This document shows, piece after piece, positions 1 to 64,000 of a stretch of DNA of 64,000 bases. Where the stretch lies: contig CM017571.1 of assembly GCA_007844125.1 (NCBI GenBank), positions 3,196,088-3,260,087 on the forward strand, given 5' to 3'. The notes beneath the pieces are model-generated. The model was not told the origin of the DNA. It saw only the letters and a program-made list of their open reading frames with translations, and searched no databases. The stretch's first letter is position 1; each line of letters starts with the position of its first letter. The position numbers and the translations under genes are program-made. Origin of the DNA: Sinonovacula constricta (Eukaryota; Mollusca; Bivalvia; Cardiida; Solecurtidae).

Positions 1-540
1 GGCTGTGAGGACTACTGTAGTGATTGTTAAACTATGTTGCACAGAGTATATTTCACTTACCAGTAGCAAACTTTAAATTAATTTGTGGGGAGTAGAGTAG
101 TCTTTCCACATGTTTCAAAACTTACTTTTCAGAAAGATTTAAATAGGGATCTTTAATACCCAGAAAAAAACAACTTTGGGAGGTATTTTTTCCATTCTAG
201 AAAATCTATTGGAGTAATTTTGTCTGCCTTTCCTGAGCAGTATGGAAGGGAATTTAGTTTAGGAGAATTTCATATTTCATGATGGCAACTGCAGACTGCA
301 GTGGGTCAAGGCAATCATATTTTTCTAAACATATTTTTTATAACACTGTTGTGTCCTTGTCTTCTCATAGATATATTTTATAAATGTTCCAAAAGTTTAA
401 AAATGATAATTATACTTGTTTGTTTGCAACTTTACAGGGAAAGTTTAATCGTATGACTATTTTATTGTTATACACACATACATATTTACTAATGCTATAT
501 AAATTGGATGTGTTAAAAAACAGTTTTCACTGTTTTAACT
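1..540. other. Gene-free flank, no recognised feature
   Basis: AT-rich sequence with no recognisable coding exon, RNA gene or repeat. The first RETSAT exon could lie here or further upstream, but I found no segment combining a start codon, a hydrophobic N-terminus and a phase-1 donor that I would defend. Confidence 0.5.
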
Positions 541-857
541 GGTCCTGGTAGTGCAATCGGTAGAGCGTTGGCTTCAGGTACTGGAGGCTCAGGGTTCGAT
601 CCCGGGCCCCGACATACCAGTCATTAAAAATGGTAGTGTTAATAGCTCCCTTGCTAACGCTTGAGCATAAAAATGGGCATCCCTGACTGGTTGGCCCGGT
701 GCCAGGATAATGTGACTGGGTGTGGTAACATGCCAGGTGTTCACGGCATGCTATACACAGTGAAGGCAGAACTATAATTATCTGCTTCAAGTGGACACCG
801 TCTCCAAATAACTGACATACTGTTAGAGGGATGATAAACCCAATAAACAAACAAATG
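541..857 (+). repeat. tRNA-derived SINE, family 1
   Basis: The 5' part looks like a tRNA gene with an internal RNA polymerase III promoter: an A-box-like stretch (GGTAGTGCAATCGGTAGAGC) and a B box (GGTTCGATCCCGGG). A tRNA-unrelated body of about 220 bp follows and ends in an A/C-rich tail (CCCAATAAACAAACAAA). The same element recurs at 3853-4146, 6325-6476, 13440-13725, 20655-20975 and 56329-56625 in both orientations, which shows it is a dispersed repeat and not a functional tRNA gene. Confidence 0.85.
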
Positions 858-1614
858 TTTTATCTCATAATTACTTTATTGTGACCAAGTGCTTAGAGTC
901 ACCAACTTGTAACTACTAAACACTCCACAGGTACTATACAGGTAAGAGTCCTGATTGGGGTAAGACTTTTGATATAAGGAGGTCTCCTAGCTAACCTACT
1001 GTATGCCAGTGGTTCTTCCCAGACATATGTCTGGTGTCTTTTTCATCCTATTAATAGCTATGGTCATAGTTGTGTCAGGAAATGCAACAATAAAAAAAAG
1101 AGATAAATTTCCTGAAAAAAAAATCATGATTTCATCATTGGCTTTACTGGTTATCAGAATCATGAGGCATATTCTAATGTCCAGGTATGGACAGGTTGTA
1201 AAATCTAGCCTCTGGTTTAACTGTTATCTTCAAATGAATTTATATTAGGGTTCAACATTGTTATTCAGATTTTTCTGTCCCCGTTGAAGGACAATGTCAC
1301 ATGTTCAATTTCATGTAATGATTTCTCTTTTGATTAACTGAAAAAGAATAACTTAATAAATCAATTTTGAATCTATTTATCCTGATTTCCTTATCTTGTG
1401 TGTTGAAGTCCCTTTTTCTCTAGAAAGAGTTGCATGTTTGAGGTCTTCCAGCTGATTTTTACTTTATAATACAGCTGTATAGTCATCTGGGAATCTTGCC
1501 CCACCAATGATAGCTGAACACAGTTTTGTCAGTTTCAACTTTGACATATCTGTCATGACCATGTTAGCAAAACCAGCATTGTTTTATTTGTATATTTCAT
1601 TATTGAAACCACCC
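858..1614. other. Gene-free stretch with a possible old repeat fragment
   Basis: No coding exon is recognised. Around 980-1085 the sequence weakly resembles 18655-18770: both have an AGGT-TCC-AGCTAA-CT start and a TATG(G/A)(C/T)CATA-TTGTGTCAG end. This suggests two old copies of one dispersed element. An open frame at 1003-1248 encodes a short hydrophobic peptide, but nothing supports it as a gene. Confidence 0.35.
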
Positions 1615-2685
1615 TAGGTCATTGATTATAAGTATTATTTCAGGATTCAATCAATCCAAGGTCATTGATTTGTATGTATTATTTCAGGATGGAATCCTTC
1701 CAAGGTTGTTAATATTGATTTATATATATTATTTCAGGATTCAAGCCATCCAAGATCATTAATTCATATGTCTTATTTCTTGTTTCAAATCAACCAAGAT
1801 CATTAATTCATATGTTTTATTTCAGGATTCAAACCATTCAAGATCATTGATTAACATGTATTGTTTCAGGTTTTAAACCATACAAGAGCATCAATTTATA
1901 TGTATTATTTCAGTATTCAAACCATACAAGATCATTGATTCACATGTCTTATTTCTTGTTTCAAATCAACCAAGATCATTGATTCACATGTTTTATTTCA
2001 GGATTCAAACCATTCAAGATCATTGATTAACATGTACATGTATTGTTTTAGGTTTTAAACCATCCAAGATCATTGATTCACATGTACATGTATTATTTCA
2101 GTATTCAAACCATCCAAGATCATTGATTCACATGTCTTATTTCTTGTTTCAAATCAACCAAGAGCATTGATTCACATGTTTTATTTCAGGATTCAAACCA
2201 TTCAAGATCATTGATTAACATGTATTATTTCAGGATTCAAAACATACAAGAGCATTGATTCACATGTCTTATTTCTTGTTTCAAATCAACCAAGATCATT
2301 GATTCACATGTTTTATTTCAGGATTCAAACCATTCAAGATCATTGATTAACATGTATTATTTCAGTATTCAAACCATCCAAGATCATTGATTAACATGTA
2401 CATGTATTGTTTTAGGTTTTAAACCATCCAAGATCATTGATTCACATGTACATGTATTATTTCAGTATTCAAACCATCCAAGATCATTGATTCACATGTC
2501 TTATTTCTTGTTTCAAATCAACCAAGATCATTAATTCACATGTTTTATTTCAGGATTCAAACCATACAAGAGCATTGATTAACATGTATTATTTCAGGAT
2601 TCAAACCATACAAGATCATTGATTAACATGTATTATTTCAGGATTCAAACCATACAAGAGCATTGATTGATATGTTTTATTTCAG
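1615..2685 (+). repeat. Minisatellite built from the RETSAT 3' splice site
   Basis: About 23 head-to-tail units of roughly 44 bp run up to the first visible RETSAT exon and end exactly at its splice acceptor. A typical unit reads TTTTATTTCAG then GATTCAAACCAT, followed by CAAGATCATTGATT and CACATG. The true junction is TTTTATTTCAG/GATTCAAGCCATCGAAGG, so each unit copies the polypyrimidine stretch, the AG and about 20 bases of exon. About 16 units keep an intact TTTCAG; others have drifted to TTTCTTG or TTTTAG. The variants recur in a repeating order, so the array also grew by multi-unit duplication. Confidence 0.9.
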
Positions 2686-2868
2686 GATTCAAGCCATCGA
2701 AGGTCCCAGAGGACATTGACACCATTATCATCGGCAGTGGTATAGGTGGGTTGGCAACAGCTGTTATGCTGGGGCGAGCTGGATACAAAGTTCTAGTTCT
2801 TGAGCAGCATGATCAAGCAGGAGGATGCTGTCATACTTTTGTGGATAAAGGCTTCGAGTTTGATACAG
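2686..2868 (+). CDS. RETSAT: RETSAT visible exon 1 (Rossmann FAD/NAD-binding)
   Basis: Enters in phase 1 after TTTTATTTCAG and leaves in phase 1 before GTCAGC. It encodes residues 1-60, starting [21 protein letters not shown], which aligns with the human protein from about residue 57. It contains the glycine-rich nucleotide-binding loop and the acidic end of the second strand (VLVLEQH). Its acceptor is the last of many near-identical acceptors in the upstream repeat array. Confidence 0.95.
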
Positions 2869-5800
2869 GTCAGCTTTTAATGTTTTCTATACTGCTAGAA
2901 AGAATTTTTGTAATGAATATTATTAAAAGTTGTTTGTTTCGAAGTGTTAATACAACATCCTAACATGACCAAGGATATACAGTTGATTCCAGTTAATCAA
3001 ATAATGGTTATGCATATTCCGTTTTATCGAATAACATATTCAGACACCAAACCTTTTCTTCTTAATCTATGTAAAAAAATAATGGTTATATGTATAATGT
3101 ATCAACCTAGTTTCTGTTATAAGCATAATCCAGTGCTGCTGACCTAATGACTGCGGCTCGCTAATTAGTTAATCTCTGGAGAAATTTTCACTCCTTTTCT
3201 ATGAGATTAGCAAACGCGGTCGCTATTCTGTGTCAAATGCATGATCAGCAGCCTGTTCAGCTTACACTGTTATGGTCTACTGCCAATGGCCCACTCTCTC
3301 ATACACCCTCTTGATGAATTTCACAGGTTTTTACAAAGGTTAACGAGTGTCAACAGTGAATGACGTCATCAATAACTCTTGTAGTTTTAATAGTGCATTA
3401 CTCTCCCTTGGCAAAATAGTGCAGTACTATGGCATAATTTTTTTAACATAAATGCATGTGTTAATGAAATCAAAAAGACTAAAAATATTTAAATCATAGT
3501 AAATGAAGATATATTTCACATCGGATTAATAGAAAAGTAACATCTGAAAATAACACTTTGCAATACTCCGTATAAAAAAACATGGCTTTTTTTTTTTTTG
3601 TTATAAAATCAATTGGCCAGGGCCAATATAAAATCACATATTTATTAACATATATTGAAACTATTGTTGAATGTTGGCTCCAGGTATCCACTATGTGGGG
3701 AAGATGATGGATGGGGACATGACCAGAATCCTCGTTGACCAGATAACAGAGGGCCAGGTGATCTGGGAACCCATGGAGCAAATATTTGACTATGTAGGTT
3801 ACATCCATCAGGTCATTTAGTTGCACGTATTTACAAGTTGGCAAAGGTTTCTTGTTTGCTTGTTTATTGGGTTTATCGTCCCACCAACAGTATTTCAGAG
3901 ATGGTGTCCCCTTAAAGCACATATAGTGCTGCCTATATAATAGCATGCCGTGAACACCTGCCAGGATACCACACCCAGTCACATTATTCTGACACCGGGC
4001 CAACCAGCAGTGGAACTACCCTTATATTTGCTTGAGTGTTTGCAAGGGAGTTATATCACTACCATTGATGATGACTTTGGTTTGTTGCGGCCAGGGATCG
4101 TTCCATACCTGGACCCAATGCTCTACTGATTGCGCTACCAGGTCCGGTAAGGTTCCTTGCCATGAACCACTGACAGTCAACCATATTTATTACAGTGTAT
4201 TGACACAGACCATATTCGGTCAAAGTATTTTAATGTCAATAACGTGTATGAACTGTTTAAGACAGTGTCGGATTCTAAACTTGTTTGCTTCTTGAATGAG
4301 ACCAATATTCTTAATAAGTTATAAATTTTTAAACTGTTAATTTAGCAACCATTACACATTTTTAAACCGTTTTATATATTAACCTGTTTTCAATTATACT
4401 TAACATTATTTTAACCAGATAGATTTTTATATTCTTCTACTCACGTATTTTAATTTTAACTTGATTATATTCTATTGTCCTTAAACTTCAACGTATTCAG
4501 CGCCAAATGACCTATCAAGTGTCGGTGTGCTGTAAAACCCAAAATAAAAAAATAAATAAGTAAAAGGTCTGGTAAGGTTTCTTGTAGTAGGGTTTTAATA
4601 AAAGCCCACAAATTTTATGGAATGGGTAATAAATTCCTTCACTTACATCATAATGAAACATCAAGGGCACTCATAGATAAACAAGTAAGGTTAATTGTCT
4701 TTATCAATGCCTTTCTTCTAGGATTTTATAAAGGGTGGAGTTTCCAATTAATCATAAAAAAACAAGGGGGGATAATTTAAAAGTAGGGGATTACAAATAT
4801 TTACCAGCAACAAATATAACATTTTAAAATGTTGTTTGATCATTTGTCTGCATGAAGGAAAGGTAAAATGAATTTTTCAAAGAGGAAAACATCTTTATCA
4901 TTACAGCATTCATAAGTCACATGGTTAGTGACGTTGCATTTTTTTCATTTGTATTACTCTTGAGTTATTCACCTAGCATGCATCAAAAATTATGGTGAAT
5001 AATATTTAGTTTTTTTTTCAAATTAACATTTTCAAATGTCACCTCCTCTGAAAGCACTGGGCCAAATTCAGCCAAACTTTCTCAAAAGCTTTTATAGGCA
5101 GGGGGAACGAAAAGTTGTTCAAATAATTTTGACCTGTCAGGAAACATGGCCACAAGGGGCGTGGCCATTTTCCATATATGGCTCTGTAGGAAAACTTACA
5201 AAATCTTGTCAGAATGTTCAGGAGCTAGAGCCTTGATATTTAGTACACATGTTCCTTAGATGGGTCTGTATGAAGATTGTTCAAAGAATTCTTATCCCTC
5301 AAAAAACCTGGCTGCCAAGGACGTGGCCATTTTCCATAAATGACTATATAGGAAGACATAGAAAATGTTCTTCTAAGAAACTGCAAGATCTTGATATTTG
5401 GTGTACATGTTCTTTATGTTGCCCTGTATGTAAATTGTTCAGATGATTCTGATCTGTCAAAAAACATGGCCACCAGGGGCATGGCCATTTCCCATAAAAG
5501 GCTATATAGGGAAACTTAGAAAATCCTCTTGTCAGAAACTACAAGAGCTAGAACTGTGGTAGTAACCATGTTCCTTGGATGGGCCTGTATGAAGATTTTT
5601 CAAGGAATTCTGATCAGTCAATAAACATGGCCGCCAGGGGCATGTCTATTTTCCATATAAGGCTATATAGAAAAAGTTGAAAATCTTCTTGTCAGAAACT
5701 ACCAGAGCTAAAGCCTTGATATTTAGTACACATTTTTCTTGGATGGCCTAGTATGAAGTGTTTAAAAAATTCTGAACCGTCAAAAAACATGGATGCCAGG

Positions 5801-8800
5801 AAACCACAACAGCTAGAGCTTTGATATTTAGTTTATGTATTCCTACAATGGCCTTGTATAAAGTTTGTTCCTATAATTTTGATCTGTCGAAAACCATAGC
5901 CACAGGGGCTAACACATTGTCATCATGGTCCCCTTGTTTACTCTGTTAAGTTAATTCCACTTGGTATGGAAAATATAATTGTTCGCACAGTGTACTTATA
6001 AAAAATGCCATTGTTGATATTTTATACATTATCACTCACTTGTTAATATACCATATTAAAAGTATTAACAAATGTATCAAGGTGGCTGTTGGACCCTCAG
6101 AGAAGGCCAAGATCTACACCATGAAGTCTGGATCCAACGAGATCTTCCAAAAGAACCTTGAGAAACAATTTCCTACAGAGAAGGTGGCCATTCAGAAATA
6201 CATGGATCTCTTGAAGGTATTATTTAACTAAACCATGTTTACTAAAGAAAAAAGATACAGTTAAACATAAAAAAAGAAATCTTCTTGTATGTTTATAACT
6301 CAGGGCCTAGGATTGTTTTTTGTTTGTTTTTTGGGGTTATCATCCCACAAACTTTATTTCATTTATTTGGAGATATTGTCCACATGAAGCTGATATAATG
6401 CTGCCTTCACTGTGTATAGCATGCTTTGACCATAGGGCATGATACGACACCCATTCACATTATTCTGACACCTGGCCATTCATGGATCTCTTGAAGGTAA
6501 CCAAACCAGGTTTACAAATTTACAATCGACAGAAGATACAGTTTAACACACAGAAAAGTATAGCTTCTTGTATGGTCATAACTAAGGGCCAAGAAGTTAT
6601 CAAACATTAGTAATGGCCACAATAGCTCAATTAGAAGAGTGTAGGCTTGCGGATCTGGAGGTCGTGATTCAAACCCTGGCCAGGTCAAACCAAAGACTTT
6701 AAAGTTGGTAGTTGTGGCTTCCCTCCTAATGCTCGGGACTAAGAGGACAGCATTACACCTGACTCGTCAGTGTCAGTATAATGGACCAGCCGGGTTCAGT
6801 CCCTGGGCACCTCATAAGAGCCCCTGTGCTAAAATGAAGTGTTGCTGCACAGTATCAGCAAAAATGCTTGCAAAATCCAAATCCATCCAAACATTAGTGT
6901 CAGGTCTTCAGCATCTAAATGGTGAAGAGGAACTCTGTGGCTGAGTTGTCAAAAGTCTGTGACTTGTAACATTTTGGTACTCTTTATCCCCTTTGGTTTG
7001 ACTCCCTTTGGAAGCAAAAATTTTTATCTAAGGGAGATAACAAGCTGTTCTGCAGTTTATTAGTTGTTATCATTTTGGGGTTTTTATGAACAAGTCCAAA
7101 AGCTTAGTTATCTGCTAAAATCTTTATGTATAGGAGACCGGATGATCTGATCTTCAGTATTTGCCTCAGTTTGATTCGTTTGTGGTATGCAATCGAAGAA
7201 TAAACCTTGGCTTTCTAGCTGTCCCACTTCCTCACACTATTCCTCTCTTTTTTTTGCAAGTTGTCATTTGTGTAAAAGTTTTTCAACTTTTGACAATAAA
7301 GATGAATTTTAATTGTTATATTATAAAAAAGAGACCAGAAATATTTATAATTCGGGCTGATTCAGCTTAAAATGTCTGTTCATATGCATAGGAATGCAAT
7401 CATTTTGAAGGTCTTTTAATTTATTTCTTTTTGGAAATAAACTCGTTTTCAGGAAAGCCGCGGTTGCTTCATGGGTGTCATGATTCCAAAGATGATTCCC
7501 AAGCGAATTGCGACGTTTCTCATCAAGACTGGGATTTTCCAAATGTTCAACAGGAAGTATATGAACTTGTGTAACCTGACAGTGAAAGATGCCCTGGACC
7601 AGATCTCAGACAATGAAGAGTTTAAGAGTGTTCTGTCCTATATCTTTGGAGATATGGGTAGGTGTAATTCCACTGTTTATGCTTTATGTACTGGACATAT
7701 GCTTATGTGTTTTTTTCCAGTTTTTTTTAATTTACAGATGGATACCGTATTTTCTCACTTATAAGACGAGGATTTTTTCTTTAAATTACATGAACATGTG
7801 TGAGGCTCATCTTATAGGCAGGGTCTAGCGACCTGGCAAAAAGTTTTCACGTTGTTTAAGGGCAAAAACATACCACATAAATTCGTTAGCGGTTATGCAA
7901 TGACCCAACGAGCAGTCATTATCAACCGCCGATAATTTACCTTAATTGAACTTTGAATTGTGTCAGTCAACGATTAACTGTCTCGCATACATTTCCCTTT
8001 GTTCTGCATGAGACACATCTTATTATCCATCAGTAAACATTGAAACAAACTTTCAACTGTTGTCTGCCAAATACACCAAGCTGTAATTTACTTGGCGTTT
8101 CTGTGTAGACTTGCCTCATTAAACAGGTCAACTTACTGACTCTGAGATAAGCTGTTGTCAAGGTGATATCGATCAGAGCAGTTTGACAGTGAGGTAGTGA
8201 ACAATGTGTTTTTATAAGCAGCTGCCGATTACATTTCTCCATGAAATTATTAATTGGCAACAGGTACACAAGGACAGTGCACTGTTATCTGATATATTGT
8301 TTACTGTCATACCAGACTTGGTGATGTAGATCAAAGAAATTAATGTCATGCCGCCACGCACTACAGGATAGCAGTGCAACTGAGACGAGATACATCCCGC
8401 AACGTGTGAAAATTACAGTCACTGTTTACCAATAAACCCTTTTGTTGAGACAGCATGACTGGTCGATGCTCCTGTTCATTTTTGCTTCATCTTATAAGCA
8501 GGTCGATGCAGAAACCGGCAATTTCACAGGAGAAGTAGGAGGGTAGTCTTATAAGCGAATAGTCTAATAAGTGAGAAAGTATGGTATGCCCACACAACAT
8601 CAGCTTTGATAATTTATATTTACCATGTTTTTACAAGCACTTTTGAGAAGGGATGGGATTAGCCCGCATTTTTGCTGATACTGTGCAGCGACATTTTTTT
8701 ATCATTATAGCACAAGGGCACTTATGAGGTGCCCAGGGACTGAACCCGGCCTGTCCATTATACTGACACTGACGAGTCAGGCGTAATGCTGTCCCCTTAG

Positions 8801-11800
8801 CCCTGAGCGTTAGGAGGGAAGCCACAACTACCAACTTTTAAGTCATTGGTTTGACCCGGCCAGGTCAAACCCACGACCTCCCGATCCACAAGCCGACGCT
8901 CTACCACCTGAGCTATTGCGGCTGGTCTTTTGAGAAGATAAAGAACCATGGTCACATGTTATAGAAATGAATAAAACTTATTGTGTACTGGTAAGAAATA
9001 GTTCTTATGAAGACCGTACAGATTTGATATATGTTTACAGATCTGCAGTTTCACTATAACATAATTCTAACTTGGATTTGACAAAAATTTAATTTTGCCT
9101 CAATCTGTTCTGTTTGCATAAAGTGTTGATTCATATGGCTCTTTTTCAGATAAAGGGAAAAAATAACGACCATCACTTTTTGTTTGCATAGTTTCATATC
9201 TGCTTGCATAAACTCAATGATTTGGTTGCATTTATTTCATATTTAATAAAAGTATAAATTATAATTAAAATGTATTTTATATTACCATGTGTTTTTTGAC
9301 TAAATATTTATTTTTGTGTCAAAAAAGTCAAACTTAAAAGTTTTGACATTTTTGACAAAAAGTACTTATGACCAAGTCACGACAAGCTTTACAAAAAAAA
9401 ATGTACTTTTTCAAATAATATGTTTGCAGTTAATATGAAATAAAAATACTTTAATATTTCCATTTATGCCCACAGATTTAAAACTAAGCACAAAAACTGT
9501 AATGGATGTTATTTTTTCTAGTTATCTATAAAAGCCATATACATACAGGTTTCCATGTTTCCATGTCTGACGAAGTTGATTATTAATTTTAAGTTGCAAA
9601 ACAAACACAAATAACCCACTAAAAAAAAACAACATGATCACATAAAATAAACTCTAAGCAACCCCATGACTTTTGTGTATTTCACTAGGGGCACCACCTA
9701 GTGAGCTGGGAGTCCTGGGCTACTCTCAGCTGATCAACCACTACATACCCGGTGCATTCTACCCTTTGGGCGGCACCAGTGAGATAGCATTCCAGATCAT
9801 ACAGGTCATTGAAAGCTACGGAGGCAGGGTCCTGGTTGACGCACCTGTCTCTCATATCCTAATCAACGCCAAGGGCCGAGCACATGGTAGGTTGGCTTAC
9901 TGTGTCACAAGCATGACAAACACTTATGGATCACTTTCTTCTCGCTTAAGAAACTGTTAAAATGGACAAAGTTCTATGAACACTGCAGCTTATGTTAAAA
10001 TCTAAAAAAGGCCAAAGGTATTCATTTTCCAGTCAGTTGTACAAGTTATAACAAAACTGAAAAGACATCATATAAAATAGAGCAAACCCAGCAGTTATTG
10101 CTTTGGAATGGTTAGTCGGCAAATGGGCCTATTAAGGTGCTTAAACTGGTTTAACATATTTCTAACCTCACACTTTCTGAGGTTTTTTTTTCAAATGCAA
10201 GTAAGAAAAAGATGACAGACCCTTTTAAAACAAAACTGTCCTAGAGGTGACCTATTCTTAGACGTATGTTGTGATGTCATTTATAAGAAAGTAGTAATAT
10301 TATTTAAAAAAAAAGTCCACCTCATATTTGGTTAAGGAGATGTTGTTGTCTTTTTGAACACAACATGAACACATTAGCATGGATTCATCCCAACTGAGAA
10401 CATATACCTTATTAGACGTAGATATGCATAGCCAAAGGGCTATGACTCTTACTCATCAAATTGCTGAATTATTCCCCTTAGGTGATATAAAACCAACATT
10501 GTTTAGAGCATAGCTCAAACACTGTTGTATTTTTTACTCCAAACTTTGAATATGGATACCTTGTAAGGTGAATAAGAACTGTAACTGTACATTGTCTCAT
10601 TCTTATATTTTCCCCATAAGTTTGATTTTGAAAAAATGAATCTGCAACAAATGCAGCAAGCAAATGATCCAAGTAACACCAGTCTAGTTTTGTTGCTTTT
10701 TTATCGCAGTATTAGACACAAGAAAGGGGACATAATCATGTTTGCAGAACATTATTGTAATGAGCTTTAATTTCACTTAATCTGCTGTCAGCAGCTTTTA
10801 TTTAAAAATGACCATATCTTAACTGACTTAAAAAAATCTTGGCCAGCTGTTAAAGGTCCATACTTTAGATAGTAGTGTTTGTAAAAAAATGATGACAACA
10901 ATGGGCATTAGATAAAAAAAATACAATATTGCGGTTGATTAATTCTTCTTTTCATTAACAATGCTTAAGTATAATTGACTTGCTATTTGCAAACACATAT
11001 TTTTTGGCTTATAATTCCAGGTGTCCAAGTGTGCAAGAATGCTGGAAATGTAGATATCTTCTGTAGACGGGTCATCTCTGACGCTGGGGCCATGAATACT
11101 TTCAGACACTTGCTGCCACCTGAAATCGCTGAAAAGTCACGTAGGGCATTCTGCTATTGAATTAAACACAAAAAATGCACTATTAATATACAGTCAAACC
11201 TGGCCATGCGACCACCCCTAACCGACCGCCACTTGCTCTATACGACCACTTCAAAGCCACCCACACAAATTTGTTTTTTAATTGACACATTTTAAACAAC
11301 ATGTTATCTGCACCCAACGACCACATACTAACATGTCAAACGTGCCTTAATTGGACCAAATAGACGACCACTCAAAGATCGTTGCGTAACCCGCATAATT
11401 GACTGCATTGTCAGTTTCTCTGCACACCTTTTAAACAAAAGCAGATCTGCTCTTATTTATCACTCTACTCGCTGAAATCAACTCTGTACTGAAGGAAAAG
11501 CAGGCATGTTGAGATAAATTTAACTATATAAAAAAACACAACAGAAACAACATGATGCAAAAACTATTCCATCAGTGAAAAGATAAAGATTATGGTTAAA
11601 TTATGTTAATCAATTAATAAATGGCAAACCGATAGTGCATTGCATAATAGAATCTTGTCTACATTTGTGTTTGTAATTGAGATCAAAATAAACACAAATC
11701 CCCTTGATTCATGTTATCAATGTTTGCAAATTGCGTGTTTCTTTTTACTGAGTCTCGGATTGTGTGAATAAGGTATCCAAGCTAGCGTATGTTTTGTACG

Positions 11801-14800
11801 AACGTTAGCTAGACCTAACTGTTTGTAAACTGTCTACTGACCATGGTTTCCCCGGCTTGGAATGATGATCAAGTAACTGATTATATTCACCTTACTAAAT
11901 ATTTTTTGGCTAGTAATTAATTGTTCTTTATGTTGTTGTTCTTGTTTTAATTTATATTGCCCTTTCTTTATTATACCCCCACCACAAAATGTGTGTGTGC
12001 GTGTCCGCTCTATAAATCCTATACCAATTGAAGGTTTTTTTTCAAACTTGGCTGAAATGTTCACCTCAATAAGGGGATGTGCAGAACCCACGTTGCCCAT
12101 GTGTCAGCTCAAGGTCAAGGTCACAATTGAAGGTCAAATATCAAACAATAAAATATTAGACATTATGTCGTGTCCGCTCTGTAAGTCCTACACTAATTGA
12201 AAGATTTTCTTTAATCTTGGCTCAAATGTTCACCTCAACAAGGGGATGTGCAGAACCAATGTAACTCTTTTGCCTGCTTAAGGTCAAGGTCACACTTGAA
12301 GGTCAAAAATTGACTTAGAAAATATTCTTAAATTTAAACATGTATTTGAATATTTCTGAAACTAGAAGAAGTATTTGCTTGAAACTTAAAATATATATGA
12401 AGTGTCACAATTAGGATATGCAGGTCAAGTTTCATAACTCTGTATTGCATTTTGACAAAGTTAGGCCCCTTTTAAGTCTTCAAATTTACATACAATCAAG
12501 TATTAGACAATATGTCGTGGCCGCTCTATAAATCCTATACTAATGGAAGAATTTTCTTCAAACTTGACTCAAATGTTCAACTCAACAAGGTTATGTCCAG
12601 AACCCATGTTACTTTGTGCCGGCTTAAGGTCAAGGTCACACTTGAAGGTCAAAATTGACTTAGAAAATGTTCTTAACTTTTAACATGTACTTGAATATTT
12701 CTGAAATTAGCACAGGTATTTGCTTAAAACTTAAAAGATATATGACGTATCACAAGTACGATATGCAGGTCAAGTTTCATAACTCTTTATTGCATTTTGA
12801 CAAAGTTATGCCCCTTTTTAAGTCTTTTAATATACTTACAATCAAAACTAGACAATATGTCGTGTCTGCCCTATAAATTCTATACTAAAGGAAGGATTTT
12901 CTTCAAACTTGACTCAAATGTTCACCCCAACTGGGCAATGTGCAGAACCTATCTTACCCTTGTACCAGCTTTGTCAAGGATATTGGTGGGGGTATGAATC
13001 GCATTCAGCAATAGTTCTAGTTAATAAAAACAGACTGTGAATATAATTAAATTTTATCATATAAGTTATTGTTTTCAAATGTGAAAATTGAATGCATATC
13101 AGTTAAAATTAGTTTCTATGATCAACATCATTATCATCATCATCGCTACTACAACCATCATCATCTTCATTGCATCATGATAATAAGTAAATGTATCAAA
13201 TATACAAACACAATTGGCCAATTTTAGTTATGGTTCTCACAAATTATAACAATGTTGCTTTAAGAGACCACCTGTCTTAAGAGAGCATTTAGTTCTGTCC
13301 TGTGAGTGGTCTTTTAATACAGGTTTGACTGTACAATAATGTATTGTGCAGTTTTGTTTTTGATATCATCTTCATTCTTATTTTCTGCATTATTTTACTG
13401 GTAGATCTAAGTATCAACATTATTCTTAAACATTATTCTACAGGATCTGGTAGCACAATTGGGAGAGCGTTAGCTCCAGGTACGGCAGGCCCCGTGTTCG
13501 ATCCCGGGCCGCAACATACCAAAGCCAATAAAAATGGTAGTGGTATAGCTCCCTTGCTAATTCTCAAGCAAATATAAGGGTAGTTCCAGGACTGGTTGAC
13601 CCGGTGATGCCAGGTGTTCACAACACTATACACAGTGAAGGCAGCACTATATCTGCTTCAAGTGGACACCGTCTCCAGATAACTGAAATACTGTTAGTGG
13701 GATGATAAACCCAGTAAATTAAGTGTTTTTTTTAATGAAACTTCACATTACACTGATTGCTTTCTTAAGCTTCAAAAATAGACAACAGGTATGGTAAGTA
13801 TAGTATAATTATAACAATAAAGGATGCTCCCATTGTGTTTCTTCCCATATTGGTATCAGGAAAGAATGTCCGTGTATTTCCAGCAATCTACCATCTCCTG
13901 GACAAAGTAGGTCCAAGCATCTCAAACCTGTCTGTGTTTGTTGGCCTCAATAAGTCGGTAGAGGAACTCGGCTTACCAACAGGAAACACATGGGCCTTCA
14001 CAGGGTCAGTAAAACATAATTTCTAGTTCACCTGAGCATAACATGCTCAAGGTAAGCTTTGCTATTACCCTTTATTCTGCTGCCTATTGTGTATTGTGCA
14101 TCATGCTGCAACAGATTTGCTTGTTAACACACTAGAGGCCACAATTATGGCCAAATCTTTACTAAACCAAATCAGAATGTATGAAAATCTTGGATGACGT
14201 TGTAACTTGGTCATGTGGGGTCAAAAAACAATGTCACTAGTTCAGATTTTAGAAAAAAATGCATGAAAACACCCTACAGGCAACATTTATGGCCAAATAT
14301 TTGGCAGATTTAGTCAGAATGGTTGTCTGCATGAAATCAAGGATGAGTTTGTAACTAGGACACTTCTGTTCAAAAACTAGGTTAGTAGGTCAAATTTTTA
14401 ATAATAGTAGCTGGAATAGCTATAATGGTCATAATTGTTTGGCTGCTATTAGCATGTAAAAAAACAAACCAACCCGAACTGAAGATATTCATGCCCATGG
14501 TCAGCAAAATGTATCCAAGTTTTCACTGTCTCTTTACATGGTGTAAAAGGTTACATGGTATAACAGACACATAGTTTATTTAATTTTCACAACCACCAAT
14601 GCCTCACAAAATTCTGCCACAGTGAGAATCTGATGTCACAGTACCTCGCCTACATGGATATGTCGGTGGAAGAGGCAGCTGACTCAGAGTGTCCCTTGAT
14701 GTTCATCTCATTCCCTGGAGGCAAGGACCCCTCCTGGTCTCAGAAATACCCAGGTAAATACTGCTTATAGTTATGCCATGACTGTTATAAACAGCCTTTT

Positions 14801-17167
14801 GACAAAAGCTGTTTTTAACAAAAAAATTTTTTTTTCCAAAACAACTTATTTCAACTGTAAGAGATAAAGTCATTTCTGTGCTCCCCGAATTTTCATATAG
14901 TCGCTGCGTTGTCCGTCAAACTGTCCATCCGTCCGGCCGATAACTTTGTTATTTGAAGTCACATTTTAAATTACTTGACAGAAATGATCATCATATCGAG
15001 TAATGTTGCGCGCAAGAATCGGTCACTACCTTGAAAGTCAAGGTCACAGCATGACATTGAAGCAAACTAGTGTACGGTCCATAACTTGGTAATTTATAGT
15101 TGGATTTTAAAATTATTTCACTAAAATGATTGCTATATCAAGACGATCTGTCACGTGCAAGATTTAAGTCGCTACTTTGAAGGTCAAGGTCACAGCATGA
15201 CCTTGAAGCAATATTGTGTCCGGTCCATAACTTTGTTATTTGCAGTTGAATTTTAAAATTATTTCACTGAAATGCTAACCATATGAAGCAAACGAGTCAG
15301 GAGCAAAATTATGGTTGCTACCTTGAAGGTCATGGTAAATACAATGAATTGTATTTCTGGAATTCTTTGCTATTGTTAGTATGACCAATTCCTTTGTTTC
15401 CAAAGTCAGCTCATTGGTTGAAATAGCCATTCCCTTCAACCTTAATAGGTACAGGTTTGATTATGTCTGATCTAACAGCACTACTCCGTTTACAAAATTC
15501 ATCTTCATAGTTATACAACAAACCGTTTTTGTGACAAAATACCCATTCGGGTAGCATCACCTATCTATGACTTTCTCTTGTGTTTATTGATGTATGTTTA
15601 AGATACTATGATCTCTTGAAGTTTCAAATATCTCTCCTGTTCAGGGAAGTCTGTGGCGTTGATCATTACACTGACACCATGGTCGTGGTTCAGCGAGTGG
15701 CAGGACGGCAAGGTGAAGCACAGGGGAGACCACTACAACAGCCTGAAGATGAAGATTGGCCATCAGATGTGGAAACAGTGTCAGCAGCTTTACCCAGTCC
15801 TGGAGGGAACTGTGAGTGTGATTTGATGAAGTTAAATGTGACATTCAAATGTGAACTTGTTAAATTCATCATAATTTTACATTACAATACTTTATTTACT
15901 CGGACTGTTGTCTGTAATTTCATCATTTCTCCTAAAAATAATATGATGGTTTGCATGTCTTCTTTATATATTGGCAACCTAGAGAGAATATGAGCAGCTT
16001 CAGATAAAAAGTATGATTTTTTGTTCTTATATAATATACCTTTCTTTTAGAGAATTGTGAGTATTAATGACAGTGTGTGTGCTTCTAATGGATTACATTA
16101 TAATAGCTCCACTTTTTATCAAGTGCACATGTATTGATAAAAGTGTCTATCATATTGAGTTTTGAGTTGATGTAAATGTGCTATTTTTAATATTTTTATT
16201 CTTCAATTTTGGATATGAAATAAATAAAATTAAATAATAAATGTTAAAAACTAATAATATTTCTTACTTATTTTTATAATACCCTATTGCATTTTATTCA
16301 AACAAGTATGCATGAAGTCCTTTTACTGTACCATCATATAATATTAAATCAGGCCAACAATAATTCCTTTTCTGTTTATAGATGGAGTACATAGACGTTG
16401 GCACCCCTCTATCCAACAAGTACTACCTGGGTCAGCCAGAGGGTGAGATGTATGGACTGGACCATGGGAAACGCAGGTTTGAACCTGAGACATCTCTTCA
16501 TCTGAGGGCAGAGACTGGTATACCTGGACTATACCTCACTGGTAAAATATATTTGTAGTCTGGATAGGGAGAAGGTGAGAAAGGAAGAGAGAAGGGAGAT
16601 ATTGAAGATTGATTATTTAAGGGCAGAGGCCAGTATCTTAGAAATTGATTACAAGACGCTTATATAAAGACAGAGGCCAGTATCTTAGGAGCTTATATGG
16701 AGATTTGTAAGGAAGGGTTATGTAGGATAGAATAGAGAGGGTTGTGTGGCAGGGTAATAAAAAGGGAATGAAAATGAGAATATGGGATAGAGAGACAAGA
16801 AGATATGTGAATGAAAACAACAACAAATAAGACAAATAGTATAGAATTTACAATTCAGGGTTAGAACAAAAAATGGAGAGAGGCAGAAAAAGAGGGCAAG
16901 AAGTAATTGATAAGTTGATGTTCAAAAATTGTATCTTTGAATTGCTATGTAGCAGTTCTCATGTGCAGAAGTAATGCCATCAACAAGTTCTTTAATTCTT
17001 TGGTTTCAGGCCAGGACGTAATTACTTGTGGTTTCAGTGGAGCTCTTCATGCCGCAGTGGTCACTGCTAGTGCTGTTCTCCACAGGAATCTTTTCAATGA
17101 CCTGACTGCCGTTACCAAGGATATCAGGAAACAGATGAAGGATGGAACAAACAAAAAGAAAGAATAG
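2686..17167 (+). CDS. RETSAT: All-trans-retinol 13,14-reductase (RETSAT), 5' exon missing
   Basis: RETSAT saturates the C13-C14 double bond of all-trans-retinol to give 13,14-dihydroretinol at the endoplasmic reticulum. Eleven exons join in frame: 2686-2868, 3684-3793, 6082-6216, 7453-7657, 9689-9886, 11021-11140, 13860-14004, 14623-14753, 15645-15811, 16382-16541 and 17010-17167. They give 569 residues plus a TAG stop; human RETSAT has 610. Numbering from the first full codon, residues 16-21 are the dinucleotide-binding GSGIGG, followed by [17 protein letters not shown], a family hallmark. [20 protein letters not shown] marks the middle and [12 protein letters not shown] the conserved C-terminal FAD-binding part. 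The protein ends in KKKE, which fits a dilysine ER-retrieval signal. About 55-60 N-terminal residues, including the expected signal or anchor, are absent. No internal stop or frameshift is seen. Bacterial-type carotene desaturases are relatives, but the colinearity with RETSAT is along the whole length. Confidence 0.95.
3684..3793 (+). CDS. RETSAT: RETSAT visible exon 2
   Basis: Acceptor GGCTCCAG, donor GTAGGT, exit phase 0. Residues 61-97 begin GIHYVGKM and include [14 protein letters not shown], matching the family pattern GIHYIGRM then ILDQITEGQ. The donor at 3794 was chosen because it joins the next exon with the spacing seen in human RETSAT. Confidence 0.92.
3853..4146 (-). repeat. tRNA-derived SINE, family 1, antisense copy
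   Basis: This is the reverse complement of the element at 541-857. It begins on the + strand with TGTTTATTGGGTTTATCGTC (its tail) and ends near CAGGTCCGG (its tRNA-like head). It lies about 60 bp after the donor of RETSAT visible exon 2. Confidence 0.8.
4262..4563 (+). repeat. 3' end of a non-LTR retrotransposon or related SINE
   Basis: Nearly the same sequence occurs at 47380-47690. Both start at CGGATTCTAAACTTGTTTGC and end in GTCGGTGTG(C/T)(T/C)GTAAAACCCA followed by an (AATA)-rich tail. A fixed 3' end plus a short A-rich simple-repeat tail is typical of LINE-mobilised elements. No reverse transcriptase sequence is present. Confidence 0.6.
5040..5910 (+). repeat. Tandem repeat, about 160-bp units
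   Basis: Roughly five diverged units, each with AACATGGCC(A/G)CCAGGGGC, TGGCCATTTTCCATA, a GGCTATATAGG stretch, AGAGC(T/C) and TTGATATTTAGT. Start points near 5145, 5310, 5466, 5626 and 5790 set the period. It lies in the RETSAT intron before visible exon 3. Confidence 0.75.
6082..6216 (+). CDS. RETSAT: RETSAT visible exon 3
   Basis: Encodes residues 98-142, [17 protein letters not shown] through QKYMDLLK. The acceptor (TGTATCAAG/GTGGCT) lacks a strong pyrimidine tract. An alternative AG about 20 bases upstream would also be in frame but adds residues not found in relatives. The donor GTATTA and the last ~16 exon bases are duplicated at about 6480. Confidence 0.85.
6325..6476 (-). repeat. 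Truncated tRNA-derived SINE, family 1
   Basis: Antisense 3' half of the family-1 SINE: GTTATCATCCCAC, ATTTGGAGATATTGTCCAC, TGCCTTCACTGTGTATAGCA and ATTCTGACACCTGGCC. It lacks the tRNA-like head and sits between the two copies of a duplicated exon-intron segment. Confidence 0.7.
6477..6595 (+). repeat. Duplicated 3' end and donor site of RETSAT visible exon 3
   Basis: The sequence CATGGATCTCTTGAAGGTA followed by an ACCA(A)ACCA-GTTTAC run, AAGATACAGTT, CTTCTTGTATG and ATAACT-AGGGCC is a second copy of 6201-6310. It contains the last 16 exon bases and a GT donor but no acceptor. It looks like a dead duplicate in the intron, separated from the original by a truncated SINE. Confidence 0.75.
6612..6890 (+). 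repeat. tRNA-derived SINE, family 2
   Basis: tRNA-like head with an A-box-like TAGCTCAATTAGAAGAGTG and a B-box-like GTGATTCAAACCC. The body carries CTGACTCGTCAGTGTCAGTA and CTGGGCACCTCATAAG. A second copy lies inverted at 8640-8935. It shares no body sequence with family 1. Confidence 0.8.
7453..7657 (+). CDS. RETSAT: RETSAT visible exon 4
   Basis: Acceptor TTTTCAG, donor GTAGGT, phases 0 in and 1 out. Residues 143-210 include a hydrophobic, basic stretch ([18 protein letters not shown]) and end in [10 protein letters not shown], which matches human AVLSYIFPTY. Confidence 0.95.
7745..8584. mobile_element. Non-autonomous Tc1/mariner-like DNA transposon
   Basis: Ends are imperfect inverted repeats: CCGTATTTTCTCACTTATAA on the left, and on the right the reverse complement of CCATACTTTCTCACTTATTA. 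Both are flanked by TA, the target duplication of this superfamily. Inner copies of CTTATAAGC and CTTATAGGCAGG echo the ends. No transposase reading frame is present in its ~840 bp. It lies in the RETSAT intron after visible exon 4. Confidence 0.75.
8640..8935 (-). repeat. tRNA-derived SINE, family 2, antisense copy
   Basis: Reverse complement of the 6612-6890 element, including the CTGACTCGTCAG arm region and the tRNA-like head at its + strand right end (CTACCACCTGAGCTATTG). Confidence 0.8.
9689..9886 (+). CDS. RETSAT: RETSAT visible exon 5
   Basis: Acceptor TTTCACTAG, donor GTAGGT, phase 1 at both ends. Residues 211-276 carry the strongly conserved block [20 protein letters not shown] and then a strand ending [12 protein letters not shown], as in human RETSAT. 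Confidence 0.96.
10066..10195 (+). repeat. Dispersed repeat, copy 1
   Basis: Similar to 55508-55645. Both carry CCAGCAGTTA, GC(T/C)TTGGAA(T/C)GGT(T/C)AGTCGGC and later a TCACACTTTCTGAGG or TCGCACTTCCTGAAGG block. The class is unknown. Confidence 0.5.
11021..11140 (+). CDS. RETSAT: RETSAT visible exon 6
   Basis: Acceptor ATAATTCCAG, donor GTAGGG, phase 1 at both ends. Residues 277-316 read [20 protein letters not shown] then [15 protein letters not shown], aligning with human GVSVKK and SNAGLFNTYEHLLP. A DNA transposon begins only 50 bp after the donor. Confidence 0.95.
11191..13331. mobile_element. DNA transposon remnant with TA target site, 2.1 kb
   Basis: A perfect 12-bp terminal inverted repeat, CAGTCAAACCTG at the left end and CAGGTTTGACTG at the right end, is flanked on each side by TA. 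Terminal CAGT and a TA duplication suit the Tc1/mariner-pogo group. The inner ends also mirror each other (GCGACCACC near the left, AGAGACCACCTG and GTGGTC near the right). No transposase is recognisable; about half of the element is a tandem repeat. It fills most of the RETSAT intron between visible exons 6 and 7. Confidence 0.75.
11997..12985 (+). repeat. Tandem repeat of about 345 bp inside the transposon
   Basis: The phrase GTCCGCTCTATAAATCCTA with minor changes recurs near 12002, 12172, 12519 and 12866. TTCAAACTTG-CTCAAATGTTCAC and TCAAGGTCACACTTGAAGGTC follow it. The last two full periods are about 345 bp and the first interval is a half-length unit. Confidence 0.75.
13440..13725 (+). 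repeat. tRNA-derived SINE, family 1
   Basis: Head GGATCTGGTAGCACAATTGG, B box GTTCGATCCCGGG and tail GATGATAAACCCAGTAAA. It lacks about 35 bp of the body present in other copies. It is inserted about 110 bp after the right end of the 11191-13331 transposon. Confidence 0.82.
13860..14004 (+). CDS. RETSAT: RETSAT visible exon 7
   Basis: Acceptor TTGGTATCAG, donor GTCAGT, phases 1 in and 2 out. Residues 317-364 include [20 protein letters not shown] and [13 protein letters not shown], matching the human region around MTSVFICLRGTKEDLHLPS. Confidence 0.93.
14623..14753 (+). CDS. RETSAT: RETSAT visible exon 8
   Basis: Acceptor TTCTGCCACAG, donor GTAAAT, phases 2 in and 1 out. Residues 365-408 contain [20 protein letters not shown] and [12 protein letters not shown], aligning with human [22 protein letters not shown]. 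Confidence 0.95.
14900..15345 (+). repeat. Tandem repeat, about 145-bp units
   Basis: Three diverged units start at ATAACTTTGTTATTTG near 14941, 15081 and 15229. Each has TTTTAAATTA-TT-ACTGAAATG in the middle and CTTGAAGGTCAAGGTCACAG near the end. It lies in the RETSAT intron after visible exon 8. Confidence 0.7.
15645..15811 (+). CDS. RETSAT: RETSAT visible exon 9
   Basis: Acceptor CTCTCCTGTTCAG, donor GTGAGT, phases 1 in and 0 out. Residues 409-464 include [20 protein letters not shown] and end [10 protein letters not shown] longer open frame overlapping this exon in another frame is a shadow. Confidence 0.94.
16382..16541 (+). CDS. RETSAT: RETSAT visible exon 10
   Basis: Acceptor TCTGTTTATAG, donor GTAAAA, phases 0 in and 1 out. 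Residues 465-517 include [20 protein letters not shown] and GLDHGKRRF, matching human [22 protein letters not shown]. The exon ends in PGLYLTG. Confidence 0.96.
17010..17167 (+). CDS. RETSAT: RETSAT last coding exon
   Basis: Acceptor TTTGGTTTCAG, phase 1 in, TAG stop at 17165-17167. Residues 518-569 start [20 protein letters not shown], the conserved C-terminal FAD-contact helix of this oxidoreductase family, and end in a lysine-rich tail with KKKE at the terminus. Confidence 0.96.
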
Positions 17168-20100
17168 GGGCACAGCAATAGTTCTGAAGCAAAAGATGAA
17201 ACAATGAATGAAGATGACAAGAAGGAATGTGAGAAGGAATGAAAGAAAGCAACAACAAAAAATGAAGAATAAAATTGACAATTTAGGATGTAGAACTGTA
17301 ATGAGGGAATTTGACCAATAGAAGTTTCAAGACAATTGTAATATCACCATCTGGGTGTGATTACGTATTGTTACACTTTGACAGCTGCAGAATTTGAAGA
17401 CGGATATTTTTGGGTCATAAAAATAAGTTTTTGTGTGTTTACACATAAATAAATAATTCCATGTCATTGGTTGTATTTACCAAGAGCACATTATTTATAA
17501 AACATTTTTCTTTGCTTTATTTACATTCATATAAAAAATCGATATTGTTCATTGAAAAAAAATTCTGATAAAATCCTAAATTTAAAAGATCAACAAGACA
17601 ATGGTAGTTTAATTACTGTATCTTACGGAGGTAGTTAGTTCGAATATTGAACAGAGTTGAAGTTAAATATTTGTTAAAAATTATTCATGAAAAAAACAAA
17701 AACAACTTGATTAAAATGTATTAATAATACATATTAAGTAAAATATAATGTATATATTTTCACTTTTACTTTATTATGTTAAAAAATTTAAGTCCTTATC
17801 TTTTCTTCAGTGTTGTTTCACTTTTTGCTTATTGTTAAAATTTGTTGACAAGTATGCTCAAGTTAAATTTTAATAATTCTGTAAATTATTTAAATGATCA
17901 AGATATCCATATATGTGATAAAATCATGAATATGTTTACTTAATCTGTTGATTCCTCAGAAACAATGTTGTACACACAATATGCAAAATATGATGCTGTT
18001 ATAAAATATGTGCACTGACCTCTGTGTGGTGGCTGCGGTTGCCTGTCCTGTATACTTTTGTGCTCGTTGGTAAATGGAACTTTGTTTTTGCACAGTTTTT
18101 ATGCAAACCTATTGGGACTTGTTAAAGAGGCCCTTTCGTTTATTCATGTAGTATGAATTGATTCAGTTTGAAAAAAATTGAAAGAGAAATCCATAATTTT
18201 GAATGAGAAAAATAATAGCCCTTCACAAGTTTCAGAAAAGCTTTAAAAATAAATTTTAAAATCTGCACTATTTAAAGCAAGTTAATCAGGTTTAGGGCAA
18301 CATCATAACAGTAAAAGCTTTAAAAACGCACATTCGATCAGCACCCACCTATTTACCAGCAACACTTAAACAACGACCCCCCCCCCCCTCACTCAAAAAA
18401 TGAAATGTTCCACGATAGCTTTTTTAGTTCTTAATTTGAAAATGGCTTAGCATTTTTTGGGGAAAATATTATAACTATACTCCCAGATATGCAGTAAATG
18501 GGGGCAATATTGGAGTCTGGTCAGTTGATTTGTAGAGGAGATTCGTCCACATTATTTCTCAATCGGATTTTAATGAACTTTTACGGGACTGGTAAGTACC
18601 ATGTCGACTGTGCATATTATAAACACATCATGAACGGCTCGAATTTTCTTGTTCATGTGGGGAGGTTTTCCAGCTAATCTGCAGTGTGGCATAATTCTGG
18701 GGTCTACCTCCACCAATAATAATCTGAACATCACCGATATGACCATAATTGTGTCAGTGCGATGAAAGAAAACAAAAAACAAACATTTTTTTTTAATATG
18801 ACTGCAGTAACTGACAGCACAGTACCATGGTGCAGGGTGGGTGGGTTACATTCATCATTAGCAATGACATTCTTATTTATATTTGTACTACCATGACCTT
18901 GTTTAGACTTGTTATGTTGTTAGACCTAAGAAAGGGCCAAATACCTCTAAGTCAGATCATTCAGAAAGTTGTTGTAAATAAATCATTGAAATTATGATGA
19001 TTACTACAAATCAAAAGGCACACTTTTGTTTTGCAACATTCTTTGTCAATAAACTTTTATAAATACAAAATAATAGATATAAATAGGTTGTTAATAACTT
19101 TTGTATACAAAATGCCTCATTTTAAACAAGGCTCGCCACCATCAGACACCACTGTTTATACATTTTTCTTAAACCAGTTGTCACCTTAAATATAAAGAAA
19201 AAAATATTGACACCTTGTATATATGTGCCTTCTTTTATGTCCTATTTTTTGCAGCATTATACCCATTCTACATGATTGAAATATTTTTATTATGTATCTT
19301 TGATTGTTATTCCACAGTTTTCTTTATTATTGCTGTTTATTCCTTATTTGTGGCATTTTATGCATTTTCAATGTATTTTTAAAAACACAGTAAAGCATGT
19401 ACCTCATTATGGCTCGCCAGTATTCAGGGTGTAAATCATATGCTTTCTGTATAAGCTATTTTCTGTGGTCGTTGGTTTTGCAGCTTTGTAAATTGAATTG
19501 TTCACCCTCATTTTTATTATTACTTCATATGCAATTTGTACTTGTACATCTTTCACTTTTAAAAATCTTGAATGTTACGACTTAAAATGATTATATATTA
19601 AATACAAAAATGATTACATGTTCAATACAAAAATGATTATATGTTCATTCATTACATACATAAGTGATGATTTAAGTTCGACATAGGAATTAAATTGAAT
19701 TTATATAAGAATTTACATATATAAAGTGGGTATCCATTTATAGGTACGTTATTGTATTTCAATTATAGCTGTACTTTTATTTATTTAGAACTCCACACAT
19801 GTGCTTTTTTCACTTGCACCCATATAGTTTGCTTTATTGGATTAGTTAAATGGACTTCCTTACAGAGCTTTTAGTAATTTATTATATTACCTTAGGATGT
19901 TTCAGTACATTTAAAACTCCTGTAGTTTTTGTAATTCTATTGTTAGGTAAAAAAAAACACACCAGTATAACCAACATTTTGAAAGAGTTTATTCCGTTAG
20001 AATTATTATTTAAATGTTAGAGAATTAGTTTAAAATAATTATTATTTAAATGTTACAGTATCAGTCTAAATTAAGTAATTAACAGGAAAGATTAACTACA

Positions 20101-20650
20101 TTTTTTTTATATTTTGTCTAGTTAACAGTAACTCCATTCAGAACATTTAAGTTGACAAAAACAAGTAAGCAAAGACAAAATGGTTACTGATCATTGAAAA
20201 ATATCATGAATGTTAATGCACATTAAAAAAACTTTTTGTTATTTGTTTTGCTGGTAATGATTTATAAGTGTTTAATTCTTACAGGTGTAAAAAAAAACAA
20301 CTTTGAAGAAAGTTGTATTATATTAGATAGTGTTGCAATCATTCTGCTAATTTTTCTACATTAATGAAATAAATTATAGATAAATGATATTTGTCTTTTT
20401 TCCTTTTTTACATTAACCAGAGATTATGTCAAGGCTGAGTTGTTCATACTGTCTTTTAGACGACTTGTTCACACTTTAGTGTGTGTACATGGCCATTGAA
20501 CCACGTTGCCATTAAGTATTTTTGTGACAATACTGCTAGAATCTTGAGACCATTTTAAATCTAGGGAAGATATTCAGAAGGAAAAAATCTTGCTTTATAC
20601 ACAGCTCCCTGATGGTCCCGTTTTAGGATCTATGAATCTAGAACACGTAC
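17168..20650. other. RETSAT 3' UTR and intergenic flank
   Basis: Very AT-rich and without recognisable coding sequence. It holds two AATAAA motifs close to the RETSAT stop, a C-run (18378-18388) and a possible old repeat fragment at 18655-18770 that resembles 980-1085. Nothing else could be supported. Confidence 0.5.
17268..17273 (+). terminator. Candidate RETSAT polyadenylation signal
   Basis: A canonical AATAAA lies about 100 bp after the RETSAT stop codon. A second one is at 17448-17453. Which is used cannot be told from sequence alone. Confidence 0.4.
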
Positions 20651-20654
20651 AACT

Positions 20655-20975
20655 GGACCTGGTAGCACAATTGGTAGAGCAACGGCTCCAGGTACGGGAG
20701 GCCACGGGTTTGATCCCATGCCACGACATACCAAAGTTGTTAAAAATAGTAGTGGTATAGCTCCCTTGCTAACGCTCAAGCAAATAAAAGGGTAGTTCCA
20801 CGACTGGTTGGCCCGGTGTCAGGATAATGTGACCGAGTGTGGTATAATGCCAGGGGTTCACGGTATGCTATACACAGTGAAGGCAGCACTATATCTGTTA
20901 TAAGTGGACACCGTCTCCAGATAACTAAAATACAGTTGGTGGGACGACAGACCCAATAAACAATCAACATATATT
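20655..20975 (+). repeat. tRNA-derived SINE, family 1, full length
   Basis: Best-preserved copy: head GGACCTGGTAGCACAATTGG, B-box region GGGTTTGATCCC, body with GTGGTATAGCTCCCTTGC and TGCTATACACAGTGAAGGCA, tail GACCCAATAAACAATCAAC. Confidence 0.85.
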
Positions 20976-21079
20976 CAACTCTAAGCTTTAGCATGCTAAA
21001 GTTAAAACATATCTTCCATTAAGACTTAACATACCAGAGCGCTGCTAAAGAATCGGCAACAGAAATTACACACCATTAT

Positions 21080-24000
21080 GAGACTCGGTGGGAGCGGGCA
21101 GAATGAAACACCTAAATACATCATAATATGCCCTAAATACACCAAAATATATAATCCAAACAACTAAATACACCCAAATATATAATCCATACAACTTAAT
21201 ACACCCAAATATATACTCCATGCAACGGCAACTAAATACACCCAAATATTTAACCCATACACCTAGATACACTACACCCAAATATAAAACCTAGACAGCT
21301 AAATAGACCCAGATAAATAACCCACACACCTAAAAACACTACACGCAAATATTAACCTATACAGCTATATACATCCAAATATATAACCCATACAATTATA
21401 TACACCAAAATATATAATCCATACAACTAAATTCACCCAAATATTTTATCCATACAACTACAACTACATACAACCAATGCAAATAATCCATGCAATTAGA
21501 CATTGCCAAAATATTAACCCATTAGAACTAAATACTCTTATAAATATAACCCAAACAACTTAATGCACCCAAATATATAAATATATAACCCAAACAACTT
21601 AATGCATCCAAATATATAACTATATAACCTATACAACTTCATACATCCAAATATATAACTATATAACCCAAACAACTCAATGCATCCAAATATATAACTA
21701 TATAACCTATACAACTTAATGCATCCAAATATATAACTACATAACCTATACAACTTAATACATCCAAATATATAACTATATAACTTATACAACTTAATGC
21801 ATGCAAATATATAACAATATAACCCAAACAACTTAATACATCCAAATATATAACTATATAACCTATACAACAATGCATCCAAATATATAACAATATAACC
21901 CATACAACTTAATGCATCCAAATATATAACTATATAACCTATACAACTTATTGCATGCAAATATATAACAATATAACCTATACAACTTATTGCATGCAAA
22001 TATATAACTATATAACCTATACAACTTATTGCATGCAAATATATAACTATATAACCCAAACAACTTAATACATCCAAATATATAACTATATAACCTATAC
22101 AACTTATTGCATGCAAATATATAACTATATAACCCAAACAACTTAATACATCCAAATATATAACTATATAACCCATACAACTTAATGCATCCAAATATAT
22201 AACTATATAACCCAAACAACTTAATACATCCAAATATATAACTATATAACCTATACAACTTAATACATCCAAATATATAACTATATAACCTATACAACTT
22301 AATGCATGCAAATATATAACTATATAACCTATACAACTTTATGCATCCAAATATATAACTATATAACCCATACAACTTAATGCATGCAAATATATAACAA
22401 TATAACCTATACAACTTATTGCATGCAAATATATAACTATATAACCCAAACAACTCAATACATCCAAATATATAACTATATAACCTATACAACTTAATGC
22501 ATGCAAATATATAACAATATAACCTATACAACTTAATACATCCAAATATATAACTATATAACCTATACAACTTAACACACCCAAATATATAACTATATAA
22601 CCTATACAACTTAATACATCCAAATATATGACAATATAACCTATACAACTTAATACATCCAAATATATGACAATATAACCTATACAACTTAACACACCCA
22701 AATATATAACTATATAACCTATACAACTTAATACATCCAAATATATAACTATATAACCTATACAACTTAATACACCTAAAATATATAACTATATAACCTA
22801 TACAACTTAATACACCTGAAATATATAACTATATAACCTATACAACTTAATGCATCCAAATATATAACTATATAACCTATACAACTTAATACACCTGAAA
22901 TATATAACTATATAACCTATACAACTTAATGCATCCAAATATATAACTATATAACCTATACAACTTAATACACCCAAATATATAACTATATAACCTATAC
23001 AACTTAATACATCCAAATATATAACTATATAACCTATACAACTTAATACACCTGAAATATATAACTATATAACCTATACAACTTAATACACCCAAATATA
23101 TAACTATATAACCTATACAACTTAATACACCTAAAATATATAACTATATAACCTATACAACTTAATACACCTAAAATATATAACTATATAACCTATACAA
23201 CTTAATACACCCAAATATATAACAATATAACCTATACAACTTAATGCATGCAAATATATAACAATATAACCTATACAGCTTAATACACCCAAATATATAA
23301 CAATATAACCTATACAACTTAATGCATGCAAATATATAACTATATAACCTATACAACAATGCATGCAAATATATAACAATATAACCTATACAACTTAATA
23401 CATCCAAATATATAACTATATAACCTATACAACTTAATACACCCAAATATATAACTATATAACCTATACAACTTAATGCATCCAAATATATAACTACATA
23501 ACCTATACAACTTAATGCATCCAAATATATAACTATATAACCTATACAACTTAATACACCCAAATATATAACTATATAACCTATACAACTTAATACACCT
23601 AAAATATATAACTATATAACCTATACAACTTAATGCATCCAAATATATAACTACATAACCTATACAACTTAATACATCCAAATATATAACTATATAACCT
23701 ATACAATTTAATACATCCAAATATATAACTGTATAACCTATACAACTTAATACACCCAAATATATAACAATATAACCTATACAACTTAATACACCTGAAA
23801 TATATAACTATATAACCTATACAACTTAATACACCCAAATATATAACTATATAACCTATACAATTTAATACATCCAAATATATAACTATATAACCTATAC
23901 AACTTAATACACCTAAAATATATAACTATATAACCTATACAACTTAATACACCCAAATATATAACAATATAACCTATACAACTTAATACACCTAAAATAT

Positions 24001-27000
24001 ATAACTATATAACCTATACAACTTAATACACCCAAATATATAACAATATAACCTATACAACTTAATGCATGCAAATATATAACAATATAACCTATACAGC
24101 TTAATACATCCAAATATATAACTATATAACCTATACAACTTAATACACCCAAATATATAACTATATAACCTATACAACTTAATACACCTAAAATATATAA
24201 CTATATAACCAATACAACTTAATACACCCAAATATATAACAATATAACCTATACAACTTAATGCATGCAAATATATAACAATATAACCTATACAGCTTAA
24301 TACACCCAAATATGTAACAATATAACCTATACAACTTAATACACCCAAATATATAACAATATAACCTATACAACTTAATGCATGCAAATATATAACAATA
24401 TAACCTATACAGCTTAATACATCCAAATATATAACTATATAACCTATACAACTTAATACACCCAAATATATAACAATATAACCTATACAGCTTAATACAC
24501 CCATATATATAACTATATAACCTATACAACTTAATACACCCAAATATATAACAATATAACCTATACAACTTAATGCATGCAAATATATAACAATATAACC
24601 TATACAGCTTAATACACCCAAATATGTAACAATATAACCTATACAACTTAATGCATGCAAATATATAACAATATAACGTATACAGCTTAATACACCCAAA
24701 TATATAACAATATAACCTATACAACTTAATGCATGCAAATATATAACAATATAACCTATACAACTTAATGCATGCAAATATATAACAATATAACCTATAC
24801 AACTTAATGCATGCAAATATATAACAATATAACCTATACAACTTAATGCATGCAAATATATAACAATATAACCTATACAACTTAATGCATGCAAATATGT
24901 AACTATATAACCTATACAACTTAATGCATGCAAATATATAACAATATAACCTATACAACTTAATGCATGCAAATATATAACTATATAACCTTTACAACTT
25001 AATGCACCCAAATATATAACTTTATAACCTATACAACTTAATGCATGCAAATATATTACTATATAACCTATACAACTTAATGCACCCAAATATATAACTT
25101 TATAACCTATACAACTTAATGCATGCAAATATATAACTATATAACCTATACAACTTAATGCATGCAAATATATAACAATATAACCTATACAACTTAATGC
25201 ATGCAAATATATAACAATATAACCTATACAACTTAATGCATGCAAATATATAACTATATAACCTATACAACTTAATGCATGGAAATATATAACTATATAA
25301 CCTATACAACTTAATGCATGCAAATATATAACTATATAACCTATACAACTTAATGCATGCAAATATATAACTATATAACCTATACAACTTAATGCATGCA
25401 AATATATAACAATATAACCTATATAACAATATAACCTATACAACTTAATACATCCAAATATATAACAATATAACCTATACAACTTAATACATCCAAATTT
25501 ATAACAATATAACCTATACAACTTAATGCATGCAAATATATAACTATATAACCTATACAACTTAATGCATGCAAATATATAACTATATAACCTATACAAC
25601 TTAATGCATGCAAATATATAACAATATAACCTATATAACAATATAACCTATACAACTTAATACATCCAAATATATAACTATATAAACTATAGAACTTAAT
25701 ACATCCAAAAATATAACTATATAACCTATACAAATTAATACACCCAAAAATATAACTATATAACCTATACAACTTAATACATCCAAATATATAACAATAT
25801 AACCTATACAACTTAATACACCCAAAAATATAACTATATAACCTATACAACTTAATACATCCAAATATATAACAATATAACCTATACAACTTAATACATC
25901 CAAATTTATAACTATATAACCTATACAACTAAATACATCCAAATTTATAACTATATAACCTATACAACTTAATGCATGCAAATATATAACTATATAACCT
26001 ATACAACTTAATACATGCAAATATATAACTTTATAACCTATACAACTTAATACATCCAAATATATAACTATATAACCTATACAACTTGATACACCCAAAT
26101 ATATAACAATATAACCTATACAACCTAATGCATGCAAATATATAACAATATAACCTATACAGCTTAATACACCCAAATATATAACAATATAACCTATACA
26201 ACTTAATGCATGCAAATATATAACAATATAACCTATACAACTTAATACACCCAAATATATAACAATATAACCTATACAACTTAATGCATGCAAATATATA
26301 ACAATATAACCTATACAACTTAATGCATGCAAATATATAACAATATAACCTATACAACTTAATGCATGCAAATATATAACAATATAACCTATACAACTTA
26401 ATGCATGCAAATATATAACTATATAACCTATACAACTTAATGCATGCAAATATATAACAATATAACCTATACAACTTAATGCATGCAAATATATAACTAT
26501 ATAACCCATACAACTTAATGCATGCAAATATATAACTATATAACCCATACAACTTAATGCATGCACATATATAACAATATAACCGATACAACTTAATGCA
26601 TGCAAATATATAACTATATAACCTATACAACTTAATGCATGCAAATATATAACTATATAACCTATACAACTTAATGCATGCACATATATAACTATATAAC
26701 CTATACAACTTAATGCATGCAAATATATAACTTCATAATCGATACAACTTAATGCATGCAAATATATAACAATATAACCTATATAACAATATAACCTATA
26801 CAACTTAATACATCCAAATATATAACTATATAAACTATAGAACTTAATACATACAAAAATATAACTATATAACTTATACAACTTAATACATCCAAATATA
26901 TAACAATATAACCTATACAACTTAATACATCCAATTATATAACTATATAACCTATACAACTTAATACATCCAAATATATAACAATATAACCTATACAACT

Positions 27001-29165
27001 TAATACACCCAAATATATAACAATATAACCTATACAACTTAATACATCCATATATATAACAATATAAACTATACAACTTAATACATCCAATTATATAACT
27101 ATATAACCTATACAACTTAATACACCCAAATATATAACAATATAACCTATACAACTTAATACATCCAATTATATAACTATATAACCTATACAACTTAATA
27201 CATCCAAATATATAACAATATAACCTATACAACTTAATACACCCAAATATATAACAATATAACCTATACAACTTAATACATCCATATATATAACAATATA
27301 ACCTATACAACTTAATACATCCAATTATATAACTATATAACCTATACAACTTAATACATCCAAATATATAACAATATAACCTATACAATTTAATACATCC
27401 AAATATATAACAATATAACCTATACAACTTAATTCATCCAAATATATAACTATATAACCTATACAACTTAATACACCCAAATATATAACTATATAACCTA
27501 TACAACTTAATGCATCCAAATATATAACAATATAACCTATATAACAATATAACCTATACAACTTAATACATCCAAATATATAACTATATAAACTATAGAA
27601 CTTAATACATACAAAAATATAACTATATAACTTATACAACTTAATACACCCAAATATATAACTATATAACCTATACAACTTAATACATCCAATTATATAA
27701 CAATATAACCTATATAACAATATAACCTATACAACTTAATACATCCAAATATATAACTATATAAACTATAGAACTTAATACATACAAAAATATAACTATA
27801 TAACTTATACAACTTAATACACCCAAATATATAACTATATAACCTATACAACTTAATACACCTGAAATATATAACTATATAACCTATACAACTTAATACA
27901 TCCAAATATATAACAATATAACCTATACAACTTAATACATCCTAATATATAACTTTATAACCTATAGAACTTAATACATCCAAATATATAACAATATAAC
28001 CTATACAACTTAATACATCCAAATATATAACAATATAACCTATACAACTTAATACATCCAAATATATAACAATATAACCTATACAATTTAATACATCCAA
28101 ATATATAACAATATAACCTATACAACTTAATTCATCCAAATATATAACTATATAACCTATACAACTTAATACACCCAAATATATAACTATATAACCTATA
28201 CAACTTAATTCATCCAAATATATAACTATATAACCTATACAACTTAATACATCCAAATATATAACTATATAACCTATACAACTTAATACACCCAAATATA
28301 TAACTATATAACCTATACAACTTAATGCATCCAAATATATAACAATATAACCTATACAACTTAATACATCCATATATATAACTATATAACCTATACAACT
28401 TAATACATCCAAATATATAACTATATAACCTATACAACTTAATACACCCAAATATATAACTATATAACCTATACAACTTAATACATCCAAATATATATAA
28501 CTATATAATCTATACAACTTAATGCATCCAAATATATAACAATATAACCTATACAACTTAATACATCCAATTATATAACTATATAACCTATACAACTTAA
28601 TACATCCAAATATATAACAATATAACCTATATAACAATATAACCTATACAACTTAATACATCCAATTATATAACTATATAACCTATACAACTTAATACAT
28701 CCAAATATATAACAATATAACCTATACAATTTAATACATCCAAATATATAACTATATAACCTATACAACTTAATACATCCAAATATATAACTATATAACC
28801 TATACAACTTAATACACCCAAATATATAACTATATAACCTATACAACTTAATGCATCCAAATATATGACAATATAACCTATACAACTTAATACATCCAAA
28901 TATATAACTATATAACCTATACAACTTAATACACCCAAATATATAACTATATAACCTATACAACTTAATACATGCAAATATATAACTATATAACCTATAC
29001 AACTTAATACACCCAAATATGTAACAATATAACCTATACAACTTAATACACCCAAATATATAACAATATAACCTATACAACTTAATACACCCAAATATGT
29101 AACTATATAACCTATACAACTTAATACATCCAAATATATAACTATATAACCTATACAATTAAATA
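21080..29165. repeat. Large 39-bp satellite array, about 200 units
   Basis: Unit on the + strand: ACTTAATGCATGCAAATATA then TAACTATATAACCTATACA, 39 bp. The left edge (21080-21540) is strongly diverged; the rest is homogeneous. Main variants are TACATCC, TGCATGC, TACACCC and TACACCTG before AAATATATAAC, and CTATA or CAATA in the middle. The period is 13 codons and the - strand unit has no stop in any frame, so overlapping frames of up to ~600 codons appear. They encode only a 13-residue repeat (CIGYIVIYLHALS and frame-shifted forms). With no start context, promoter or unique sequence I regard this as non-coding satellite DNA. Confidence 0.95.
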
Positions 29166-29169
29166 GACT

Positions 29170-30550
29170 TAAATACAAACCGTTACCGCATATTTTTACT
29201 TTATGTAAAAATTTTGTTTCACCATGCCCCAACTGTGATAATTAGCCTACTATTAACACTATGACAGACATGTTTGAATCCAGTTTCAGTTACATTTAAG
29301 TGTATATTAGGTATATTTAATGTAATTTGGGGTGTTTCGTCTGCTGATAGGAGATCCCTTATCTAGATCTAAAATATCTGCTTAAGCTTAATCAATTTCG
29401 TCTTAGAGTCGGACATCAAGTTTAGAAAAAAACACTGTACACCTCCTACACACCACTAGACCAAAAATTAGCCCATTTACGCCTCTCTTACCTGGTTTTT
29501 AGTTCCTCGAATGGCCTGCACATATTCCGATTTTTATTCGCCACTGCGTTACGGAAACTCCCATGTTGTTGCATTGTTTCTTTCAAGTTATTTTTCATGT
29601 GTAGTAAACAAGTGGCTTGGCAGTTTTTCAAGTGAATGTCTTGATGTCGTACTTAATTTCGCAATAAATCATCAACGTTGTTATGCTAAATTTAAAAAAG
29701 AATGATAAATTGTCTCAGTACATTAATGCATACATACGAATGTATGGTATAAATCATTTTAACACATATCGTCCGGTTTTAATTGATAGCCAACTAATTA
29801 AGACTTCATCCTCCATATTGTAGTTATTTGTAGTGGTATGTTCGGATAGCGTGCTACCGCCTGCTAGACAATACTCGCCATTACAAACTTGGATGCAAAT
29901 GAAGGTAAATAGTGTTATAGTATTAAGGAAAATGTACCAATTATATTTATCCACAAGATAAATACGGTTAAAATTGCCAAAAATGTATGTAAAATTCGAC
30001 AGGTTAAAACTTACTTGGAACACCTCGGCAATGTCTACCGATCATTGCGAGGAGTGACGGTATATATCATGTTTTGGTTAGAGAAGTCAAATGGAGGATA
30101 CAAATAGGCTACCGACGGAAGATTAAAAAACAAAATGCGCCCATACTAAAGAGGTGGAGGCGAGTGAAGCCACGCTACATCATGGCGATCAGCGGTCAAA
30201 CGCTGATGAAGGCCGAAATGGCAGAAAGTATTTCGGCAAATACCAAGACTTGGGGTGTGTTTTTAACATCGCATATATTTTTGTTGTTGTTATTTTTGTG
30301 TTTAGTGATGCCTAAAGATAGGTTTTACAGACTTCTTTTTAAAATCAAGTTTTGCTGATTTTTTTTAGAAAACACTTTTATTGGTTTTTATTTTAATTGA
30401 ACAGAACACTAGTGGCATGATCCACTATCACTAAGGCTCAATTTGATTGGCTGTCCCGGCAATAGTTCCCTTTGAACACAAGCAGCATACCTGAAAACGT
30501 AAAAAAGGTATCTGGGACTTATTTGTAAACTTGAATCAAATACTTTTATC
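29170..30550. other. Intergenic DNA between satellite and transposons
   Basis: No recognised gene. A frame at 30074-30358 encodes a short basic peptide with a hydrophobic tail, without homology I can name. Confidence 0.4.
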
Positions 30551-30552
30551 TT

Positions 30553-31044
30553 AAAGGTGGTATGCAACAGTTTGGACCAAAATATTTTCATTAAACATCT
30601 TAATAAACTGTTGTTACCTGAACTGATATCCCACAATGCTGTTTATTGATGTCCTACACCTGTCTGAAAAATGTAAACGCCACAATCATCATTACAAACA
30701 TGTATTTCCTATCTGAGCCAACCTGTACAGTTAGTTATTTATAACTAAGAAAAAGACATGACCACTTGTGTTTTAGCTCATCCACGTCATCCGCTGTGAC
30801 GTCGATGTCTATTTTTAGCAGAAATCCCAAATCGTTCGTATTTACAGATTTGAAAAGAATGAACATTTAAGTGCTGATTAACGAGTTTTACTGTCCCAAA
30901 ATTGAGATACTGTTGAAAATCGTCAAAGCTTAGACTAAAGGATGATGTTTTTTCTACAGACATTTTGCACAAACACCCCAAACACAGGTCAGGTATTGTT
31001 TCATATTTTAGATATATGCAAACTGTCGGATAGCACCTTTAAAG
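30553..31044 (-). mobile_element. Inverted-repeat transposon family X
   Basis: Starts AAAGGTGGTATGCAACAGTTTG and ends CAAACTGTCGGATAGCACCTTT, inverted repeats of about 22 bp. The body has TGTTACCTGAA, TATTTCCTATCTGAGCC, GACCACTT and TGACGTCGAT. Other copies: 31045-31505, 41799-42293, 42715-43235, 47172-47900 (interrupted), 49290-49805, 50763-51240, 51627-52250 (interrupted), 54660-55157 and 60208-60673. No coding capacity. Confidence 0.8.
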
Positions 31045-31505
31045 TTAGTATCAGACCGTTTGCCTATATCAAATGAATGTAAATATTTCCCCACTATTTG
31101 GGCTAATTTGTTCATAACTTCTGCATAACTCCTACTATAGTATAAGTAAAGACTTTTTGAACACTGTCTCAAAGTCACTTCAAATGTTCATTCGTTCTTA
31201 ATCTATAAATAAGCACGATTATCTGCTTAAAATAGATATCCACGTCAAAGCGGACTACCCAGATGACTTTGTAACATGAACTCAAATGTCAGTTGTCACG
31301 TGGTTTTCTTAGTTTAAAAATAGCCATCTCTGCAATGTGACTTAGATAGAAAATCCTGTTTGCAGTGGAGAGTAAGGATTTATGTTTCACTTTTTACGTA
31401 GATTTTAGGCATCAGTAAACAGCATTTTGCAGCTTTTTGTAACAATGACATTTTTGGTTATTTAAGAATAAAATATTCGATCGAAACTGTTGGATTCCAC
31501 CTTTA
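31045..31505 (+). mobile_element. Inverted-repeat transposon family X, opposite orientation
   Basis: Abuts the previous copy head-to-head and is its approximate reverse complement, e.g. AAATAGATATCCACGTCAAAG here against TGACGTCGATGTCTATTTTT there. It ends in AAACTGTTGGATTCCACCTTTA. The pair forms a nearly 1-kb inverted repeat just downstream of the lipase stop codon. Confidence 0.75.
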
Positions 31506-31740
31506 ATAGACCCTAAAGATAGCATACACTTAATTCACAACAACTCTTCAATAAGTCGACGTAAAAGTAATCAATGCCTAGCCTACTTATGCTTTATAGG
31601 CCTCATGTTCACAGGTAGATTTGCAGACATTTATGGTCTTGATTATGTAGGTATGATGTAAAAAAAAAAAAAAAATAAAAACGTCAAGGTCGAATGTAAA
31701 ATGAATACCTCGCTTATGTACAATGGTTCGGTAAAAACAA

Positions 31741-31807
31741 TCAGCAGACACAACTTTGGTTATTGCCGGGAATGATTTCTCCGGTGGGAAAAAGACAGTA
31801 CACATGC
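31741..31807 (-). CDS. Lipase exon 11 (C-terminus)
   Basis: Acceptor CTTCTATTAG, phase 2 in. Encodes [20 protein letters not shown] and VC before TGA at 31743-31741. Two cysteines near the end and the YCLFPT strand suit the last PLAT strand and terminal cysteine pair of pancreatic lipase. It is short, but phase and sequence both fit. Confidence 0.8.
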
Positions 31808-34800
31808 CTAATAGAAGCTACGCCATTTTTTTCTTTGTTTGTTGTTGTTTTTTGTTTGTTTTTTAATAAGTTTATTAAGAACAGAACAGAACATAGGTTA
31901 TAAGCATAGAACATACATGTTCATAACCACAAACAATGAACATAATATTATTAAAAAGGACAAATAAAACAAGAAAATAATCAACTTAACATGATATAAT
32001 AAAACAATTAAAAATAATAGGAAGTTTAAAAATACACGATGACAGCTTGATGGTCAGGCATCACAAAGGTGTGAAAACATGATCACCAATAGTTTTTATT
32101 TGCAAAGACTATGTGAAAGTGCTGCAAGGACTTTGGCCACAATCAGTTTTTAAAGATATTGTTGACAATTAAACATTTTAAGCAAAGACGATAAAGCCTT
32201 TGTATACAAAAGTGACTTAACATGCTTTTATAAATGCTTCTTTGTAAATGTAATATATAATTATATATTTTCTTTTTAACATGGTACTATTTTATAATGC
32301 AGAAGCACAAATCGCCAAAATTGGTTTATAGTATAGAGTCACAGTGTAGAGCAGTCGAAACACCTCGGATAATTCACGAATCATCTCTCGGATGTATGTA
32401 GGTAGTCAGACCAACTCGGCCATTTCCCTAAATGGAACTACTTTTGTGATAGACAAAGATAGCAGCTCGGATGACAGCTCACTACAGTACGATGCCCGTA
32501 AAACCTCAATTTGTGGCGGCTTCAAATTTAAATCATCCAATTTTAATTTACGGAGCGCAGCAGACATGAAGTTGTCAAACGATGGCATTGTTTATGTTTT
32601 GTGCGAACGACATTTTAAGCATTTTCTTCTTCCGACTTCCGGCGAACAAAACGATTGTGATTTCAGTAAGTATTACTGCACCAGATAAATCCGAGGGATG
32701 ATTGTTCCGATGACGGAATTACTCGAGGAGTTCAGATTGAATGTAGACGTAACTAAAATCTAAGGATGTCACCGTGTGTGTATGTAATTTTATAAGTCTT
32801 CAAGTCTAGGAATAATGAATGTTGATTGCTGCGCCAGTGTATACATAAAGAATGTATGTGCATTTTAAATATCGCACGACCTTAAAGAGAAGTGGGCACA
32901 GTTTTAAATTGGTACATGTCACATAGTTTTATTGTGGCAATATCAAGCCAGTAAGCATATTTAATAAGACAGACATACGTATACACACGACGTAAATTAT
33001 TGCATGCGCAGTTCTTATATATAAAAGGGTGTTAAATAAAAACGGCTAAAATGGTTGCGACGTTTTTGATTCTCTCAACCATAAGACATCACAATATTGT
33101 GTTGAATATCATGTACACAGATAATCTATTGATCAGAGGATATAATTTATGCTATTATTCAAAGTAGAGCAACAACAAAATGATCAAATTGTGACCAACG
33201 AACTTTAAAGAGCGATGCAAGTAGTCAAATCATAGTCCCCCGCACGTCATTGTGTCAATCGAACCACCTCGGATAATTCATGAACCATCTCTTTGATGTA
33301 TGTAGGAAGTCGGATCACCTAGGCCATTTCCATAAATGGGACCTAATTTGTGACAGACGCCAAAACAAAGATGGCACCTCGATGACAGCTCACTTTAGCA
33401 CGATGCCAGTTAAACTTCAATTTGTAGCTGCTTCAAATTTTAAATCATCCAATTTTAATCTACAGAGCGCAGCAAGCAAAACAGCTGTCAAACAACGCCA
33501 TTGTTTATGTTTTGTGCGAACTACATTTTAGGCATATTCTTCCGACATCCGGCGAACAAAACGATCGTGATTTCTTTAAGTATCATTGCACCAGATACAT
33601 CCGAGGGATGATTGTCCCGAGGATGGAATTACCCGAGGGGTTCCGATTGCTCATTGTGTGTATGCGATTCATAGTCGGGACAAGAACGTGTCTTTTAGGT
33701 AATATATTCTGCGTGACCAGCGGTGTGTCACTGGTTCTGATGTCTAAGGTCTTCTTCTAGCATTTTCATGAAGCTAAAAGTCGCCATAATAAATATATGG
33801 TTACTGGTGCGACTTTCAGATAAGAAAAAAGCAGAATATAAATATTATTTTGAGCATTGTATTTGCTCAATAAACAAGAATTTTAAGTCTAAATGTAAAT
33901 AGCGTGGTCTCATGACACCAGTTATAGAGGGAAAACTTACGAGAGACCACTATCTCCAGATTGGATGCTGATCCTGTCAACAAAGATGGGTGGTTTCCCA
34001 CCTGATGTATATTTCAGACTAACTGACTGAAGATTGCCCACGACATCTTTCGTCAATGCAACTGTCCGGTATAACTCCCCAGGTATGAAATGGCGATCTG
34101 ATCTAGAAACAAAATGCAATCATAAGAAAAGTTTAAAAAAAATTAAGATACGCTTATGACATACTGGCACTTCTAGGTAAACTTTGCGGAGGAAGTTCTA
34201 AGGTAAATGTGTGGGTAGAACCACCGAATGCCATCTTGAAAACCTTCCTTCATATGAATGATAGATAAAATAAAAAGTGCGAAACACATGAAACAAAGCA
34301 ACAACAATAACCAAATCATGATACGATCATTCGCCGAGCATATATAATAAAAAAAACAACAACAAAAAAAAAAAAACAAACACCGGCAAACAATTATATC
34401 AAATTATTGCGTTTTCCTTTTAAATCGACATTATAAACAATATATCTATGATGACTGTGATAATGAAGTTTGACTACCTTGTCAGGTTCATCCATTCGGT
34501 TTCTCCCCATGCACTGTCCAGCATTATTTTGAGCTGTCCATTCTCTGTTTTGTTGCCACCAATCGTCACATTTACACCATAATGATGACCTATACACAAA
34601 CACAAATAATTTTAAACTCGTTCTTTACAGTCGCTTATAAATCTTTATCGACAGCCCACATTCTGGGTAGAACCAGTACGCAGATATTTTAAGTGCGTCC
34701 TGATAGTAAAATGCAGGTCAAAATATATATCTTCGTATGACCCCCATTAAGGGGGAGGTGGGGGGGGGGGTAATTGGCATAACGATACACAATTATAAAG

Positions 34801-36956
34801 ACACTACAAGAAAATACATGTACACGGATGTGAGATAGCGAAGGCGCCACAGAGCGCATTACACACGATGGCTATTATGGGAATTGAATACCCTCCTACA
34901 GCGTCGATTCATTACATTAATATTAATTTTGAGAGCAATGAACCGTAACACTGATTGGAACTAGACTTTACTGTCAACATTGATGTTTGCAACATCTGCA
35001 ATTAAAAGACGCATTGTTAACATCGGCTTACTCGCTGTCTTGTGTTAAGCAGATCTCACCAAACAACCGCGAATTATTATTAATTCCCGTTTCCTTTTAT
35101 AATTGCAAGCTACCCTTTATTGCAACGCCGTTAAAAACGGAATACTCGGCTCTTTTCTCTGAAAAAAGGGTCTCAGAGAACAATTGGAGCGTCCCGTTAT
35201 TGACTGTACATTATGTCCCCATTAACATGCATTTAATAAGAGGCATTTATTTTCTACATTTTACACATAATTTACCATAAAATGTGGCCAATTTTAACCA
35301 AGTGACCAAAGGACCCATTTACTTTGATATGATCTTGCTCTGCCACATGAGGTCATTTGACTAATGAACGAATAATATAATTGCTAAAATAATGCATTGA
35401 CCACATATTTATAAAAAATAAAAAAGATAGCAGTGCAGCCGAACAGTTCTCTGTAGTTTGGCATTAGAATACATGTTTGGAAGCTTTATTATTAAACTCC
35501 CTTTTGCCGTAAGCATATACATATATTATTGTACATGTCGAATTAACCATGGGCTATACTTGATCGTATATTAGTTTTCTAGGTACTGTAAACTTATTAA
35601 TTGTCTCTCCAAAATTTAATCATTAAACAAAGCAAAATTGTTTGTCTTAGAAGAAAAACCAAAAGGTGACGGAGTAAAGTATGAATAGCGGACTTTTAGA
35701 CAGTCGATACTTTTCTCTCCTTCATTTTTATATACATCGCAGCGGCACGCTAGATGGCAATTATAACGACGGCCAGCTTTTTTTTTCGGAGAATGAAAGT
35801 CCTAGAAAAAAATGTCTGCGGGATGAGCTGTTTATATTAAGTCATGCCCCCACGACCGGGACTCGAACCCATGCTCTGAGAGACTGAGTCAGAATGAAAG
35901 AAATGTCAGTTGCTGATTTTTTCACTCAGCTTCGTACACTGACTGAGGGCCTGGGAAAGCGTTTCCGAAGAGATCAAGGTTTGAAACGTTCAACAAGCAA
36001 AATGTACTGTGGTCTTCTTGGAGCAATTGATAGATATCTAGTAACTATATATGTTGTTGTGGACCTATGTGAAACATAAAACGCGATTGGCATTCCCATT
36101 GTACTTTATTTTGTTCATGACGATTTTGGCATACAGAAATTCATTTGGGAATGGTCGAATCCTGCCAGACTGACAAAACAAAGTTATAATTAATGATTCA
36201 ATATAAAACACGGGCCACAATACTGAAGTTTGGTGTACCTCTGCCTTCTTGTGCAGGACCTGTTAACTTCAACATCTATATCGCATGTATTATCACTGTA
36301 AATTTAAAAATGTATCTTCTTGTAACAAAAAAATGCGATGTTTAAAGAGTCAAGTTAAACGAACAATATTTACAAACAAGTGAAACGGTATCATCTCTCA
36401 GGAGATCTCTTAATGTGGACACGTGCTAACCTCTAATAATTTACGTCCCGGTTTGAAAAGGTAAATCTTTAAAAACAGTTTTCTCGAAATAGACTTCATT
36501 TTACTTATTTTTTTTTAAAAAAAGAGAAAATATTCCCTTTTCATTTTGAAAATTTGAAACGGTTACAAATGTTGACAATCTGACGTCTGGTCTCATACCC
36601 CAGTTTGGTCTCATACTCGAAATCGGGGAAATTATCCCTTACCACAAAATGGCGTTCCCATTCGGGTGTTGAGGTAGAAACTTCCTCGTGCATCATAGTC
36701 AATAGCACTGTTACCCATAATGCCACACCCAGTGTCGCCACAAGAGAGGCATTCTCCTTTCTGGAATGCTGCCTGCACAAGACAAGTCGAAAGGTTGCAA
36801 GTATGAACACATTAAAATTTAAAAAAAAAACATCACATAAAACAGGAAAAACTACACTGGATTTAATACACCTTAAACGCAATGTTACCAACGATAGAAT
36901 TAACAGGACATTTGACCATTTCACTTAATTCTGTAAAGAACGAAACCTGTGCTTGT

Positions 36957-37034
<78 letters not shown>

Positions 37035-40000
37035 CTGATGTTTTACGAAGACCGCTCCCATTTCATAAACATCTCTTATACCAATACTTGGACTTTGCCA
37101 ACTAGCCGATATCAGTGTAACGTAAAAAATAGTAAGCACAAAATGTTTTTGCATATTATAGTACTACAACTTGTCCTCCTGCAACTTTGTCATCATTGAG
37201 TATTTTGAAATATTCAAGATGGCTGCCAAGATGAACCCCAAAATCAGGAAAACCTATATTGGGGTCTTTAACAATGCTGTATAGTCTCCAACAAAGTAAA
37301 CAATATTTAACAGAATGCAGATAAAAATGTATATATAAATGCAAAAAAGTCGAAAAACTGACCGCCCAAACCCCCAAATTACTTCTAAAAAAATTAATCA
37401 TTTTTGAAATAAAAAAAAATATTTAAGTTTCCCATAACTCAGTTTTGGAAAAAACATGTATAAAAAAAAACTTTTCTACAATATTTCACAAATTAAAATT
37501 GATAAATATAGCTTTTATAATATAAAAAGATATTTAACTAAGTACAAAAACGTTGTGATTACTTCCCTTTGTTGTAACTTTACCATTACATTAAACTCTG
37601 TTTTGTTTCATCAATTAACATGCTGTCCCCGGCCACAAATTGAACTATCTTTTAAAAAGGCAACAACTCGTCTGATCGTGACGAAAATAGCAATGTCACA
37701 GGTTCCTATGAAACCGAAGTCTACTTTTGATCTGCTTTTGTCTCCACCAAAGACCTAAAGTAGATCATATTGACCACACCATACTATAGTTTGAGACGAT
37801 AGTTTGCGCATCCAAGTAAACATCAAAACACAAATATATAAACCTGTTATATATTCCAGGGCTTACTTAGTTTAGATTTCGATCCAAAGTAGGCTACAAC
37901 ATGCATTAAAGGTGGTATCCGAAATTGTGGACTAATGTTTTCTCAAACAACCTAATTAATTGTTGTTATCCGAAAAGGGCCCCGAGATGTAATATATTTA
38001 TATACTTTAGCGTATTTTTGCCCTGTTTGCAGTTTCCAGTAAAGGGCGTGCTACCCACATTCACGACTTTTTAATGTTATATTGAATATCATATGACTAG
38101 TTGTGTCTATGAACATGATTGGAATTTTCAAACTCTTCAATTAATTACTATACAACTTAGTATATAATATTACAATACAAACAACCCCTTATTGATCTGC
38201 TGTATTATATATTATACATAAATTGTATTTAATTAAGTGAGGTGTGATATATATATATATATATTGCCAAAAGGGTATGTGGCTTTCCGGCACCTTATAA
38301 AAATAGGTAAATATCAAAATTGATACAAACTGTAAAAATCGGTCCACGGACGAACATTTTGGCCAGACTGTCAACCTAAATCCACGAAAGCCCGCCACCC
38401 AAATTCACTGTGGGATATAATGATAATATAGAATGAAAAGAAAGCAAAGAAACTCTTACATAGCTAGCGCAAGGATAAGCTGTGAAGAGGCAGTCGTCCA
38501 AAGGATCTATAGATTCTATGAACACATCATGTGATCGGCTATGACTGCACGAGACGGAGTCAAATATATCGGTAACCGACCCCAAAACTGTAAAATGCAA
38601 AGCAGCACACATTTTTACACAGAAATGTAAATATTACAAATAAACTCATCGTCACGTGAAGATTATGACACGGAAGACGCAAATTCGACCAGGTTTTAAA
38701 ACGGGCCACAGTCTATAAAAATTGAACAAGTTAAAGCGACATTGTCATAGCCGGTCAAGTTTTCAGATTTAGCTTTTGCTAAAATTGCTTGTTAGCAGCA
38801 ATGTATGGATTAAAATATTACATTTGTTCACAAACATGCATATGCATGCTGTCTTTGGAAGATGGGTGGAAGAAGAAGGTAAAATGTTTCAATGGTTTCA
38901 GTGTTTTTAGGCCATTTAATGCTAAACCACCTTGTTCGTGTATAGCAGTTCCGAACTACGCATTGCTTGTGTATAGCAGCGCCGAACTACGCATTGCTCG
39001 TGTATAGCAGCGCCGAACTACGCATTGCTCGTGTATAGCAGCTCCGAACTACGCATTGCCCGTGTATAGCAGCTCCGAACTACGCATTGTTCGTGTATAG
39101 CTGCTCCGAACTACGCATTGCTCGTGTATAGCAGCTCTAAACTATACATTGCTCGTGTATAGCAGCTCTGAACTACACATTGTTCGTGTATAGCAGCTCC
39201 GAACTACGCATTGCCCGTGTATAGCAGCTCCGAACTACGCATTGTTCGTGTATAGCTGCTCCGAACTACGCATTGCTCGTGTATAGCAGCTCTAAACTAT
39301 ACATTGCTCGTGTATAGCAGCTCTGAACTACACATTGTTCGTGTATAGCAGCTCTGAACTACGCATTGTTCGTGTATAGCAGCTCTAAACTACACATTGT
39401 TCGTGTATAGCAGCTCTGAACTACACATTGTTCGTGTATAGCAGCTCCGAACTACGCATTGCTCGTGTATAGCAGCTCTAAACTATACATTGTTCGTGTA
39501 TAGCAGCTCTGAACTACACATTGTTCGTGTATAGCAGCTCCGAACTACGCATTGTTCGTGTATAGCAGCTCCGAACTACGCATTGTTCGTGTATAGCAGC
39601 TCCGAACTACGCATTGCTCGTGTATAGCAGCTCTAAACTATACATTGTTCGTGTATAGCAGCTCTGAACTACACATTATTCGTGTATAGCAGCTCTGAAC
39701 TACACATTGTTCGTGTATAGCAGCTCCGAACTACGCATTGTTCGTGTATAGCTGCTCCGAACTACGCATTGCTCGTGTATAGCAGCTCTGAACTACACAT
39801 TGTTCGTGTATAGCAGCTCTGAACTACGCATTGTTCGTGTATAGCAGCTCTGAACTACACATTGTTCGTGTATAGCAGCTCTGAACTACACATTGTTCGT
39901 GTATAGCTGCTCCGAACTACGCATTGCTCGTGTATAGCAGCTCTGAACTACACATTGTTCGTGTATAGCAGCTCTGAACTACGCATTGCTCGTGTATAGC

Positions 40001-43000
40001 AGCTCTGAACTACACATTGCTCGTGTATAGCAGCTCTGAACTATACATTGCTCGTGTATAGCAGCTCTAAACTATACATTGCTCGTGTATAGCAGCTCTG
40101 AACTACACATTGCTCGTGTATAGCAGCTCCGAACTACGCATTGTTCGTGTATAGCTGCTCCGAACTACGCATTGCTCGTGTATAGCAGCTCTAAACTATA
40201 CATTGCTCGTGTATAGCAGCTCTGAACTACACATTGTTCGTGTATAGCAGCTCCGAACTACGCATTGTTCGTGTATAGCTGCTCCGAACTACGCATTGCT
40301 CGTGTATAGCAGCTCTAAACTATACATTGCTCGTGTATAGCAGCTCTGAACTACACATTGTTCGTGTATAGCCGCTCCGAACTACGCATTGCTTGTGTAT
40401 AGCAGCGCCGAACTACGCATGGTTCGTGTATAGCAGCTCCGATCTACGCATGTGATGCTAGATGTATACGTAAATGACGACGCGCTAGAGCTCGACGTCT
40501 ATATAAAAAGAGCTCACTACAATTGTACGTGAGGGAAGCTGAGTCCATTTTGCGATCGTTCAGAAGCCCTATGCTACGGATCCTAATTCGGTAAACGGCG
40601 GTCTATGGTTTGAAGCTTGACTGTCTTTAAGCAACAAATCAAAACCACAGTCAGATTGTGTTTGTTTTAAGTAATGCCTTAAATATACATTGTATATAAG
40701 GCACCACCCGAATCTACATATAGGCCTAAGTACTAAGTCCATTTGCAGACGTTAAAGATACTCGCATTAGATATATGCATAACAAAAAGATATGTTCCAA
40801 TTAACATTGCTTCTTTAAACAACATGGAAAACTTTTAGGTATTTATTGTGATATTGTTTTTGTTTTTTGTCGGTGCAATGTAACAAATAACAAAAACAAA
40901 CAAACAGAAAACAGTAAAATAAAAAAAAAGTGAACAAAGAAACATCTGAGTGTGTCCATTTGCAAGGAATCTTAACAATGGCTTTAAATTTAAGCTCAAA
41001 ATTATATAAGCAAAGCATGCTGGGATCCAATTCTCACTTAAGCACAGCTATGTAACTAAACTGAGCCATTGAAGAAAAGGGGACCAGACCTCACTTTCTC
41101 CTTTGAGAATTTGCTCAAACTCAAATACTGACATCAAGAATACATATTACTGGGTTATAATTATTCAATTCTAATTTGTTATACTCCACAAAACTTGCAA
41201 GGTTAAAGTTTTGCTATTTTAAAGTGATGTATTAAACATATTACATAAGTAAATACTAGGAAATCAAATTTTGAGCAAAATCTCAACTGAGAACGGATAT
41301 TGCACGTGGGGCCAGGTCACATTTACATCCTCCATGGTATACAATCGTACATAAGATTCGCATGGGTACGCTGTGAAGAGACACTCGTCTTGTAGGTGGA
41401 TGGACTCAATGAAGACTTCATGAGACCGCCCGTGGCTACAAGCCACGTCGTCAAACATGCTCTGGAAAGTGTCCGCAACTAAAAGGATCACACCCATACG
41501 TGTGTATATTAGTCAGGTTTCAACATGACGAATATTAAAAAAGAAAACTACAACGTCCAACATATAGAAATCGGATTCAAACAGACTGCATATTGCCACT
41601 GAAATGATAATGGCCATATATAAATCGAATTGCGCAATATTATTGATCGCAAGCCTCGGCCATCTTTCCAAGATATAGTGGGTCTATGTTAATTGCTCTG
41701 TATGGCAGACCAAGCATTAGACAATCCACATAACCCACATATTATCCGTAGTTATAAAATCCAATGGTGCAACAGAACGAAAGGCCAGCATCAAACCTTA
41801 AAGGTGGTATCCGACAGCTTGCCTATATTTAACACATGCAACATCCTACCCCGGTTCTAGAGAATGTTTGCAATATTGCTGCATTAACCTATACCTTAGT
41901 TTAAATAAAAGCTGCTTATAATATTAGCTTAATTGGAAGACAGTACAACTCGTGAAAGATATTGCATAAAATGTCTATTAATGTCTTATAAACTATTTCC
42001 AAATCTATAAATAAGTACGATGGGGATGTAGTTAAAAATAGCCATCGACGTCAGAGCTGATTACCAGGATGTAAGTGGTCACGTGGTTTTCTTAGTTTTA
42101 AAATAGCCAACTGTGCAGCGTGGCTCGGAAAGAAAATAAGTGTTTGCAATGAAGAGTGAGGAGTTGTGCTTCGCTGTTCACACAGACCTAGGGCACCAAT
42201 ACACAGCATTTTGCGGGACATTTTCAGGGAGCAATGACTTATTTTTATTTGAGAAAAAATATTTGGTCTAAACTGTTGGATACAACCTTTAAATAAAAAC
42301 TATTGTACCGCAGGTCGACGCTCTCCAACGGTCACCCATCCGTACACCAGCCACGGTAACCGTTAATTAACCGCGTAACTTTGGACGCCTCTTAAACCAA
42401 GTCGATAAAAAGTTAATCCAGCAGCAAGGCTGGTTTGAAGTGCTTATATTTCTACCTTTGTGGTTGTTACAATATATTTTATTTAACCTACATGGTTCAT
42501 ATTCAAATTTAACCATTTTTAATTTTAACAAACAAAACATCATCTGTCTAACATAACAAGGTTAAAGGTGATTAACGGCCTCATAGAGGCCCATCTGAAA
42601 TATCACAAAAAGAATACAAGAAATACATTGATGCAAAACATCAAAGGGCGTCCAATTTATGTTTTAAAACGTCATTTGACGCACGACAAGAACGGACATT
42701 AGACTAATACTGTCTTGAAGGTGGTATCCAACAGTTTTGATCAAAATTTATTTTCTCAAATTACCAAATAATTCATTGTTACCTGAAAAGTTCACGCAAA
42801 ATGCTGTTCATTGATGTCCTAGATCTGTATGAACAGTCAAGCATAAATCAACTTTCGTCATCGCAAACAGATATTTCCTATTCGAGCCACACTGCAGAGA
42901 TAGCTTTTTTGAAAACCACGTGACCACTTACTTTAGGGAATACGTTATAAAGTCATCCAGGTAATCAGGTCTGACGTCGATATCTATTTTTAACGGAGAC

Positions 43001-43037
43001 CACTATCAAGCTTTTTATACAGTTGGAAAGAATACTC

Positions 43038-43078
<41 letters not shown>

Positions 43079-46000
43079 CTCGATTAGTTTTGCAAACAAA
43101 TCAGTTACTGTTCAAAAAGTATTTATTAAGACTAAAGTATACATTTATGCGCAAATAATACCCAAATTTCCCAAAGCAGTGGTTCAATATTGTTAAATGT
43201 ATTTGATATAGGCAAACTGTCGGATACCACCTTTAAGGTGAACTGAAACATATTCGAACAATTGGTCTTTATAAGTACTTAATATATGCCGCAACATTTG
43301 CTTTGCGTATTGTCTACAAGTATCAACCATTCCATTTAAAATTATCACATCTGTTATGAAACTCGTTCATTTAAGAAATAGTGAACGAATAACACTATTA
43401 CAGAAGTGCTAGCAGGTAAGAATAAAACCGGTTGAACCCGAGTGGATCGAAGTTGAAAAAATCGGTACGTTATATACGAGCTATGGTATACATGTAGTAC
43501 GAATCTGTAACGCCATAGAAACACCCGCAACGCCTCGGTCATTTCTATGAAAAAGACTTGTCCGAATACCGCTGAGTAGTTACGAATGACCGACAACTAC
43601 AATAACAGCATAATCACGAATTTCAAATGCATTCCATAAAGGGCGCAGCGCTTCAATGCGGACGGCAATTACTATTGTATTTCGGTTCAAGGAATACGAT
43701 ATAATAAAAATAAGTCTATGAACTTATACGAGTATCAATGCGCTTCAAAATTAGTGGTGCAAATCTCTAGCCACCGTTTGAGAGCCTGGTGCCTGGTTAC
43801 CGTAAGGGTAACTGTTGGTAATTGATAAGTATTGTATTTATTTTACATTGAAGATCAGCGCGCAAATAAAACAAAAAGGCCAATCTCATTAAAATCACAT
43901 CCTAACTTTCGCTTCATTACTTTCCGCTGGTTAGGATCTGATAACATCCCGATAAAGGTCGCCTCGAAGTGACCTTTAAGTTATAAATATTAATGAGCCG
44001 ATGACGTCAAACTTGACCAATCAGAAACCTCGTTACACCGCGGTATCGTTGTCAGACAGCGACAAACACTTCACTACCTTTTTCGTATTCTGAAGGCGTT
44101 CTTCATTGATTCTAAGTTTTTGTTTGAACTGTTTTGAGTGTGTTTGCTCCCACTACCCGTTATCAGAACCTGGAGATATGACATCCCGCAAAAACAGCAC
44201 CGATCAACTAACGAATGTAATTTCTTTGACGTTTGTTTTTCTGGATCGCAAATGTCAATGGGGGCTGCAGTCTTGAAAATGTGACACACCTTTAATTGGA
44301 ATACCTTGGACATTGCCGCTCAATATGAATTTCCGTAAATAGCCGTAATCTGGCGAATATTCATGAAGTTATACCCCAACATTTTGCAGCCGTCGATTTC
44401 ATTGGCTAATCAAAGATCAAATTGAGGTGACACCTAATGCGATGTCATCAGATCCTAACCAGCGGAAAGTAATGAAGCGAAAGTTAGGATGTGATTTTAA
44501 TGAGATTGCAAAAAGGCCTGACGTAGCGTTTTTGTCTGTTAAATTCTATGATTTATCATGCTGCTTGTGTCAATTAATGCTTAAATGTACATGTTTTCAT
44601 CTTTACCTTATAATGTATGATCGATACTTTCCGACCTCTTCATTATGGTATACTGTTATTTTGTAAAATTGCCCAATAAATAACTTTAGACCCCATTTGC
44701 TCACTTGAAACCCCAAATATTACATATGAGTTAGATTATGTATACGTGCTTTAGAAAGACTGTTCGATTTAAATGAAAATAACAACTGGAGAGAAGATAA
44801 CATAAGGCACATCTTCGAAAAGAATTGATAAAAATATAAGCATCTTCACCATATCAATAATCTAGTGTAAAACACGCATGATTAGTTTAAAAAAACTTAC
44901 GAAATCGCTTGCCATTAAGCAACGATCCTACAATAGAAGCTATAGCTTTTCCTGAGCTGCTACAATCTGGCTGGTCATCGCCGCCATTAAGAAAGAAATC
45001 CACGTGGCCGCAAGGGTCCCTCATTCCAAACCCTCCTGCAAAAAAAGCATGTAGCAAACCTCCATGTAAATACAAATATCAACCAATGTTGGACACATCG
45101 CCTCACGGAACTGTCATACCAAACCCTCGTGTAAAAACAAACATATATCAACCATTGTTGGACACATCGCCTCAATGAACCGTTGTACCAAACCCTCGTG
45201 TAAATAAAGACAAATATCAACCAATGTTAGACACATCGCCTCACGGATTTGTTGTACCAAACCTTCGTGTAAATACAAACATATATCAACCAATGTTGGA
45301 CACATCGTCTCACGGATTTGTTGTACCAAACCCTTGTGTAAATATAGACATATATCAACCAATGTTAGACACATCGCCTCACGGATTTGTTGTACCAAAC
45401 CTTCGTGTAAATACAAACATATATCAACCAATGTTGGACACATCGTCTCACGGATTTGTTGTACCAAACCCTTGTGTAAATATAGACATATATCAACCAA
45501 TGTTAGACACATCGCCTCACGGATCCGTTATACCAAACCCTCGTGTAAATACAAACATACATCAGCCAATGTTTGACACATCGCCTCACGGATCCGGTAT
45601 ACCAATGCGTCAAATTTTAACATTAAAATTGCTATCTGTTTAAACCGGAAGATCATTATATTGTGTAATTCATATATACATGAAATGCAGATATATGAAT
45701 GAACCATGCCCTAGACGAATATCACTCATTGACTGGAGGAAAGAGTCTAAACGGAGAGCGAACTGCTTTTAGACCGAATGTTCCACTGACGCTACATTAT
45801 CTACTAGGCCGAGATATTTGCGATATTCCGCACGGGGCCACGCTGCTTTCTGTGTCCCTGAACCAGGGTATGTAATGTTATTTGTATCATCTCAGTATCG
45901 CAGTATAAAGCTACCGCATTCTTTCGGAGAGGAATGGAGCACTTGGGATTCATATCACATTGGTATAATACGTAGACTGATGTTAAATTCATACTCTATT

Positions 46001-49000
46001 TTGGTCAAATACGGTAGCATATACATGTATGAACATTTATTTTAGACCTAGATTAAGTTAAAATACAAAATCATATAGAACTTATTGAATGTTTAATAAA
46101 CTGGTTTTTATCATCGGATGTTAGTGAATCTGACGTAATTTTTGTCCCAATGTTGCACATTTGCTTTACAATGGAATAATTTTACGTTCACACCTGAAAT
46201 CACTCACAATGTCAAACCAAACAGCGCATCTGTGCGTTTTGTTTGTATTGCACCGAGCGACGAATTGTACACATACATACAAACGTACTTGAAATACTTG
46301 CAATATGTAATCTATCTGCTCGCCGATAATACAGATACGACAACAATAACATTTTCAATGACATTGACCATCACGTGACACTGTCACAACACGGTACGAG
46401 ACTTTCTCAACATCATTTATCTGAAATAAAGCATTTGTGGACGCATCGCTTACTCTGTAAAAATAGTTTTTAAATAGATGTTGATAATATGGTTTTAAAC
46501 ATGTACTAATTCCTTACGAATACACATTTTATTTGGTTACTGGGTGCAAAATATGCTGTCTACCTTTTGGAGTTTGAACATCGCACTTTTTGTTATCCTG
46601 ATCGTACCTTTGCTTATAGGTGCGCCGTTTGAATGTATGACATCAACAAATTCGGCGTCATTTTTGTCCAGTCTGACCGACAGAGGTAGGCCCTGAAATC
46701 CTGGTTCAGCTGGATCCATTCCTGAGACGGAAGAAACAAATGGCATCAATATGGCCCCAAATCAACCTGCCCCTAACAAAGAATCAATTGTCTGTTCTGA
46801 ATATTGCTACATATTACTTACAACATTTATATGATCATTGATGTTTGTAGGATGAACATTAAAAATGTATTTTTGACTTGGGATAGGTTTAACCGATCCA
46901 GCACGTGCTTACCTGAAATTCGACCAAGAGTGTTGTTGCTTTCTTTTATGATCGATCCGACATAGCCAGATATATGAGATCCAAGACTGTGCCCAATTAA
47001 ATGCATGTCTTTATAGTCGACGCCCAGCTTGTTTACGTTGCCTAGCAACATCGACAGTTGCATAGCAACTAGTCTCGTGTTGGCAACGGCTTGGTCATAA
47101 TTAGGCGCGGCTGCTCCGGGTCCCCATACGGTAATGAAGACGTTGACATCGCTCTGAAGTAAAATACGTTTTAAAGGTGGCATCCAAAATGTTTTCTATA
47201 TCAAATACATGTAACGATATCTTACCACTGCTTTGGGGAATATGGCCATAATTTCAGCATAAACTCACTTTAAGTAAAGACGATCTTCAACACTACACAT
47301 ATTAGTATACAGTACCAATCGGGAAAAGTCACACATAATGTTAATTCTTACCAAATATATAAATATACAAACAATTTAGGACAGCGCCGGATTCTAAACT
47401 TGTTTGCTTCTTGAACGAGATTAGTATTATAAATAAGTTATAAATTTTTAAACTGTTTATTTACCAATCGTTTTACTTTTTTAAACCGTTTTATGTGTTG
47501 ACCTGTTTTCAATTATAATTTATTTTTCAACCTGATTTTTTATATATTTTTCTATATTTTACTTGCGTAGTTTGGTTTTAACCTGATTATGCTCTATTCA
47601 CATTTAACTTTGTATTCGGCGCCGTATGACCTGTTAAGTGTCGGTGTGCCGTAAAACCCAAATAAATAAATAAATAAATAAATAAAATATATAGAAAAGC
47701 ACTATAGAGATTACTGCTAAAATTGATATCAATGTCACAGCGGACGATGTAATGTTATCCCAAAACTAATCTAAAAATAGCTATCTCTGCAACGTGGCTC
47801 GGAGGGTAAGTGATGGTCGATAAAACTAAAACAATAGGCAGCACCTAAGTATCTATTGATATATAAAATGTCATTAGAATTCGACGGTTAGGAATTGTGA
47901 CTGACGTGTTTCATTTCTCACGTATGTTTAGTTTCTCAGTTATACGAAGTCGCAGTTGTTCTGTGAGACCCTTGTCAGAGAAAAGAAACGACTTCGCCGT
48001 TTTCTTTTTTTAACAGTGTAACTTGCAGCAATACATCGTCGGATACCCACGGTTGATTCTATTACGTTACTCTCCATTCATCACCCGTGGGCAAATTGCT
48101 ACTCATTTCGTCGCTTTGTTTACTATGAAATGCCGCAATCCGATTGGTTCGCTGAGACCATCCAGCAAATCTGCCAACCAATCAAGTTTACGCTTTCATA
48201 CCACTTCGATAGCATTGTCGTAAGTTTATTTACGCACAAATTACAAGCAACGTCACTGTCTTCATGGGCAAGGATACCGATTTCGTTTAAAACCGACGTG
48301 TATTTCAATACTTGCTGGGGTGCCCAAAGATCTGTAAGAACATTTGTCGCGGATCGCTGACAGACATATTTTACACTTGCGATGCGCTGTACCGGTCGCC
48401 ATGTTTACGTTTTCATGTCACCGTATTGATCTTCCGATTGAAGAGTATTTAATTTTGTAACCTATCATCTGATTGGATAATGTCTGTTCTTTTCTATTCA
48501 AACAAAACGACGAAATGAGTAGCAATTTGACTACCTACATACATCCGAAAGATGATTCGTGAATTATCAGAGGTGTTCCGATTGAGCCAAGTTCCCATTA
48601 GAGTTGCGGTTTGTTACTCTCAAGTATTAATATATAATAAATCGATCTTATAAGAAAGTGTTTAGTCTCTAATATAGCCATCTACAATTAAAAGCAAATG
48701 TTTTCTACGGCGCCTTGGATGTCTCATATCCATGTTTCTTCTTGTTTCTATCCCTTATACAGTTGATTATGAAAAAAAAAAGTAGGCCTAACTCTTGTCT
48801 TATTGGAAAATGTATTAGAATGAACATCAACTGTTTTTAAAAATGAACACGGTCCTTTTCAATAATTATGTGGCATTGATCAATAAACAAATGAAAATGA
48901 ATAACCTTTTTGAGAAATGCGTCCTTCATGAGATAAAGCCATTCTGTTTCAATAGAGTTGGAGAACCCATGAATTATTACTTTCACAGGGAGGGCGGGGT

Positions 49001-51456
49001 CAAAACTTGTGTCGCCAAGCGACGAGCTGTTCCGCCAATCGACAATCACCGTCTTGTTGGCGCCCCTTGCAGGAAAAGTAGGTGTGAACAGGAGAAATTG
49101 TGTTCCTGTTAAAAAAGGTGAGACTAAATGAAATTGTTGAAAGTTTACACGAATATATTTATAGATTCTCATTATACTTAAAAGGCCATTATTACAATTG
49201 TTATTACAATTATTATAACAATTATTATAATTCAACATGTGAACTAAAAGTAATAAATGTGAAGGGATCTGAAGAGAAAGCTGGTATTAAAAAGGTGGTA
49301 CTCAACAGTTTGTCCATTAAATTAATGTAAAAATACCTTACCACTGATTTTGGGGATTTGGGCATAATTTTTGCATACTGGAGCGTGTCATACTTTAGTA
49401 TAAGTTAAACGGGTTTGAACACTGTCTGCCTTGTTAGCCTGTACAAATCGTGATAAAAACACTCTAAAAGTTCAATCATTACAAATCTATAAATATGTAA
49501 GTACGATGGTGAATTCTGCTAAAAATAGAAACCGACGTCAAAGCGGATTGCCTTGATGACGATAAAATGTAGTCTAAAAAGTGCATAGTCACGTGGTGTT
49601 CTAGTTAAAAGACACTGCAGCGTGGCTCAGATATGAAATTCGTACCTGTTTGCTATGAGGAATGGGGGTTTATTTTTCATTGTTAACACTGATGTATGGT
49701 GGCATCAGTGAGCAGCATTTTGCAATACCTTTTCATGTAACAATGACGTACTTAATTATTTGAGAGAAAAATAGTTTGGTCCAAACTGTAGGATACCACC
49801 TTTAAGATCAATAAGCTACTGAAAAAAACAAACAAAACAACTACAATACTGATTTTAGCTACGACGATAATGCTGACGACAACAACACAGACGACAATAA
49901 CGGAAACAACATTACAGATGCTGCTTATGCAGATGAATATGATTATGATGACGATAAAGAAGAAGGAGAAGGAGAAGGAGAAGAAGAAGGAGAAGGAGAA
50001 GAAGAAGAAGGAGAAAAAGAAGGAGAAGAAGGAGAAGAAGAAGGAGAAGAAGGAGAAGAAGAAGAAGGAGAAGAAGGAGAAGAAGAAGAAGAAGAAGAAG
50101 GAGAAGGAAAAGAAGGAGAAGAAAAAGAAGAAAAAGAAGGAGAAGAAGGAGAAGAAGAAGAAGGAGAAGAAGAAGAAGAAGAAGGAAAAGAAGAAGAAGA
50201 AGAAGGAGAAGGAAAAGAAGAGGAAGAAGACGGGGATGTTGATTATCATGACGATCTACACACCTACATCTTCCGGTGATTTTGGTAATGTATTATGAGC
50301 ATTGTTGAATGGAGGATTGTCATTAAAACAGAAGACGTCATGGTAGCACACCTCTTTGGCATATGCTGTTCTAGTACCAGTTCCTAGAAAAAAAAAGCAA
50401 ACAACAAAAATAAAGACGAGATATCGGTCTCTCATTTCTTACTTGGAGACATTACCTGATAATTGTTTCGGCGACATTTCTGTTCCGGCGGATCAAATGC
50501 TTTCGATATGATCAAAAAGCAAATGGGATCAGAATTAGGCATGTTTAGGTATAATGAAAATAAAACATGACTTATCTAAAAATGTGTGTAATTTGTTTGT
50601 GAAAAGAGACGTTTATTTTCACATTTTCATCAAGTAAGTCTGTGTAAGTGTTAGTGAGGAAAATAGTGACATTTTCTCACCTTAGTGCCATAGACCATGA
50701 AACACTATGCAATACCTATATAAAACCGAAAAACATTCATAAAAATTCAGACTAGTCCATCTTTAAGGTGGTATTCGGCATTTTGCCTATATCAAATACC
50801 ACAATAACCACACCTGTTTGGGAGTCTGGCCAATAGTATGCCAAAACTTTTCAGTCTAGATGAAGACGGAATTGAACACTGCATCTATTGTAAAATAATA
50901 CAAATCGTGAAAATATCGCTCTAAATTTTTATTCTTCCCAAATCTATAAATAAGCACGATGGGTGAGGGGTGGGGATTTCTTCTAAAAATAGATGCCGAC
51001 GTCATAGTGAATAAGCCCGAAGAAGCTATAACGTGATATCAAAAGAAAGTGGTCACGAGTTTTTCTTTGATTAAAAAATAGCTATCTCTGTAGAGTGGCT
51101 CAGATAGGAAATACACGTTGGCAATGACGTGTGGGGATTTATGCTTCACTGTTCACAGAGATTCGGGGCATCTATGAACAGCATTTTGCAGGGCTTTTCA
51201 GGTAACAATGACGTATATGGCTATTCGAGAAAAGTGTGTCTTTAAATCGTGTATGGTTTGTTTAGAGAAAGCGGCTATTTCAAAATTCAGTGACCCGATT
51301 TGTTATAATTGAAAAAAATTAAAAAGAATATAGCATTTACAAATCAAACATGGTTATCCTACAAGTAAATTAATGACGTAGATATATAATATCTTAAATA
51401 ATCCAACAATGTCACTTACCAAATACGCTTAAGCCAAAAAGAATTGCGATTATCAT
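31741..51456 (-). CDS. Secreted pancreatic-lipase-family triacylglycerol lipase
   Basis: Probable secreted lipase hydrolysing lipid esters, likely digestive. Exons on the - strand: 51456-51420, 50383-50264, 49105-48906, 47153-46913, 46721-46608, 45035-44901, then either 41478-41351 (7a) or 38587-38460 (7b), 36772-36643, 34589-34478, 34102-33941 and 31807-31741. With one exon 7 they give 1446 nt, 481 residues, TGA stop; mammalian pancreatic lipases have about 465. A signal peptide ending AYA is followed by KEVCY, the mature start of pancreatic lipase. Catalytic residues: Ser175 in GHSLGSH, Asp202 in GMDPAEP, His298 in CSH. Cys262 and Cys296 bracket a 33-residue lid, longer than the ~23 of pancreatic lipase. 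Residues ~370-481 form a PLAT domain. Odd points: WGPG replaces the usual VDW after the strand following the HGF oxyanion loop, and that disulphide pair is missing. Orthology to a single vertebrate member cannot be set. Confidence 0.93.
32355..32738 (-). mobile_element. TIR element carrying a conserved 60-residue frame, copy 1
   Basis: Ends are ~50-bp imperfect inverted repeats beginning TCAATCGGAAC(A/T)CCTCGG. The - strand frame 32588-32406 encodes [20 protein letters not shown] then [20 protein letters not shown]. Other copies: 33255-33649, 53125-53499, 59431-59787 and an end fragment at 48531-48588. It lies in the last lipase intron. Confidence 0.75.
33255..33649 (-). mobile_element. TIR element with conserved frame, copy 2
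   Basis: Same element and orientation as 32355-32738, about 500 bp away and about as long. Its frame is interrupted. Ends are CAATCGAACCACCTCGGATA and GGGGTTCCGATTG. Confidence 0.72.
33941..34102 (-). CDS. Lipase exon 10 (PLAT domain, second part)
   Basis: Acceptor TTTTGTTTCTAG, donor GTAAGT, phase 2 at both ends. Residues 406-459 include [20 protein letters not shown] and [14 protein letters not shown], aligning with the strands of pancreatic lipase that read DLQMVKFIW and KIIVET. Confidence 0.9.
34478..34589 (-). CDS. Lipase exon 9 (PLAT domain, first part)
   Basis: Acceptor TTGTGTATAG, donor GTAGTC, phases 1 in and 2 out. Residues 369-405 read [20 protein letters not shown] then [13 protein letters not shown], the opening strands of a PLAT (lipoxygenase-like beta-sandwich) domain. 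Confidence 0.88.
34610..36640. other. Lipase intron 8, no other gene recognised
   Basis: Contains a G-run (34756-34769) and a degenerate tRNA-like segment around 35830-35890, whose - strand holds a B-box-like GGGTTCGAGTCCC. No complete tRNA fold could be assembled. Confidence 0.4.
36643..36772 (-). CDS. Lipase exon 8 (end of catalytic domain)
   Basis: Acceptor GTCTTGTGCAG, donor GTAAGG, phases 0 in and 1 out, residues 326-368. [18 protein letters not shown] matches the family pattern NKCFPCPSGGCPQMGHYA, followed by [15 protein letters not shown] leading into the PLAT domain. A longer open frame over this segment is a shadow. Confidence 0.92.
36957..37034. repeat. (AAT)n microsatellite
   Basis: Twenty-six uninterrupted TAA/ATA triplets in the lipase intron upstream of exon 8. 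Likely length-variable. Confidence 0.97.
38460..38587 (-). CDS. Lipase exon 7b (alternative lid and catalytic His)
   Basis: Acceptor TGCATTTTACAG, donor GTAAGA, 128 nt, same phases as 7a. Encodes [20 protein letters not shown], then [20 protein letters not shown] and ASY. By hand alignment 27 of 43 residues match 7a. Only 4 of the 13 lid residues are shared, but 23 of the 30 from the lid cysteine onward. Both splice sites and the Cys-Ser-His are intact, so it does not look like a decaying copy. Confidence 0.9.
38932..40452. repeat. 31-bp minisatellite, about 49 units
   Basis: Unit GTGTATAGCAGCTCTGAACT then ACACATTGTTC, 31 bp. Variants CTCCGAACTACGCATTG, CTCTAAACTATACATTG and GCTGCTCC recur in ordered blocks of several units, so multi-unit duplication took place. 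It fills over half of the interval between alternative exons 7a and 7b and is richer in G, C and CpG than its surroundings. Confidence 0.95.
40495..40530 (+). promoter_or_regulatory. TATA-box-like element downstream of the minisatellite
   Basis: CTATATAAAAAG at 40499-40510 lies about 47 bp after the end of the 31-bp array, on the strand opposite to the lipase, in a CpG-containing stretch (GACGACGCGC, GCTCGACGTC). No open frame of note follows. It could be a fragment of a retroelement promoter or chance. Confidence 0.25.
41351..41478 (-). CDS. Lipase exon 7a (lid second half and catalytic His)
   Basis: Acceptor GATCCTTTTAG, donor GTACGA, phases 1 in and 0 out, 128 nt. Encodes [20 protein letters not shown], then [20 protein letters not shown] and ESY. 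Cys296 closes the lid and His298 is the predicted catalytic histidine, equivalent to CNHLRSY in pancreatic lipase. Exon 7b is an alternative of identical length and phase; using both shifts the frame. Confidence 0.92.
41799..42293 (+). mobile_element. Inverted-repeat transposon family X
   Basis: Starts TTAAAGGTGGTATCCGACAG and ends AAACTGTTGGATACAACCTTTA. Oriented like the 31045 copy and opposite to its neighbour at 42715-43235. It lies 320 bp upstream, in lipase sense, of alternative exon 7a. Confidence 0.8.
42715..43235 (-). mobile_element. Inverted-repeat transposon family X with a long T-run
   Basis: Starts GAAGGTGGTATCCAACAGTT and ends AAACTGTCGGATACCACCTTTA. Contains an uninterrupted run of nearly 40 T at 43040-43078. 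Together with the 41799 copy it forms an inverted pair in lipase intron 6. Confidence 0.8.
43881..44508. mobile_element. Mutator-like MITE, long TIR and 9-bp target duplication
   Basis: About 62-bp terminal inverted repeats that I read as identical, starting CAATCTCATTAAAATCACAT and running to GGTTAGGATCTGAT. Both sides carry the 9-bp direct repeat CAAAAAGGC (43872-43880 and 44509-44517). Long TIRs and a 9-bp duplication are the mark of Mutator-like elements. At 628 bp there is no room for a transposase. It lies in lipase intron 6. Confidence 0.88.
44901..45035 (-). CDS. Lipase exon 6 (first half of the lid)
   Basis: Acceptor TTTTTTTGCAG, donor GTAAGT, phase 1 at both ends, residues 238-282. 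[16 protein letters not shown] matches the family GHLDFFPNGG motif. Cys262 opens the lid, and the exon ends SLLNGKRF in the middle of it. A ~70-bp minisatellite upstream copies its first 29 bases. Confidence 0.94.
45040..45610. repeat. Minisatellite of ~70-bp units derived from lipase exon 6
   Basis: About eight units, each with CAACCAATGTTGGACACATC, GCCTCACGGATCCG and ACCAAACCCTCGTGTAAAT. The + strand segment GCC-CA-GG-TCC-T-AT-CCAAACCCTC matches 23 of 29 bases at the 5' end of lipase exon 6, continuing over the splice site (CTGCAAAA in the gene, GTGTAAAT in the units). The array therefore contains copies of the exon start. Confidence 0.88.
46608..46721 (-). CDS. Lipase exon 5 (catalytic aspartate)
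   Basis: Acceptor TCTTCCGTCTCAG, donor GTACGA, phase 1 at both ends, residues 200-237. [11 protein letters not shown] carries the catalytic Asp202. [20 protein letters not shown] follows, as in all pancreatic-type lipases. Confidence 0.95.
46913..47153 (-). CDS. Lipase exon 4 (nucleophile serine)
   Basis: Acceptor TTTTACTTCAG, donor GTAAGC, phases 0 in and 1 out, residues 120-199. Starts [13 protein letters not shown], continues [19 protein letters not shown] and contains [16 protein letters not shown]. Ser175 in GHSLG is the nucleophile. Confidence 0.95.
47172..47900 (+). mobile_element. Inverted-repeat transposon family X, interrupted
   Basis: Left end TTTAAAGGTGGCATCCAAAA just 18 bp upstream of the start of lipase exon 4, with the family body CTTACCACTGCTTTGGGGAA. 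A retroelement 3' tail (47380-47690) splits it, and the right part resumes with CACTATAGAGATTACTGCTA. The far end is eroded. Confidence 0.6.
47380..47690 (+). repeat. 3' end of a non-LTR retrotransposon or related SINE
   Basis: Second copy of 4262-4563: CGGATTCTAAACTTGTTTGC to GTGCCGTAAAACCCA followed by (AATA)n. It is inserted inside the family X element, so it is the younger of the two. Confidence 0.62.
48092..48529. mobile_element. MITE with perfect 22-bp TIRs
   Basis: CAAATTGCTACTCATTTCGT-CG at the left and its exact reverse complement at the right, 438 bp. Internally it has several CCAAT/ATTGG motifs (GATTGGTTCG, CCAACCAATC, TGATTGGATA). A fragment of the 32355-type TIR element starts directly after it. 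The superfamily is unclear. Confidence 0.78.
48906..49105 (-). CDS. Lipase exon 3 (oxyanion-hole region)
   Basis: Acceptor TTTTTTAACAG, donor GTTATT, phases 1 in and 0 out, residues 53-119. Contains [13 protein letters not shown], then [16 protein letters not shown], where HGF is the conserved loop holding the oxyanion-hole residue, and ends AFLKK. Confidence 0.93.
49290..49805 (+). mobile_element. Inverted-repeat transposon family X
   Basis: Starts AAAAGGTGGTACTCAACAGT and ends CCAAACTGTAGGATACCACC. It lies in lipase intron 2, between the exon 3 acceptor and the polypurine tract. Confidence 0.78.
49950..50235. repeat. Polypurine (GAA/GGA)n tract
   Basis: About 285 bp of almost pure A and G on the + strand, made of GAA and GGA triplets. 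In the lipase transcript this is a C/U-only tract starting about 30 nt after the exon 2 donor. Long mirror-like polypurine tracts can form triplex DNA. The long Lys/Glu or Phe/Ser frames across it are artefacts. Confidence 0.95.
50264..50383 (-). CDS. Lipase exon 2 (mature N-terminus)
   Basis: Acceptor TTTTCTAG, phase 1 at both ends. Encodes TGTRTAYA, then [20 protein letters not shown] and [13 protein letters not shown] with the nearby second cysteine matches the N-terminal disulphide of pancreatic lipases. The donor GTGTGT was preferred over GTAGGT four bases upstream because only it keeps phase and yields SPEDVGTQFLLF, as in relatives. Confidence 0.9.
   Translation of the reverse strand, partial: ELVLEQHMPKRCATMTSSVLMTILHSTMLIIHYQNHRKM
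50763..51240 (+). mobile_element. Inverted-repeat transposon family X
   Basis: Starts TTTAAGGTGGTATTCGGCAT. The body has ATAAATAAGCACGATGGG and AATAGATGCCGACGTCATAG. The right end is damaged. It is in lipase intron 1. Confidence 0.72.
51420..51456 (-). CDS. Lipase exon 1 (start codon, signal peptide)
   Basis: ATG at 51456-51454. Encodes [12 protein letters not shown] plus one base, a hydrophobic signal-peptide core, before a strong donor GTAAGT. An upstream ATG 13 bp away is in another frame. The start was chosen because it joins exon 2 in phase and gives a proper signal sequence. Confidence 0.88.
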
Positions 51457-51469
51457 CGTTTCCAAACAT

Positions 51470-51612
51470 GTGGACGCCAGCGTATCATTATCTTGAGTCA
51501 GGACGGAAATTACGTCAACAGGTTGTTCGGAGTTTCAGGTTAAACTTGTGTGCTTATCTTCACGAACCTTAAGGACATAGTAACCACAAGATAAACTGTT
51601 TTATTTAGAGCT
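51470..51612 (-). promoter_or_regulatory. Candidate lipase promoter region
   Basis: Within about 155 bp upstream of the lipase ATG, the - strand has a TATA-like CTAAATAAAA near 51607-51598 and GATA-factor-like motifs: AGATAAGC at 51559-51552, and TTATCT on the same strand near 51593. GATA factors commonly drive gut genes, but these short motifs arise often by chance. Confidence 0.25.
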
Positions 51613-51626
51613 TTGAGGTCAATTTA

Positions 51627-52255
51627 AAAGTGGTATCCGACAGTTTCCTTATATCAAACTCATATCTTACCATTCCTTGGGGAATAAGAGTATAATTTCT
51701 GGATAAGCCCACACAATATAAGTAGGGATGTAAATCGAATCCCAAAATGATATTCGAATATTCGGTACGTGTACTCGAATCATATTCGAATATTCGGAAC
51801 GAATTTTTATCACAGTGGCACATAACACAGTAATTTTCCATTACGTTCAGTGTGTTTATTCATTGTAAAATGTTTATTTCTGGCCATAATTTACATTGCT
51901 AGCCTTACTTTTGCAGAAGCGGTGGTAGATTTTTGATTTACAAGTAAAGACGGGTTTGGACACTGCCTACATTGTTAGACAGTACAGATCGCGATAAAAA
52001 TACTCTTAAAGTTTAACCATTCCAAATCTATAAATAAGCACGATAGTGATCTCACTCTAAACTTAAATAATTACAAATCTATAAATATGAACGATAATGA
52101 ATTCTGCTTAAAATAGATACCGACGTCAGAGCAGATAACCCGGATGACGATATAACGTAATCTGAAATTTTCATAGTTAAAAATAGCTATCTCTGCAGCG
52201 TGGCCCAGATAGGAAATACCTGATTGCAATGAGAAATGGGGATTAATGTTTCTCT
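51627..52255 (+). mobile_element. Inverted-repeat transposon family X, interrupted
   Basis: Starts AAAAGTGGTATCCGACAGTT directly upstream of the lipase promoter region. An insertion at about 51732-51935 begins AGGGATGTAAATCGAAT and is rich in ATTCGAATATTCG. It resembles a hAT-type end, but the matching right end is not clear. The element resumes at AAGTAAAGACGGGTTTGG. Confidence 0.6.
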
Positions 52256-52261
52256 GTTCAA

Positions 52262-52297
52262 TGTAATCAGCAGCATCATCATCATAATCAATGTAAC

Positions 52298-52344
<47 letters not shown>

Positions 52345-52740
52345 ACAACAACAACATCAATGTAACCATCATCATCATCATTATCAATGTAACCAGCATC
52401 ATCATCATCAACATCAATGTGACCAGTAGCATCATCATCAACGTAACTAGCATCATCATCATCAACAACATAATCAATGTAACCGGCATCATCATCATCA
52501 TTATCAATGTAATAATAATAATAATCATCATCATCAACATCATCATCATCACTGTAACCATTATCATCATCATCATCAACATCAATGTAACCAGCATCAT
52601 CATCATCAACATCAATGTAACCAGCATCATCATCATCAACATCGTTGCAATTAGCAGCAGCATCAACATCAACGTCACTAGCAGCATCAACATCAACAAC
52701 AACATCAACGTTACTTGCAGCATCAGCATCAAAATGATCA
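52262..52740. repeat. Imperfect (ATC)n repeat with AATGTAACC interruptions
   Basis: About 480 bp of CAT/ATC triplets, broken at regular points by CAATGTAACCAGCATC-type phrases. Frames through it (poly-Asp, poly-Ile/Asn) have no independent support as genes. Confidence 0.93.
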
Positions 52741-53124
52741 CCACAATTCAACAGTACGGATGAATTACTGATGTATTTAAATAAACTAAAAAAATACTGT
52801 CGTCGTTGGAAATTGGAAGTAAATAGATGAAAAAGTAAAAAATGACATTCCGAAAGGCTGGTCCGCAGTCGACTTTCTAATAATATGATTTTTCTTATAA
52901 TAATATTACAATAGAAATAGTTAATAAGTTTACATATTTGGTTATGGTGTTTACTAGCCATGCAGAAACACAAAAATGTATAAATGGACAAGTAATCAAG
53001 GGGATATTTGCAATGAATAAATATTTATACAAATTTACCAACATTTCAGTAAATCAGATTTAACCAATTTGATAAACTGATGTGTCCAGTTGTGAGTTAT
53101 GGGACAGATGTGTGGGGATTTATT

Positions 53125-53499
53125 CAATCGGAACTCCTCGGGTTATTCCGTCCTCGGGACAATCATTCCTCGGATGTATCTGGTGCAATAATACTTAATG
53201 AAATCACGATCGTTTTGTTCGCCGGAAGTCGGAAGAAGAATATGCTAAGTAGTTTATAAACACTGTCATCGTTTGACAGCTGCGTGTCTGCCGCGCTGAG
53301 TAAATAAAAATCGGATGATTTTAATTTGAAGCCGCTACAAATTGAAATTTTACTGGCATCGTAATGTAGTGGGTTTTCATCCAAGCTGCCGTCTTTGTTT
53401 TGACGCCTGTCTCAAAAGAAGTCACATTTAGGGAAATGGCCGAGGTAATCCGACTACCTACATACATCCGAGAGATGATTCGTGAGTTCCGATTGAGGC
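53125..53499 (+). mobile_element. TIR element with conserved frame, copy 3
   Basis: Left end TCAATCGGAACTCCTCGGGT, right end CGTGAGTTCCGATTGA. The internal frame is broken by stops (GTAAATAA after the SAALS segment). Orientation is opposite to the copies at 32-33 kb. Confidence 0.74.
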
Positions 53500-54659
53500 A
53501 ACAACGAGTTAAAACAGGCACCTGCATTTATTTTTTATGGGGAGTTAGAAAGTGTTACATGTAACTTTCAAAAAAGGTTATTATAATGTCATTTAGTACT
53601 GGCTTAAGATTATACAAATGGATAATATTAAATATTCAAAATTAGCTTACAATATGTCAATGTCTGATTTAGATATATACCCTCGAAAGAAAAAAATATT
53701 GCTCACTTTGTCCTTTAGGTTTCTTTATGATGTATGTTAAAATGTTGGTAATGATGATATATTTTTATTAAACGTTAAGCAAATTCTGAAAGATCTATTT
53801 ATTCAGGGTTGGGATGGTAGATTAACAGGCGCGTTTCTCCCATTACGCACTTTACGCACGTGCGTAACCTCCTCTCGGAAAATCGAAAATCTAAAAGTAC
53901 GAAACACACTAAGAAAGTCCATGCCTAACCCGGGTTAGGAATGATATATTTTATTTCCGTAGTTTCTATGTTAAAAAATCTTATTATCACACCAATAAAG
54001 TTGAAAAGGTTTAAAATGACTAAACTTTAAACACATCAGGATTTTAGTCGTTCATATTTTGCGTTAAGTTTCTCGCATGTCCGCATTTTACATGTTATTC
54101 ATTAGAAAAGAACCGAATATATTCAAAAGTATTATTACAAAGGTTATTTCCCTTGTAATTGTGCGTAATTTAAAAACGGCCCAGATACGCGCCTGTAGAT
54201 TAAGGTAATCCAGCTGGGTCTCTTTACACAGGCATATATCTTATTTTAATAATCAGCCTTTTTTAAAAATGTGTTGATATTGCAAAGTTAGATATTCCCT
54301 ATCCTATAATTAGACTTTCATCAAACAGCCTGAGTACTGAGAGTGGCAAGTGGAATAGACCTCACCCCACTTCTGTTTCAGACAGAAAGTGTATCCATTG
54401 TAATGTTTTAGGAGACTGATATCATTTTACAATGTTTATTGTATAGTTATACCTCTGACATATATTAAAGCTTGTTGAAGGCTTCGACCAAATATGTTTG
54501 AATTTACGCAGCTTCTTACTTCAGAAAAAAATCTAAGTTTGTATATATTTCATCAAATCTCAAGTAAGAAATTAACAGAATTTTGCATAATTATATAAGG
54601 TTATTTGGGAAAAATATTTCAGTTGTGGTTTAACATGTAAGAGTACAATAGGTTTTAAC

Positions 54660-55157
54660 CTAAAGATGGTATACGACAGTTTGGACTAAAAATATTTTCA
54701 TTAAAGATCATAATATACCATTATTACCTGATGACATCTCGCCAAATGCTGTTTTTTATGTTCTACAACTGCCTGAATAGTGAACCAAAACGTCACAATC
54801 GTCATTTCAAACAGGTATTTCCTATCTGAGCCACGCTGCACAGTTAGCTGTTTTTAAACTGAGAAAACGACGTGACCACTTATGTTTTAGCTCATCCACG
54901 TCATCTGTTGTGACGTCGATATCTATTTTAGCAGGAACCTCAACAATTCTTATTTACAGATTTGAATTCAATGAACATTTTAAGCACTGATTAATGCGTT
55001 ATACTGTCCTAAAATTAAGACACTGTTGAACATCGCTAAAGTTTAGCCTTAAGTATGATTTTTTTTTTCTTCAGAAATTAAGCACAAATTCCCCAAACAC
55101 AGGTCAGATATTGTTACATATATTATATATTGACAAACTGTCGGATACCACCTTTAA
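54660..55157 (-). mobile_element. Inverted-repeat transposon family X
   Basis: Starts TAAAGATGGTATACGACAGT and ends ACAAACTGTCGGATACCACC. Body motifs TATTTCCTATCTGAGCCACG and TTGTGACGTCGATATC match the 30553 copy in the same orientation. Confidence 0.8.
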
Positions 55158-55507
55158 AAGTTGAATGTTTTTGTTTAGACACAGAGGTCATGTTGTAATA
55201 TTTTTGCTATGCATATCTTGTAAAACCATTTTCGATTCTGCATCAAGTTTAATGTTAATTTGAGTTTGATTATGTTATTACTGTTATAAATATACCACAA
55301 AGAACATTCTCAATATAAATATATAATAATATAATGCAGAAATTGAAATGAATTTACTGTGGAGAATTTAAATAGCTACCAGAAATTTATATTTTATATT
55401 ACACTATATAAGTAAGTTAGAAAAGGTCCTATCAAAATTTTCCAGATATTTAAATCTAAACTACTTCTAGACAAAGGCAAACAGGGTAAATGTAAATGTG
55501 ACAAAAC

Positions 55508-55645
55508 TCAGAGACGAGACATAGTGCACACGAAAAGAAAAACCAGCAGTTACCGCCTTGGAACGGTCAGTCGGCAAAAGGACCGACTTGGATGTTTGAA
55601 CCTAGTTTGTGGAGCGCTCCAACGTCGCACTTCCTGAAGGTTTTC
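55508..55645 (+). repeat. Dispersed repeat, copy 2
   Basis: Partner of 10066-10195: CCAGCAGTTACCGCCTTGGA, GGTCAGTCGGCAAAAGGACC and CGCACTTCCTGAAGG. Unknown class. Confidence 0.5.
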
Positions 55646-55649
55646 TATC

Positions 55650-56325
55650 AAACAGAGTAAATAAAAATATCACATCAAAGTGAGACAACTAGACAGTAAG
55701 CACCTGCATCGGGAGTTAAAACAGATACAAGGAACATATATGTATACAAAATATCTAGTAATAAAATACACTATCGACATATGTAATATGTACAGCAGAT
55801 AAAGTGTACCAGACTGAATGCACTACAAGAGTTTTCTGTACATCTTGCATGTCAATTACCATCTGTGACGGTGTGAAGGAAGCAGCACACGACGAGTTTA
55901 CTTGCACTTTTGTAAATTATCACAGATTGGTCACCACTGTTGTGATTATTTTAATCTCCTGCTATATATTTTAGTATTCATGATTGACAATAGAGCTTTG
56001 AATGCCAATGATATCTTAAGAACGTCCAGTAGTTTTGCTACTGAATTGTATCCCACCTTCAATGCGCAATTTAACAGTAAACGTACTGTGTAACAAGGGA
56101 GGTAATCAAAAATAGTTGGAAATATTTAGATTTATGCCATCTTGATTTATCTCCCATCTATGTCCTTTAATATTACAAGAATCTTGCAAGATTTATGCTA
56201 TTTTATATAATTTATGATACAGATTAGAGCAAATAGGGGTACTTTCCTCACTGTATCGAATATGCTAAACAATAACATGACCTTAGCACTGACGGACTGA
56301 TATCTACTAATTTTGTATGATTATC
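55650..56325. other. Gene-free stretch, nothing recognised
   Basis: AT-rich sequence with only short chance frames. Confidence 0.5.
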
Positions 56326-56328
56326 TTT

Positions 56329-56625
56329 GTTTATTGGGATTATCGTACCACCAACAGTATTTCAGTTTTCTGGAGACGGTGTCCACTTGAAGCAGATATA
56401 GTGCTGCCTTCACTGTGAACACCTGGCATGATACCACACCCAGTCACAGTATCCTGACACCGGGCCAAACAGTCGTGGAACTATCCTTATCTTTGCTTGA
56501 GCGTTAGCCTAGGTAGCTATACCACTACCATTTTGAACGACTTAGGTATGTCGCGGCCCGGGATCGAACCTGTGGCCTCCCGTACCTAGAGCTGACGCTC
56601 TACCGCTTGCGCAACCAGGTCCGGT
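56329..56625 (-). repeat. tRNA-derived SINE, family 1, antisense copy
   Basis: Starts TTTATTGGGATTATCGTACC (tail side) and ends GCGCAACCAGGTCCGG (tRNA-like head). The B-box reverse complement GGGATCGAACC is at 56560-56570. Confidence 0.82.
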
Positions 56626-56629
56626 AATA

Positions 56630-58870
56630 CGAACATGAATAAAAGGATGGGGAGGTGTATTTTTATATCATGCATGGATGGAAATTTCCGCTAGATCAAT
56701 TGTCACACGTGGATTAGAAATACCGTTAATAGGAATTCTTCGAAGAACTGACATTTCAGAAAGACATCGTGTGGTCTACAATGGATAACCGATTTCAAGC
56801 GCCGTACAAGCAAGCGTGACATGTGATTGGTATCTTTTCAGTACCAGAATAGAACAGTCATGTTTACGAGTACAAAGATATATCTGATCAAGTTTATAGT
56901 CAAACACGAGGCCGTGTGCACAGCTTAATGTCGCAAATTCAAACAGTAAACTAAGCTCGGAATTCAATTTGTGTGAACCAAATCTACTCTAGCAGTCTGA
57001 ATACACCTTATTAATTAGCGTAACGTTACGGTATCATTGCCGTTGAAGACAAAGTACGTGTAAAAAGCAACCAGTAACAGTGACACACAGATTTAGAGAG
57101 ATAAGTCTTTGAACTTACATTTTTCATATCTCACCGACCGAATCCATCAAATCCTCACACTCAACACAAAACACAGATCACAAACACCACTTGAATGTTC
57201 CACAGTCGTGTTTAAAAATGCAATTTATTCATCAGGAACAACACATGTCTTGCGCCAGCACAATTTGAACAAACTTTCTGTCTTGCATTTGTTCACAATT
57301 ACCACAGATTGACTACCAGAAATGCACTTAAAAGTGATTGTTATATTCTAATGCACACAACATGTACTATAAACTTTGAAAATGTTTAATAAACAGTTAA
57401 ATATTTAAAGTATTTAACAAAAAGCATTGCTTCAGCAATACATTTGGCGCAAAATTGGTTTCCCGCCAGCCTATTGAACACAATTTTATAAGTGCCCTTT
57501 GAGAAGAGAATTCTGATTGGCTGCAAGCTTTCTGACTCTTTCGAATTATACCGTAAATACACGATGAAAGTAAATAAAATATTAAATAGTTTTACCCATT
57601 ATTTCTGATTATATATGATTGTATACGTTAATTACACAATATAACAACATTATACCTTGTATAAGGATACAAAACACGAAATAATTTTGCTTCGTACAGA
57701 TATTCAAACTTCGACAATCTTCGTACACAGTCGTAGCTCTATTGAAAGACAGTAAACTGTCTCTAAAAATTCCCGTTAAGCAGACGTTGTTCCTTTTTTT
57801 AAAAAAAGCAACAACAACAAAAACAATTTGTAAAATAGGACTGACCAGACTAAATTTTGGCCTAAATTCAGTTAATTGCACCGAATAAGTAGTGACAGTA
57901 CTGTAAAAATGGCTGTTATAAATGAAGCAGAGGAAGCTATAATAGTAACAGGGACAGCTATAAAAATAGACAGAAAACAGAAACATGAGCAGATTTTTGT
58001 AGTGTCAGTGCTTGTAAATGCAGTTACATTATTAAACCATTTAGTATATGCAATAAACTGTGCTTGTTTCAGTTTTTTAAGATGCACATGTAAAATCCCA
58101 GCATGTGGGCTGTTCATATTTGGATCTGTATTTTGGTTTCATTACATTACATTACAAGAAACGTCGTTGATGCGAAGTATCAAAGGCGACGCAAAAAGTG
58201 GAAGAGATATAAGCAATAAGTGAGCAAGTAACAAAGACAGTTGAAACGTTGTTTTTTTGTTGTTGAAAGTTCTCATTATACTATACATACCGAGAAAAGG
58301 TATATACTTGTATTTCAGAGGCCATAGAATGGTTTAAAACAAAATAAAACGCAAAAATCCGACACCATTTAATAGGTTTTCATGTGTAACATACATAGAA
58401 AAAAAGTTGCAAATTTATTATAATTAACTATAAAACTAAAGTGCACAAGCTGAAAGTGCACATGTGCAGCAGTTTCACATTACACAAATAAGTATTGTTC
58501 AGCTAGTATTTTTCTCGAACGTAGTATGTTGTATCTTTCTCAGTATCTTATGGCTTATTTTCAAAGTTACTTTGAAAGTTACAGACACACACAAAAAAAA
58601 AGAAATATAAATATAACTAACCAAAATAGAACGCCGTTAATTCGGACCCGCATTTTATAAGGTTTAGGAATTCCGCAAAACAAACTATTTTCCATGTGTA
58701 AATTTCAGTGAGCATTCCATACATAGGCTTTCGCGCTCTAGCGCGTCGCCAATAATATCAAAACAATGTTCAGTATTTAAATGTAAGCAATTACTTACTT
58801 CTTTTTTACGCTAGAAGTTATTAGTATATTGTTCTTATTTCACCTGACATCAGTCAGTGGCAAAACATGT
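56630..58870. other. No recognised gene; one weak ORF
   Basis: A + strand frame at 57876-58223 has an internal ATG in MAVINEAEEAIIVTGTAIKI, then one hydrophobic segment (VVSVLVNAVTLLNHLVYAI) and a cysteine-rich patch. The opposite strand is also open here, and no family is recognised. I leave it unannotated as a gene. Confidence 0.3.
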
Positions 58871-58879
58871 ATAAAACTC

Positions 58880-59137
58880 TATCTGTGTGTCTGTCTGTCT
58901 GTCTCTGTCTGCCTCTCTGTCTCTGTCTTTCTGTCTCTGTCTGTCTGTGTGTCTGTCTGTCTGTCTTTCTGTTTCTCTGTCTCTCTCTCTGTCCCTGTCT
59001 GTCTCTGTCTGTCTGTCTGTCTGTCTGTGTCTGTGTCTGTCTGTCTGTCTGTCTCTGTCTCTGTCTCTGTCTGTCTCTGTCTGTCTGTCTGTCTCTGTCT
59101 CTGTCTCTCTGTGTGTCTCTCTGTGTGTCTCTCTGTG

Positions 59138-59233
<96 letters not shown>

Positions 59234-59246
59234 TCTCTCTCTCTCT
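58880..59246. repeat. (TCTG)n / (TC)n simple repeat
   Basis: About 290 bp of TCTG/TCTC tetramers followed by about 75 bp of nearly pure TC. All long Leu/Ser/Val/Cys frames across it are by-products of the repeat. Confidence 0.97.
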
Positions 59247-59430
59247 TATTATGGAATGTCTTATGGAATACATTGCATGGTGACGACAGTGTAAGAAGCA
59301 TGAACAGGAAATCGCAGCTGTTCTGTGAGACCCTGTTTCCATAGAAAAGAATCAAGTATTACGATTTTTAACAGTGTAGCTTGCAAACATAAAGTGTAGC
59401 TTGCACTTACAAAAAATAGTAGGCATTTTT

Positions 59431-59787
59431 TAATTCCGTCCTCGGGACAATCATCCCTCGGATGTATCTGGTGCAACGATGCTTAAATAAATCGCCGGAA
59501 GTCGGGAGAATATGCATAAAATGTAGTTCGCACATAACATAAACAGTGGCATAGTTTGACAGCTGTTTTGCTTGCTGCGCTTTGTAAATTAAACTTGAGT
59601 GGTTTAAATTTAAAGCAGCCACAAATTGAAGTTTAACTGGCATCGTACTATAATGAGCTGTCATCCGAGCTGCCATCTTTGTTTTGACGTCTGTCACAAA
59701 AAGTCCTATTTAGGGAAATGGCCGAGGGGATCCGACTACCTACATACATCAGAGAGATGATTCGTGAATTATCCAAGGTGTTCCGAT
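59431..59787 (+). mobile_element. TIR element with conserved frame, copy 4
   Basis: Left end lacks its outer bases (begins AATTCCGTCCTCGGGACAAT); right end GAATTATCCAAGGTGTTCCG. It carries the [15 protein letters not shown] segment found at the matching place in copy 3. The flank at 59316-59395 (CTGTTCTGTGAGACCCT and AACAGTGTAGCTTGC) also matches 47955-48028, next to the end fragment of this element at 48531-48588. Confidence 0.72.
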
Positions 59788-59909
59788 TAAGTCAGTTGAA
59801 TACTCGCACTAATAACATGTTGTCTCTTCCCATTTCGCCCCTTTCCTCTAGTCACTGGATTATATTCCAGTTATTGTATTTATGTTGTTCATTCATAAAT
59901 CTGCAATTC

Positions 59910-59923
59910 ATATATATATATGA

Positions 59924-60013
<90 letters not shown>
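59910..60013. repeat. (AT)n microsatellite
   Basis: About 80 bp of uninterrupted AT dinucleotides framed by TGATGCAT and ATGCATCA, so the whole tract is a near-perfect palindrome. Confidence 0.97.
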
Positions 60014-60015
<2 letters not shown>

Positions 60016-60207
60016 TCACACAATATAATCGTTTAAATATCTGGTTTAAAGAGATTGCAATTATTATTGTTAACATTTTACGCATGCCTGGACTTAATTG
60101 ACACTTCTAGTTCCCGTCAACATACATATTTATTTCTGAACTTGCACTTTTGTACCCTGTACTCATATTACTTTTTTTCCATGTATAAAAACGTGCCGCG
60201 ATTAGTT

Positions 60208-60673
60208 AAAGGTGGTATCCGACAATACGGACCGTAATTACGTTTCTCAAATAACCAAGTAAATCATCGTTACCTGAAAAGAACATGCAAAATGCTGCTC
60301 ATTGATGTCCTAGATCTGTAAGAACAGTCAAGCATAAATTACCACTCGTCACTGCAAACATGTATTTCCTTTCCGAGCCAGAAGAGATAGCTATGTATAA
60401 ACTAAGAAAACCACATGACCACTTACTTTTGTATAGTCGTCCGGGTAATCCGCTCTGACGTCGATATCTATTTTAGCAGATACCATTGTTGAGTTTTTAT
60501 ACAGTTAGAAAGAATACACATTAATCTTGTCTAACATTTCAGTTAGTGTTCAAAATTGTACTTATTAAACCTGAAGTATAAATTCATATAAAATTATGCT
60601 CAACTTCCCCAAAGCAGTGTTTCGATATTCTTATATGTAATTGAAATGGGCAAACTGTAGGATACCACCTTTT
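60208..60673 (-). mobile_element. Inverted-repeat transposon family X
   Basis: Starts TTAAAGGTGGTATCCGACAA and ends GCAAACTGTAGGATACCACC. Body TATTTCCTTTCCGAGCC and TGACGTCGATATCTATTTTA. Rightmost copy in the window. Confidence 0.8.
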
Positions 60674-61364
60674 TGGTCATGCGGTGCCAATCCTTTATCT
60701 CTTAAAAATTCACGTTTCTCATTACCCTGAACGCTTTCGGAAGCGCAACCGCCCGCAAACCATGAGTTAAGTATTACACTGAATTTCAGCTAACTTCTTT
60801 TGGTGGTTTTATTAACAATAACACTTCATGTTGACAAAACCTGGCGGAATACGATGTTATCATGTCAAGTGCTGGTTACTTACTTATCTTGTGCATAGTT
60901 AACGATAAGTATAAATGTGATAGCGTACCACTGGTACAACATGTAACACGTATTTTATTTGTTCAGATGAAAATTGACTTTTATATAGCCTGCATCCTGC
61001 GTTTAATACTGACACGTTTAATGGCGACTTGTTAAAATGTTTGCTTTTAAAACGCACAATTTCCTTCTTTTATTTATCAGCCATTTATGTTAAGTGTATC
61101 TTCAAAAGAAACTTAATTATCGTGTTATTCGACGCACGTGCTGAGAATCGGCTTTATTACAAATGTAATTGCGGCGAAACCACCAGAGCTTGGGCTAGCT
61201 ACCTATATATTTATATAACAATGGAATTGATCGATCTCTGATTTGGAGTGCACTTGCCGACTTTGATGTTCTTTGCACAGTGTAGCCTTTGAAGATGGGC
61301 GATACATGTCGCAGGCTGGGTTTGAAATCAAATTGGAGCCGACGTTCTATCGAGTTCGCCACAG

Positions 61365-61420
61365 CGGTGTCAGGATATTGTAGGTGCGGTATCATGCCAG
61401 TTGTTCACAGCATGCTTAAC
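61365..61420 (+). repeat. Fragment of SINE family 1 body
   Basis: CGGTGTCAGGATATTGTAGG and GGTATCATGCCAGTTGTTCACAGCATGC match the SINE-1 body at about 20815-20870. The tRNA-like head and the tail are absent or unrecognisable. Confidence 0.5.
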
Positions 61421-61483
61421 AATAAGTAAAAGCAGACAATGTAAGCCTGGTAAGTGCTCATTAGTAATCAGGGATGGATCCGG

Positions 61484-61540
61484 AGAGGGAGGGGGGGGGG
61501 GGGGGGAGCGGGGTGTGTGTGTGTGTGTGTGGTGGGGGTG
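61484..61540. repeat. G-run and (GT)n tract
   Basis: GGAGAGGGAGGG leads into a run of about 17 G, then GAGCGGGGTGTGTG with GT repeats and GGTGGGGGTG. Several G-tracts in a row could form a G-quadruplex on the + strand. Confidence 0.85.
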
Positions 61541-61544
61541 AATC

Positions 61545-64000
61545 CCCTCTCCGTCCAGATAAAAGAGTAGGATTGTGAAAAACATCCATTTAAGTTTAAC
61601 AAATACCAAGCTTTTAAAGTATTTTTTGTCTATTGACTGCTGAGGTCGAAGTTAGGGTCCGTTACTGTGTATATATATTTAGTATTTACTGCAATAGAGT
61701 TAAATGAATCTTGATTCACATCCCCCACCAAATTTTTCTAGATCCGCGTCTGTTAGTAATATTTATACCTCAAACGTGAAAAGTAAATTTCAACACTGGA
61801 TTGCTTCATTGAACAGAATAACCAGAAAGGCAGAAATTACAGATATACGAAAAGAAAATGAAAATAAATATTTCAAAACGGTGAAGATAGAAACATTTAC
61901 AATACATCCTATACACGATTCTGAATCCTTTTTGTTGATTTATAAGTAAAATTACAATTCCGGACTGCTTCATTGAACAAAATAAACAGAAAGGCATAAA
62001 TACAGAAAAGAAATTGAAAAATAATATTGTTGTTGATTTATACGTTTTCTGACCATTTAATTAGCATGCGCAATTTAATTCCTTTTAAAACAATTCTGAA
62101 ATTAGATTTTCAGGAAATTGCCTGCCAATGTTTGACATTGTTTTACATGTCAGTTTTACAGCATTGTCAGTGTAACTTCATTGTCATTTCCCTTTTCAGA
62201 GAAATAAAACAAACTTTAATTAGAAAACACTGAATTGATATGTTGGATTAAATATGGACAACACTGTAACATACTAAATTCGATTTATTTTCAATTAAAT
62301 GTACATTATGCGTTTAGAAATAAACGTTATTACTGAGTTTACTAATGAATTCAAAATAATTGCACATTAAAATGGATATAAACAAGATACAAGATAACGT
62401 TATTTAAAAACAATGTACATGCAATTCCACATCTTCGACATTCTGTTACTTATTGAATTATTCCATTTTCTGATTCTACTTTTTCCGCGTCATATCCCAA
62501 ATGTGTCTGCTGCAACAACACGTTTGGGCAAAACTCTTTTTACAGTAAAATAAAAGTAGAAGCTAATATCTAAGCAAATAATTCATTTTTAAAAAATTAT
62601 CCTGAAAGACGTTTTATTAGAAGCACGTAAACCAATCGCACAACTACTCTTATTGCTCGACATGGCAAGTGATAAATCTTTTTAAGGATTTACTTCATCT
62701 GGCAATGGAAGTTTTAAATCATGTTTTACAGCAGCTATAGATGTAAATATGCAAATTCATTTGTCATATCGTATTTGTTCACTTTTATATATTTCCTTGG
62801 GACGGCGCACTCCGTGGAAATAATTGTGTAAATAAGGCACGCATGTGCGTGCTTAGAATAAATGGAATGGGAATGTGAGAGTTACATTGCTCTAAAACGC
62901 GTCTTTGTTAGAAAACTCGCATATTTTGCGAAACACTATATAAATTTTATTTTTCTCTCACTTCCGCGATGCGCGTGGTTTCTTGCAATCAGTATTTCTA
63001 TTATGCAAATGTGTAAAATTAGATAAAACTATTACAATTTTGTGTCTAATGTAGTTGTTTAGTACTGGTCTGTCCTGGTAATATCAGTAAAAATGAAAAT
63101 TACTAAGGTTATTTTGTATTTTGTCATGTGTTACTTATTATCTATATTTTTTTTTCTAAAAACGCTCACACTCAAATTTTCGGTAAATTTTCCTTTTTCC
63201 AAGTGTTAAACGCAAACAATTGCTCTGTTGACATATTTGCAAACATTCATGGGCGGTGCCATATTAGAAAATATTAAACAGTGTGAACTTATTATCTTTG
63301 TCTTCTTTTTATATTACATGCTACCGAACTTTATCGACGATTTTTTTCTAGTATTTTTAAACCCCAGAACACGTAACACTGTTATGGACAATGTAAAACA
63401 TTGTAGGTTCCAGAGAAATTATAGCTTTAATTTTATATTTAACAGAAAACTACAGAAAGTGTTCACGTGACCTGATAAGAGATTAAAATTCTACAAAAAG
63501 TTCTGTATGTCGTATATCAGTGATAACTGAATAAGGATCAATAAGACTAGCGATGGGCTAAATTTTAAAGTTTATTTTTTTTAGTGGGTTATGTTTAAAT
63601 ACGCCCTAACGAATTATTGCATACGTTTCTAATAGCAATATATAAAACAAAGTCCTATGAGCATTGCGGCATATACAAACATTTGAAAAGACACAGGACC
63701 AAGGTATTCGCACATGTACGCCAAATGTAAAAGTGAGAACAAATCTGTGATGAGTCATTTAACAATAAGAGCAAACCCGACCATAATCAATTTTCATGAA
63801 CCAAGTTTCATGTCTCTTACCATTCTAGGTTATAAGATATGTATAGTATGATAATTAATATCCTTCAACGAACGTTCATTCCTTTCCACGAGAACATATA
63901 TATATAGAATACTACTTAATATTCAGTGTGCGGCTTTTATGCCTCCTATCATGCGAGATTGTAAAAAGCATTAGAGAATCATCTAGCTTTAGAATAAGAT
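61545..64000. other. AT-rich flank, nothing recognised
   Basis: No coding exon, RNA gene or known repeat could be supported. A short local duplication (TTGCTTCATTGAACAGAATA near 61800 and TGCTTCATTGAACAAAATA near 61966) is present, each followed by CAGAAAGGCA. Confidence 0.45.

What the first reader, a model, noticed from the sequence alone, without database searches (positions are those of the whole stretch)
38460..41478. Mutually exclusive exons that would swap the lid and catalytic histidine of a lipase
Seen: two exons, 41351-41478 and 38460-38587, encode homologous versions of the same lipase segment. Both are exactly 128 nt, enter in phase 1, leave in phase 0 and have intact splice sites and the Cys-Ser-His core. 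Including both puts the second out of frame, with a TAG after about 23 codons; skipping both also breaks the frame. This is the classic layout of mutually exclusive splicing. Known: in pancreatic lipase this segment holds the second half of the lid, which controls substrate choice and interfacial activation, and the catalytic His. The two versions share only 4 of 13 lid residues but 23 of 30 residues after it. Inference: one gene makes two lipases with different gates on the same body and PLAT domain. I know of no described lipase that varies its lid this way.
Basis: partly seen in the sequence, partly recalled or inferred. Interest (0 to 1): 0.88.

Follow-up and report, generated by a model that had tools for sequence, protein, structure and literature searches.

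The report
Lipase with two swappable lid exons
A lipase gene in a probably bivalve genome carries two intact, diverged copies of the one exon that holds half of the enzyme's lid and its catalytic histidine; fitting both in, or neither, breaks the reading frame, so the gene likely makes two lipases with different gates, which no transcript has yet tested.

Summary
The anatomy is as described. One 11-exon gene on the - strand (51456-30409) encodes a 486-residue pancreatic-lipase-family enzyme. Only exon 7 was found twice: 7a (41478-41351) and 7b (38587-38460). Both are 128 nt, phase 1 in, phase 0 out, with GT-AG sites. Either alone gives an open 486-residue protein; both, or neither, gives an early stop. 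The 11 residues of this segment that are invariant in 16 molluscan relatives are kept by both. Synonymous sites are saturated while protein is conserved (pS 0.99, pN 0.24), so both copies have been under purifying selection. The lid halves share 4 of 13 residues but keep a hydrophobic face at the same helix angle. The closest paralog in the same genome has one exon 7 with the same phases, and each of 14 other loci matching this segment matched once, so a duplication in this gene likely made the pair. Mutually exclusive splicing is the best reading, probably enforced by frame and mRNA decay. A control tempers the function claim: lid divergence of this size is ordinary between relatives. No transcript of this species was found. 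My searches of open-licence papers showed no lipase described as swapping its lid this way.

The parts
51420..51456 (-). exon 1, start codon and signal-like peptide MIIAILFGLSVF
   Evidence: start codon chosen by eye, less certain than the rest
50264..50383 (-). exon 2
48906..49105 (-). exon 3
46913..47153 (-). exon 4, nucleophile motif GHSLGS
46608..46721 (-). exon 5, catalytic Asp (GMDPAEP)
44901..45035 (-). exon 6, first half of lid from lid Cys (QPDCSSSGKAIASIVGSLLNGKRF)
41351..41478 (-). exon 7a: second half of lid (ADTFQSMFDDVA), lid Cys, catalytic His, ...ESIHLQDECLFTAYPCESY
38460..38587 (-). exon 7b: alternative version (LGSVTDIFDSVS), lid Cys, catalytic His, ...ESIDPLDDCLFTAYPCASY
36643..36772 (-). 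exon 8
34478..34589 (-). exon 9, C-terminal (PLAT-like) domain
33941..34102 (-). exon 10, C-terminal (PLAT-like) domain
30409..30490 (-). exon 11, end of gene, TAG
38588..41350 (-). 2763-nt intron between 7a and 7b, GT-AG, holds a 31-bp minisatellite (38932-40451)

Best explanation
A pancreatic-lipase-family gene carries two intact tandem versions, 7a and 7b, of the exon that encodes the second half of the lid and the catalytic histidine, and these are likely spliced mutually exclusively, which would give two 486-residue lipases that differ only in that segment. Shown: the gene model by splice sites and homology, identical length and phase, the frame logic, intact catalytic and lid-cysteine residues in both, and a substitution pattern of purifying selection on both. 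Inferred: transcripts choose one copy; joining 7a to 7b puts a stop in 7b with four exons still downstream, so such transcripts would be removed by nonsense-mediated decay, leaving 6-7a-8 and 6-7b-8 as the only productive forms. Inferred: both isoforms keep the same amphipathic lid helix but line it with different side chains (Phe and Met in 7a; Val and Ile in 7b) and different charge (-3 against -2), which would tune lid opening or lipid choice rather than switch the enzyme on or off. The pair likely arose by duplication of a single exon 7 after this gene split from its nearest paralog.
For: Gene model and four splice combinations. PF00151 at 260.7 bits for each isoform; PLRP1/PLRP2 best solved relatives. 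Exon 7 alone is seen twice; no second lipase match on C17 outside the window or in 10 kb either side. Differences by codon position 11/9/30, pS 0.99, pN 0.24. Neutral-drift simulations: 0 of 3321 accepted draws kept an open frame with 26 or more identical residues; with 25 substitutions on one copy 0.26% of 20000 stay open and keep the 11 invariant residues. 7a and 7b score 67.5 and 67.6 bits against an ortholog profile, within the leave-one-out range 64.2-82.4 of 30 relatives. Hydrophobic moments 0.51 and 0.45, both at phase -59 degrees; such joint alignment in 0.05% of 50000 shuffles of the 9 differing positions (scale and angle chosen by me, after seeing the sequences). Closest paralog, C8:37.40 Mb, has one exon 7 with the same phases. 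7a and 7b group together, support 92/89.7 in a tree of 17 rows, 90/55 of 34 rows.
Against: No transcript or protein of this species is held: the top relatives are 45-52% identical and the top fragment 41%, so use of either exon is unproven. No ortholog is known to have the pair; clusters at 90% identity would hide such isoforms. Tree support for 7a+7b is not decisive; 7a+paralog is rejected (p 0.021) but 7b+paralog is not (p 0.062). Both exons score in the lower part of the relatives' range. A lid as different as this is ordinary: of 280 relative pairs that, like 7a/7b, share 12 of 14 residues from the Cys on, 81% share 3 or fewer of the 12 lid residues before it. No intronic pairing was significant: the best (42350 with 38399, -41.9, above one shuffle at -36.9) is reached by 9 of 100 shuffles. 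Only frame/NMD is left as the enforcing device, and it does not by itself stop double inclusion.
Confidence: 0.82

Rival explanations
1. One copy is used almost always and the other is a dying or silent exon that is not spliced into stable mRNA.
For: No transcript data; 7a has a weaker-looking donor (GTACGA) and acceptor tract (54% pyrimidine) than 7b (GTAAGA, 63%); the nearest paralog was read and has one exon 7, and 13 further loci matched once.
Against: Both copies are open, have splice sites, score alike against relatives, keep all 11 invariant residues and differ mostly at third positions despite saturated synonymous change.
Confidence: 0.1
2. The pair acts mainly as a dosage valve: double inclusion or double skipping sends the mRNA to decay, and the two proteins are functionally the same.
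For: Both faulty combinations stop early; the amphipathic face is conserved and the lid difference is of ordinary size.
Against: A valve needs no second, selectively kept coding copy; the protein conservation of both copies would be unexplained.
Confidence: 0.06
3. 7b belongs to a separate or partly lost neighbouring lipase gene, or is an assembly artefact.
For: Lipases are a multigene family here (15 loci with this segment, the window's included, by my count).
Against: Exons 2-6 and 8-11 are each matched once in the window; no other lipase match on C17 or in 10 kb flanks; 60% nt identity rules out an uncollapsed haplotype.
Confidence: 0.02

Closest known systems
ACSL6/ACSL1 fatty-acid Gate-domain exons, human (PMC1543647, passages seen)
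   Same: A mutually exclusive exon pair swaps the substrate gate of a lipid enzyme.
   Different: Unrelated enzyme (acyl-CoA synthetase); 26-residue motif; transcripts shown; here the catalytic His is on the swapped exon and no transcript is known.
coq-2 exons 6a/6e in nematodes, annelids and molluscs (PMC7434440, passages seen)
   Same: Alternative exons remodel the core of an enzyme; reported in molluscs too; the paper itself calls such enzyme cases rare.
   Different: Unrelated enzyme; pair seen across phyla and tested by exon deletion in C. elegans; here the pair is known in one gene of one genome.
Pancreatic lipase / PLRP1 / PLRP2 family (PF00151)
   Same: Family profile, Ser-Asp-His triad, lid between two cysteines, C-terminal PLAT-like region (fold of an ortholog).
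   Different: No member is described in my searches as varying its lid by splicing; in vertebrates lids are reported to differ between PLRP2 of different species and PTL (PMC8287333, passages).
PS-PLA1 deltaC splice form (PMC3039968, passages)
   Same: A lipase-family enzyme whose splicing changes substrate use.
   Different: The change described is a truncated C-terminus, not an exchange of lid exons.
OGDH exons 4a/4b (PMC7969005, abstract and one section seen)
   Same: Duplicated alternative exons whose joint length breaks the frame.
   Different: Exclusion there is tied to distant branch points that restrict intron length; here the intron is 2763 nt.

Membership tests
Mutually exclusive tandem duplicated exons | Adjacent homologous exons | tested here: met
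Mutually exclusive tandem duplicated exons | Same phase and compatible length, each alone gives an open frame | tested here: met
Mutually exclusive tandem duplicated exons | Double inclusion or double skipping not productive | tested here: met
   stops at codons 349 and 303 (decay of such mRNA is inferred)
Mutually exclusive tandem duplicated exons | Both copies under selection | tested here: met
   omega not estimable because synonymous sites are saturated
Mutually exclusive tandem duplicated exons | Transcripts hold one or the other, not both | not testable with these tools
   no RNA data; no same-species protein
MXE enforcement: U2/U12 incompatibility | One intron of the minor class | tested here: not met
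   GT-AG, no U12 donor or branch motif by simple patterns
MXE enforcement: donor-branch-point proximity | Very short intervening intron or branch point near the donor | tested here: not met
   intron 2763 nt; AG-free zone before 7b 55 nt
MXE enforcement: competing RNA structure | Selector and docking sequences that pair | tested here: inconclusive
   best intron 6 with intron 7b-8 duplex -41.9 against -36.9 in one shuffle; 9 of 100 dinucleotide shuffles reach it; the other two intron pairs did not exceed their shuffle; the minisatellite was left out; no relatives to test covariation
Pancreatic lipase family (PF00151) | Family profile above cut-off | tested here: met
   260.7 bits, cut-off 27, both isoforms
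Pancreatic lipase family (PF00151) | Ser-Asp-His triad and lid cysteines | tested here: met
   aligned with PLRP1; exon-7 invariant columns kept
Pancreatic lipase family (PF00151) | C-terminal PLAT domain | tested here: inconclusive
   Pfam PLAT not matched; alignment to PLRP1 runs to residue 466; the Mactra ortholog model also matches lipoxygenases over about 119 columns, presumably their PLAT domain (ranges not listed)
Pancreatic lipase family (PF00151) | Lipase activity | not testable with these tools
   no assay

The most novel reading that the evidence does not exclude
The first lipase that changes its own lid by splicing: one gene supplies two lipases with the same body and different gates, switched by tissue, diet or life stage, giving a natural matched pair for asking what a lid does.
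Probability: 0.4. Interest if true: 0.8.

Novelty: new variant of a known kind. Interest (0 to 1): 0.62.

Why it matters
How the lid sets interfacial activation and substrate choice is debated from comparisons of separate enzymes and their structures (PMC8287333, passages). Here evolution appears to have built the swap inside one gene, with everything else held equal and both lids kept under selection. If both isoforms are made, the question becomes directly testable with two natural proteins. It would also add a lipase to the short list of enzymes whose active-site region is exchanged by mutually exclusive exons.

Tried and rejected
Separate gene for 7b: rejected. Haplotype or assembly duplicate: rejected. 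A third copy in the window: none found.

A second exon 7 in the C8 paralog: one search seemed to show one at 37405435-37405668, but reading it showed a chance extension of the exon 8 match into stop-filled intron; rejected.

The idea that the longer spacing between ESI and the next Cys unites 7a and 7b alone: 4 of 115 scorable rows (of 172) have it, and so has the C8 paralog; dropped.

U12 introns, short-intron hindrance, RNA pairing: see the membership test. dN/dS as a number: not possible, dS infinite under Jukes-Cantor.

Rows dropped before counts: one search used 127 of 174 rows with a scorable Cys-x-His anchor (both isoforms among them; pairs were counted over the others, close relatives included); one search used 115 of 172; the trees used 34 and 17 chosen rows. 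Searches list the best 120 of 532 and 550 proteins, and one search scored only the 7991 candidates sharing most words. One search scores only its best candidates, so a diverged second exon at another locus could be missed; of the 14 other loci I read only one. P0001 is an out-of-frame translation and carries no evidence. Six open frames of the window gave no Pfam match, two of which overlap lipase exons 9 and 10. Nine paper searches (seven on splicing, 30 on lids, 45 on bivalve lipases) listed no lipase with alternative lid exons by title or abstract start; the three papers were not opened. Passages were seen of PMC1543647, PMC7434440, PMC8287333, PMC3039968 and PMC9741552, and the abstract and one section of PMC7969005. 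Subscription journals are mostly not held.
Full report
What was checked. The window holds one lipase gene on the - strand that reads as complete. Joining eleven exons by their splice sites gives an open frame from ATG (51456) to TAG (30409), 486 residues. The protein matches PF00151 at 260.7 bits with either version of exon 7 and aligns over residues 22-466 with pancreatic lipase-related protein 1 of known structure. By that alignment the nucleophile GHSLGS is on exon 4, the catalytic Asp on exon 5, the first half of the lid, from its cysteine, on exon 6, and the second half of the lid, its closing cysteine and the catalytic His on exon 7.

The exon pair. Exon 7 is the only exon found twice (exon 1 is too short for the tblastn test). 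7a and 7b have the same length (128 nt), the same phases (1 in, 0 out) and GT-AG sites. Each alone gives an open 486-residue protein. Together they stop at codon 349, after 23 codons of 7b, with four exons still downstream; without either the frame stops at codon 303. In two answered searches of the 1.22-Gb own genome the only lipase matches on contig C17 lie in the window, and 10 kb on either side has none.

Selection. 7a and 7b share 26 of 42 residues: 4 of 13 up to and including the lid cysteine, 22 of 29 after it. Their 50 nucleotide differences fall 11/9/30 on the three codon positions; pS is 0.99 and pN 0.24, so synonymous sites are saturated and omega has no numerical value. Of 3321 simulated neutral copies with about as many changes, 0 stayed open with as much identity. 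If only one copy had drifted and taken half of the changes, 0.26% of 20000 draws would have stayed open with the 11 invariant residues intact. Those 11 residues, invariant in 16 molluscan relatives, are kept by both. Against a profile of 30 relatives 7a scores 67.5 and 7b 67.6 bits, in the lower part of the leave-one-out range of 64.2-82.4. Both copies have therefore most likely been held as coding exons for a long time.

Origin. The nearest paralog in the same genome (C8:37.40-37.41 Mb, 34-58% identical by exon) has a single exon 7 of 119 nt with the same phases. By my count, 14 loci outside the window match the exon 7 segment, that paralog included, each once; the counts there are lower bounds. 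7a and 7b group together in trees of 17 rows (92/89.7) and 34 rows (90/55), neither fully decisive. Joining 7a with the paralog is rejected (p 0.021), joining 7b with it is not (p 0.062). The simplest history is one ancestral exon 7, duplicated in this gene after it left the paralog, long enough ago to saturate synonymous sites.

What the swap would do. The lid halves are ADTFQSMFDDVA (7a) and LGSVTDIFDSVS (7b). Read as helices they have hydrophobic moments of 0.51 and 0.45, reached by 0.5% and 1.5% of shuffles, against a family median of 0.32 and 90th percentile of 0.48, and the faces point the same way (-59 degrees both). Shuffling only the nine differing positions reproduces that joint alignment in 0.05% of draws. 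The hydrophobic scale and helix angle were chosen by me and the pattern was sought after seeing the sequences. In the predicted model of the Mactra ortholog the matching segment runs into one helix that ends the lid and carries the catalytic His (residues 337-356), with low confidence in the lid itself (pLDDT 62-73). So both exons seem to keep a working lid helix while changing the side chains on its greasy face and its charge. That fits tuning of opening or lipid choice. It is inference: in a control, 81% of 280 relative pairs that share 12 of 14 residues from the Cys on share 3 or fewer of the 12 lid residues before it, as 7a and 7b do.

How exclusion would be enforced. A passage lists four devices: reading-frame conflict with mRNA decay, U2/U12 incompatibility, RNA structure, and closeness of donor and branch point (PMC7969005). 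Here the frame conflict is present, minor-class introns were not seen, and the intervening intron is 2763 nt. Among intron pairs one duplex, between intron 6 (42350) and a patch 60 nt downstream of 7b (38399), beat a single shuffle, but 9 of 100 dinucleotide shuffles of that patch do as well. Frame plus decay, with trans-acting choice of exon, is the best remaining reading.

What is not known. No transcript or protein of this species was found: the top relatives among about 5.8 billion proteins are 45-52% identical (Mactra, Ruditapes), and among fragments the top hit is 41% identical, with at most 66% over 17% of the query. The species is not identified; a bivalve is inferred from the best hits (Mactra, Ruditapes, Mya, Dreissena, Crassostrea). 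The database clusters at 90% identity, so isoform pairs of this kind in relatives would be hidden.

Place among known things. The kind is known: mutually exclusive tandem duplicated exons, with 236 tandem duplicated exon events annotated in human, about half of them internal mutually exclusive ones (PMC9741552, passages). The closest in function are the fatty-acid gate exons of ACSL6 (PMC1543647) and the core exons of coq-2 (PMC7434440). I saw no lipase whose lid varies this way in nine paper searches, which cover open-licence papers only and of which I saw listings. Verdict: a real exon pair, very likely mutually exclusive, a new variant of a known kind, and worth a simple RNA check.

Noticed in passing
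38932-40451: A 31-bp minisatellite of 49 copies (91% matches) fills over half of the intron between 7a and 7b.
   Followed up: partly
45072-45593: A 69-bp tandem repeat of 7.6 copies ends about 36 bases before the first base of exon 6.
   Followed up: no
43029-42715 and 42292-41996: Two copies of a dispersed repeat in opposite orientation in intron 6 (72% alike); related stretches occur at several other places in the window.
   Followed up: no
43881-43977 and 44412-44508: An inverted pair of 97 bp at 88% identity in intron 6, mobile-element-like.
   Followed up: no
21538-29158: A very long satellite of a short AT-rich unit downstream of the gene, open in several frames for hundreds of codons.
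   Followed up: no
G000:C8 3.17/8.77 Mb, 15.06/15.74 Mb; C3 66.12 Mb / C8 30.05 Mb: Several further lipase loci of this genome come as far-apart pairs with almost equal scores and match limits, as if recently duplicated; their identity was not measured.
   Followed up: no
L031 (G000:C8:37402500-37412400): The nearest paralog has the same exon 6/7 phases with one exon 7, a useful single-exon reference for the pair.
   Followed up: yes
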